Assembly: GCA_001692895.1 (NCBI GenBank)
Contig: KV748182.1
Coordinates: 3,042,341-3,106,340 of the forward strand
Reading direction: 5' to 3'
DNA: 64,000 nucleotides
From: Cenococcum geophilum 1.58
Taxonomy: Eukaryota > Ascomycota > Dothideomycetes > Gloniales > Gloniaceae
The notes beneath the pieces are model-generated. The model was not told the DNA's origin. It did no database searches and saw only the letters and a program-made list of their open reading frames with translations. Position numbers and translations under genes: made by a program. Shown here one piece after another: positions 1 through 64,000 of the stretch (position 1 is its first letter; every line of letters begins with the position of its first letter).

Positions 1-47
1 CCGCAGATGCTATGGAAATTCCCTGTATCACCGCCTGTTCTTTCAGA

Positions 48-2378
48 ATGCCGGGGAAACGATTTCTGACAAATTTCTTTGCACCCGTCCTTTTGTCCTG
101 TACACTTGTCGAGGCATCCTCGGCTAGTAATTGCAAGTGTGCATGTCATTCCAAATATCTACTGTAACTCCACCCTGCTATTCATAACACTTCACTCAGA
201 CTCCCCAAAGCTCTTGCTGGCCTTCTGCTACTGAATGGTCTACCTTTAACAACACTATTTCTGGAAGGCTCGTTCGCGGGGTTCCCCCGGCATCGGTTTG
301 TTATCCTACGGAGCCTAATTACAACGAGACTGATTGCAACTATGTTCGCTCTCAATGGTTCAATTCGACATTTCACGCAGATGACCCTATAAGCATTGAC
401 TATCCGATATGGGCGAACGATTCCTGCAATCCCATTTTTCCGAATGGAACAAGTGTGACAGGGGATCCAGCAGCTGGTAGTAGAGGATGCACTATTGGAG
501 AGTATCCTGTGTACGTGGTGAATGCGACTGAAGCAGACCATGTCAGCACGGCGCTGAAATGGGCGGATCAGAAGAGTGTCAGAGTGGTAGTTAAGAACAC
601 TGGCCATTCTTATCCTGGAAGGTAAACTCTAAACTTTCTAAAATACCAGAATAGTTGGACTAAGCGTCAGTAGGAGTACGGGCTATGGCAGTTTATCGTA
701 AGCACTCCCCTAGATACTCAATAACCGAGCATATAGTTTGTTCGAAAGGCCATACACTGATACCCTCTATAGGATATGGATGCATAACTTCCGAGGAGTC
801 ACATTTAATAAGAAATTCCAGTCAAAATCTTGCCTAATCAGTGGCACACATATGGCTGCTATCATCTCTGCCGGCGAAACAGGTTTTACTGTACTTACTG
901 AGATGGCAAAGCACAATGCAGTTGTTGTCGTAGGTGGAAATCCAGTAGGCCTGCATAATCAATTTGTTCCAGTTGCAAACTTAACTTACATTTTTAAGGA
1001 TGTGGGCATCATGGGTTGGTTTACTGGAGGCGGCCACGGTTATCTATCCAGTACCTATGGCATGGGAGCAGACAACCTTCTCGAAGCAACCATCATAACA
1101 CCTAATGGGGATGTCGTCACTGCAAATGCTTGCTCGCATATCGAGCTATTTTTTGCGATCCGCGGTGGCGGCGGGGGAACTTATGGTGTGGTCATCGAAG
1201 CAGTGATGAGAGCATATCCCTCTCCAAAATCCGCCATTCACAACCTCCAGGTAGGATCAAAGAACTCTAACATATCATCTGAATACTGGGAACTGATGGC
1301 ATACATCCACTCCGAGTTGCCCCGCCTTAAAAACGGTGGCATGCAAGGTTACTATTACATGGTAGGGCCTCCACTAGCTCCAACACTGTCATTGCTGTGG
1401 TCATTTTATCTTTATGATAAACCAAATGGAACTGCAGAGGCTCTATTTGCCCCAATTGCAGCAAGGCTGAGCAATGCCTCGAGTTATTTTATCTACAAAG
1501 CCTCAGTCGATACTGCATCTAACTTCTATGACGCATATCTTACCACGGCTAGTAACGAACCGGTAGCTACTGGCGGGTCGGCTTACGGGTCACGATTACT
1601 ACCAGAGCGCGCTCTGGTTGATATGGCTCTTGTTGCGAAAACATTTGAAAAGATTGGGCCGTCGCCAAATATTTTGAAACCAAGTGTATGTCATGATTCC
1701 CCCATTATTCTTCTGTTGGTCTCAAGTGGCACTCGTGGCTTCTTTAGTGGAGCCGTTCGTCTCCTTTTACCTTATAATATCTCATTCCGCATTCTAATAA
1801 TAATTTGACAGGGAGTTTTCTTTAACACCCTCCTCCTTGGTCACCTGGTAGCCAACAGCGGCAATCGCGGCCTTGACATTGGCATGAATCCTGCATGGCG
1901 TGACGCGGTTGTTCATTTTGTAATTTGGGAGAGATGGGTTGACGGAATGCCACAAACACTAATTGAGAATGTTTACAATGATATCACATTCAATAAAACC
2001 TATGCGCTCAAGCAGCTAGCGCCGGATGGAGGAGCCTATTTTAATGAAGTACGTCCGCTCCTAAGGCTTTGGCCTTCGCTGTGATGAGGATTCCCTTCAT
2101 ACAACTTTCAGTGTCATCAATGGAAGGAGTCAATCCTATTCCAAGGCTAACAGTTCTAGTGCGACTCGTACGAGCCAGACTGGCAGTACTCGTTCTTCGG
2201 CGCCAATTATCCGCGGCTAAGAAAAGTAAAGAAGCAGTATGATCCTAATGGTGTGCTCTGGTGTCGTCGCTGTGTCGGAAGCGAAGACTGGATTGAGCAG
2301 TCAGATGGGAGTCTCTGTCATACTACCTGGGTGAGTAATGCAGATGAAAGAAATCAAATTGGGATACTATACGCCTAG
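48..2378 (+). CDS. Secreted FAD-linked oxidase, berberine-bridge-enzyme-like (VAO/PCMH family), six introns
   Basis: Predicted exons: 48-163, 211-621, 674-697, 773-944, 999-1685, 1812-2048 and 2160-2378, giving about 621 residues, normal for fungal BBE-like oxidases. All introns are GT-AG and 47-126 bp; the 945-998 intron is in frame and is inferred from the family alignment. The first donor is uncertain (137 or 164, acceptor 210). The N-terminus reads as a signal peptide ending near residue 26 (start MPGKRFLTNFFAPVLL). Visible motifs are CWPS near the mature start, NTGHSYPGRS with the His (about 171) expected to bind FAD covalently, GWFTGGGHG, GGGGGTYGV, and a C-terminal YDPNGVLW plus GSEDW. 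The second attachment Cys of bicovalent relatives is absent, so mono-covalent FAD is likely. Members oxidise alcohols, sugars or secondary metabolites; the substrate here is unknown. Only 47 bp precede the ATG, so the promoter lies outside. Base composition is balanced with no RIP damage. An RIP-mutated hAT starts 215 bp downstream. Confidence 0.9.
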
Positions 2379-2592
2379 TATTTTGTTGGTAAAAACACGA
2401 TCTTCATATTTCTTTGTGAAATTTTGTACCTCTTATTGTCGTTATGCAAAATTTTCGATAAATTGATGGCTTTTTTTTTGTTGTTTATGAAAGCAGCCAA
2501 AGGTGTGTATTTCAAAACGGAGCCATATGTTCGCAACCGGATCAAGTTCTATTATGCCTATAAACCCTCAGTGAAACTAATGTCGACAGCGG
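2379..2592. other. 3' flank of the oxidase gene
   Basis: This is normal-composition sequence between the oxidase stop and the first transposon terminus. It should contain the 3' UTR. A 61-codon frame at 2424-2609 crosses into the transposon end and has no recognisable features, so I do not call it a gene. Confidence 0.6.
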
Positions 2593-5535
2593 TGGCAATA
2601 ATCAGTTGATTAGCTACATTGATTATAATTATCATATAATTATAACTAATATAATCGGAATTAAGGTTCTAATTATATTATATAATTATAATTATATAAT
2701 TACCTAGGGCAAGAAGGGGAGGAAGTAGTAAGCAGTAGTTTAGTTAATTTGGCGATTATTAGTAGATATACCGCGGCACTTTTAAAATATAAAAAAGGCA
2801 CTAGAATATATATAAATAAAAGCCGTACGCGCTCCCGTTAAGGTACTTAAGTATAGCACTATATTCTATTGTTCCTTATTATTAACGCCAACCTCCATTA
2901 CTACTACTACCCCCCTAAAACCTACCAACGATACCTTTTTTACCCCTTAATCGCACCTATATCTAAAAGCGCTAATATTAAAAAGAAGAAAACGCGGGTT
3001 CTAACCTTAGTAAGTATAATTCACGCGAGTTTAATAACGTGACGCTTACGCGCAATAACTCTTACTACTAAGTTAGTATATTAGAAGAAAAGTGTAAGGA
3101 GTTACGCAAGGATAAGGAGCTCTAGTTCTATACCCTTAAGAAGCCTCCTAAGGGCTTACTAAAATAAAGGAATTTAAACTAAGAACTCTTCTATTATAAA
3201 AGATGTATCCTAAAAGCCTTTAGCAATACTACTTATTTTTAACGTTATTTAAAAGGCCAGCACGGAATTTATATTAAATTAAAGCACTTAGAAGTTAATA
3301 TTAAGGCAAAAGCTATACTTAGAGCTCTATTTAAGAAATAGGTAAAGTAATAGGTTAAAGAACTAGACCTAAAGGCTATAAAGATCCTTAAAGAACTTAT
3401 TAATAAACACGCCTTTTTTTAACGCCCTTTACTCCTTATTATTACCTAAACTCTTCCTTATATAATTTTTAAATATCTAGAGTTTAGGGCCTTTTTATAC
3501 GTTTATAACTATACGCTTACTAATAAAGGAGGCCTTCTTTATAAATTACGTAGATTAGTGCCTCTTTTTATTAGTAAGACATTCGTTATATATAAAGAGA
3601 TACTTAAAGAAAAGCTTAAAAAGGCCCTATTAAAGCTACACTTTACTATTAACTACTAGACGTCTTTAAATAAAAAAGCCTACTAAGCTATTACTATTTA
3701 TTTTATAAATAAATTCGGCTAAATATTAAAGGCTATACTAGCTTTAAGGGAATATAAAAAGGAATACGGTAGTAAGCAGTAAGTAGAGGTACTGCTTAAG
3801 ATAATTAGTAAGTATAAGATTAAGAAGAGTTATATTAGTTATATTACCAGTAAGCTTTAATTAAGCGCCTTTACCTTTACTTAATTCTCTACTAACTCTA
3901 CTATGTAAAGGTAATAATTACGGTAGTAATAATAAACTCTATTAGTTTATTTAAAACCGCTTTAAAATAGGACGCCGTTTAGTACAGAATTTAATATATT
4001 AGCTATATTATTAACCTCGCTATATAAGCCTTTCTATTATATAAAGATAAAGAAGCCGTTAAGGTTGCAATTTAGGTAGTAGAGAAACTCTAGTATAAAA
4101 AGCAACGCCTTAATATTTATTTAGAATATAAGTATAATTAGAATAAGGCTACGCAGGCTAAATAGCAAGAGATTAGAGCGCTTAGAAAGATATATAATAT
4201 TACCGTCTAGTTAAGATATTTAACTAAGTGCTATTAGGCCTTTTTTAAGCTCGTAAAGAAGATACTTAAATATAATAACGATACTAGATAGAATTCGTGG
4301 CTTGTTATACTAGAGTCGGCAATTAACCTTAAAAACTAAATTTAAGTCTTTATTAATAAGAATTATAAACTTATATTAAAGAATAACCTTAATTCTAATA
4401 AATGGGAGACTATCTATAAAATAATTAATATACTATAGTCTTTAAAGATATAATAGAGGCTTTAAAAGGTAATAAAACGACTCTTAATAAGGTTCTTTAA
4501 AGTATAGATTTCCTTATTAATTACGTTAAAAATAAGTAGGAAGAATACGCCGCTAATTAGACCCTCTTAGCGTCTCTATTAACAATAGGGTTTACCTTTA
4601 ATAAGCACTACTAGCTAACTAATAAGACTCTTACGTACGTAGCGGCGCTACTCCTTAACCCTACTTATTAAAGAAAGTACTTTAATAATAACTAGTAGTA
4701 TTTAGAGCAGTGCTTAAAAGGGACGATTAAACGAGCGATTAATGCCGTATAAAAGCTATAGTAGAAGGAGTATAAATTTAAGCCTATTAATAGTAAGACG
4801 ATATAGTAGAAAGACCTAGATCTTATTAAAAACTTATATTTATGCTATAAGTATATTTAGGAACTTAAATAACAGTCTTTTAATAATAAATTTAAGCGCT
4901 TTATTAATATAAGCACTATTTTAATATTCTTAACATTACTAATATTTAGTTTTAATTTTATAGGAAACGTCTCTATAACTAATCGCTAATACTTCTCTTA
5001 GCTAGTGGCTTAAACCATCTTGATAAAGCCGCTATTTACGTCTCTTTCGCATAGCTATTAATATTTTCTCTATACTAACTATATTAGCTAAATCTAGTTT
5101 AATCCTTTTAGGCGTACGTTATATAATCTTATAGAAGCGTTTAAGCCTTAAAGTAATAGTAGTAGAATAAATAGAGTGCTTAAAGAGCTAGATTTGTAAG
5201 GCAGTTAAATTAGAAGGCTTAATAATAGTAAGTATCGCACTTAATATAAAGGCTATTTAAAAAAGGGCTTAATTAGGCGTAGGATAATGATTTAGGTAAT
5301 AATAAGGCAGGAGATAAGGATTTAGAGTATAAATAAACTCTAAAAAGCTATTGCCGACTTCCTAATACGGGAATTAGGTAGATACACAGTATTAAGTATT
5401 TTAGTAAAACTTCTAAGACACTCTTCTATATTAAAAGTCTCACTAACTTTTATATTAGGTAATTAAGGTATAATTATATAATTAATATTATTAATTAGAA
5501 TTAGGTCGGTAATTAGAATTATTTAATTATTGCTA
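2593..5535 (+). mobile_element. hAT DNA transposon, copy 1 of family hAT-B, RIP-inactivated
   Basis: The region is extremely TA-rich with CpG retained. The plus strand still shows hAT transposase hallmarks between stops: a BED-finger-like block near 3180-3280, a WTSPN-like catalytic-domain start near 3660, an RCIGHIINL-like block near 3980-4020, an LLNPT block near 4650, and the C-terminal dimerisation region near 5000-5215 ending with an ECLKS-like motif. The left end has tggcaataatcag; the right end is its approximate inverse (ttaattattgcta). The length (2.9 kb) equals that of hAT-B copy 2 once that copy's insertions are removed. The transposase frame contains dozens of TAA/TAG codons from RIP. 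No convincing 8-bp target duplication was found. It starts 0.2 kb after the oxidase gene. Confidence 0.8.
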
Positions 5536-6216
5536 AGGCCGAATGTCAATAAATACAGGTAACGCAATCCTTGTCCTTTATGTAGCTCATATATAGGCCT
5601 ACCTTATATATATGCATTTTAACTCTATAAATTATTTAATTAATAGTATCTTATTTGCTTACAAGCAATTAATCAATCAATCTCGATTGGGTCCACTTAA
5701 TTGTTAGTAAATTTACTCGCCATCTTAACAATAAAAGCCACAACGATAAACTATTAAATCGTTAACTTCATTATCAAAATCATGTCCTCTATCGATTAAA
5801 CTATGCTTTCTAATTATATACGAATCGAAAATGGGATTTAGAAGGCCATCGTCGCGCTTTGCTAGCGGGAAAAACCAAACTTCCTTAAAGCGCGTCACGT
5901 TAATTTAACGTTCTTTATTAAATGCTTTAAATAAGGTAGAAAGACGTAAATCTTATATAGAAAGACCTATATCTAGCCGAAAGCTTAATAAGAAGAAGTT
6001 ATAGTCTATACTTATCTTAATTATCTATATAAGCTTAAAACGTCAGCCTAAATATCGATAGTAGTTAGTACTACTAAAAGTGTTCTTACTTATAGCTAGC
6101 TTAAATTCCTAACTCCACTTTACCTACTTAGTAGTTATAGGCTATTATACTTTCTTAGACGTTATTAAAGGTATAAAAGGTAGAAATAAAAGCCTATTAA
6201 ACTTAAATAGAAAATT
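5536..6216 (+). mobile_element. Pogo/Fot1-like (Tc1/mariner) transposase N-terminal fragment
   Basis: A frame from ATG 5782 begins MSSIDQTMLSNYIRIENGI and continues with a helix-turn-helix-like AIVALLAG stretch and basic blocks (GRKT, RRYQRYKR). These resemble the N-terminal DNA-binding half of pogo/Fot1 transposases. The frame is riddled with stops outside the first ~60 codons. The catalytic DDE/D half is missing: the sequence is cut by a Gypsy-A LTR at 6217. The upstream 250 bp (5536-5781) may be the transposon's 5' non-coding part. The family call rests on overall resemblance by eye and is tentative. Confidence 0.5.
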
Positions 6217-7770
6217 TATAACGTAATAAAGTCTTACAGGAAATACTACAATAGACTTAATAATAGGCTAAGTATATAGGTAAATAAGAAGTTAATAACG
6301 TCAATATAACTAGCAGAGTGGTTGCCTAATAGATTAACTCTAATTATATTTTAAGATTTACTATAAAAAATAGAACTATCTAGGTAGAGACTATCCCTTA
6401 ACCCGTTAAAATTGGTCCTTACGGTATCGATAAGAGCCTACTAATCAAACCAGTTAAATTAAGCAGCCGTTCTTAGAAATACGAAGCCTTTGACTTTATT
6501 AAGAACAATGTTCCGCACGGACCACTTATGCTAAGGGCCTTGACGGGTTAAGGGATAGTCCTTTAAATATATAATCTAACTCCTAGGAAATGTACTTACT
6601 AGTAGTATATTAATACGTTAGTACGTTATATATACTTATATACTTATATACCTACATACTAAGTTATAATCTTATAACTTATTATATAACTTAGCTACTC
6701 TTTATCCTATAGCTTAATTAGTTCTAATGCCTCCTATATTATCTTAACTAACCTATTTATATCTCTTCTTAATAATTCTACTACTACTAATATAAGGTCT
6801 GTAATACCATCTCCCTCCTTTTTATCTCTATCCTTAAAGACATCTCCTATCTCTAAATTATTAATTAGAGGTATAGTATTTCCCTCTTTAATTTAATAAC
6901 CTTCTTAATTTATAATACCTTTTATTAGATCCTTATTATCTAATTATTATAATTGGCTGGTAACTACTATACTATTACTTAGTAAATTTATACCGTCCTA
7001 TTCTCATTATATAGAGAAAGTGCTAAAATATATTATAATCGCGGCTCCGTTTAGTTACCAACCTTCTTTATATACTAAGTATATAAAATTAAATAAACAA
7101 TCGTTTTATAATGTTTAATCTGTTTCTAATATATTTTATAGGCGTTTAGTACCTTATCTAATCTATTATAGAGTCTTATATTTAATCTAAGGCCTTTTAT
7201 CTTAAGGGCAAACTTACCTTAGCTCTTACTAAGGTATAAAAACTTTAAGATAATAGGGAGCGTATTTATGCTAAAGAGCGGCAAGTATTTAACGCTTAAT
7301 TAGCTAGTCATACTTAGCTACTCTGTCTTAAAAAGGGTTATAAGACGGGTTATTTAAAGGAGTGGCGTCTTACTAAATAAGGCCTTTATAAACTGGAAGA
7401 GGATAAAAAAGGGATTCTATTCTAATAGAGAGGGAAATAACTCTAAATACCTTAGTAGCTAATTCTTTTAGGTCCCCGTTAAGTAACTCGTTCTTTAATA
7501 ATCCTTTTTTATTAATATTACTTAACCCATTTTCTTCTAATACTCCTATACCTTTCTTATAGCATATTTTAGGTTCTCTAGTAGCTCTTAGGTAGTCTTA
7601 TTATAGCCTATTTGCTTTACTTTATACTATATTTTATTATCTATACCCTTATAATTAATAATCTTTAAAACCTACTGTTTATCTTCTTCTTGCCCTCTAT
7701 ATATATCTATCTTATAGACTAGTAGCTTAATATTCCTATATACTAGCTCTAGTATTACAATATACTATAT
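6217..7770 (-). mobile_element. Gypsy-A LTR retrotransposon fragment (3' LTR plus end of pol), fossil
   Basis: Positions 6217-6806 align with the Gypsy-A LTR seen complete at 24175-24595, after removing a 168-bp MITE inserted at 6391. Positions 6807-7770 match the internal sequence that follows that LTR in the minus-strand element at 24175-32019, including the stretch near 7540-7770 that is nearly identical to 25330-25565. The fragment stops abruptly at about 7770, where LINE sequence begins. It is heavily RIP-mutated and clearly dead, with dozens of breaks. Confidence 0.8.
6391..6558. mobile_element. Small MITE with TA target duplication, Tc1/mariner type
   Basis: A perfect 16-bp terminal inverted repeat (ctatcccttaacccgt and its complement) bounds 168 bp. 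The outer TA on each side reads as the target-site duplication, so the MITE proper is about 6394-6555 with tcccttaacccgt ends. It has no coding capacity. It interrupts the Gypsy-A LTR; without it the LTR has its usual ~421 bp. It keeps CpA/TpG better than its surroundings, suggesting it is young or single-copy. Transposition would need a transposase acting in trans; the pogo-like fragment next door is a possible but unproven relative. Confidence 0.8.
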
Positions 7771-9365
7771 AGAGTAGATAAACAGAAATGTATTATTAGA
7801 TAAAAAGCTGCTATAGCACTAAAACACGCCCATTAATCCTCTAATTAAAAAATAACCATCTCCAATTAAACCCACAGCATATTATTCCCTAGAACTAATA
7901 TATAGTATAGCTAAAAGGCCTACGCGATATAGGAGGATCGTAGCAGACTTAAAGGATAGACGCTGTATAGAAAACTACAATACTACAACAAACCTAATAG
8001 GGGGCGATATAATTACAACAACTAAAGGGCAACGACTAGAGATAGTAGAAACTAATAAACCTTCTAAAAGATATTAAGAAAGATCTTAAAAAAGGGAGGT
8101 AATAAATATTTACGTATAGGGGTAGTGCGGGTAGCTTAATAAGTAGGCTAAATTGCTTAGGAGCTTTAGATAAAGTATAATAGAAACTAAAATGCAGTAT
8201 AGAATAGCCTTAGACGTATTAAGGACGCTATAGAATTATAGGGAATACTAGCAGTATAGGCAGTAAAGCTATTATAGGCTAATATTATTATAAGCGCCTA
8301 ACTAGTAACCCTCTAGCGTATACCTAGCGTAGTACTAGTTAGAGCTATAGTTAGGGTTAGAATACTAAAGGTAGTAGGCGCGGAACTAAAATAGATTCTT
8401 ATATTAATTAAAGCATATATACTAAGGGTAATAGTAGTAAGAGTTCTATATAGCGGAGATATAGAGGTTATACTCCCTAACTAGTAGGTAAAGGATTAAA
8501 GAGACACCCCTAAGTATAAGATCCTTTACTAAAATTACCTAGTTAAAGTTATAGGAGTACCCCTTAATATATAAGTAGAAAAAGTAAGTAAAGCACTATA
8601 AATATATAGCTTATTTAGAGGATTATAAAGGTTATATAGCTTAATAAAGAATATATAATATATATAGGGGAATTACTAGAGTTCTAAAGGGTTAAAACGC
8701 GCGGCACCTTAATAATTAGCCTACTAACCTAAGAGATATAAGCAATATTAGCCTATAAGGGAGTAGTTATAGATAGTCTTTAATATAAAGCCCGATTATA
8801 CTACTATAGAGTCTAAGTCTAATAATGCTTTAGATATTTATAGTAGGGATATACCTAAAGTGTATATAGGAGGATGCGAGGTGCGGAGAGTATACTAATA
8901 CCTATAATACTAAGGATAAGAGAGTTAGATACGTAAATTGCAGTAAAGAATATAAAGTATAGTAGAAGATAGTATATAAAACCTACTAGGTATACTTAGA
9001 AGCTACTAGGGAAAAATAAGCCTATCTATATTAGATTTTAGCTATATTATAGGGAAATATATATATAGAGAAGGAGATAAGCAGGATAAATAATAGTAGG
9101 TAGATAGTTGTATAATAGAAGAGAGCTAGGGTACCTACCCTAGTAGGAGAAGTATCTATCTAACTAATAGTAAAATAGGGTATAGGATATCTATAATGTA
9201 GTACTAATGCGGCTAGGGACCTATCTTAGTAGAGAATCCTAACTATAGCGGCTTTAGATAAGACGCCCTAAATATAAATAGAAAACACCTATAAGTCACT
9301 AAATAAGTTATTAAAGGGTTAATAATAGTATAATATAACTGCGGATACTTAAACTATAGAGTAAC

Positions 9366-9590
9366 TGTAAGGTAAGGATATAGATAGGGAGTCTAATAAT
9401 AGAATAATAGGTATATTGTATAGACAGAGACGAATCCTTAAGGGAAAAGGAGGAGTCTATATGCGAGGTAGGAAGGGTTTTCCCTAGATATATATAGCGC
9501 ACATACCTTATAGGCGAGTCACCCCTAGGTTACCCTAGGGTCGCCTATACCTTACAGCTATATAACTATCTACTTAGGTTTTACCTAATA
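9366..9590 (-). repeat. Gypsy-O left LTR (3' LTR in element sense)
   Basis: This 225-bp repeat matches 23115-23339 along its whole length. The differences are mainly C-to-T and G-to-A, as expected of RIP after insertion. It is flanked on its outer side by the target duplication gtaac. Confidence 0.9.
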
Positions 9591-9975
9591 ATGCCCCCCC
9601 CTTTAAAAAGGGTTGTCCCCAATCCTTTATATACTTAAGCCTTAATAAAACCCTATAAAAAACCTTAGTAAGGAAAAAATTTGGAGGGAAAAGAGCGTTT
9701 TAATTTTGTGTATAGAGAGATAGGTAGTATACCTACGCGGCGCGAAGATATTAAGGAACTTTAACTAGCGGTTAAAGTTATTTAATTAGTTAGATTTGCC
9801 TTGCTAAAACTCCCCTATATTTAACCGAGCTAGTAGCGATTTTATATACCTGGTATAGAAAATCCTAATTAGTTTATTTAATAGGTAGAGCTAGTAGAGC
9901 TTAATACTATTACCTAAATTTAGTAGACCAGAAATATTCTAAAAGCTTACTTATATAGGTAGGTCACTAGTACCT

Positions 9976-10200
9976 TATAGGTTAGTTATAGGTTATTTAT
10001 ATATAGCCAGATTTATAGACGGTAAAGCTATATATCTATTAAACACACTACTAACCCTACTTTAGCCTTACGCTATACCGGCGTAGCGCCGTATATACTT
10101 TATAGGTAGGTTATAGGTTACTTATATATAGCCAGGTTTAGGACAGTAAGGCTATATACCTATTAAATCCGCCGCTAATCTATGCTTTAGCCTTACGCGT
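9976..10200. repeat. Two-copy tandem repeat, ~125-bp period, in the Gypsy-O 3' region
   Basis: Blocks starting near 9976 and 10101 share, in the same order, a stretch like ttatatatagccag, then a run ending in ctattaaa, then tttagccttacgc. The second copy retains more C and G. It lies between the Gypsy-O left LTR and its integrase C-terminus, in apparently non-coding 3' sequence. Confidence 0.7.
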
Positions 10201-11775
10201 TATCTATATAGTATATATATAGAATAGTGTAAGTTATTAATATAGGTTACTACTAGCGGGTTACTAATAGGTGGTAAACCCTAGTTAAATAGACCCCGGT
10301 TATAAACGGGCCTATTCTCTAATATATAAGTAATCTGCTTAGCTAGTATAGAGTAATAAACTAGGTCTAAAAAGGGTGCTTTCTAAATTAAGCTTTATTG
10401 CTAGTATACGCCGTAGCCTCACTTATAAGTCACTAGCATTACTAGGTTATATTAGAGTGTAGCTTATATAGAATATTAATAAATTAAAACTTTACCCTAT
10501 ATATACGCCGCAGTTCTTATAGCAATTATTACTTATTCTTTAATTCCTTAGAATATCCTCTATTTTACTTTAATATAAGTTATATTTTAATAGCGGCGCT
10601 TACTTTTCGCCTGCGCTTCGGCTATAAGGCTAGGGTGTCCCGCTTATAGTACTTATCTAATAATTATTAATAATTCTTAAGTTCTATCTCGTATTTCCAT
10701 TTATTATACTTATTTAGCCATCCTAGCTATTTAATAAGGTACTATGGTTATCTAGCACAATCCTAGTAGGCAACAATTGCTTTTACTTCCTAGCTGCCTT
10801 CCTTAAGCTCTTTTATTGCTAGGGGTTAAAACCTAAGGCATAACCTATAAGGCTCTAGTAAGGAGATATAAAAGACTAGGTAGAGCCATGCTATAGTAGG
10901 TAGAAGCTCTAGCTTATATACTTACTGCCCTATATACTCTAGGATCTAAAACGGTCCTATAAACTTATAGTTAAGCTTTTTATAGGGACGTTTTGTGTAA
11001 ATATTCTTAGAGAAGAGTAGGACTCGTTTACTAACGGCGAAATGCTTAGCCAAATAGTAACGATTATAGTATTTTGCCTAAAGCTGTTAGGCGTATTATT
11101 AACGCCGCCGCTACCTTATATATAAGGCGTAGGCGTTATAAATACGTCTTTATAAGTTTAATATTTATTAACTTAGACCCCTCCTTACCTTATTAGGCGT
11201 CTTAAATACTATCTAGGACTCTATCCGGGACGTTTAGTAGCTAGCTATAGGCAAGCTTAATAAGGGAACGCTTTATTATGGTATAGACCTTAGAGTTATA
11301 GGTAAAGGCTACTTCTTTAAGTAGGAAGGCCTAGTTAGACTATTCCCAGTTTATAAATATATATAGGTATACCTTAAGCTCCTAGTTCTAATACTCTGTC
11401 TAACTATCTATTTACGGGTAAAATACGGTGCTAAGTTTATATTAAACGCGGAGATAGTAGTATATAGTGCTCTAGTACTTGCTTATAAATATACTACCCC
11501 TATTAGAGACGATATTATTTAGAGGTCCTATTTATATAAAGACTCTAAATAAGAGTTCTACGAGTTGTATAGCATTAATTATCTTATACACTAGATAGTA
11601 GCGCACTAGTTTTATAAAATAGTCTATAAGAATAAGGACGGAGTTATACTCTACGCTAGTAGGAGTCTTGGACTTTAGGAGATCTATAATAAAGTTAAGT
11701 AAATAATACTATTAGGCTTAGGTGGGGACCTAAAGAGGCTATAGCTTACTATAGGGTTTATAGCGACGCGATTTA

Positions 11776-12197
11776 TGTTACGGACGCTTTAAGTACAATG
11801 TTATAACTACTTGGAGAGGAGTCGGAAGAAGCTAGTTGGTTAATACAGGCACGGTCTAAGTTAGAACCCGTGGAACCATATAACGAGGAATAGTAAGCAA
11901 GGTCACGTGATGTGATCTATATAATCTGTATGATCTGCAAGATCTATAACAGAGCGAATAGAGTAGATAGAGCAAATAGAGTAATAACTTTCTTAGGAGT
12001 ACGGTTGTATATTTAAGGACCCTCAGTCCCTACCTAGATAGTTCCTTCCTCGTAGTAATTCTTAGAATACAATTAGAGTTAATCTATTGGGCAACCACTC
12101 CACTAGTTATTATTACGTTATTAACTTAATTTACTTTACCTATATACCTAGCCCAATAACGAACCCACCGTAGTACTTGCTACAAGGTTCCGTTATA
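11776..12197 (+). repeat. Gypsy-A element 1, 5' LTR
   Basis: This 422-bp repeat begins tgttacggacgc and has RIP-altered terminal bases at its 3' end. It carries the U3 subtype containing a gtcacgtgat stretch and repeated gatctgtataatc-like units, which are absent from the other Gypsy-A LTRs in the window. Confidence 0.92.
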
Positions 12198-15100
12198 TAA
12201 TTACTACCTAGTTACAGTAATAAATATAGAAGTTAAACAACATGCTACCAAAAGCAGCCACTATAACGCCGTTAATAAAAGCAACCACTTTAAGGACAAG
12301 TAGAGATACAAGTATATAAGATACTAACTTACAACCAGTTACGGTCGGGCAGTTATAGGAAATTATTAATAAGTTAAACGAGAACAACTAAACACTTAAA
12401 GAAAGACTTAATGGAATTAGAGTAGTAAAGGTTAAGTTACCTTTAATTAAACGATTCTTAGGAAAGAGATTAAAGCTTAAAGGATTTCTTATATAAATAC
12501 ATTTTAAAGTTATACAAGAAGGGGCTAAGTTAGCCATAATAATAGATCAGATAGCCTACGCAGGACTATTCTTAATAGGACGGGTACTTAAATAGTTTAA
12601 ACCCTACTTAATGGAAATATAGACTAACGGAATAACTACTACTAATTAAGAGGTACAATTTGTGTTTTCTAGCTAGGCAGGATTCGCGGAATAATTAATA
12701 TAGATATTCGGGGACCCAGAAGCAACGACAACAGTAAAGAAAAAGCTTTAAAACCTAATACAGCGAACTTTAGTAATTAAGTATATGACATAGTTTTAAA
12801 CACTTACTATATAGGTCGAATGGAATAATAGGGCGCTTATAGCACAGTATAAATAGGGACTTAAGGCTAAAGTCTAGGACGCAATTATTCTGATAGAAAA
12901 TGCGGACACCCTAAGGGAATTAATTAATTAGGCGATTAAGATTAACAATAGGATCTTCTAAAGGGAATAGGCTAAAAAGGGTTAGGACAGAGTTCTATAG
13001 TTATATAAGGCGTAGAATACGCAACAATAAAAGCCAAGTTAAAAACTATGGTATGGCGCAGAGCCAATAGACCTAAGCGGTACTAAAGAAACCTATAAGA
13101 GATAAAATAAGAAACTATAGAAACCTAGAGGTTAAGGATCTAGTAATTATAGGACTAAGGAGCATAGGCCAAACCAGGAATCTTATTAGTAGAAGACGTT
13201 TAGGCGGACTCTATAATAGAGTTAGTAGTTTAGAGATAGAGCTTATATAAATTATAGGAAATAAGGTTATTTCGTAAGGGATTATAAAGATAGTTAAAGT
13301 TACTATATAATAAAGGGAACTAGACTAATAGTAGAAGATATATACGTATAGAGGGATAATAGTATACTACAAGGAACAAAAGAGTGTTTAATTAGAAGTT
13401 TCGCGTTTTGTTATAATAACGCATACCAAATTTATAAAGACGCTAAGTATAGCGTAAGCTATTAGCCACAAGAACCAGAGTTAAGAAAACTTAAAGGGAC
13501 TTAAGAGTTAGATAAAGAATAAGATTAACTCTATAAGCTGGATTAAGATATTACAGTAATATATAGACAAAAATTAGTAACAATAATAATAGAGTTAGAG
13601 TACTTATTAATTAATAGCGATAAGGATAGTAAGGGAGCTAACTAGGGGTATCTAAACCTTAATAACGCGATAAAAGTAGAGACCGAAACCGCTATAGAGT
13701 AAGGTTTAGTAACGGGCACTATAACACTATTAGATACGGTATCCATCGCTTTATAAGACGGAAAAAGTAATATCTAAAGATAATTAAGTAAGCAGACGAC
13801 TGCTAGTGCTAGCTTACCACTTAATAAAGGCAAAAGGCCAAAGGCTTAAGATTCTTAAGACGAGATAAGAGATAACTAAGATTCTTAAGACAAAATAAGG
13901 CACACCTAAGGACCCACAACGGACAAAAACCAATAGAGTAGGGTAGTAGCTTAGTTCAGAAATATACAAATAAGCTTAGGATAGAGTTTCCCACAGGCAT
14001 AAGACTCTTAAGACGAGATAAGTGAGATTTAAGACTCTTAAGACAAGATAAGAACACTACGGACGCCTAATTGGACTAAGGCGGGAGCTAAGCTTAAGTT
14101 AGAAGTAAGCTTAGGATTAAAGAATCTAAGGGACCAAGATTTTAGAGTATAAATAAGGACACCCATAGGCAAGAGGTAAGGAGCTTCGTTATAGATTAGA
14201 GAATCTATAATATAAACAGCAGTTAGATTAGGAGACCAATATATAGACCCAGAAGACTTACCAGGGGAACGCAGTATTCAGCCTAAAGATTAAAAATTTA
14301 ATACTATAATTAAAAAGCATAAAGACTTTAAGGATCTACTCGCAAGACGCAAAAGAAAAGAAACTATAGAGGAATTTAGAGCGAGAATTACCTTATAGCA
14401 AGAACAGAAACTAAATAAAAGATCTAGCATATTGGGACGTATAAGGGACAGAGCGCTAGTACAAAGAATTACTAATAGGCCGAAAATAGGCATACTAAGG
14501 GCCAAGTGGCTTACTAAACTGGAACAAGAAGAGGATCTAGGGATTCTAACTAGGTTTAAGGAACAACACACTAAAGGTTGTTACGACGCAGTAATAAAAA
14601 GATACTTCCTTACGGACCAACCGTATATACTTAAGTAACTGTACTAAAAGTGGTATAGGTAAAGGCATAATAATAAGTAGGAAGATTTCTACATGTAGTT
14701 AGATAAAAAAGTTATTTAAAACCACCTAATTATAGAGAAGGCTATAACTTATATTAAGGGAGCCTTAATTATAACGTTAAAGGATCTAAAGGAGTAATTA
14801 GAGGACTAGAGAAGTAAGAGGTAAATCTTAGTACCTATAAACAAAGTCGCGACGCTTAAATTAACACAAGAAAGGTTTAAACTTAAAAATAAAGACAAGC
14901 TAAGAGTTAACCTAAAACATTAAGCTTATTATATACTATTATAGATAGCATGCGTGGATAATACGTATAATATATATAGAGCACCAAAGAATAAAAATTA
15001 AAAGTATTTAATAAGAATGTATTAGATAACGGATAAGGCGAAATACCAAAACGCTAAGTATATATATAGTTGGCATTTAGTAGAAGTTTAAGAACAGGGA

Positions 15101-18100
15101 GACTTAATACTTTAATTAGGAAGATTTCTTACGGAAGAATACCTAGATGGACGATAATAGTAGGAATATCCAGAAAATACCTATCTATAGTATATTAAAG
15201 ACAAAAAGCGAACTAAGTATTGGCCTAAGTTGGACTAAGTATAAATAGGATCAAGCAGCTAATAGTTAGGAAAAGTAAAGGCCCACGGGACCAGAGGGAA
15301 CCAGTAGTAGAGCCTTAGACCCTTAAAGGAATTTAAGGACAATACCTAAATTTACGAGTTAAATGGTAAGATCAGTAGTTTAAGGCATTAATAGATAGTG
15401 GAGTAATAAGAAACTATATCTCGCTAATAGCAGTTAAAAGAATAGGGTTACTATACAGACAAAAGGAACACCCTTACCTATTAGTAACGATTTTAGGAGA
15501 TCCAATAGCCTATAAAGGAGGCATTATTAATCTTAAAATAGGACCTATTCAGCTAACCATTAAAGGAAGACTAGTTAAAATGTCTTTTAATATATTACTA
15601 TTAGGGAATAATAAAGCAGTGTTAGGAATGCCTTAGTTACAGAAATACAATCCAAAAATCGATTAGATTACAGGTTAGGTCGATATTAGAGATACTTAAC
15701 GCTATAAGATACAATAATAAGCCAAGTTAGTATAGTACTAAGTAGGAGCGACCTATAAGGAAACAGAAAAAGGACTAAGTTATGTACTAAGGAGATACCA
15801 CAAGTACAGTAAGAAACTATAGTTACCAGAAAGTGAAAAGCTGTTAAAATATACAGCATAGGACTATAAAATAGAATTAGAACCAGGAATAAGTCTAAGG
15901 TTCTTTCCAATCTATAAGCTTACCAAAGAGGAAGGAAGAGCACTTAAAGAGTTTATCTAGGAGAACTTACGAAAGGGATATATTAGACTATCACAGTTAT
16001 TAGCGGGTTATCCAGTACTATTCGTCCTAAAGAAAAATGGAAAACTTAGGCTATACATTAACTATAGACAGTTAAATAGTATCACTAGAAAGGATAGGTA
16101 TCCTTTACCCTTAATTAGCGAAATCTAAGATAGGATTGGTAATGCATAAATCTTTACAAAGATAGATCTAAGATGGGCGTACCATTAGATTAGAATTAAG
16201 GAAGGCAATAAATAGAAGGCAGCTTTTAGGTCAAAGGAAGGACTATATAAGCCATTAGTTATACAATTCGGGCTTATAAACGTACTAGCAACGTTCTAGA
16301 AGCGTATTAATAATATATTAAGAAAATACTTGGATAAGTTTATTATAGCATACCTTAACGATATTATTATCTACTTAATAAATAAGGAAGAGCACGGAAA
16401 ACACATTAAATAGGTTTTAGAGAGACTATAAAAAGAACAGATACCAGTAGCAATTAAGAAATGCGAGTTCTTCACTAGGAAGACCAATTTCGTCGGATTT
16501 ATTATTAAACTAGGCTAACTTAGTATAGATCCAAAGAAGATCGAGGCTATAGTAAATTAGTAAGAACTAGAGAATATAATATAGTTAAGGTTATTTCTAG
16601 GGTTTTGTAATTACTATAGAAGGTTTATAGCTCAATAGTTAAAGGACATCAAGCTATTTATAAGATTAATAAAGAAAGAAGAACCTTGGGTATAGAGAAA
16701 AGAACAGAGGAAACTATTTAAGGAGGTTAAGGAGTTATTCACTTAAGAACTAATCCTCAAAATCTACTAACTAAAGTTAGAGATAGTGGTCGAAACGGAT
16801 GTATTAGACTTTACACTAGGGGCGTGCTTCCTATAGAAATATAAGGATGGATAGCACCTAGTGGCATACTATAGTCGGAAGATAATACCACCAGAACTAA
16901 ACTATAACATCTATAACAAGGAGTTATTAGGTATAGTTATAGTACTTTAGGAATAGAGAGCATTCTTACAAGGCATAGAGAAACTATTTATAGTTAAAAC
17001 GGATTATAAGAACCTAATGGGGTTCCTAACAACAAAAGAACTTAATTAAAGATAAGTTAGATGGGCAGAGATGCTTATAGAATACTATTTTAAGATTTAG
17101 CATACCAAGGGTACAGACAATGCACGAGCAGATGCTCTAAGTAGAAAAGCTAAACTATAGAATAACAAAAAGCCATTAGGGGCTTTACTGCGAAAAGATA
17201 CAGACGGATTAATTAGATACAACTATCCGAAAATCGCAGTAATAAGAGAAACTAATTAGACCCATAAATTACTAGAGAGTAAATGGTTATAAAAGATCTA
17301 AGAAGCACAGGCAGAGGATCCAGACTTAGAGTAGTACGAAAACTAAGAAGTAATATACGTACCAAGGTCTATTGCAAAGGAGTTTATTAAGTCATTTTAT
17401 AAGGGACTAACTTAAGGACATAACGGAGCTACGGGCTTAGTGTTAAGACTATAAGAAGAGTACATTATTAATAGAATCTAGGGACTAGCAAGATAAGTCA
17501 TAAAGGAATATCTAAATTGCTAAAGAAATAAATTAACGAGGTATAAGCTATATAGAGGGCTATAACCTATTAAAATACCAGAGAGACCATAGGAAGTTAT
17601 ATTGTGGGACTTTATTATTAAGTTGCTAAAATTAAGAGACCCTATTACCGGATAAGATTATAACATAATCTTAGTAATAGTAGATAAGCTAACAAAGTAG
17701 GGATACTTTATAGCATGCATAGAGGAAATCTTAGCGGAAGATGTCGCTAGAATCTATGTTAAAGAAGTGTTCGCAAGATATAGAGCACTAAGCAAGATTA
17801 TATCGGACAGAGATCTAAGATTTATAGTAGTATTCTAGGAAGTATTCTTAGCAGAGCAAGGGGTTCAAGCAGTAACTTCCACCGCATATTATCCGCAGAC
17901 AGACAGTTAAACGAAAAGATTAAACTAGACACTAGAGCAGTATCTAAGGCACTATATCAATTACGCACAGAACAATTAGGTATTACTATTACCAGTTACA
18001 TAGTTTATATACAATGCAACACCATAAGAAGGAATAGGCACGTCACCATTTAAGGCGAATTATGGATATAAGCTAAGAACATCATTATCGCCACGTTAAG

Positions 18101-18226
18101 CAAAGAAGACAAGTAGCAAAGCCAAGCAAAGAATGGAGACTTTGATGAATCTTTACGCACACCTCTAGTATACGACCTGGAGATGCTAGGTATCTTCGAG
18201 GACGAAGATGGAGAGGAGGGAGATGG

Positions 18227-18648
18227 TGTTACGGACGCTTTAAGTACGATGTTACGACTACTTGGAGAGGAGTCGGAAGAAGCTAGTTAGTTAATACAGG
18301 CACGGTCTAGGTTGGAACCCGTGGAACCATATGACGAGGAATGGTAAGCAAGGTCACGTGATATAATCTGTATAATCTGTATAATCTGCGAGATCTATAA
18401 TAGAGCGAACAGAGCAGACAGAGCAGATAGAGCAACAACTTTCTTAGGAGTACGGTTGTGTATTTAAGGACCCTTAGTCCCTACCTAGATAGTTCCTTTC
18501 TCGTAGTAATTCTTAGAATATAATTGGAGTTAATCTGTTAGGCAACCACTCCACCAGTTATTATTACGTTGTTGACTTAATTTGCTTTACCTATATACCT
18601 AGCCCAATAACGAACCCACCGTAGTACTTGCTATAAGGTTCCGTTACA
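18227..18648 (+). repeat. Gypsy-A element 1, 3' LTR
   Basis: Partner of 11776-12197 and less mutated. It ends ccgttaca, followed by the target duplication attta. About 110 bp upstream of it (18110-18226) are unusually free of RIP for this element. Confidence 0.92.
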
Positions 18649-21600
18649 ATTTAGAGTGTTAGTAGGTATTATAATTATCTAGGTATTTATAGAGGTCCTA
18701 GGTAAGGCCGTTCTAAGTATACTTTCGCGTAATTACCTTAAAAGTATAGTTAAAACTATAGTGGCCGCCTATAGGATCTCCTATTATAGTAGTATACAAT
18801 TTAGCACCTAGACCTTAGTATTTTACCTTAGGAGTCCTTAATTATTAAGGGTACAGTTCTTATTACCGGTAGAAACTTATCCCTAAGTTAACTAATTATA
18901 TATAGAGCGTATAAAGGCGTCCCTTTTTTATACTCTATAAATAAAATTAACTAGTAACTTAGGGGGTTATTCCATAAACACCATTTTGGCTAAAGTAGCT
19001 ACTACTACCTCTTACCATAGCACGAGACTCTACGTAAAGTTAGTGCCAGTAAAGTAACGTATAATGCGTAGGTAACTCGCCGGGTTATTATAGGGGACCA
19101 TAGCCTAGGCTAAGGGGTTTTCCTTAGGGTTAAGCGCTATTAGGTTAGTTAAAGTAGTCTTAGAGAGAATAGTAGGACGCTCTAGTCCGCCGGCGCCAAG
19201 TTTATAAGGGTCGCTTATATACTATATATATGCTACTTACTAGTTTAGTATAGTAGCACTAGGGCCACCTATAAGGCCTATAACTCGCAACTTTTGCTAC
19301 AATATAGGTAGTATAGCATTAAGGATTATCCTCTTACTACTATCTTTAAAGCCTTTAGTATAATTCGGGCGCCAGGATAGTATATTAGTAAGATTTATCT
19401 TACCTAGCTTATATTTAATCTTAAAATTAAACTTAGCTAGTTCTTTAATATACTAGGCCTAGTAAGTAGATAAGCTCTTAGTGGTTATAAAGTACCTAAG
19501 ATTATTATAATTGTAAAGCACGCGCGTTATATACGCGGCGTATTTAAGGTAATGGCGCTACATTTTAAAGTATTATACTATAGCGAGTAGTTCTTTGTTA
19601 TACGTATTATACTATACTTTTAGGCTAGTAAGCTTCTAACCATAATAAGCAATTAGGTGCTAGTAGAGTTAATCTTTCTACCCTAAAGGCTATAGAAGTA
19701 TACCACTATAGGTATAGTTAGAAGCGTTAGTAATTACTATTAGGGGTAAATTAGGGTTAAAGTAGTGAAGTAGAGAAGCCTATATAAATATAGCGCGTAG
19801 CTTACGGAACGCCTACTATACATTATTAGGCTAGAACTAAGGTTAATACCATTTAGTGGGCCCTTTTAACTTATGCTTTTTCTTCTTCTCCCTATCTAAC
19901 GTTGGGTCGCGATATGCCTATGTAAGATATATATATAGGGGGTATATAGTATCCGAGTAGTTTTAGATAAATCGCCTATAGAAGTTGGCAAAGCTAAGGA
20001 AAACCTAGATGTCCCTATAGGACTTAGGCTTAGGCTATTCCTTAATAGCTTTTACGCGGTTAGGGTTTATTAAAATACCCCTAGGGGTAATAATAAAGCC
20101 TAGGAACTTAACGTTCTTAGTATAAAAATATATTTTAATAGTTTGGCGTATAGGCCCCAAGCGCAAAGCTATCGCAGTACCTGCTTAACGTGCTTAACGT
20201 GCTTGTCCTTATTATTTAAGTAGATAAGAATATTATCTAGGTAAACTATATAGATAGTATTTACTAGGGTTTCTAGAGATTTATAAATATAGCTTTAGAA
20301 AGTCATAGGGGCGTTAGTAAAACTAAAGGGTATTACTAGGTACTTAAAGTAACTATAGCGTATTTTAAATACGGTCTTTTATTTATCTCCCTTTTTAATA
20401 TAAATCCTATAGTACGCATTATAAAGATTTAGCTTTATAAATATCTTTGTATAGCTAAGCCTATTAAAGAGTTCGCTAACTAGCGGTAGGGGGTACCAAT
20501 TTTTAATTGTAATCTTATTTAGGCGTCTATAGTTAACGTATAGCCGTATTATACCGTCTGCTTTTAGTATAAAGAGGATAGGCGCTCTAGTAGGTAACTT
20601 GCTAGGCCTAATCCAGCCCTTTTTAAGAGCACTATTTAGGTACTCTTATAAGATTTATAACTCTTTTTATAAGAGGTTATAGAGGGGCATTTATAGTGGC
20701 GTTTTGCCTTCTTCTAAGTTAATTGTATGGTTATACTTAGAGTTCTACAGTAGTATACTTACTAGCTTATTTAAAAAGATATTAATTTCCTTCTTATATA
20801 TATCTAGTAAGCTAGGGGCTACAGAGGTCGAAGTAATTATTGCGTAGTAGTGTGCTTCTAGGAGCTAGTAAAGAAAAGGGTGCAGCTAATATGCGTTTTA
20901 TAGGTATACTTACACTAAGAGTGTATATAGCTTTACTGCAGTATACTTAATAGTTTTAGGGTTTTAATTACCTCCCCCTTATATATAGGTAATCTGCGCT
21001 AGCATTAGAGGGTCTTTATAGGTACTTACTGCTAGTAACGGTAAGTCCTTTACTATATTTATAACCAGTATCTCTACGTCTAGAGGGTCTACATAGGTAC
21101 TCGCTGCCAGCAATAATAGGTCCTCTATTATATTTATAACTAGTATAAAAAAGGAGTCTTCTAGCTATAGTAAATAGACTATTTTGCCAGCCTTAATATC
21201 TGCTAGGAGAGTATTAAGGGTAACTATTTAGAGGCGTCTAGGGTCCAAAGTACCTTAGATAAACTATCTAGAATGGAAGCTAATTAATAGATCTGCTTCC
21301 GCGAGCTAATCCTATTTAAGAACTATATCGTAACTATTAAATAAGCCGCCCTAAAAGGTCTGCGGACTAATAGTGCGAGAGGTACCCTAGGAGTCGCTAG
21401 TAGTAACCGTTAGATTATAAGTATCCTAAATTATTATCTAGTTGCTATTAAGGAAATGTATAATAGGTTTATATAAACATAGCGCGTAGTATATAGGTAG
21501 GTTAAACCTATAAACGACGTCTTAATTAATAAGGTTAATTTGGTACCTATTATTGTATAAAGTATATAGGCGGACTTTACCCTAGGGCATATCTATCGCA

Positions 21601-22258
21601 ATATATACCATAATGCGTTTCTTTTTTCCCTCTATATTAGGCCCTAGTTGCAGTTAAAAGAGATACGCTATTAGGGCTTTAGGTTTTCCAAAGGCCGAGC
21701 CGACTTCTCTTTATTAGCCTGCTTCTAGTGTTCCTTACAGTAGCTACCTATGGTCCTTTAACTTGCCTACGTAGCACTAGCGTTTAAGAAGTCCCCTAAG
21801 CTATCTAGCTTTTAGGTAGTTTCCCTAGGAGTTTACTTAAAAAAGCGTCACCCTTTTTAGGTTTTGTTCCCTAAGCCTAACTCTATAAAGCTTATACTAC
21901 AACCGCGCTTTATATACGATAATTTACCGCTATTACTTACGCGATCTTTTGCGAGCTTTATAGTATTAAGTAATTGCTCTATATAGCGGATTTCGTTAAA
22001 GAGGTCTTTAGCAGTTTTTACCTATTAGGTAAAGTTCTAGCGGAAAAGCTCTGCTTATAGGTAGGCTAGGAGATATAAGAACTAAAAGTCTACCTATTGT
22101 TTAGGATTAACAAAAGGGGTATATAAGAAGAGGTCCTTTAAGCTATATATATAGGTTAGGAAAACATTAAACCTCTAGTTCTCCTTTATAATAGCTATAT
22201 AGTATATTATAGCGTTATTAAAGCGTCTTACTATAGGGTTCCTAATCTGGTCTTAGAC

Positions 22259-22445
22259 TGTCACGGCACTAACCTAACACGTTGTTTTGACTCAGTGTTG
22301 TCATGACACGAGCATAGACCTGACCCCTAAGCGACGTGTATATATACCGCCTCATCTCCTACATAGATCCTCACACGACATCGTTTGTCAATGATATACA
22401 GTTACCTCGTACCTCGTACCTTGACAGTCGGCACGTACTGTGACA
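22259..22445. mobile_element. Solo LTR, weakly mutated, unknown family
   Basis: A 187-bp block with normal base composition lies in TA-rich Gypsy-O. It starts tgtcacggca and ends cgtactgtgaca, giving the TG...CA ends and short inverted repeat of an LTR. The 5-bp direct repeat tagac stands immediately on both sides (22254-22258 and 22446-22450). It contains a tatata stretch that could be a TATA box. No other copy is in the window. The near absence of RIP, compared with its host element, implies recent arrival or escape from RIP. Confidence 0.85.
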
Positions 22446-23114
22446 TAGACTATAGTCTTAAACTTATCCTATAGTAAAGGACACTTATCCTTAGTGCCTA
22501 ACCGGCAATAAACTAATTAGGTAATTGTTTTCTCTTTTATAAAACCTTTAATGGCCTAGCGCGTGCATTACTTATAGTTATAGTTAGCGTTATTAACCTT
22601 AAATCGGGTTTTAACTGCGGCGATCCACCGGTTAAAATACTGTTAAGTAGTACCGCTAATATTAGGTAGTAACTTTTTAACTAGGGCATTAAGATTTATT
22701 CGGCGTATACGTTCGCTATATAACTTATACTCTTTACTAACAAGGCAACGGGAGGGCTTTATTAAATTAATAATACTCTATAAGTTGGCTATTTTCTTAG
22801 CTAGCTTATCTAGCTCCTTTATATTAGCGGTATTAGGTAGGACGCTAGTAACCTTACTAAGCTCCTATTAAGCCTAGGTATATAAGTTAAACTAGTCTCT
22901 AGCATTTATAGATATTTAATTATTTTAAGGTTTAGAAGGTGGCTTAAATGCTACTAGTGTGCTTCTAGAGGTTTCGTCTATACTAGATCCTAAGGCATTT
23001 TACAGTCGCGTCGCTAGCGTATTACCGTTAGGTGTAGGCGTTAGTTTTCTTTTTAAAGGCATTATAGAAAAATTAAACCGGCTATCCTCCTAAGGGGATT
23101 AGTAAGGATTTAAA

Positions 23115-23339
23115 TATAAGGTAAGAATATAGATAGGGAGTCTAATAATAGAATAATAGGTATATTGTATAGACAGAGACGAATCCTTAAGGGAAAAGGA
23201 AGAGTCTATGTGCGAGGTAGGAAGGGTTTTCCCTAGGTATGTATAGCGCACGTGCCTTACGGGCAAGTCACCCCTGGGTTGCCCCAGGGTCGCCCATACC
23301 TTACGGCTATATAACTATTTACTTAGGTTTCACCTAACA
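23115..23339 (-). repeat. Gypsy-O right LTR (5' LTR in element sense)
   Basis: Partner of the LTR at 9366-9590. It is the less mutated of the two and retains cctgggttgccccagggtc (about 23267-23291). The target duplication gtaac follows directly. Confidence 0.9.
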
Positions 23340-23591
23340 GTAACTCGCCCTTTATTTAATAGCCTAGACCTAGAAAAATACTAGATAATAGCCCTATAGG
23401 AACTAGCATATAATAAGCACACCTATAAAAAAAATACTAATTAAAAAAAATACAATCTTTTATATAAACTAGACCTAGCTACTCGCGTATACTTCCTAAT
23501 TAGCTAATATATTAATATATAGGTATAAAGCTATTAACTAGAATTTAGTATATAGAGACTTTAAGGCCTAAAATATAATATAATATATATC

Positions 23592-23801
23592 TGTTACGGA
23601 AGTAGGCATAAACTAGAATATAATATACTAAACGAGGTAGTAATTAAGAAGGCTATATACGCGTAACTATGCGTAGTTAATATAAAGACATTTAGATAAG
23701 GAAATAGAATAGGTTAAGTTAACGTAGTTAAAGAAATAGGGGTAGTTATAGGACGTGTGTAAGTATTACGGGACGAACGTACGTGGGTGACTCCCGTGAC
23801 A
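23592..23801. mobile_element. Solo LTR in the LINE, second unknown family
   Basis: A 210-bp block starts tgttacgg and ends ctcccgtgaca, with the 5-bp target duplication atatc on each side (23587-23591 and 23802-23806). Its left two-thirds are RIP-mutated; its last 60 bp keep CpG-rich sequence (gggacgaacgtacgtgggtg). No internal region is associated. Confidence 0.8.
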
Positions 23802-23806
23802 ATATC

Positions 23807-24057
23807 TATATTTAGTAGAGCATTATAGCTTCAAGTCTGTAATCTTACCTTATTCTATTATTAAGATAGCCTTTATTGCTAAGATAGCGAGTATAGATAA
23901 CTAGCTAGTATAAAGAAGTATTAAGGCGTATATTTAACGCCTTTTAATTCTCTCTTATCTATTTACTTATAATAATTAATTATTTTCTATATTAGTATCT
24001 ATTAAATCTAAAGCTTGTATTATTTCTATAGATTATATTTTAGTAATATAGTAAATA
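23807..24057. other. Unassigned TA-rich sequence
   Basis: RIP-like sequence between the solo LTR and the diverged Gypsy LTR. It may be more of the Tad1-type LINE, but no endonuclease motif is readable, so I leave it unassigned. Confidence 0.4.
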
Positions 24058-24174
24058 TATTATAGAACTAATAGGGATATTATAATGCTTTTATAAATAG
24101 GCTATATATATTAGAAGTATATAAGTTATAATACTATATTATATAGTTTACTTAATAGTAAAACTAAGATTTAC

Positions 24175-24595
24175 TATAACGGAACCTTGTAGCAGGTATT
24201 ACGGTGGGTCCTATTAATAGGCTAAGTGTGTAGGTATTATAAGTAAGTTAACAACGTAATAATAACTAGTGGAGTAGTTGCCTAATAGATTAACTCTAAT
24301 TATATTCTAAGAATTACTATAAGGAAGGAACTATCTAGGTAGGGATTAAGGGTCCTTAAATACACAACCATACTTCTATAAAATCCTTCTTATATATAAT
24401 ATACGTGTTATATATAAGGTATATAAGTTCCTCTTATTCCTCTTATTTAATACGTAGCATATTATATAACTTACTTACTATCCTTTATTATATAGTTCTA
24501 CGGGTTCCATCCTAGACCGTACTTATATTAACTAACTAGCTTCTTCTAACTCTTCTCTAAGTAGTTATAATATTGTACTTAAAGCGTCCGTAATA
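24175..24595 (-). repeat. Gypsy-A element 2, left LTR (3' in element sense)
   Basis: This 421-bp repeat has RIP-altered ends (tataacgg... and ...ccgtaata). It aligns throughout with 31603-32019 and with the solo LTR 54535-54955. Confidence 0.9.
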
Positions 24596-27500
24596 CTATC
24601 TCCCTCCTCTTTATCTTTATCCTTAAAGATTCCTAATATCTTTAAGTTATCTACTAGAGGTGTAATGTCCGTCTAATTAATTTGGTTAATATTGTTACTT
24701 ATTATACCTAAAGCTTCTTCTTCTTTATACGCGCAATGTTGTACTCGCACTATTGCTGCCATATTATCGCTTAGTAAAATTATACTATCTCTATATTCTC
24801 GTTATATAAGAAAGGGGTTAGTTTATATTGCGCTAGCGAGTCCTTTATCTCGGCAACTATCCTCTTACTTAGAGTATACTAAAGCAAATATTCGTTTCTC
24901 TTATGACGTTTATTTTACTTTTAACGCTAAATATACGCATCCTATAACTCTTAATAGTCTTTAAGTTCCCTAAGTAATTTGTTATAGGGTCTTGTGTTTA
25001 AACTATCGCTATAAAGTTAGACGGTAACCTAGCGTAGGCCCTTGCTAAGCTTAAGCGTTCTTAAGATGTAGAATAGAAGGCCCTAGATACTCGCATCGCG
25101 ACGTCTACTTAGCTAGTTCGTCTTAAGAAAGTACGTAAGAAAGTTTGTTTTAAGGAGTGGAAACTTATAAAATAAGGTCTACAGGAACTTAGTAATAAGA
25201 GAACTAACTCTCCTCCCTTAAAGGAAATAACTCCGAGTAGTTTAATAGTCGCTCTTCCTAAGTCCCCCTTAGGTAACGCGTTCTTTGGTGATTTTTCTTT
25301 ATTAATATTACCTAACCTATTTTCTTCTAATACTCCTATACCTTTCCTATAGCGTTCTTTAAATTCTATAGTGGCTCTTAAGTAGTCTTATTATAGCCTA
25401 TTTACTTTACCTTATACTATATTTTATCGTTAATATCCTTATAACTAATAATCTTTAAAACCTACTATTCGTCCTCTTCTTATTCTTTATACATATCTGC
25501 TTTATAAACCGGTAGCTTAATATTTCTATATACTAGCTTTAGCATTGTAATATACTATATAGGGTAGATCTTTATTTTGGCTGGTAGGTTTAACTTAAAT
25601 ATAACCGGTAAAATTCTTTAAGTAATTTTAAAAGGTCCTAGTTTAATATAGTCTAACTTCTTACTTAGTCATTAACTCTTAAAATTTTTATATAGTAGCT
25701 ATACTTTATCTCCCTCCTTAAGATCTAGTCCCTTAGATCTCTTAGCATTATAATACTTTTTTATTTTTTGCTATACTGTTTTTGCTATTTCTATAAGGTC
25801 TATATAAAGATTTATTAAAGTCTCTATTCTTTACTTAGCTCTACTACTTATTTTCTTTACTTAATATAGCAATAATAATATTCTTAGCTCGTATCCATAA
25901 TTTGCCTTAAATGGTAATATACCTATTCCTTCTTATAGTGTTATATTATATATAAACTATATAACTAGTAATAACAATACCTAATTATTCTATACGTAAT
26001 TAATATAGTATCTTAGATACTACTCTAGTGTCTAATTTAATCTTTCCGTTTAACTATCTGTCTGCGGATAATATATAATAGAAGTTGCTGCTCTAACTCC
26101 TTATTCCGCTAAGAATACCTCCTAAAATGCTACTATAAATCTTAGATCTCTATCTAATATAATCTTACTTAATACTTTATATTTTATAAATACTTCTTTA
26201 ATATAGATTCTAGCGATATTTTATACTAATATTTCTTCTATACATGCTATGAAGTATCCCCACTTCGTAAGCTTATCTACTATTACTAAGATCGCGTTAT
26301 AATCTTATCCAGTAATAAGATCTTTTAACTTTAGTAACTTAATAATAAAGTTCTATAATATAACCTCCCATAGTCTCTCTAGTATTTTAATAGGTTATAG
26401 CCCTCCATATAGCTTATGCCTTATTAGTTTATTTCTTTAGTAATCTAAATATTCTTTAGTAACCTTCCTAGCTATCCTTTAGATTCCATTAATAATATAC
26501 TCCTTTTAGAGTCTCAATACTAAGCCTATAGCTCCGTTATGTCCTTAAGTTACCCCTTTATAGAACTCCTCTATAAAGTATTCTACTATACTTCTTAGAA
26601 TATACTTCACTTCTTAGTTTTCGTATATATCCATCTATAGATCTTTTAGTTATACTTTTAGAATTCTTTATACCTAAAAGCTTTCTAGTATTTTGTAGAC
26701 TTTCTCTAATTTATTTTCCTAAGTAGCTGCGATTTTTAGATAATTGTACCTAATTAACCTATCTATATCTTTTTGCAGTAAAGCCCCTAATAGCTTTTCG
26801 TTATTCTATAGTTTAGCTTTTCTACTTAAAGCGTCTACTCGCGTATTATTTGTACCCTTAGTATACTAAATCTTAAAATAGTAATCTATAAGTGTTTCTG
26901 CCTATCTAACCTATCTTTAGTTAAGCTCCTTTATTATTAGGAATCCTATTAGGTTTTTATAATCTATCTTAACTATAAATAGTTTTTTTTATACCTTACA
27001 AGAATGCTCTCTATTTCTTTAGTACTGTAACTATACCTAATAACTCCTTATTATAAATATTATAGTTTAACTCTGGTAGTGTTATCTTCTAACTATAATA
27101 TACTACTAAATGCCATCCATTTTTATATTTCTATATAAAGTATACTCCTAGTATAAAGTCTAATATATTTATTTCTACAACCGTCTCTAGTCCTAGTTAA
27201 TAGATTTTAAGGATTGGTTCCTAGGTAAACAACTCTTTAAGTTCTATAAATAACTTTTTTTATTTATCTCCCTATATCTATAGTTCCTCTTTCTTCATTA
27301 ATTAAGTAAACGGCTTAATATTCTTTAACCATTATGCTATAAACCTCCTATAGTAATTGCAAAACCCTAGGAACAATCTTAACTATATAATATTCTCTAG
27401 TTCTTACCAATTAACTATAGCTTTAATTTTCTTTAGGTCTATACTTAATTTACCTAGTTTAATAATAAATCTAATAAAATCGGTCTTCTTAGTAAAGAAC

Positions 27501-30500
27501 TTGCATTTCTTAATTGCTACTAGCATATATTCTTTTTATAGTCTCTTTAAGATCTATTTAACGTATTCTCTATATTCTTCCTTAGTTATTAAGTAGATAA
27601 TAATATCGTTAAGGTATACTATAACAAATTTATCTAAGTATTCTCCTAATATATTATTAATTTGCTTCTAGAACGTTACTAGTGCATTTATAAGCCTAAA
27701 TTGCATAACTAATAGTTTATATAGTCCTTCTTTTAACCTAAAGACTGCTTTCTATTCGTTGCCTTTCTTAATTCTAATTTAATGGTATACCTATCTTAGA
27801 TCTATCTTTATAAAGATTTATACATTACCTATCCTATCTTAAATTTCGCTAATTAAGGGTAAAGGATACCTATCCTTTCTAGTAATACTGTTTAACTGTC
27901 TATAGTCGATATATAGCCTTAGCTTACCGTTTTTCTTTAGTACAAATAGTACTAGATAACCCGCTAATAATTATAATAGTCTAATATATCCCTTTTATAG
28001 ATTTTCCTAGATAAACTCTTTTAATGCTCTACCTTCCTCTTTAGTAAGCTTATAGGTTAGAAAGAACCTTAGACTTATTCCTACTTTTAACTCTATCTTA
28101 TAGTTTTATACTACGTATTTTAATAACTTTTCACTTTCTAGTAACTATAACTTTTTACTATATTTATAGTATCTCTTTAGTATATAGCTTAGCCCTTTCT
28201 CTATTTCTTTATAGGTCGCTCCCACTTAGTACTATACTAACTTAGTTTATTATTATATTTTACGGCGTTAAGTATCTCTAATATTAACCTAACCTATAAT
28301 CTAATTAATCTTTAGATTATATTTTTATAACTAAGGCATTCCTAATACTGCCTTATTATTTCCTAATAGTAATATATTAAAAGATATCTTAACTTATTTT
28401 CCTTTAATGGTTAGCTAAATAGGTCCTGTTTTAAGATTAATAATGCCTCCTTTATAGGCTATCGGATCTCCTAAAATTATCACTAATAGGTAAGGATACT
28501 CCTTTTTCCTATATAGTAACCCTATTCTTTTAACTGCTACTAGTAAGATATAGTTCCTTATTACTCCACTATCTACTAATACTTTAAACTGCTAATCTTG
28601 CCACTTAATTCTTAAATTTAGGTATTATTTTTAAATTCCTTTAAGGGTCTAAGGCTCTACTATTAGCTCCTTCTAGTCCTATAGGCCTCTACTTTTCCTA
28701 ACTATTAGCTGCTAGATCCTGTTTATACTTAGTTTAACTTAAGCCAATATTTAGTTTGCTTTTTGTCTTTAATATACTATAGACACGTATTCTTAGGACA
28801 TTCCTACCACTATTATCCATCTAGGCATTCTTCTGTAAGGAATTTTCCTAATTAAAGTGTTAAGCCCCCTTATCCTTAAACTTCTACTAGGTGCCAACTA
28901 TGCATATACTTAGCGTTTTAATACTTTACTTTATCCGGTGCCTAATATATCCTTACTAAGTATTTCTGGTGCTTATCTTTAGGTGCTCTATACATATTAT
29001 ATATATTATCTATATATGCGATCCACGCTAACGTGTAATATACTTAGTGTCTTAGGTTAACTCTTAGCTCGTCTTTATCCTTAAGTTTAAACCTCTATTG
29101 TATTAATTTAAGCGTTACAACTTTATTCGCAGGTACTATAATTTACCTCTCGCTTCTCTAGTCCTCTAATTACTCCTCTAGATTCTTTAATATAAGTTAT
29201 AGCCTTCTCTATAATCGGGTGGTTTTAGATAACTTTTTCATCTAACTATATATAGAAATCTTCCCACTTATTATTGTGTTGTTGTTTATACTATCTTTAG
29301 TATAACCTTTAGAGTGTATACGGCTTATCTATAAGAAAGTATCTCTTTATTACTATATCGTAACAGCCTTTTATATATCATTCCTTAAACCTAGTTAAAA
29401 TCCCTAGATCCTCTTCTTCTTCTAATTTAGTAAACCACTTAGCTCTCGGTATGCCTATTCTAGGTCTATTAGTAATTCTTTATATAGGTGCTCTATCCCT
29501 TATACAACCTAGTATACTAAATTTCTTATCTAGTTTCTGCTCTTGCCATAATGTAATTCTAGCTCTAAATTTCTTTATAGTTTCTTTTTTTTCGCGTTTT
29601 ATAAGTGGATCCTTAAAGTCTTCTTACTTTTTAATCTTGTTAATAGTTTTTATTTATATATTAAAATCTTAGTTCTATAAGATCCTTAATCCTAAGCTTG
29701 CTTTTAACTTAAGCTTAGCTCCCACCTTAGTCCTACTAGGCGTTTATAGTGTTCTTATCTTATTTTAAAAGTCTTAAATCTTACTTATCTTATCTTAAAA
29801 ATCTTGTGTTATTAGGAATTCTTCTCCTAAGCTTATTCGTATGTCTTTAAACTAAGCTACTACTCTACTCTATTGGTTTTTATCCGTTATGGGTCCTTAA
29901 GCTATTCTTATCCTATTTTTAGAATTTTAGATCTCTCTTATCTCGTCTTAAGAATCTTAAGCCTTTAGCCTTTTGCCTTTATTAAGTAATAAGCTAGCAC
30001 TAATAGTTATCTGCTTGCTTAATCCCTTTTAAATATTACTCCTTTTATCTTATAAAGCGATGGATGCTGTATCTAATGGTGTTATAATACCCGTTACTAA
30101 GCCCCGTTTGGTAGTGGTTTTAGTTTCTACTTCTATTATATTATTAAGGTTTAGATACCCCTAGTTAGTTCCTTTTTCTTTCTTATTACTATTAATTAAT
30201 AAGTACTCCGACTCCATTATTATTATTACTAATTATTATCCGTATATTACTATAATATCTTAATCTAGCTTATAGAGTTAATTTTATTCTTTATCTAACT
30301 CTTTAGTTCCTCTAAGTCCCTTTAACTCTAGCTCTTATGGCTAATAGCTTACGCTATACTTAGCGTCCTTATAAATTCGGCATGCATTATTTTAATAAAA
30401 CGCGAAACTTCTAATTAAACATTCTTTTATTCCTCGCAGTACACTATTAACCCTCTATTTGTGTATATCTTTTACTAATCTGGTTCCCTTTATTATATAG

Positions 30501-31602
30501 TAACTCTAACTATCTTTATAATCCCTTAAAAATAACCTTATTTCCTATAATTTATATAAGCTCTGTTTTTAAACTACTAACTTTGTTATAGAGTCCGCCT
30601 AAACATCTTCTACTACTAAGATCCCTAGTTTAGCCTTTACTCCTTAGTCCTATAATTACTAGATCCTTAACCTCTAAGTTTCTATAGTTTCTTACTCTAT
30701 CTCTTATAGGTTTTTTTAGTACTATTTAGGTCTATTAGCTCTACGCCATACCATAGTTTTTAACTTAGCTTTAGTTGTTGCGTGCTCTGCATTTTATACA
30801 ACTATAAAACTCTATCCTAACCTCTCTTAGCCTATTCCCTTTAGTAAATCCAATTATTAATCTTAATCGCTTAATCTATTAAATCTCTTAGGGTATCCGT
30901 ATCTTCTATTAGAATAATTACGTCCTAGACTTTAGCCTTAAGTCCCTATTTATACTATACTATAAGCGCCTTATTATTCTACTTAACTTATATAGCTAGC
31001 GTTTAAAACTATGTTATATACTTAATTGCTAAGGTTCGTTACGTAATATTTTAGAGTTTTCTTTCTACTATAGTTACTACCTCTAGGTCTCCAAATATTT
31101 ATATAAGTCGCTCTATAAATCCCTCCTAACTTAAGAACATAAACCGCACCTCTTAGTTAGTGGTTATTATTCCATTCACTTATATTTCTATAAGGTAAGA
31201 TTTAAACTACTTAAGTGCCCTTTCTGATAGGAATAGCCCTATATATACTATTCGATCCATAGGTATTAGCAGTTTTACTCCTTCTTATATAACCTTAAAG
31301 TGTATTTATATAAGAAATTCTTTAAGCTTTAATCTCTCCCCTAAGAATCTCTTAATTAAAGGTAACTTAATCTTTACTACCCCTATCCCGTTAATCCTTT
31401 ATTTAAGCGTCGCATTATTCTCTATTAACTAGTTAACTATCTCTTATAGTTGTTTAACTATTATAGGTTGTTATAAGTTAGTATTTGCTATACTAGTATT
31501 ACCTCCTAACCTTAAAGTAGTTGCCGCCGTTAATGGCGTTATAGTAGCTGCTTTTAGTAGTATATTATTCGATTTATTAAAACCGTAATTAAGTAGTAAT
31601 TG

Positions 31603-32019
31603 TGTAACGGAACCTTATAGTAGGTACTACAGTAGGTCCTGTTAATAGGCTAGGTGTATAGGTATTATAAGTAAGTTAATAACGTAATAATAACTAGTAG
31701 AGTGGTTGCTTAATAGATTAACTTTAATTATATTCTAAGAATTACTACAAGGAAGGATCTAGGTAGGGACTAAAGGTCCTTAAATACACAACCGTACTTT
31801 TATAAAATCCTTCTTATATATAATATACGTGTTATATATAAGGTACGTAAGTTCCTCTCGTTCCTCTTATTTAATACGTAGCACATTATATAACTTGCTT
31901 ACTATCCTTCGTTATATAGTTCCACGGGTTCTATCTTATACCATACTTATATTAACCAACTAGCTTCTTTTGACTCTTCTCCAAGTAGTTATAACATTGT
32001 ACTTAAAGCGTCCGTAACA
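31603..32019 (-). repeat. Gypsy-A element 2, right LTR (5' in element sense)
   Basis: This 417-bp LTR begins tgtaacgg and ends ccgtaaca, followed by the target duplication tttac. Confidence 0.9.
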
Positions 32020-32230
32020 TTTACTATAAAAAGAGAAGCTATTTAAGTAGTAAATATAGGTCTTTAAATATAATAATCCTATTATATATAAAATATATCC
32101 TTTTATATATTTTTTTTACTAGTTGTATAGTTCTACGGATTCTATTATAGCCCGTGCCTTTTCTAGCTAACTAGTATCCGCGAACTCCTCTCTTAGTAGT
32201 CCTGGCATTTTAATTATTAGGTTAGTAACA

Positions 32231-32704
32231 ATATATTAGGGTACGAAGAGGCTTTGGGGTAGATTCGAAGGAATTGTATAAATTCTATCTAGTCTAGAAT
32301 TATAGCTCTTGTAGAGAATAAGACATTGCGTGAAGAATAGAGAGGAATAATACGAAAATCCTGTAGTTAAATCGTGTCGGGTGTTTTACTAAGACGATCT
32401 TACTATAACTGGGGTAGTCCCGTTATACAATAGTGCTAGCAATTAAATTTAAAGGCCTGTGTATAAAATATATTTTAGAATAGGGCATATATAATCTCTT
32501 AAAGCGATACACAACTTGCACCTAAATAAGGACGGTTTTGTCCCGGAATGAGGCAGAAATAATCCGGAACGAGCCGTGTACCGGTACGAAGCGGCATGTG
32601 CTTAGCCGAAATGATATTTTCCTGTCTATCAATTACCACGTCTAAAGAATTCATTACTAAGAGGAAGCCAGCCCATAGGTTTACTGGAGGGGCACGATTA
32701 CCAA
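32231..32704. other. Upstream region of the hydrolase gene
   Basis: The composition changes from TA-rich transposon sequence to balanced sequence across this stretch. No coding signal was recognised. It presumably holds the promoter and 5' UTR of the hydrolase. Confidence 0.55.
32462..32470 (+). promoter_or_regulatory. Candidate TATA box of the hydrolase gene
   Basis: The sequence tataaaata lies about 235 bp before the predicted start codon. It is the best TATA match in the non-transposon upstream region. It is weak evidence in an AT-rich context. Confidence 0.3.
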
Positions 32705-33918
32705 ATGTTTCCTCCCCTAACGTCAACATTCCTCCACACTTTACCGTTATTGCTTATGGCTTACGGAGCATGCGATATGACTGCCCTTGGGTCCAGTTGG
32801 AAGAACGCACCACACACGCGCAAATATTTCTATGCCGGTGGACACTATGCAGACGACGGTACGGGAAACCACATTTTCAAAGACCAGGTTTACGTAGAGC
32901 AGTTGACGCCTCTTAACGGCCCCACGAAGCCCCACCCTATTGTTTTCATTCATGGTCAGGCTCAAAGTGGTACAGTATGCGTCTCACCCTTTACGCACTC
33001 AACAACACACGCCATGCACAAGTTATCACCTTCCTAATATGTGCACAGAACTGGCTAAACAAACCAGACGGAAACTTGGGCTGGGCATCATATTTTATCT
33101 CGCACGGTTACGAATGCTTCATCATCGACCAAGCGTTTCGAGCACGTAGCGCGTGGTTTCCGGGTAATGGTTCAATGGCAACTTACAGTGCCGAGATGAT
33201 CCAGCAGCGCTTCACAGCCCCGAAGAAATACGGTCTCTGGCCGCAAGCTGCGCTACACACACAATGGCCCGGCGAGGGCCTAATGGGCGATGAGATCTTC
33301 GACGCCTACTACGCCTCCAACATCCAATTTATTAAAGACGAAGGCTACGAGCAATTAGCAGTACAGGCTGCTGGGGCAGCTTTGCTGGACCGTATCGGTT
33401 GTCCTACAATTCTGCTTGCGCACTCGCAAGGTGGAATGATGCCATGGCTTATAGCAGATGTGCGGCCTCAGCTTGTTCGCGCCATTGTGGCACTGGAGCC
33501 CAAGGGGCCTCCGTTTCAGGAAGCTGTGTTCTCCAATATGTCGACGAGGAAATATGGCTTGACGGACATTCCGCTCACATATGATTCCCAAGTTGTAGAC
33601 CCTGTCATTGGCTTGGTGAAGACTGTCATACTTTCTAATTCCCCGAATGCCTCAACCTGCATTCTTCAGGCAGACTCTCCACCGCCACGTCAATTAATTA
33701 ACTTAAAGGAAATTCCAGTGCTGGTGCTAACGACTGAGGCTTCCTACCATTCCATGTATGATTGGTGCTTTGTGAAATATCTGCAGCAGGCAGGGGTGAA
33801 GACGGATCATTTGGACCTAGGGAAGATTGGGATCCATGGGAACGGTCATCTTGTGTTCATGGAGAAGAATAGCGACCAGGTCGCCGCTGAAGTGCGGAGA
33901 TGGATCGAAGAAAATTGA
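32705..33918 (+). CDS. Secreted alpha/beta-hydrolase (esterase/lipase-like), one intron
   Basis: Exons 32705-32974 and 33049-33918 give 379 residues. The 74-bp intron has gtatgc donor, cctaat branch-like site and cacag acceptor, and splicing restores a GT-N-W-L junction after the HGQAQSG oxyanion-region motif. The N-terminus [24 protein letters not shown] looks like a signal peptide. The nucleophile elbow is AHSQGG with Ser216. Glu240, in VALEPKGPP, lies 24 residues later, where esterase-713-like hydrolases place their acid (recalled, not checked). His357 in GNGHLVF is the likely catalytic base. The family hydrolyses esters or lactones; the substrate is unknown. The frame is intact, with normal composition and no RIP scars although transposons flank both sides. 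The other frames here are shadows. The next transposon terminus is 393 bp downstream. Confidence 0.92.
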
Positions 33919-34310
33919 CGCGATAGCGAAGCAGTTCGAGAGAATGAAAATGGCATGCTGGGAATGCTAGCCTCGAGAGGTTGGCACTCCTAGTTTGACC
34001 AGGAGAACCATTCACTCCGATCTCGGATCTCTATAGTGATTCCTTCCTACTCTGGAATGGCTTTCTCTAAGTCCACACCTCATAGAACTAGGTTGCAGAG
34101 GTGCAGAGTTTTTTGCTCCACAGTTCACCTGCGATTTCATTCGGTTCTCTTAGACTGAGGCCGCTTGTCGATGGATTACGAAGCATGTGCAAGTTTCCGC
34201 GGCAACATTTCTAAAAAGAAAAGCTGGAGATGATTCCCCGTGTATGGAGGCTGAATACAAGACGGTTCCCGCAGGTTGTCTGATGCACTCTCCTGCACTT
34301 AATCCAGACA
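33919..34310. other. 3' flank of the hydrolase gene
   Basis: Normal-composition sequence with no reading frame of note. It should contain the hydrolase 3' UTR. It ends at the left terminus of hAT-B copy 2. Confidence 0.6.
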
Positions 34311-34950
34311 TGGCAATAATCAGTTAGTTAGTTACGGTTATGTTCGATTACATAGTAACATTACCAATCAAATCATAATCGCACCTAGTAATTTTGTTAC
34401 GTAGATACAACAATATAATCACCCGTGGTAAGAACAGGTGGTAGTGGTAAGAGAGCCATGGTGTTAAGTACTAGGTTAGCGCATGCATCGCCAGTAATAA
34501 TCTACATATCCGTGCATAGCTCCAAATCAATTAAAATACATACAATATACGTCTGTGCGGGCCTGCAGAAGAATAGGTGTACATAACGCGTCGTGGATAC
34601 CGCGTATAGCTCCCTTACCTTTTTATCCACCACCAATCTACCTTACCTTTACTACCCACGCTTTAAGCTATGCCTCCCTTAGCTAACTCCTCTATACCAC
34701 CCACCACCCAAAAGAGAGCCCACAAAGAGGAATAAGCCACTACTGGCTCAACACTCAGCGATCACGATTCGCGTAAGTTTGATGATGTTACAGCTGCTCG
34801 CAAGGATCCTAATCACTAGATTAGTCAGGGTGGTTTTGGATTATGCGAATAAGCGAGCATAAAATATCCTTTATCCAATAGAAAATGCATAAAATATCAC
34901 AATTAATAAGGATAAAAGTGCCCTATGTGGGGCTTTTCTACCCTAACCAA

Positions 34951-35036
34951 GTAGAATTTAGTAGAATTTGGCGGATATTGTAAATATTGCAGATATTGCG
35001 AATATTGCGAATATTACGGATATTGCGGATATTATA
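34951..35036. repeat. Short tandem repeats near the hAT-A left end
   Basis: Two gtagaattta/gtagaatttg units are followed by about seven 9-bp units of the form gatattgcg or aatattgcg. Subterminal short repeats of this kind are common transposase-binding arrays in hAT elements. That role is inferred here, not shown. Confidence 0.6.
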
Positions 35037-35710
35037 GTAGGAACAGGTCCTATATACCTCTCCCCCTAACTATATAATAGCTGAATACTTAAAGAAAAAT
35101 CCCTTATCCCTTTTATAGTTCTTCTCTAATGCTAATTCTTTAAACACTTTGTTTTCTTAAGGGTTTTAGGATCTATTTATATTCTCTCCTACAATACCAT
35201 ATAACGTCCTCCTAAAAAAACTCTTTCTAGCTTATCGCTTATTGCTAGAATTAAGAGAATTTTAATTGCTATAAGTAAGAGCCATAGCTAGCGCTTTCGC
35301 TGCTATTTTTAAGACCACTATTAAAGCGCGGTTATTAAAATCTTATATAGCGTCTTAAAGATAAAGTCTTTATACTTATTCTAACTTTTTAGTCAAAATA
35401 TTATACTATTAAAATCCTCGGCAATCTTATTAAACTTATTAAGGTCTTAAGCTAGAGCTAGCTTTTTATATAATAATATACTTTTAGGCGTAGAACTCCT
35501 ATTCCAATATCTTTCCTAAAGCTTTTTAATGCTATTAAGTGTAGGCTTATACTACTCCTTCTTTTAAATCTACTTAATATATCTTATATAACGGGCTAGA
35601 TAAAGAATAAGCGCAGTGGCATAAAGGGGCAAGTTATCTGTTTTATAGTAATACCTATTAAAGATATTCTAAGCATTTCTAATACGTTTAGAGAACTCCT
35701 TATTAGATAT

Positions 35711-35978
35711 TGTATAATTACAGCACCTGTTGTACCAAACGCGTGCTTACGCGTTCGGTACACCAGGTACGCGTTTACGCGTTCAGTGCACCAACCACTC
35801 GCTTACGCGTTTAGTGCACTTATAAAGCACTGACTAATTAGGGGGGAGGTACATCAGTATATAGACCACGTAGTCTGCTTTATACAATTAACAGTTACCA
35901 TCTAAATAAGCATACGATACTACATGTATTTCGTACCCGTGGATACAACTCACTCGTGCTATTAAGTTAGTATAAACA
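35711..35978 (+). repeat. Copia 5' LTR
   Basis: This 268-bp repeat matches 41806-42073. It holds a three-unit 28-bp tandem array (35734-35817) and, right after it, tataaag (35821-35827), a likely TATA box of the element's promoter. Confidence 0.93.
35734..35817. repeat. Three 28-bp tandem repeats in the Copia LTR
   Basis: Three consecutive 28-bp units each start acca and carry ttacgcgt, ending in gtac or gtgc. They are rich in acgcgt, a CpG-containing motif that RIP spares. They sit directly upstream of the TATA-like tataaag, so an enhancer or repressor-binding role in U3 is plausible. The same array is in the 3' LTR. Confidence 0.85.
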
Positions 35979-38900
35979 CTAATCAGTGAGCGCGCATAGA
36001 TCAGCAATCACTTAATACCTCCCCCTAAGCAATACACACGACAGCAACCACCCGTTTAGACTCCTAGTACGACCTACTAGAAGGTCGGAAGTCGGGGATT
36101 ACGGACTTATCTCTAACTCTATATACTTATTTAAGTCTTAGTATAGTTTACTAGAAGTTATAGATGTAAATATAGACCTATACGGAACCCCTATCCTTAA
36201 CCCCCTTAAACCTTAAACCTCTTTAGACCTTTTATGGAAACCCTTTACCCTCCTATAAACTATTATGGACCCATTAATCGATTTTACGGACCGTTATAAG
36301 ACCTCCCCCACCCGTTATAAGCTACTACCACCCGCTACGCACCATACTACACTATAGTATGGCAGATATTAGCAAGCAAGTTAGTAAAGGTTAAAAGAAG
36401 TAGAGATAAGGCGTTGATGTTACGTCTATAAACAATATTAACAACTATATTAGCTTTAAAATCCTTAAATATAAACACTTTAAGCTTATAAATAACGACC
36501 TATAGGAGCAATATAAGGAAGACTTTGCGGACTTTATGGAAGCTATTTTTAAGGCTTATAACCCTACTGCCATCTATAACCTATAAACCCTTTTACGTCA
36601 CTAAGGCGTATAGGTTAAAAGGGACAAACAAGTCACTATTATACGGTCTCTATATAACATACTATATAAAGAGAACCAAACAGAATAGACTAAAGAGCAG
36701 ATCTTAGATTACATTAAAACCAGCGACCTCTTTGCCTCCTTTAAACTTAATAGAATCTCTGGCCTTATAGCTGACCTATTTAACTAAATTCGTTCCATAA
36801 ACCTAAGTAACATTAGAATTAATCTTACTAGCTAAAGTACACCTAATACTTAAGTTACGGACCATAATACCCCCGTAACCTAAATTACGGACTATAATAC
36901 CCCTATAAACCAAAATACGGACTAAATTACCCCTATTATTTAAGTTATAGATCCGCAAGCCATATATCCGCAAGCCATAGATTTATAAATCATAGATCCG
37001 CAACCTACTTAAGTAAAGACCTATAGTAAGGAGCTAGCTAACCTAGCCAAGCTCTATACCGACGAATCTAAGTATAGCAGTAAAAACAATAACTTTAACT
37101 TTAAACTTACTATCTTTATGGACCTCTATTAAAAGGCTAATATTCCTAAACAGGAATTCAGCTAAGCCTACTCCACTATACTACGCGGCCTAGCACTTAA
37201 CTACTACTACACTAACCTTAAGAGCAACCCCCTTAGTGTACCCTTTAATAAGCTATATAAAGCTACGCGTAACTACTTTAAAGGACCGGAATATAAGCGT
37301 GATATTCTTACCCAATGGAATGCAACCAAGCTATAGACCGTAATTAATAAGAATACTAAAAAATCGACTATAGAGTGCCTATAAATTCTCATTAAAGACC
37401 TTCGGCACCTATAGTATGGCCTTAACACCAAGCTTCGAACAGACGACTTCCTATATAATAAACTTATTACAGCCTGCTAGGAAGTAGAGCCCTATAAGTA
37501 CGCCTACTACAAGCCTGTAGATACCTTAGCTGGCCTTATTAATAACCTACACTCCTCTATTATAATGTATAAAGTCTTAAACCCACTAAGCAGCACTTAA
37601 GCCTTTATTGCGGATATTTAATATCCGTAAATAGACTTAGACGTCTACTTTACGGACCGCCGCTACTACTAGCAGCACCTATACCGACCAAGTCCTACCT
37701 ATAACCCCTATAGCAACCCCTGTATAAAAACATACCCCTGTAGATAAACCAGCCAGAAGTGCTTCGTGTGCGGTAAGGAAGGATGTTGGTCTATAAGGTA
37801 TACCCGGGAAGAACATAATAAGTTTAGAAAGAGACTTAATAGCCGTATTAACTAGTTTATTTTGGAATATAAAGGAGAGAAAGTAGAAGAGACCCCTAAT
37901 AAGTTAATAGAAGCCCTTATAATTAACTTTAACTTAGACGCTTAGAAATAAGAGACCTTAGAGATATTCCTAACTACTTTTGGACCTTTTACAGACAGCT
38001 AAGCCTTTAATATTATAACCGTATTAGCTAACCGTTCCTTTATACACTTAGTTACGCCCAAAAACCATTCCGTAAGTACCCCCGTTATAGATATTATAAA
38101 TTATAAGCAGGACCTATTTGCATATATTACTATAGAACGCTATACCCCTAAGGAATTCTACGGTATTATAATCGACATAAGTGCCTCTAAGAAGTCTACC
38201 GTAGGCTATGGACAATACCTCGTATATAGGACTACTACAAATAATAATACGGACATTGATATTACGTAAACTGGGGCCGTAAATATCTAATTTAGCATCG
38301 GCTTAACCGCATTAATTGGATTAGTTAAAGTTAAGACTCTAATTAGCCTAGTTAACTTCCACGTAGTAAAAGCGGATACTTTCTTCCTACTCTATCTTGT
38401 AGATATGGATAGGTTATAGGTGTACTATAATAATGTTATGGACACCCTAATTGGCCCTATAACTACCCTAGGAAGTAAGTATATTACCCTACCAATTACA
38501 CGACGATTTAGACACCCGTTCCTTATATAGGGAGAGACTTTATAGACCTATATTTAGGAATCTTTTAACTATAACCCGTGCTACCTTACTAGTACGGAGA
38601 TCTACCGCCTATACCGCCGTTTCGGCCACCTATTAGCCGAAAAGCTATATAGAGTCCTTGAATGCTCTGGATATGACGACGTTAATAGGAAGGCAATTAA
38701 CCACCTAACTAAATACTGCTCCTTCTACTAGAAATACGGACGTTCCCTAGGCTGATTTAAGTTTACCCTTTATAAGGACCTTAACTTTAACCACTTAGTA
38801 TATATAGACATTATATATATTAACGGCAGTCTAGTATTATATATAATTAATAAGGCAACCCGCTATTAAGCCGCCCGTTAGTTGCAAAATATATCTATAA

Positions 38901-41805
38901 AATACACTTAGGATATTTTACGGACCTGCTAGATCGATATATACGTTGGACCTCCGCAGTATATTACCTACGACGCTAGTAGGAACTTTATTAGCAAGGA
39001 ATTCTAGCAGTATGCTACGGCTATAGCTATATTAATAAAAGCTATTCTAGTTAAGGCGTACTGGTCCGTTAGGCTTGTTAAGTAAGCTCACCCAGCCTTA
39101 TAAAGAGCTTACTAGATTATTATAGACGAGTGTAAGGACATCTAAAAGGAACTGGCTTTACAGATAGCTGTAAAAGCTGTTAATAATACCGCTGGCCCCA
39201 ACAGACTAGTACCCACCCTCTTAGTTTATGGAGCCTACCCAAGGATAAGTAACCTAGGCCCTCCTGCCCCGTCTATTACGGAATGAGCAGCTATAATACG
39301 GAAGGTAATAACTAAAATAGTTAAGCTACGGGCCAAGCAAGCTATTAATAACGCCCTGTACTACCGCAACGGACCTAACACAACCCTAGTACACGACCTC
39401 CCGCTTAACTCTGAAGTCCTTGTATGGCGTGAAAGCGGCAGTTAGAATGGACCTTATTGTCTACTAGCCGTAGAAAATGAGACGTGCTGCGTATAGCTTT
39501 CTAGTGGGCCAACCAGCTTTAGAAGCACGTCTGTAAAACCCTACTTTCGGCCCGAAAATACCTATAACGTTAAACCAGACGAACTAGAAGCACCTATCAA
39601 ACTAGACGAACCGGAAGCACCCGCCGAATTAGATGAACTGGAAGCACCCTTGCCTACCCTAGAAGTCCCCTAGAAACCCACTGAACCTACTAAACCTACT
39701 ATAAAGCGTGGTTAAGGACGCCCCTAAAAGCACCCTATAACTAAGAACACTATAACAGAAAATCACCTAACCTCCGCAGGAATATCCGTAAGGTAATCTC
39801 CGCCTATAGATATATTAGTTTTAGTATAGGAAACCCCGTTTACGGACTTATGATATAAAGAGATTAACGGACTACTTAAAAAGGGTATCTTTGTGGTTAT
39901 AATAGAGAAAGATATCCCGCAAGGCGTCCGTATATTTAACTTACGCTTTATTAATAAGATTAAGCACCCTAGTATTAATAAAGCCTTTAAGAAATTAAGG
40001 CTTATTATATAAGCTTATAATAATAAGGGAAAGGACTTAGTCCTTATATAATTGCCTATAATTTAATAAGTTAGCTAATAAATTATACTTGTACTTACGC
40101 TAGGACTACAGTAAACTAAATCCGTAGCCCTATACTTACGGGACATCTTATAAGCCTATATGTAGTCCAATACCTACCTAAGTAAGGACATCTTTATACA
40201 ACCACCCTATGAGCTTAACCTATAACTAGGAACAATTTTATAGGTCGTAAAACCTCTTTACGGAGTACTAGAAGCTAGGAACTACTAATTTAAGACGTAC
40301 TACTAGTATTACGTTAGTAAGCTTAAAATAGAACAGTTAACCTACGACCCCTACCTCCTATATAGCCTATTAAACGGCCTTAGTATTATTAGACTTTAAA
40401 TAGATAATACCCTATTCCTAGTAGACTAGACCTTTACGGACGCTAAAGAAACTAAACTATAAAAGGCTAAGTTCTTAGCAAAGCTATAAAAGTAGTTAAC
40501 TAAGCAGAATCCGATTAAGTTTAATAGAGGCCTAATTATATAAAAGGGCAACCTAATTAAGCTAACTTAGGAACGCTAAGCTTAAAACCTAAAGCTTATT
40601 ATAGTAAAGCCTATAGACCTTACTAGTTCCCGCGAAGAAACCTATAAGACTGTAAATATAAAGGACTAATACGCTGTATAGCGTGTAAGAGGCGCCTATA
40701 TTACCATAGTCTGCTAACCTAAATCTACCTACGACTTATCCTTTACGGCCTAAGTAGTAGATCCGTAAGAAGAAAATATTAAGTAGCTTAATAAGCGCAT
40801 TTAGTGGCAAATTAATAATGTAGTAAGGGGACTTACTTTTATACCACTAGACCTAAATTCCCTTAGCCTACTAGTATTTACGGACGCCTTCTTTACCAAT
40901 AATAAAGACCTATTATCACAAATTGGCTTTATAATTATACTTATAGACCGCAATTAGGACGCAAATATACTACACTAGTCTTTAATTAAGTGTAAATAAG
41001 TAACCCATAGTGTACTAGCTTTTAAACTATATATACTAGCTTATAGATTTAATATAGCAGCTACAATTAAATTAACGGTCTAGAAGATTTTATAACTAGA
41101 GTAGTTACCCCTAGTTTTATGCACTAATTTAAAGTCCCTTTACAACTGCCTAGTTAAACTAGGTACAATATAAGAGAAGAGGCTTATAGTTGACCTAATG
41201 TGCTTACATTAGGCCTATAAACGACGTGAGATTACGGAGGTTAAATGGATTAGCAGCGGAGATAACCTAGCGGACGCCATAACTAAGGCAAAGCTGTGTT
41301 AAGCCCTTAAAACCCTAATTAATATAAATAAGCTCAACCTAAAAGTTATAAAATAGGTAGAACGGGACTAACGGAGTACCTATAGTATGTCTACGGCCCG
41401 TTAGAAGGCCGTACGGCTCATTATACGGTATAGGTGGAAAATGGTAAAAAGCTACGGTGGAACTTAGTAGACTTACGTAACCTACCGAATTTTATAGGGT
41501 AGTTAAATTGACCAATTACAATTTTCCATCCCCGGGATGGAAAATCGCCATTGGTTCGCTTAGCACTAGCGCCTTAGCGGCCCTTAAAATCTAACTTATG
41601 GCTCGTCTACTGCCTATCGAAAGGCTGTACGGTTCATTTTACGGACCGTAAGTAGAACTTACGGCTAGCTTAGGGCACCGTTTGGAAGGCAGCCTAGACG
41701 GCACCTTAGGGAGATTTCCTATGTATTTTCCTTTATATTCTATGGTTTTATTAAAGCAATTACGGAGGCTATATATAGGTGGTTTCATTTTTCAAGTACT
41801 GCCAG

Positions 41806-42073
41806 TGTATAATTACAGCACCTGTTGTACCAAACGCGTGCTTACGCGTTCGGTACACTAGGTACGCGTTTACGCGTTCAGTGCACCAACCACTCGCTTA
41901 CGCGTCTGGTGCACTTATAAAGCACTAACTAATTAGGGGGGAGGTGCATCAGTATATAGACCACGTAGTCTGCTTTATATAATCGACAGTCACCATCCAA
42001 ACAAGCATACGATACTACATGTATTTCGTGCCCGTGGATACGACTCACTCGTGTTATTAAGTTAGTACGAACA
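41806..42073 (+). repeat. Copia 3' LTR
   Basis: Partner of 35711-35978, slightly less mutated, with the same 28-bp array at 41829-41912. The target duplication gatat follows. Confidence 0.93.
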
Positions 42074-43638
42074 GATATATACTCCTTTTATTATATAATA
42101 TTAGCTAGATTAGAAAATAGAGTAGGGAGATAAACTAACCTAAGATTTATTAAGGTGCTTAATTATAATATCCATTATAAAGAGTATATTCTTAAGCGTT
42201 GCACTATATCCTTAGCATTTTAGGGTTACTTAGTGGAATATTTAAAGAAAACTTTTTATTATATAAAGCGCCTCCTAGTCCTTTGGACTAAGATAGTCCT
42301 TTTTAAGTATATTAAGGTTACGCTTAGTATACGTATTAAAGGCAGACTTTTTCTAAATTACTACGCTGAGTATAAGATACTAGCTATTCTATCTTATATA
42401 ATTATTAAGTAGAATTCTTCTCTCTATAAGACTTTTAAACCCCCTTATACGACTAGCTAAGCTATAGGTATATACGGTAACGTCATAAAGCTTTTTAAAT
42501 GCGCTAAGTTTTTAAAATGTATTACTCTTCTCTTTCTCCTCTTTTAGATCTAACTACTTTCCTTTTACCTTATCTTTTTTATATAACTTAATATTATTAA
42601 GACTAATTAAGTTTTTAAAAAGGAAAGCCTATATAGTAAGGTTTAGAATATAACCTTAGTAGTAGATTTATTAGTAGACGGGATTCTATTTAATTCCCTC
42701 TTCTTAAAAAAGCTAGCCGCTTATTATATAACAGAGCTTATTATTTATAGTATAGTTATCGGATATAACGGTACCTAGTTTTTATATAATCCCGTAGTCC
42801 TTAAGCACTAAAAGGAGAGTATTTTATTACTTGTTTTTACTATAAGAGGCTACTATATAAAGGCCGAGGAGAGCGTTTATAAGCTTTTCCTAGCTATTAA
42901 TAAAATGGCCGTAAATTATAAGGAGAAGGTAATTATTTAAAGAGGTCTAGATATTGACAGAGAGATAAATACTTATTAGCGCAGACTATAGCCTTTTTTG
43001 TATAATACCCTTTTATAATAGCTATAAGTTATAGATCTTTTTACTAACTACTAAATAGGCTATAGTTATATAGCCGTCTACTTTAGGATTAATTAACTAT
43101 AAAAGGATATAGAACTCCGGCTACTTAACTATCCAAAATAGTAAGTTTTGTACGATAATTAATATAATAAGGGCCTTATTAATAACTTTCTTATTTAGGA
43201 CTACTCGGAGTACTTTTAAATCTAGCTCTTCTGTCTTATTTTAAGATAACGCTTTAAGGTAAAGATCTTTTAATTAATTCTATATTGCTTCTTTTATATA
43301 ACTAGTTTTAGGCTTAACTATAATGCTATGCTTTAACGCTAAGTAGTTTTAGAAGTTAGAAGTTGACTATATAGCGTATAACTCTATATAGTGTTTATAA
43401 TAGAATAAAAGATAAGCATTTTTGTTTTATACGGGCTTATTACTACCTAGTAAATAGGTATGCTCTTATGTTAAAAGAGTTAAGCGACCTCTTATATTTT
43501 TTTATTTAGAAGTATTGATAGAGTTAAGAGCTTCTAATTCTACTTTTAAAGCTATATTTATACAATAATAAAGAAGAAGAAGAAGACTGAAAATTTATTT
43601 AGGATATTCCAAGACTTATTGCAATAAGATGGAATGGC

Positions 43639-43660
43639 TATCCTTATCGCGATAAGGATA
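43639..43660. repeat. 22-bp perfect palindrome near the hAT-A right end
   Basis: The sequence centred on tcgcga reads identically on both strands for 22 bp (core ccttatcgcgataagg). Its core is repeated 10 bp further on, at 43670-43684. It lies about 45 bp inside the right terminus of hAT-A, where transposase-binding sites are expected. Confidence 0.75.
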
Positions 43661-45344
43661 TCTATTCCGTCTTATCGCGATAAGGTTTATCCAAAACCAC
43701 CCTAAGATTAGTAAGCCACAACTAAAGCGATAGCGCGCCCGTAAGAATAAGGCTCTTTAGTTGTTTGCCCTTAATAAGGCTCTAGTAGGCTTACTAGTAA
43801 GAGGTAAAATTAAATAAGAGCTCTTTTACTATAAACGGTATTCTAATTATAGTGTCGCGAAATCTTCCTTAAGTATAGACTTGCTAATAAACAAACCCCG
43901 TTTGCTAGTTTGTTTGTTTATTTACTTTATAATTAAATAACCAATTAAGCCTAGAGGCCTAATTTTAGCAGTCAATCAAGCCCTATATCGTCTCGTTTAA
44001 TTAAGTTGGTTTACTCGTTTAATATATAAGATATAGGTATTATTATTAGTTAAGGGGCGGTTCTTAGTAGTTGAGTTTTAGGTAGTTCTATAATATACCA
44101 CAATTGTGATATAATATACGCGCCGAAAATAAACACCTAAACGCGTCTTTCTGACTTAACCCTCTAAAGTCTCCTCTTTTACCCACCAATTCCTGTTGCT
44201 ATACTGCCTATATTATGTCTTCCCACCTTACTAAAGCTGGCCCTGTTGATTTAGTAGAGAATACGCCTGTAATTGTGCCTAGCAAAGCCTATAAAGGTTT
44301 CGATACCTCATTAGAATTAACCCCCCTTAAGGACGAATACGAAGGCCTTAATTGGGACTGTGTAGAGAGATATTAACGGCCTTATTAAGACCTTCTTAGA
44401 ACTCCAAGCTTTATATAGGACTATAGCTGGCGGCTCTAGTAAAGATTTAGTGAGAAAATAACCGTTTTCTTATATAAATATTGCTATATATATAAAATTA
44501 AGGTGACCCTATATAAAACTAGTAGAGCTACTACTTCTGCGGTAGGATACCTTGCTAAGGATATAGATAGCTATTAGGTTAATTCTTGTGGTCCTATTAA
44601 TTATATAATATTTTAAAAGCGGAAGGCTTTAACTATTTTAGAGTAGATTTAAGAAACTCACTATATATTATAAGCAGTTACTAATAAGCTTATTAAGTCC
44701 TATAACTCCAATATCTTTAAATAAGCAATTATACTATAGATCGCTACCGGAAACTACCCTCTATAAGAAGTCGAGCGACCTAAATTTTAAGCCCTAATTA
44801 CGGCCGCAAATAAAGACGCTGAGCTTAATCTATACCAAAACCACAAGTTAATTTATAGTTAAGTTCTCGCTAAATATAACAGTAATAAAAGTGTGGTAAT
44901 AGAAGAACTGGCCTAATTAATAACAAGATTTTATATATTATTTAATAGCTAGATAACGCGCGATAAGAAGAAGGCTCTTACTAGTATCTATATTTACTAT
45001 TTAGACCATTAAGGCCAGATTTAAGACTTTATACTTACTCTACTAGAGTAGCTTAGCCTATATAGCGGCTATAACTACCATAATGTTATTAGCAATACCA
45101 TTACTAAGTATAATCTTAGTAGTTAAATTAGCTAGTTTATTATAGATAATGCCTATAATAACGATACCTATATTAACTTCCTCGCGGTAGAGCTTAAATT
45201 TAATAAAGAGTAACATTAAGTACGGTGCGCTACTTATATATTTAATCTAGTGGCTTAATTAAGTCTATTTAAAACTAATAAAGATGCGTTTAAGAACAGT
45301 AATAAGAACTTAACGGTAGGTAGGCGTTCCCCTACTATTAATAT

Positions 45345-45511
45345 TGTTCGGATCATGGGGGGGGTTTTGGTTTCAATCGATTTCTTCTCTTTTTCCTTTC
45401 TACTTCTACAGGTGGAATTTGATGGATCTCCTGAGCTCGCTTAGCTCACGTGGTTAACCCAATTGGTTATAAGCAACTGTGTCTACTATATTACAGAACC
45501 TTATTCAAATA
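45345..45511 (-). repeat. LTR of the gag-only element, left
   Basis: 167 bp, nearly identical to 47214-47381, including the G-run after atca and the shared block ctgtgtctactatatta. It is preceded by the target duplication aatat. Confidence 0.9.
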
Positions 45512-46540
45512 CTAGCAACAACTAGGAAATAAGAGAAAGGGGTACTAGTAAATAAGTCCGTAGTCTCTATCCCTCTCCCTTTTTAAATTCGGTCCAAAAC
45601 ACCTCCGCCTTAGGGTTGCCGTAATAACTAGGATAGGGTTCTATATTAAGGTAGAAGTTAGAAGCTCTAAACCTTGCTGTAAAGGTATCCCCTTAGTTAT
45701 CGTCGTCGTCGTCGGTATCGCCGTTACTGCCCTCAAAATCGGAGATATATTGACGTATTTTTCGGTCCCTTTTGTCCTTTATATGGTTCGTAGACTAATA
45801 TCTAGATTTACTGCATACAAAGCACTTTTTGCCCTTATTGCGATATTAACGGTTAGGGGGGTAATATCGTCGGTTAGTATAGAATAATTCAATCTCTGGT
45901 TCTTGTTTACCGTACGTCGCGATTAAGGATTTAATATCGCTAATAAGGCCAGCAAGGGTAGTAGCGGGTCGGAAATAGGCTGGTTTGCAAGCTAATACAT
46001 CTTAGCACGTAGTAAGAAGCTTATTATAGAATGTCGTGTTATTCTAAAGGTCCTTTGCTAACCCGCGTTGTAGCTACCACATCTCGTTAATTAATACCTG
46101 AAATGCTTAGCCTATATTAAGTCCTTTTTAAGCAGTAACTTATTTAAGTATAATCGCATTCCACTTTAATAGGATGTCGCGTTTATATTCGTTGCCTTTA
46201 AAGTATAATTTTAGGCCTATGCATACGTTCTTAAGGTTAAGATCTTTAAGGTAGGTAAAGTAGTATTTAAGGGCAAGGCCGCGGAGTATAGTAGGAATAG
46301 CAATAATATACGCTTGCTTAGGGACGCCGGCTCGGAGGCAGTAGTTTTAGAAGATCTTAAACTTAAAATTAAAGTTGTCTTGTTTGCTAGAGTATTTAAC
46401 TTTGTCCATATAGAGCTTAGCTAAGTTAGTAATCTCTCTTCCGAAGCTTCCTTATAGGGCGAGCTGGTTTATAGCTTGGGTTGTAGTTAGGGTTGGAGTT
46501 ACTTAAACGGGAGTAGTTAATAGTAATGGTAGGGGTGGGG

Positions 46541-46628
46541 TAGGGTCGTCGGTAGGGTCGTCAGTAGGGTCGTCAGTAGGGTTGTCGGTAGGGTTGTCGG
46601 TAGGGCCGTTAGCAGGGTCGTCGGTAGG
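46541..46628. repeat. 12-bp tandem repeat coding a PTDD/PTDN array
   Basis: About seven units close to tagggtcgtcgg lie within the minus-strand gag frame and code for repeated Pro-Thr-Asp-Asp or Asp-Asn. A 12-bp period keeps frame, so copy number can vary without breaking the protein. Confidence 0.85.
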
Positions 46629-47213
46629 CCATTTTAAGGGAGTTAGTTCGTGAATAGCTACTAAGAGGCCGTCTACAATTAACTTCCTTGCCTCCTTCCG
46701 TACGTATACTCTATTCTTATAGAGGTAATCCCTGATCTTCTTTAATCGATCCTTGCCGAGGTTATTAAGTATGTCCTTTGTAAACAACTCAAAATCGTCA
46801 ATAAAGCTCTCCTATAGGTCGAATCCCTTCTATCCATTCTCCTTGTATATTAATAATCGCCAATTAACGAATGCTTCGACTTCCTTGATATCGGTTGCGG
46901 TCACATTAATTCTGGTCTTCTATTTTTTAGTATCTATTGCGGAGGTAGATTTTTCAGTATTTATCGCGGAGGTAGCCATCTTTTAGTTCCGCAGTTGATT
47001 CGATTTAACAGTTGGACTAGAAGCGTGGAAACACCTACAAACTAATCGTTCTAAAGGCGTAATAGACGCAGGTTAGAAGCGCGAGTAACCTTATAAACTG
47101 GCCTTTAGGCTTAGTAAGCAATACCTTAATTCTTAGCCTTTAATAAGAGGTCTAGAGAACCAGACAGTGCCTCTCTTCGTTATTCCTTTGCTGATCTGCG
47201 CGGCACTGATCAG

Positions 47214-47381
47214 TGTTTAGATCACGGGGGGGGGTTTTAGTTTTAATCGATTTCTTCTCTTTTTCCTTTCTACTTCTACAGGTGGAATTTAATGGATCTC
47301 CTAAGCTCGCTTAGCTCACGTGGTTAACCCAATTGGTTATAAGCAACTGTGTCTACTATATTATAGAACCTTATTCAGACA
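47214..47381 (-). repeat. LTR of the gag-only element, right
   Basis: 168 bp, partner of 45345-45511. It ends ttattcagaca and is followed by the target duplication aatat. Confidence 0.9.
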
Positions 47382-48694
47382 AATATAATTAAAACTAAGA
47401 CTTTTATAGAAAGAGCAGCAGTTCCTAAAGGAATGGCGAAAGGAAGGCCCGCTTAAAACTCTTATTAATTTTATTTATTTAATCTGTTCGCTATAAAAGT
47501 ATAAATAGTTCTATACCTTCTAGCGAGAGGAAAACGCTATGCTACTGCGTACTAATTTTAAAGTCCTTAAGCTTGTTAAGCCTATTAAGACTAAGTGGAA
47601 TAGTTATTTAATAATATTTAAACGGGCTGTTAAGCTTTAAGGCCCTATTTCCTTAATAATATAGTACGATATTAATAAATGGAATAGAAAGCTTATAATA
47701 ATCAAGTCTAGTTAATAACGTAGAAAGAATCCGAATCCGTATTAGAAGCCTCTTAATTAACCTCTCTATATACGAGTTAGTGGCCTTCCTATAATTAGGA
47801 CGTTATTAAACAATATATTTAGCTTCTTAAGCCGCTTTAGTAAGCTACACTTAAGCTTAAAGAAAGAGGTAAGGCTGGGCGCAATGGCGTAATATAGGAA
47901 GTTATCCCTTATATAGCGTTTTTAATAAGGCACTACGAAGAAGCTAAGGCTTAATTAACTAAGGTAATGACAGAGGATTATCCTAATTAAGAGGCAATTA
48001 AGGATTACTACGAAATTAATATTAATCGCAGGTGGGCGAAGCTTTAAAAATACTATATAGCGCTTAATTAGACGCCTATCTACTACGCAGCTTACCTACT
48101 ATACTCTAACCTTAAGCGATTCTGCTAAAATAACTAGAAAGAGAGGCCTAATTGGATAACTAGCTGTGACGCTTCCTTCTAAAAGCTCTAGCTTAAGTAT
48201 AAAGGAAAAAAGCTATAGTTGGTAGGGTAAGCCTCTAAAAAAAATTAGCCTTTATAACCTAATATTAATAACTTTATTAAAAGCTTTAGAGGTACTGCCT
48301 TTACTATAGCACCTTCCTTATTTAATAATTAAGAAGATAAGTATAAGTAGTAGAAGAAACTTAATCCACTAATAGAAGATTACCTACTAGCTTACAATCC
48401 GTTCTTATATTAGAGGATAATAGTAATAAAGTTTCCTAACCTTAGCTAAATGGCGCTTAATATACTAAGTATACTACCGTTAAGCTGCGACTGCAAACAA
48501 TTGTTTAGTAAGCTCGGTAATATACTTAAGCCTTATCGCTTATAAATACGGCCTAATATTATCGTAGCCTTATAGTGTACGCGAAGCTAGAACCGTAACG
48601 GCTTTTGTTGGTGTCATAGGGTAACTCACCAATGCTACTCGAGTAGACACAGTGAATGTTGGTTGCAAAGCTTATTGTTTAGAATTAGGGGGTG

Positions 48695-48719
48695 GGTGAG
48701 GAACCTAAGGTTCCTCACC
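48695..48719. repeat. 25-bp hairpin in the hAT-C 3' region
   Basis: The 12-bp arms ggtgaggaacct and aggttcctcacc are separated by one base. It lies in a RIP-free 190-bp patch (about 48600-48790) with a second direct repeat, gacacgtgac, just downstream. It may be a separate small insertion or a subterminal signal of hAT-C. Confidence 0.6.
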
Positions 48720-51633
48720 ACGCTAGTGCCGCGGCGACACGTGACGACACGTGACGACCGCTTGCCTCATTCCCGACAGCTTTATTAAATATAGAAAATA
48801 ACCTTTCCTAATAAGGAAATTGTATACTAGTTCGGACTTAACCGGAGATTGCGCTATTTAATTTAGTTTGCTAGCTTTTAAATAAAGCAATAAGTTCTAC
48901 CTAAATTTTTAACCCTAGCCTCTAACTGTGGTGCTATTAAGAGGCGTATCTCTTACTTTAGGAGCTGTTTTGTATATATATAATGATATATAGGGAGGAT
49001 TGGCTATATAGCCGGATTAATATTGCTGCCGTTATAGAGGCGATCGATTTTTTAAGCAATCTTTTATATAGGAAAACTCTGCATTAAAGTTGGAGTTATG
49101 TAACCTTATTTAACCCTTAAGCCTAGTATAACACCAAACGCCTATTACTAAATTGTAGTATAGAGCTTCTCCTCCTATCGCGTAAAAATGTATAATAATC
49201 TATCCAAATAGTTAAATCTATCTAAACCGTTTGCTAGTTTAATTAACCAAACGAAATAAATAAGCTTAAAGCTTTAAAATATCCAATTAACTAATCCAAA
49301 GATCTATGGTTTAAATTATTTATTTATTAGCAAGTCTGCTTAAGTATAACTACTTTTTATTAACACTTTAAAAACACGTATAAAATTCTTACTATACTAA
49401 AGCAATCTAAAGTTAATATAAATACTAAAGCTATACTATATTGTTTAATTAATAAGCTAAGAAATAAGTAACTAGGCAAGATCTAAGAACTATAAAAGTC
49501 CTATAAGAGTTAGTAAACGAGAAGACCTTTCTTAATTCCCTTATATACTTAATCGTCACTCGCAATCTTCCTTATATAATTATTAAGTAGCTAGAGTTTT
49601 AAGCCTTTTTATAAATCTATAACTATATATTAATAAAAGAGGGTAGGCCCTTATATAAATCTTACAGAAACGTGCCTATTTTAATTAGTAAGATATTTAT
49701 AATCTAAAAGGATTATATAAAGTTAAGGCTCTAGAAAGCTAAGCTAAAGATCTATTTTATTACTAATTATTAGACGGCTTTAAATAAAATAGCTTATTAA
49801 GTAGTTACTACCTATTTTATAAACAAATTAAGCTAGCTATTAAAAGCTATAATCGTATTAAGAGAGCATAAAGAGGTATATAAAGGTAATTAAGGAATAT
49901 AAGATTCCTAAAAGCTAGATTAGTTACCTTACTAATAGGCTTTATTTTCTGCCTTTGCTACTATTAAGTTTTATACTAAATATACCTAATTTAGGTAATA
50001 ACTACGGTAGTAATAATAAGCTCTATTAAATTCTATAAAAGCGCTTCCCATTTTAGAATACTATATAGCACCAAATTCGCTATATTAGCTATATTATTAA
50101 CCTTATAGTATAAGCCTTCCTTTTTTATAAAGATAAAGAAGTTATTAAAGTCGCGATTTACGTAATAAAGGAACTCTAGTAGGAGGAGTAATACTTAAAT
50201 ATTTATTTTAAAGGAGAGTATAACTAAGACAAAGCTACTTTTTAAAAAAAGTGGGAAGAGATTAAAGCCCTAGGTAGGATATATAATATCGCTATATAGT
50301 TAAAGCGTTTAATAAAGCAATATTAAGCCTTTCTAAAGCTAGCTAAAAAGATACTAAAACGTAATAATAATATAAGGTAGAACTTATAGCCTCTTATACT
50401 AAAGCTAGCAATAAAGCTTAAAACTATAATTTAAGTCTTTATAAATTTATACTATAAAGAGATAAGCACTAATGCTCTTAGTTACAATAAATAGAATATA
50501 ATTTATAAAATAATTGCAATCCTATTACTATTTAAAGATGTAATAAAGGCCTTAAAAGGCAATTTAATAACTTTAAATAAGGTTCTTTAGAGTATAGATT
50601 TCCTTATTAAATATATAAAAGAGATATAATAGGAGTACGCTTCTAATACTTACCTCTTAACGTCTCTTTTAACGATATAGTTTGCTTTTAATAAATACTA
50701 TACCTTAATTAATAAAACACTAATATACGCGGCAGCCTTATTACTTAATTAAATACTTTAATAAGCCTATTTTAATAAGAGCTAGAAGACAATTAATAAG
50801 TGTTACCCTAGTATAATTAAGTAAGCAATTAAGGTTGCGTAAAAGCTATAGTAGAAAGAATATAAGTTTAAGCTAATTAATAGTAAGCTAATTAGGTAAG
50901 TAGATCTAGATCTAATTAAAAATATATATAAGAGGTAGTAATATATAAGGGAGCTTAAAAGCCTATCTAATAACAATAAATTTAAATAATTTATTACTAT
51001 ATAATCTACCTCTAATATTTATAACACCACCTAACTTATCTTTTTATAGGCAAATCCTCTACAATTAATTGCCGGCTTTTCCCTTACTTAGTGGCTTAAG
51101 CCCTTTTAGTAAAAGCTCTACCTAAGGCTCTCTTAAATAGCTATTAATATCCTCTCTATACTAGTAATGTTAGCTAAAGCAAAATAAGTCTTTTTAGGTA
51201 TATGGCAAGCGATCTTATAGTCGCAATATAGGCTTAGAGTTATGGTAGTTAAATAAATAGAGTGCTTAAAAAGCTAAATACGCAAAGTCGCCAAATCTAG
51301 CAGCTTTGTGTCAGCAGAGGTAGCAGCTAAGGTGTTAAATATTAAGGGAGGAGTTAGTAATACGGGCAGCAATAATATAGGCAATAGCCGGGTGTTAGAT
51401 AAGGATAATTAGTACAATTAAGAGCCTTCCTAAACACTAAGAGGCTATTACCAATTTGGGGTAAATATAGGAAGATCTAGGTAAGTCCTATAGGCTATCT
51501 ACTATACTAAAAATCGGATCTTAACCCCAAATATAGGTAATTAATATAACTACGCAATTAAATCGCAATCGCCTCTTATAATTATATAGTAATCGCAATC
51601 CAACGGCTGATTATAATTATATAGTTATTACCA

Positions 51634-52330
51634 TATCTAACTTAATCTTTTTCTTCCATCTCTAGAAGCTTTCTCTCGTCTTTTATTAGTAGTATTCACC
51701 CTCACCCGCTTCTAGAAGACTTCTTAAAGGATAACTGTAAGCTTTGCAGTGCGAAGAATTAAATGAACGACTTGATTGTAAATGTAGATCTAGAGTATCT
51801 ATATATACACGAACAAATGTGGGTCACTAGTACCCCTTAATCTTATCCTCAATATAGCCGTAATTGACATTTTAGGCTAATTAAGGCCGGCTGTAACCTT
51901 TACGTTCCACAGTAGGTAATACAGCAGTGTCTTTGACGTAGTACTGGTAGTCGGTTACAATAACTGACAGGGCGAGGGAGATTGATTGCGGGGACTCCAT
52001 GTGATCTGATCAGAGCACTGCCATGCTTTTAGACATCTCTCCGAAGAATGACGAGGTCCAGCCTTACCCTTAAACCATTTAAGCAAGCTCCCAATCTAAT
52101 GCCGCGGATGGTGTCAACCTGTTTGTCGTGGTGTTTAGACGAGAACCTGAATGCCACGACGGGGCAGCAAAAATACCGCGCTCTTTCGGCGGAGATTTTG
52201 CGAATCGGTAGGCAGGAATTTTTGCAAGTTGAATTGGATAAATGAGGAAGTGAAAAAAAAAAATTTTAAAAAAAAGGATTAATTTGTCTTTACCTTAGAA
52301 TACTAGTTACAAACCACAATATAACTCGCG
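51634..52330. other. Low-RIP island without a recognised gene
   Basis: The composition becomes nearly normal again, with many CpA and TpG. A 65-codon plus-strand frame at 52048-52245 ends just before an A-rich run (52251-52275). It shows no motif I recognise and no intron-linked exon, so it is only a possible gene remnant. Confidence 0.4.
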
Positions 52331-52883
52331 ATGGCTCCAAAGACGCAGGCGATGACTGCAGAGAGGAAGGAAGGGAAAAGAAAGAAAAAGGAACGGACCT
52401 CTTTTACGGACGACCCGAATCCTTTCTCTCCACTATTACAGCCTCCTTTACAGCCTTCTTTCTCTTTTACGAATAACCCCAATCCACTCTCTCCGCTATT
52501 ATAGCCTTCTTCTTTATACTCTCGCCCCCCTATATCACCGCTCCCGCCATACCCAGCTATATCTCCTCCACTAATACCTTCGCCTTCGCCTTCGCCCTCG
52601 CCTCCGCCATCAACACTAGCTTTATAACGATATCCTCCGTATAAGCCCGTATACCGACTAGCCCTACTAATACCTCTCTTCAATAAAACTCGCCGCCGCC
52701 TTCTACTATTAAGTCTATAGGGACTACGAAGACCTTATAAAGTGCGCTTTTTACAATAGGCGGGTATACAGCTAGAATGATAAAGAATACTCTATTAAGG
52801 AGTTAATGAAGGAGTATAAAGACAATTGCTCGTGGCCAAAACTTAAAGCCGACTTCTATAACTATCTCCTGCCCGTGCCCTAA
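52331..52883 (+). pseudogene. Degraded proline-rich coding-like stretch, unknown family
   Basis: An ATG at 52331 opens 57 codons (MAPKTQAMTAERKEGKRKKK start) with a basic patch and a repeated DPNPFSPLL / NPNPLSPLL motif, ending at TAG 52502-52504. Downstream, the same strand still reads proline- and serine-rich codons. In another frame, a block with IKELMKEYKDNC and WPKLKADFYNY ends at TAA 52881-52883. I see no intron that joins these cleanly. It looks like a single small gene, host or transposon-borne, damaged by RIP-type stops and at least one frame change. I do not recognise the family. Confidence 0.35.
52565..52606. repeat. Short cttcgc microsatellite
   Basis: Runs of ccttcg/ccctcg hexamers encode a Ser-Pro repeat in the plus frame and a Gly-Glu repeat in the minus frame. 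The minus-strand 126-codon frame over this area is its shadow. Confidence 0.7.
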
Positions 52884-53200
52884 AGTACTTCAACACTTCG
52901 CGTACTACCTACGCCTATGCCTACGCCTACTATACCTTAAATACCTTAGAAGCCGCTTCCAAGCCATATACCTCGGCCATTACTGAAACGTAAACCACCA
53001 CCTTAATCGCCTTAATCACCTTACCGACTACCTACCTCCTCTCCCCCGCTATCCCCTCTATAACCACATATATACACCTTAGTACTAGCGTTGTCGCCCC
53101 TATAACCGGTTTAACCTCGACCTCGACCTTGCCGGAAGTCACTAGGTCTAGTACTTATAGTTTAAAACCTTATAGCACGATTTTATAGTAAACCGTCTCT

Positions 53201-53249
53201 ATTCTAATAACTATAACTATAACTATAACTACTACTACTACTACTACTA
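53201..53249. repeat. ctataa hexamer and cta trinucleotide microsatellite
   Basis: Four ctataa-like units followed by seven cta triplets stand directly before the truncated LINE tail. Confidence 0.75.
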
Positions 53250-53254
53250 GCAGC

Positions 53255-53640
53255 CCAGTTAGTTGTATAATTCCTATTATATATTCTACTAGCGTTTATA
53301 AATAGGATAGGAGTAGCTATTAAAGGGTAGCTAATAGTAAAAGATATATATTAATAAATAAAAGGATAGGAATAGGCGTTAAAATCTCGCTTTCCTACTA
53401 CTACCTAATAGTTATAGTAATCTAGTATTTTATTAGGGAGCTATAAACCCCTAGTTTAGATATTTATAAACTATTAAAATATAGCTACTAGTATATATTA
53501 AGCTGCTTAGGAAGGATTTATATATATAAAACTATAGCGCTATAGCCTAGAGGTTATATATATAGTATTATACGTAGTATAATATAACGGATATAGGGGT
53601 AAAATTAAAATAAAAAAATACTAATTACCTTAGCAAGCTT
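53255..53640 (+). mobile_element. 5'-truncated LINE tail, same family as 56070-60216
   Basis: This stretch aligns with the last part of the LINE at 56070-60216. It covers the end of ORF2 and the 3' UTR, with aactataaacccctagttt, a ctaga(g/t)-rich middle, a tagtat(a)tacgtagtataata stretch, and a short A-rich aataaaaaaata tail. It is heavily RIP-mutated. Only about 0.4 kb was retained, typical of incomplete target-primed reverse transcription. Confidence 0.75.
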
Positions 53641-54068
53641 TAACTGGAGAGTTAAATTAGCGGATATAGGTATATCCGTAAGTAGATATTACTAACCTTT
53701 TAGTTGAAAAGTTAATTTTATAATCTAAGGGACTTTAATAAGATCTATTAAATAAAGTAGTTACTATTAGGTAATAGGCCTATACGTTAGGGACCCAACT
53801 ATTACCTCCCTTATAGTTAACTCTTGTTAAAACAAGACGTTCCGTATAACTTTTTTTAATCGCTATAATAAGGTTATTAATATACTGATTTATTATATGG
53901 ATATTATATAAGCCATCTATCTAGGGTCCCCTAATAGTGGCTAGTAGTTAACTTTTATAGATTAAGCTTTTTAAGCTATTCTAGTTGCTGTATATTAGAT
54001 ATAATAATATCGCCTTAGTGTTCTTAATATTAGAGCAGTACTTATAGAGCCTTTATATCTTCTATATA
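53641..54068. other. Unassigned RIP-mutated sequence
   Basis: TA-rich sequence with no readable transposon domain and no match elsewhere in the window. It is probably an old transposon remnant. Confidence 0.4.
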
Positions 54069-54439
54069 TGTTACGAAGTAAGTATAAGCGGCGATAATAT
54101 ATAGCAAGGTAGATATTATTAAGCTATATATATAAACTTTATAAGGAGGTCAAGACGTTACGTAAGGAGAGAAGGTAGGAAAACGGGAAGAAAGGGCATA
54201 TATCGTTAACTTAGTTGCTTAGTTAATACGTATATAGGGCAGAATAGGGTTTAGGTTATAGTCCTAAAAGAACTTAGCAGAATTTAGTAGAACTTAGCAG
54301 AATATAGTAGAATGCCGTAGATTGCCGTTAGATTACTATTAGATTGCTATTAAATTGCCATTTTACGGTTAGTCTCTAATTGCTAAGTTAGTAGAAATAG
54401 GTAAATGTGTGTAAGGTGTTATAAGGGTATCCCGTAATA
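54069..54439 (-). repeat. Gypsy-B 3' LTR
   Basis: The 371-bp block is inferred from the inverted TGTTACG...CGTAACA-type ends and the adjoining polypurine tract. Its partner is outside the window, so the outer edge is not confirmed. It contains a run of tagcagaat/tagtagaat units at about 54275-54315. Confidence 0.65.
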
Positions 54440-54534
54440 GTACCCCCCTTTAAACTTAAGCTTCTGCGAGATAGGGCTATAGTAGTTCTAAGTAGAGTTT
54501 ATAAAAGTCTTCTATAGCTTATATAAGTCTTATA

Positions 54535-54955
54535 TGTAACGGAACCTTATAGCAAGTACTACGGTAGGTCCTATTAATGGGCTAGGTATATAGGTATTGC
54601 AAGAAAGTCAACAACGTAATAACAACTAGTGGAGTGGTTGCCTAATAGATTAACTCTAATTGTATTCTAAGAATCACTACAAGGAAGGAACTATCTAGGT
54701 AGGGACCAAGGGTCCTTAAATACACAATCGTACTCCTATAAAATCCTTCTTATACGTAATGTACGTGTTATATATAAGGTACGTAAGTTCCTCTCGTTCC
54801 TCTTGTTTAATACGTAGCACATTATATAACTTACTTACCACTCTTCATTACATAGTTCCACGGGTCCCATTCTAGACCGTGCTTGTATTAACCAACTAGC
54901 TTCTTCCGACTCTTCTCCAAGTAGTTATAACATTGTACTTAAAGCGTCCGTAACA
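54535..54955 (-). mobile_element. Solo Gypsy-A LTR in Gypsy-B
   Basis: A complete 421-bp Gypsy-A LTR (tgtaacgg...ccgtaaca) with the 5-bp target duplication ttata on each side (54530-54534 and 54956-54960) and no internal region. It retains noticeably more CpA/TpG than the LTRs of Gypsy-A element 2, so it is the least altered Gypsy-A LTR of its subtype here. It arose by recombination between the LTRs of a former full element after Gypsy-B was already in place. Confidence 0.92.
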
Positions 54956-56069
54956 TTATAGAGTTAACGGATTTCTATAAGGACTTAGTAAAGCCTCTCT
55001 ATTTCGTAAGATATATATATTAGCGTTTCCGTTTATTATACTTAATATTATTAATTCTTTTAATAAAGTACTTATTCTTACTATCTACTTTAACTAGTAG
55101 GGGAGAGTCCTATATTTATTTAGGCAGGGCATCTAATACGGAGATAGTAGGGTAGAGGACTAACGTATGGAATATAGGGTGGATTTTAACCGTATTAGGG
55201 AGCTTTAGTTAATAGGCGTAAGAGGAAATAACCTTCTTAACCTTCTAAGGGCCAGCGTTCTTCTAATTAAGTTTTTTAATAGGTTGTTTTATATTTAGAT
55301 TTCTTATATCTAGCTAAACAAAGTTATTAATTTAGTAGGCTAGTACTAGGGTTTATTTCTTATTTACTGCGGCTTTATAGATAGATTAGGCCTATATTAT
55401 TTTATTAGTAAAGAACTATTATAGTTCCTCTATCTTCTTTATAAATTTATTTACTTTTATAACTTATAAGGCGTAATAAGCGGGGCGAGGAATATTACTA
55501 AAAGGTTTAAAACCTATTTATAGATATTAGCCGTAATTAGCTAGAAATGGGGAGACCTTTATAGTTTCTAAGACGGAATTATTTGTAGTAAACTCGGCGA
55601 ATATAAGCTAGTTATTTTAGTTATTTTATAAAATATGACATATATATCCAGATATACTATTCTATTATAGCGTTTATACGTTCCGTTTAACCGTCTATTT
55701 CCGGGTAATATATAGTAGATAGTAGTACTTTAATATAGAGTTGGGTAGTTAGTTCTTTCTAAAATATAGAAATAAATTAGCTACCTTTATTAGAGGTAAT
55801 TATTTCGGAAAGTCTGTAAAGTTTCTATATATAATCTAGGAACAGTTAGGCGATAATAGGTGTTAATATATTAGGGTAGGCCATTAAGTATCTTATCTTA
55901 GATAATTAGTCTATAACTACTATAATATTTATACAGCCTTTACTTACGGGGAGATTAATAATAAAGTTAATTAAGATATCCTTCTATCTTCGGTCTGGAA
56001 TAGGTAGTAGCTTTAAAAAGCCGTTATACGTTTTATATAAAGCTTTAGCTTATTAGTAGATATAACAGC

Positions 56070-59000
56070 AAGATATTATAGTATTAGAAATCTATGGCCA
56101 ACTTGAAAGATTTCTACTTTTTAACATCTATAATGAGAGACAACTAGACGAAAACTCTAGAACCCAAAGAAGTAGTATAACTACTATCTCTAGGGCCATT
56201 CTAGAACTGGAAATAGATCTCCCTTTTGTACTAATAGGAGACTATAACCTACACCATAAACGGTGGAACGCGCTAGCTAGGAACCCAACTAGGGAGGCTA
56301 AGGAACTAGTAGACTGGCTAGACAAATATAACTGCCAACTACTAAATTCAGACGAACAGGAAGGGACCTTCTATAGATCTAATATAAGGGAAAAGTCTAT
56401 TATAGACCTAGCCTTCTACTCAGGAAACTTCCAAGAAAATACTTGGGATAATTGGACTATAATAGAAGAAACAGGATCTGATCACAAGACTATAGCATTC
56501 TCTTTATTTACTAGAGAGACGCAAAGATACCTAAACCCTCTTCAAGAAACTCCTTTCTCTATAAAAAAGGCAAACTGGGAGCTTTTCTCTACCTCTTTAA
56601 AAGAGCAAGTTCTAGAGCTAGAACTAGAAGCGAAACTTTTAGTACTAGAAGAACTAGTAGGAGAAAACCCCTATATAGAGATAGGAGAAAAAGGTCCCCT
56701 AGCCTCTCTAGAAGATTCCTATAGACCTAGGGATAGAAGCTTAAGTACACTAGTAGATAATCTAGTAATAGATCTTACTAGAGGTATAAAGCTAGTAGCA
56801 GAGAAAGCTATCCCTAGATCTAGAACCTGCTAATTCTCTAAACCATGGTGGAATAAAGAGCTTCTAAAGAAAAGACAAAAAATGGCAAAAACTAGGAAGA
56901 CTTCAAGAGAACAACCTACTAGAAGTTCTAGACTAGAAGCCTATAAAGAAGCCAAAAATCAATACTTCCACGCAATAAGAGAAGCCAAGACTAGCTGCTG
57001 GAATATCGCTTCCTAGAAAAGCACAAGGAAAGGAAGTCTTTACTGCCCTCAAAATACACAAAGGAGAGAACATTGCGAATAATCCCTAGTCTACCAGTAT
57101 TAGCAAAGACGGGAATACTAGACTAGTAGAAAGCTTCGAGGACCAGTGTAAAGCTTTTACAACTACTCTGATTCCCTAAACCCCCCCTTCTACTAGCCTA
57201 TAGAGTGGAAGGACTATACATGACAATAAATGGGAATGCCAGAACTAGAGAAAATAGAAGTAAACAAGCAATTTTCTCTAGCTCTAATAAAAAGGCTCCA
57301 GGACAGATGGGATATCTTTTGCAATTCTATAAAAGGCCTACCCTACTATAGAGATCTTCTGTATAAATCTATAGGATTTTGTTTTATCCTAGGCTATCAG
57401 CCAAAGGTCTGGAGAGAAGCTCGAGGGAATTATTCTCCCTAAAGCAAAATAAGGAGGACTATTCCTTACAAAAGTCCTATAAGACTCTATCTCCTTACTA
57501 AACTGCCTTAGGAAGAGTACTTTAGAAAAGATCTTTGCTACTAGATTAGGATATCTAGCTAGTACTACTAGCTTACTTCAAGAGTTCTCAACTAGGAGGA
57601 AGAAGACAGCGGTCTGCAATAGACGCAGTTTATTACTTTCAATAAGATATCAATCTAAAAATAAGTAGAAAAAAGCTAGACATTAAGGATAGCCATCTCT
57701 ACGTTATTCCTAGACGTAAGAGGGCTTTGACCATGTCTCTAAAACCAGCTTTTATCTATCTGTAAGCGAATAGACTGACCTATAGAGCGTTTCACAAAAG
57801 GGTACTAGCTATCCCTTAGCAAAATAGAAAGCTACAGCTCTTCCTTTAATGGCAAATCAAGAAAACAGTAGCAACTAGAAACAGGGATACCACAGGGATC
57901 GCCTCATATCCCCTATTTTATTTCTATACCTAAGTACGCAATATCTGCAGCATACAAACAGAAAGGAGCCTACACTCTCTTATGCATATGACGAATTCTT
58001 GCATATATACAGTTACTCAAATTCAGCCAAGTCTAATCGTAAAAACCTAGAGAGAATAGCGTGCTAGAGCTAATGTCTAGATCAAGGAAGCTGCTATTAG
58101 TTCGACGTTAGCAAACAGAGCTTTAACACTATTCCATAGTTAAAAGACGCACTCACTATGAAGAAGGGTTAAACGTCATAACGAGAAATAAAAATATCCC
58201 TAAACACCTAGCTTAGGTGGTTAGGGGTATTTTTAAACTCTAAGCTTACTTTTAAACACATATAGAAATACAAATCTCTAAAGCAAAAACAGCCTTCTAT
58301 TTAATATAGAAGACTAGGTAAATACACCTAAAGCAAGGTCTATCTCAATACCCTAAGCCCTACGACATTCAGCTCCTATATAGGCGCTTGCGTTACCACT
58401 ATAAGAAGACTACGGGTAACAATGCTGGTGGAAAAACCAAATCTAGAGACTACCCTACTAGATAGGTACCAATCTCTATAAAACGAGGCCTAAAACTAGT
58501 TCTAGGAGCGTTTAAAGGATCTCTTAGCCAAGGCTGGTAGAGATCCGAAGCCCTCTATTCCTCCTCCTAGAATTAGATTTAAAAAGCTTTGCAATAACTA
58601 CGCATTAAGAATCCCTAAAATTCAAGGAAAACCACGTAAATTAAGAAGGTCTAATATAGAAAGATCAACAAAGATAGGGACAAATTAAGCAGCTAATTCT
58701 AGCTCTAGTTCTAGCCCTAAAAACTCTACTATTAAAGTACCTCTTACAGCTAAAATATACAGCTACTATCTTTAGCCTCGTAGAGTTCAGCAGCTAATTC
58801 AAAACTGGAAAATAGAGAGAATCTCTCTAGAATGGGGCAAAAACCCGTGGTCTCCTCCCTATCCTTCTGCATTCTTTTCTATCTTAAGGGGGTAGTAAAG
58901 AAGAAGCCGGCATAAGAACATCTAAGACTAGTAGAAAGTTTATAAGAATCCCGTAGAGTGGGACCTAGTAGATATATACCTATACAGATGGCTCTAAATG

Positions 59001-60216
59001 ACAAAAATTAAATGCAGCAGGCTGCTATAGGTAAAATAGGGAGAGAGAATAGGATTAAATATGCAACGAACTGGAATCTAAGAGCCCTATATTGAGAAAT
59101 TTATAGACGCACAGAGCTCTATGCAGTCTATAGGGCCTATGAACACCTAAAACAACAAAGACTAGAAGAGAAACAAGTCTATATCTTTATAGATAGCCAA
59201 GCGGACTATTAAGAGATTACAGCTTAATTCTCTACAGGGAGGGGCAAGAACTAGTCTTTAAAATTACGCAAGCTGTTCCTACTTTAGCTAGTAGGGGATC
59301 TCTATTAACTCTACTGGGTTCCCTAGGCTATTTATAGGAAGTATAGGAACGAAATAGCAGATAAGCTAGCAAAAAAGGGCCTTTCTAGAAGAAAACTACA
59401 ATCTTCTTATACCCCTCCTTAGCCCTATATAGGGAGAGCGGCCAAGAGAAGAGATACTAGAACAGTGGAAAAATAACTGGCAGCAGAATAGGAATAAAGG
59501 AAAACACTATACTAGGATCTGTAAAAGGAAGCCATTCCTTTTCTCTTAAAGCCCCTAAGGATAAATATCCTAAAAGGCTACAATCGGCTTTCTTCCAGCT
59601 AAAGCTAGGAAAAAGGCTATTTTAAATCCTTTACTAAAGTAATAGGAGAGGATAAAGAAGGTAGATGCTTTAGGGAATGTAGAGCACTACAAACCCTAGA
59701 CATCTACTACTAGACTGCAACCTATATAGGGAAGAAAGAAGAGAAATGCGAAAGAAACTAGGCTCTTCTCTCTCTCTAAAGAAGCTATTTTGTACACAAA
59801 AAGGAAGAGAGGCGCTTTTCCTATTTCTAAGTAGGACAGGGATAGCTACTAGAAAGTGGCTAATAACAGCAGGATCTATAGGAGGTAACTCCTACTAGGC
59901 TCCTAGAAAAGAGATATTAGTAAGCAAAAGGACAGAAATAAATTACAAAAGGACAGGGAAAGGCGTTAGGATTTCTTATTTCTTATAGTTTTCTACCGTT
60001 TTCTCATTCCCTAGTAGTTGCTTGTAACTTAGTATTTTACTAAGGAACTATAAACCCCTAGTTTNNGGGCTTATAAACTACTAGNANATAGTTACTAGTA
60101 NATNTTAAGCTGCCCTAAGGGATTCATGTATATAGGACTATAGCGCCATAGCCTAGAGGCTGCATGCGCAGTATTGTACGTAGTATAATACAATGGATAT
60201 AAAAATAAAAATAAAA
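56070..60216 (+). mobile_element. Tad1-type LINE, 5'-truncated, inserted in Gypsy-B
   Basis: A 12-bp target duplication (agatataacagc at 56058-56069, agatataatagc at 60217-60228) and an A-rich tail (aaaataaaaataaaa) define the insert. It begins inside the ORF2 endonuclease: FVLIGDYNLHHKRWN and, later, SDHKTIAFSLF mark catalytic sites (56226-56500). A reverse transcriptase with an APGQMGY-like motif follows near 57300, a GIPQGSP-type remnant near 57890, an RNase H start (YTDGSK) near 58985 and a C-terminal zinc-finger-like LLLDCNLY..ER near 59705. ORF1 and the endonuclease start are missing. Several frame changes and stops break it, yet RIP is lighter than in its host. Ns at 60065-60104 lie in its 3' UTR. 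Confidence 0.88.
60065..60115. other. Unresolved bases
   Basis: Several N positions lie in the LINE 3' UTR, with a further N at about 60917 in Gypsy-B. They point to low assembly confidence in this repeat-rich stretch. Confidence 0.9.
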
Positions 60217-62394
60217 AGATATAATAGCTAGAGATATACCTTTATATTATATTATATATATTCGGCTAGTAGTACTCTTATTAGAGTAGCTTTAGGGTTT
60301 TCCCTTAGCCTAGGTAGCCGGCTACTAGTAGATTATATACGTGTTTAAGGAGCTTAAGCTTAAGCTTATTATAGTTAGGTATAACTAAGCGGTTCTAGTA
60401 GTATAAGTAGTTTCTATAAGCTTTGCATTTACTTAAAGAAATCTTTTTAAAGCGTCTAATACTATTTTATATTAGCTTAAGCATCTCTTAGATAAACTCG
60501 TTATTTAAGTATTTATTAATTATAATCTATTTAATTAATTAATTAGTTATTTTTAAGGATGTATACAGTAAGGTTTTTAGTAGAAGGGTTAAATAGTTTA
60601 GGACAAAGTAGGGTCTAATTTTGGTAAAAGCGCGCTTCTTTTAATGCTGGCGCGTCTTATAAGCGTTAGGTTAGGGTATTAGGCTTCTAACCTTAGACGC
60701 CTAAGTGGTATATAATTAAGAATCTAAAGCGTAATAAATATTCTAACTAGCGGGCCTAATAATAACTTAGCTGTTTTGTAGTTATAAAGTACTATAGGTT
60801 CTTATAGTCGCCAAGGACCTTAATTAGAAATCCAGTGCCTTCTAGTTTAGGTTGCCATTACTTAAAGTATCTAATAATAGCTAGCAATTCTTTATTATAG
60901 ATCTTATAATTATATTNAGCAGGGCTTAGTTGCTTTAAGAAGTATGCTATAGGGTATAATACTCCTTCTTTATTATATTAAGACAGAATGCCTCTAGTAA
61001 CGTAATTAGATAAGTCGGCTTTTATAATACTTATTTATTTTAGGTTAAAATATTAGAGTATAGGTATAGTAGTAAATATAACCTTTAGATAAGTAAAGGC
61101 CTTCTTATATTCCTTATTAAAGATAAAAGCTTTATCCTTTTAGGTTAGAGTAATAAGAAGTAAAACTAAGGCGGAGAAGTTATTAATAAACTATTAGTAG
61201 AAATTAGTAAATCCTATAAAGGCTCTTATATCCTTAACGTTCTTAGGTTCTTACTAGTTTATAATTACTTTAACTTTTTAAGGTCTATTTATATGCCATT
61301 TATAAAAATAAGGAGTCTAAGGTATAGGACTTCTATTTTATAGAATATATATTTATCTATATCTAATTATAAACCAGTTCTATATAGGGCTTATAGAATA
61401 AAGTTAACGTATTTCCAATATTTGGTTAGGTTATTACTATATATTAAGATATTGTTAATATAAGTAGTATAGAAGATATCTAGGTAGGGATGTAGGGTAT
61501 TATTTATATAATATTAAAATAAGCTTGGAGTATTTGTGAGGCTAAATAGCGTTACTAAGTATTTAAATAATCTATACCGAGTACGAAATGTATTAATCTA
61601 TTTATCTCCTTTTATTATACGGAGGCGGTTAAATGCAGAGATAATATTAAGCTTTGTATAGTAGCGAGCCTTACTTAGTTAGTTTAGTATCTCCTATATT
61701 AATAGGATTGGATATTAGTTCTTAATAGTAACGGTATTAAGAGCTTAGTAGTCTATATAGAAGCGTAAACCACCGCTAGGTTTCTTAATAAAGATTACTA
61801 GTATAGCTATAGGCGATAAGCTTGCTCTAATAAATCCTTTATTTAGGTTCTTATCTAAATACTTTTATAGCACTTAGAGTTTATTTTAGAACATCCTATA
61901 TAGGGGTTTAAATCTAGGCTGCTTTCCTTCTTTAAGTACAATCTTATAGTTGTATAATTAGTATTCTAGTAGCTTATCGGCTTCCTTCCGTAAGAATACC
62001 TTTAGGCGGTTATAGTACTTTACTAGTACCTTTATAGCAGGGTTAGTATACTTTTTTAGTGCTAAGGCCTTCTTAATATTAGCTATAGTAACAGCGAAGA
62101 TGGTATATTTAGGTTTCTTAGTAAGTTGCGCTAGTAGGATAGCTCTAATTATATAGATATTTAGGGTATTAAACTTGCTTAGATTATCTATAGTTTCTTA
62201 TTTAAGTTTAGGTTTAGTATTAGGTATAGAGTTAGTATTAGATTTAGGTTTGGGTTCTTCAAAAATCCTTTTTATAGTAGAATACTAGTCCTTTTAGTAT
62301 TTTTGTATATTAAGCTTAAGCTTCTACTTAGCTTAGGGCGGTGCGGTACTTAGTAATAACTTATAGAATTTAGTAAAGTTTTTAGATCCTTAGT

Positions 62395-62610
62395 GGGTAT
62401 CAGTAAAATTCCCATATTAGTAGAATTTAGTAGAATTCTTATGCTAGTGGAATCTGGTGGATTCCTTAGGCATAAAGTAGATATTAGTGGAAATCTTACG
62501 TTAGTAGAATTTAGTAAAATTCCTAGGTTAGTGGAATTTAGTAAATTCCTTAGGTATAAGGTAGACAGTTATAGAAATTTTAGACTAGTAGATCTTAGTA
62601 GATTTTTTAG
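62395..62610. repeat. Imperfect tandem array of tagtagaattt-like units
   Basis: A run of related units (ttagtagaattt, ttagtggaattt, cctta/gggca/tataaag) has a long period of about 100 bp and short internal periods near 12-18 bp. It falls in the gag-like part of Gypsy-B. The 74-codon plus-strand frame here only reflects the repeat. Confidence 0.6.
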
Positions 62611-64000
62611 ATTTTAGATTTAGGTTTAAGTAATAAGTTATAAGGCACTTCTACTTATAACGGGAGGCGGTAAATAGAAGCTTAAGGTTGTTCTAATTAA
62701 TAGTTACCTTATATAGCTTTATCTAGGGTTATTTAAGGATTACTAAGTAATCTAGGGTAGTAACGAAAAGTTTAATTAGTTCTTTATAGTTTAGGTATTA
62801 AAGTCTTAGGTATACTATATAGGTAATTTAGCTTAAAACTATACGTTTGCCATTAAATCCAAATATGTTAATATGCCGGTTAAGGGGGGTTAAGGTAAAA
62901 CTATTATCTTACGTAAAGGTCTTGTTAATAAATCCTATATTACTAGCTCCTATATTAATTAGGACTTAAATATTAGCCTATTAATTATTCTACTATAGAT
63001 AATAGTTAATAGTTATGCTACGCTTCTAAGAGTTAGGGTTTGTAATATCTAAAGCATTTAATAAGATCCTAAGGCAGAACCGTTCTAGAAAGCAACTTAA
63101 CTCTAAAATATACCTTTTAGTAGTAAGTGGGAAGGGGTTTCTATAGAATATTAGTTATAGCTTTATCCTTATAAGTAGTGCTTACTAGACACGGGGCTAG
63201 AACTAGGTAAAAATTAGGGATAGTAACAGGAAGATTAATACGGTAAATGGTTACTAGTATTAGCCGTTTATAAATAGTGTTTAGGTATAAGGATAGAGTA
63301 GTAGTTAGAGAAGTAGGAGTTACTTTTATATTTAAAGGACCCTAGTAGGGCGTATTCTAGGGTCCTAGTGTTAATATCTATAGCATTAGGGTGCTTAAGC
63401 TAAGATAACTTAGTAGACGTTCGCGGGGCTATTATATTATATTAAGGAGCGTATTTCGGTGTTAGGCGTAGTATATTATTATACCGTTTATTAATAACGT
63501 TTGCGTAGGCATTAAGGGCTCCTAGTAGGTCTACGCCTATTAGGGAGGTTTTTAGTTTAGGGCTTAAAGATTTAATAAGGCTGTTAACTAGTATAGAGTC
63601 GTTCTAGCCAGTTGTCTTTACGTAATAATTAAATTCGGAGAAGTATACTGGGAAACTCTTTATTCCTTAAGCTATATAGTTTATCTTTCTCTAAGTAGTA
63701 GCTTAGCGGTTTAAATCCCTATATATAGCTTTAAGAAGTATAACTAGGCTTTATACTAAGTTTAGTTAAAGGGGTTTAATAAGGTTAGCTACCTTTCCTC
63801 CTAGTTAGCTTAGGGTGTAGTAGAGTTAGTTAGCTTTAGTTAGGTAACGGTTAGCGTTACTAGTTAGCTTATTCTTAAGCTAGCTTAATAATTAGAGCTC
63901 TTGCCGTTTACTAGTAAATACTAGGGGGTTAGGTAATTATTCGATCGTTATAGTGCAATAGCTGGTTTAGGGTAAATAGCTATTATATGTTTAGGGCTTA

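Follow-up and report, generated by a model that had tools for sequence, protein, structure and literature searches.

A nest of hAT transposons and GalEa-like LTR elements, probably built by successive insertion, that includes a gag-bearing derivative with no pol

Introduction

Nested transposon clusters of this sort are already well known in fungi, and 78 putative ones have been described in Mycosphaerella graminicola (PMC4522978). The parts of that study that deal with their structure report a base element, several primary insertions verified by target-site duplications (TSDs), low GC and RIP-like mutation, all as seen here; the primary insertions there are mostly LTR retrotransposons, whereas here the base and the first-level elements are hATs (PMC4522978).

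The LTR elements inside the nest invite comparison with fungal GalEa Copia elements, in which a Conserved Hairpin Site (CHS) replaces the tRNA primer site (PMC5445492). As characterized in the relevant sections of that paper, these elements resemble those found here in their TGT...CA LTRs, 5-bp TSD, length (6.36 kb for the Copia here) and A/A mismatch between CHSeq1 and CHSeq2. Bivalve TRIMs, in the passages that describe them, are likewise non-autonomous LTR elements without a PBS, with CHS-like inverted repeats that have a mismatch at the same position; they differ in being animal and TRIM-type, with a GalEa origin not shown in those passages (PMC6934838).

All of the elements described below lie in one window, by which we mean the whole 64-kb stretch of DNA that was analysed. 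Plant TR-GAG elements are defined as LTR elements with gag and without pol. The gag-only element of this window differs from them in its fungal host, its GalEa-like character and its CHS, which takes the place of a tRNA primer site; the TR-GAG literature that we found is on plants, judged by title or journal.

Results

Structure of the nest

The nest comprises six elements (Table 1), and its deepest chain, in which hAT-B contains a hAT that contains an LTR element, has three levels; a preliminary description had counted four layers and had overlooked one insertion, the solo LTR in hAT-C. In all six elements an exact TSD abuts the TIR or LTR ends (above chance, 8-bp agreement between random flank pairs from this window arising in 9 of 200,000 draws and 5-bp agreement in 461 of 200,000). 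Four of these duplications, AGATTAGT, CTTAAGTA, GATAT and AATAT (hAT-A, hAT-C, Copia and gag-only element, respectively), had been quoted before and proved exact. The hAT-B span, given earlier as 34311–51633, is corrected outward to 34305–51639, so that the element opens with CAGACATGG..., with a perfect 8-bp TSD of its own on either side.

The arrangement first proposed, with hAT-B as the base and hAT-A and hAT-C as separate insertions that each hold an LTR element, is upheld. hAT-B resumes at 43713 and 49347, as had been claimed, and its paralogs are colinear and uninterrupted over both inner junctions, where the octamer is single (altered in L003 and the diverged copies). The earlier length match also stands, at 2,977 bp for hAT-B minus inserts and 2,955 bp for copy 1 (2587–5541 of the window, flanked by AATGTCGA/AATGTCAA). 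No open frame of at least 200 codons was found inside the cluster.

Table 1. Positions of the nested elements and their parts within the window.
Feature	Position	Strand	Details
hAT-B left TSD	34297..34304	.	ACTTAATC; missed in the preliminary description
hAT-B	34305..51639	+	17,335 bp overall, 2,977 bp net of inserts; TIR CAGACATGGCAATAA / TAGATATGGTAATAA
hAT-A	34826..43704	-	TSD AGATTAGT 34818-34825 / 43705-43712; 2,511 bp net
Copia, fungal GalEa type	35711..42073	+	6,363 bp; TSD GATAT (35706/42074)
Copia CHS	35979..36004	+	CHSeq1 CTAATCAGT, CHSeq2 ATAGATCAG; transition-damaged
hAT-B middle piece, between inner hATs	43713..43875	+	
hAT-C	43876..49338	+	TSD CTTAAGTA 43868-43875 / 49339-49346; 3,243 bp net
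gag-only LTR element	45345..47381	-	2,037 bp; TSD AATAT (45340/47382)
gag-only LTRs	45345-45511 and 47214-47381		
gag remnant of gag-only element	45564..46979	-	472 codons, 16 in-frame stops
gag-only CHS	47191..47213	-	CTGATCAGT + GCCGC + GCAGATCAG
Solo LTR, third GalEa-type family	48606..48778	-	173 bp; TSD GCTTT 48601-48605 / 48779-48783
hAT-B right TSD	51640..51647	.	ACTTAATC

Three perfect octamers with matching short terminal repeats support the placement of hAT-A, hAT-B and hAT-C in the hAT superfamily. The hAT C-terminal dimerisation domain (PF05699) is present above the curated cut-off in hAT-C (E 1.1e-8) and, as a remnant, on the plus strand of the hAT-B right arm (E 1.2e-4). The coding strand of hAT-A is minus; there the same domain is sub-threshold in the left arm of the window copy (minus strand; 15.6 of the required 21.4 bits, E 0.014), and is above cut-off in paralog L005 (E 9.2e-5, 22.6 bits). 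Pfam gave no match in the six frames of the window hAT-A right arm, nor in three right-part frames and one left-part frame of paralog L008.

The LTR elements and their hairpin sites

Judged from leader motif and similarity rather than from a tree, the three LTR elements all appear to belong to, or derive from, the fungal GalEa group of Copia elements. The Copia element has the TGT...CA LTRs (268 bp, 252/268 identical), the 5-bp TSD and a length within the 5.4–7.0 kb of fungal GalEa elements. Its domain order is gag-IN-RT-RH in a single broken plus-strand frame, with RT and RH read by eye; matches at loci of the solo-LTR family lend this reading support. Also by eye, QIDN and C*PKS were read at the positions of GalEa QTDD and CQPEA. 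ADAITK is intact, in agreement with the ADxxTK that closes RNase H in the elements treated in the GalEa paper (PMC5445492). None of the six internal-region frames of Copia had a Pfam match, nor did RT-side pieces; shorter pieces gave only a sub-threshold integrase match (PF00665, rve; E 0.0053, 17.4 bits against 32.6), and RVT_2 came up in none of these.

CHSeq1 and CHSeq2 directly follow the 5′ LTR of Copia, and CHSeq1 is found at 9 of 20 Copia LTR loci, the remaining 11 (presumably 3′ or solo LTRs) being followed by other sequence. Throughout the 64-kb window the palindrome ACTRATYAGT occurs at two LTR/leader junctions only. The gag-only element shares with GalEa elements the CHS, the LTR ends and the 5-bp TSD. 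The spacers as measured here, 8 nt in Copia and 5 nt in the gag-only element, fall below the CHSeq1–CHSeq2 distance of 12–41 bp given in the published account of the site (PMC5445492). In the solo-LTR family the spacer is about 20 nt and CHSeq2 is off by one base; the strand of the solo LTR follows from the CHS position in its family.

The CHS of the window Copia has lost the published hairpin fold (z 0.44), whereas the other four leaders fold (z −1.7 to −3.2), with 8 of 200 shuffles folding equally well for three of them. The similarity score between the Copia and gag-only leaders (30) is by itself within chance (500 random window pieces reached 32); their kinship is argued from position and the CHS motif. 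Priming by a tRNA half, considered for the shared leader CTRATYAGTG, was set aside in favour of the CHS (PMC5445492).

A probable recurrent gag-only family

The gag-only element was correctly labelled from the outset: its 1.7-kb internal region contains gag, located on the minus strand, and no pol domain. It thus departs from the single gag-pol ORF of GalEa elements as described in the sections cited (PMC5445492), and we class it as a derivative rather than an autonomous GalEa element. Its gag matches that of Copia at 35% over 286 aa. With LTRs and gag, no pol and a recurrent family, it conforms to the TR-GAG definition given above.

Such an element might be no more than a full GalEa element shortened by a chance deletion, with no family of its own; internally deleted derivatives are common, and the solo-LTR family itself has a long form (~5.9 kb LTR spacing) and a short one (about 2.1–2.2 kb) linked to it by such a deletion. 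We consider this unlikely, given that gag matches at 58–84% identity recur in >40 places, and that the 8 gag-only LTR pairs among the best 40 of 208 candidate LTR matches are all spaced 1.31–1.88 kb apart, with none at 4–8 kb. The gag reading frame also speaks against it. All 18 gaps across 10 copies are multiples of 3, a count in which five copies (L079–L083) had been chosen for long single-frame matches, disfavouring frameshifts, and in which 9 of the gaps fall in a stretch rich in proline and threonine, where the repeat unit itself may favour such lengths; in the five copies taken without that selection (the window copy, L046, L047, L048 and L056) the figure is 10/10. L052, being the same element as L046, was excluded. 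Shared non-RIP differences lean to third codon positions, and singleton transversions are without codon-position bias (4, 3, 7; p 0.40). The gag-only element is most probably a recurrent pol-less family, and its gag shows signs of coding constraint.

The third Cys of the gag zinc finger, C(2)C(4)C(4)H, is Tyr in 9 of 10 gag-only copies. The gag relative L078 did not reveal an autonomous partner, gag being the only match across its 6 kb. CHSeq1 is kept in all eight gag-only copies with a readable leader, shorter derivatives included; such retention in pol-less derivatives speaks for the proposed cis role of the CHS.

Order of insertion

The boundaries, TSDs, TIRs or LTRs and paralog empty sites, all directly observed, are the footing for a history of successive insertion (base hAT-B, two inner hATs, LTR elements inside these, and RIP scarring), to which we give a probability of roughly 0.93. 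The hAT-A site is empty in 7/7 examined hAT-B copies that reach it and the hAT-C site in 6/6 informative ones, counts that include L016 and L017 of a diverged subfamily (their hAT-C site judged by spacing alone) and leave out one more hAT-B match, C68. Within hAT-C, the gag-only site is empty in 14/14 copies (left piece reaching to within 2 bases of the site, pieces overlapping by 3–5 bp), and the solo-LTR site in 19/19 copies scored, three of them distant (70–71%) and leaving 13 query bases next to the site unaligned. The Copia site is empty in the three informative hAT-A paralogs, L005, L008 and L007, the last with about 57 unaligned bases adjoining the site; L006 is too short to tell. In addition, all 39 other scored hAT-A matches (from the 40 best-scored of 1,458 candidates) stop where Copia starts.

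The preliminary description held that the order of events could be read directly. That hAT-B came first and that the inner hATs are independent is borne out; beyond this the order is only partly fixed, because containment leaves unranked the pairs hAT-A/hAT-C, Copia/hAT-C inserts and gag-only/solo LTR.

Two potential clocks were dropped. The LTR differences are 16/16 transitions in Copia (13 in RIP context) and 9/10 in the gag-only element (8 in RIP context), and since nearly all are RIP-type transitions, LTR divergence is unusable for dating. RIP indices are high in most cluster segments, two being barely mutated: one gag-only LTR (CRI −0.13) and the hAT-B left arm, whose CRI of 0.38, set against 0.88–1.14 in the close copies L002–L004 and 0.67/0.63 in the diverged L016/L017, led us to abandon RIP level as a layer clock. 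A second ground is that the 173-bp solo LTR is perhaps below the RIP length requirement.

Containment alone cannot distinguish insertion in place from composite transposition, in which hAT-A with Copia, and hAT-C with the gag-only element and/or the solo LTR, would have jumped preloaded, making the LTR insertions older; hATs, moreover, are mobilisable in trans. This is improbable on present counts, for among the best-scored copies none carries the Copia (0/39), gag-only (0/14) or solo-LTR (0/19) junction. That the assembly wrongly joined unconnected repeats, in a region rich in them, is scarcely credible when six elements have exact TSDs, the arms are colinear and net length is near that of the separate copy 1; paired duplications of 8 bp and 5 bp where elements end are not something that a misjoin would produce.

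Discussion

On the successive-insertion reading, and with transposition mechanisms taken from family membership, the DNA transposon hAT-B would have inserted first, beside an alpha/beta-hydrolase-like gene, and hAT-A and hAT-C would later have entered it independently by cut-and-paste. A GalEa-type Copia retrotransposon would next have inserted into hAT-A; hAT-C would have received a GalEa derivative with gag and no pol, as well as an element of a third GalEa-type family, since reduced to a solo LTR, presumably through LTR–LTR recombination. CpA>TpA mutation of RIP type has scarred the cluster, and the host is probably a RIP-proficient filamentous ascomycete, perhaps Cenococcum geophilum. The gag-only element may have been mobilised by GalEa pol in trans, its own gag and CHS serving as the cis parts.

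A broader interpretation, which we hold to be evenly poised, takes the gag-only element for a GalEa family without pol that has retained gag, the fungal equivalent of plant TR-GAGs. Together with its shorter derivatives and, separately, the solo-LTR family in its internally deleted version, all keeping LTRs and CHS, it would make up a natural deletion series showing the CHS to be a cis-acting replication signal, with gag selected as a cis need and pol borrowed.

The nest is mostly ordinary. It offers a clean teaching example, with an exact TSD and paralog empty sites for every layer, and it illustrates why LTR divergence is no usable clock under RIP. What stands out more is the stripped-down element with gag and an unusual start hairpin. 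Since whatever amplifying derivatives keep must act in cis, those that lack pol bear on the question of how reverse transcription begins in fungal GalEa elements, which have no tRNA binding site.

Structure of the nest

The outermost element, hAT-B, contains two further hAT elements, each carrying an LTR element of its own (a Copia element in hAT-A, a gag-only element in hAT-C), as the preliminary description had proposed, and the four target-site duplications (TSDs) that it quoted proved exact and in place. The ends of hAT-B, previously put at 34311 and 51633, lie elsewhere: homology among paralogous copies starts at CAGACATGG (34305), the element ends at 51639, and both ends form a short terminal inverted repeat (TIR). 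The same 8 bases, ACTTAATC, flank it on each side, so that the outer hAT too has a perfect TSD, absent from the earlier account. Without inserts, hAT-B measures 2,977 bp against 2,955 bp for copy 1, a separate hAT-B in the window (flanks AATGTCGA and AATGTCAA), upholding the agreement in length noted before. PF05699 is present in hAT-C and hAT-B; for hAT-A, it scores above cut-off in a paralog (L005) and below it in the window copy.

A stretch inside hAT-C, likewise absent from the earlier account, is a solo LTR; the nest thus comprises six elements at three levels rather than four layers. Of 2,152 candidates, 40 were scored, the window copy among them, and the other 39 match at 90-98%; at the loci examined the sequence is the LTR of longer elements or forms apparent solo copies with 5-bp duplications. 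Its family exists in two sizes: the LTRs lie about 5.9 kb apart in the long form and about 2.1-2.2 kb apart in the short one.

Features of the window, with supporting observations
Feature	Position	Observation
hAT-B	34305-51639	base of nest
hAT-B left arm	34305-34825	adjoins unmutated gene island
hAT-B copy 1	2587-5541
Solo LTR	48606-48778	within hAT-C; GC-richer, starts TGTTGG, ends CGACA, GCTTT on both flanks
ORF, 313 aa	32977-33918	alpha/beta-hydrolase match PF12697 (E 2e-7); immediately left of nest
Direct repeat pair, 244 bp	9362-23354	13.7 kb apart, 90% alike; surrounds the next element; possibly another nest
Element, 6.9 kb	11776-18646	420-bp terminal repeats
Same-family long elements	11775-18155, 25805-32020	inverted relative to each other, about 80% identical
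420-bp repeat, further copy	54537-54959

The duplications are seen here directly; because cut-and-paste with 8-bp duplications (hAT) and integrase with 5-bp duplications (LTR elements) are established for these superfamilies, hAT-B, hAT-A and hAT-C would have moved by cut-and-paste, and the LTR elements would have inserted via integrase. To judge from the solo LTR, LTR-LTR recombination would have left it behind. The copies have since been scarred by RIP (CpA>TpA-type mutation). Scanned at 2-kb intervals, the RIP index is high nearly throughout the window; the exceptions are 1-2 kb and 32-34 kb, and values are lower at 34-36 kb. The left arm of hAT-B has an index (CRI) of 0.38, against 1.39 in the rest compared and 0.88-1.14 in the same arm of the close paralogs L002-L004.

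Empty insertion sites in paralogous copies

The reading of hAT-A and hAT-C as insertions into hAT-B held at paralogous loci (L-numbers) of the 177.19-Mb source genome, where the window lies on contig C7. The hAT-B alignment is uninterrupted across the hAT-A site in 7/7 copies reaching it (L002, L003, L004, L010, L015, L016, L017), and the hAT-C site is empty in 6/6 (L002, L003, L004, L015, L016, L017), as judged by spacing in L016 and L017, more diverged copies whose octamer region has diverged; these counts leave out one more match, on C68. The hAT-C site is deleted in both L010 and L013, the latter also being without the left arm. These two are internally deleted, non-autonomous hAT-B derivatives joining 43869 to about 51030, and the flanks of L010, AGTATATC and GGTACGTC, differ solely by transitions.

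At the gag-only site, the left piece of hAT-C runs directly into the right in all 14 copies reaching within 2 bases, and the solo-LTR site is empty in 19/19 (in three of these, which are distant copies, 13 query bases stay unaligned). Copia is absent from the hAT-A copies L005, L008 and L007, the last with about 57 unaligned bases beside the site; L006 is too short to score. In a junction search (40 scored of 1,458 candidates), 39/39 other hAT-A matches stop at the Copia start.

On at least five contigs, other hAT-C copies are broken into pieces that lie about 1.6 to 41 kb apart; as the intervening stretches are presumably inserts, nesting looks common in this genome. The nest is borne out and ordinary in kind, and nested, RIP-affected clusters with verified TSDs are already described for fungi (PMC4522978).

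GalEa-type leaders of the LTR elements

The Copia element has a sub-threshold integrase match upstream of, and in frame with, RT/RNase H (read by eye); the RT/RH stretch matches the interior of four solo-LTR-family loci (best E 7e-47), and its gag matches that of the gag-only element at 35% over 286 aa. Directly after the 5' LTR, Copia has CTAATCAGT and, downstream, ATAGATCAG; the gag-only element, read on the minus strand, has CTGATCAGT and, downstream, GCAGATCAG. PMC5445492, which gives Cenococcum geophilum a 177.57 Mb genome with 10.4% GalEa, describes the same layout for fungal GalEa elements: the primer binding site is replaced by the Conserved Hairpin Site (CHS), made up of a palindrome, CHSeq1 (CTGATCAGT or CTAATTAGT), and a complementary CHSeq2 with a fixed A/A mismatch. 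The spacer there is 12-41 bp, against 8 nt in Copia and 5 nt in the gag-only element, where the published way of measuring may differ; the solo-LTR family has a spacer of about 20 nt and a single base of CHSeq2 that deviates.

Within the 64-kb window, the palindrome occurs solely at the Copia and gag-only LTR/leader junctions. CHSeq1 follows the LTR end in 9/25 gag-only, 9/20 Copia and 9/20 solo-LTR-family cases, non-CHS sequence after the others being expected of 3' or solo LTRs. It is present in all eight distinct gag-only copies whose leader is readable; these comprise four shorter derivatives and four longer-form copies, two of which were seen in part. In the two copies examined, the short form of the solo-LTR family likewise retains the CHS and the two internal ends. 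On motif and similarity, rather than on a tree, these LTR elements would be placed in GalEa.

A gag-only family with signs of past coding constraint

Gag-only LTR pairs number 8 among the best 40 of 208 candidates (window included), all 1.31-1.88 kb apart, and the gag matches more than 40 places at 58-84% identity. A second, more diverged gag group occupies 19 places at 32-43% identity to the first (e.g. L078 442-1875); a search for its pol at L078 found none. Some copies of this second family have few stops.

Among ten aligned copies of the gag-only gag, half of them picked for long single-frame matches, 18/18 distinct gaps are multiples of 3 (nine fall in a proline/threonine-rich stretch); in the five copies selected without regard to reading frame the figure is 10/10. 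At codon positions 1, 2 and 3, shared transversions number 3, 6 and 13 (p 0.028), and shared non-RIP transitions 38, 27 and 65 (p 1.5e-4); RIP-type transitions (50, 30, 40) show no significant difference, nor do singleton transversions (4, 3, 7). The gap lengths and the third-position excess of shared non-RIP changes suggest that the gag was under coding constraint until the copies died.

Fungi have non-autonomous LTR elements, and profiles detect gag poorly (PMC3248453); bivalve TRIMs carry CHS-like repeats (PMC6934838). A fungal gag-only GalEa family was not found in the literature, as judged by titles and abstract openings, with subscription papers and supplements outside the scope. The gag-only element probably contributed its own Gag and CHS, borrowing a GalEa pol in trans. 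It is this pol-less GalEa-type family, with its hairpin retained, that is the part worth following.
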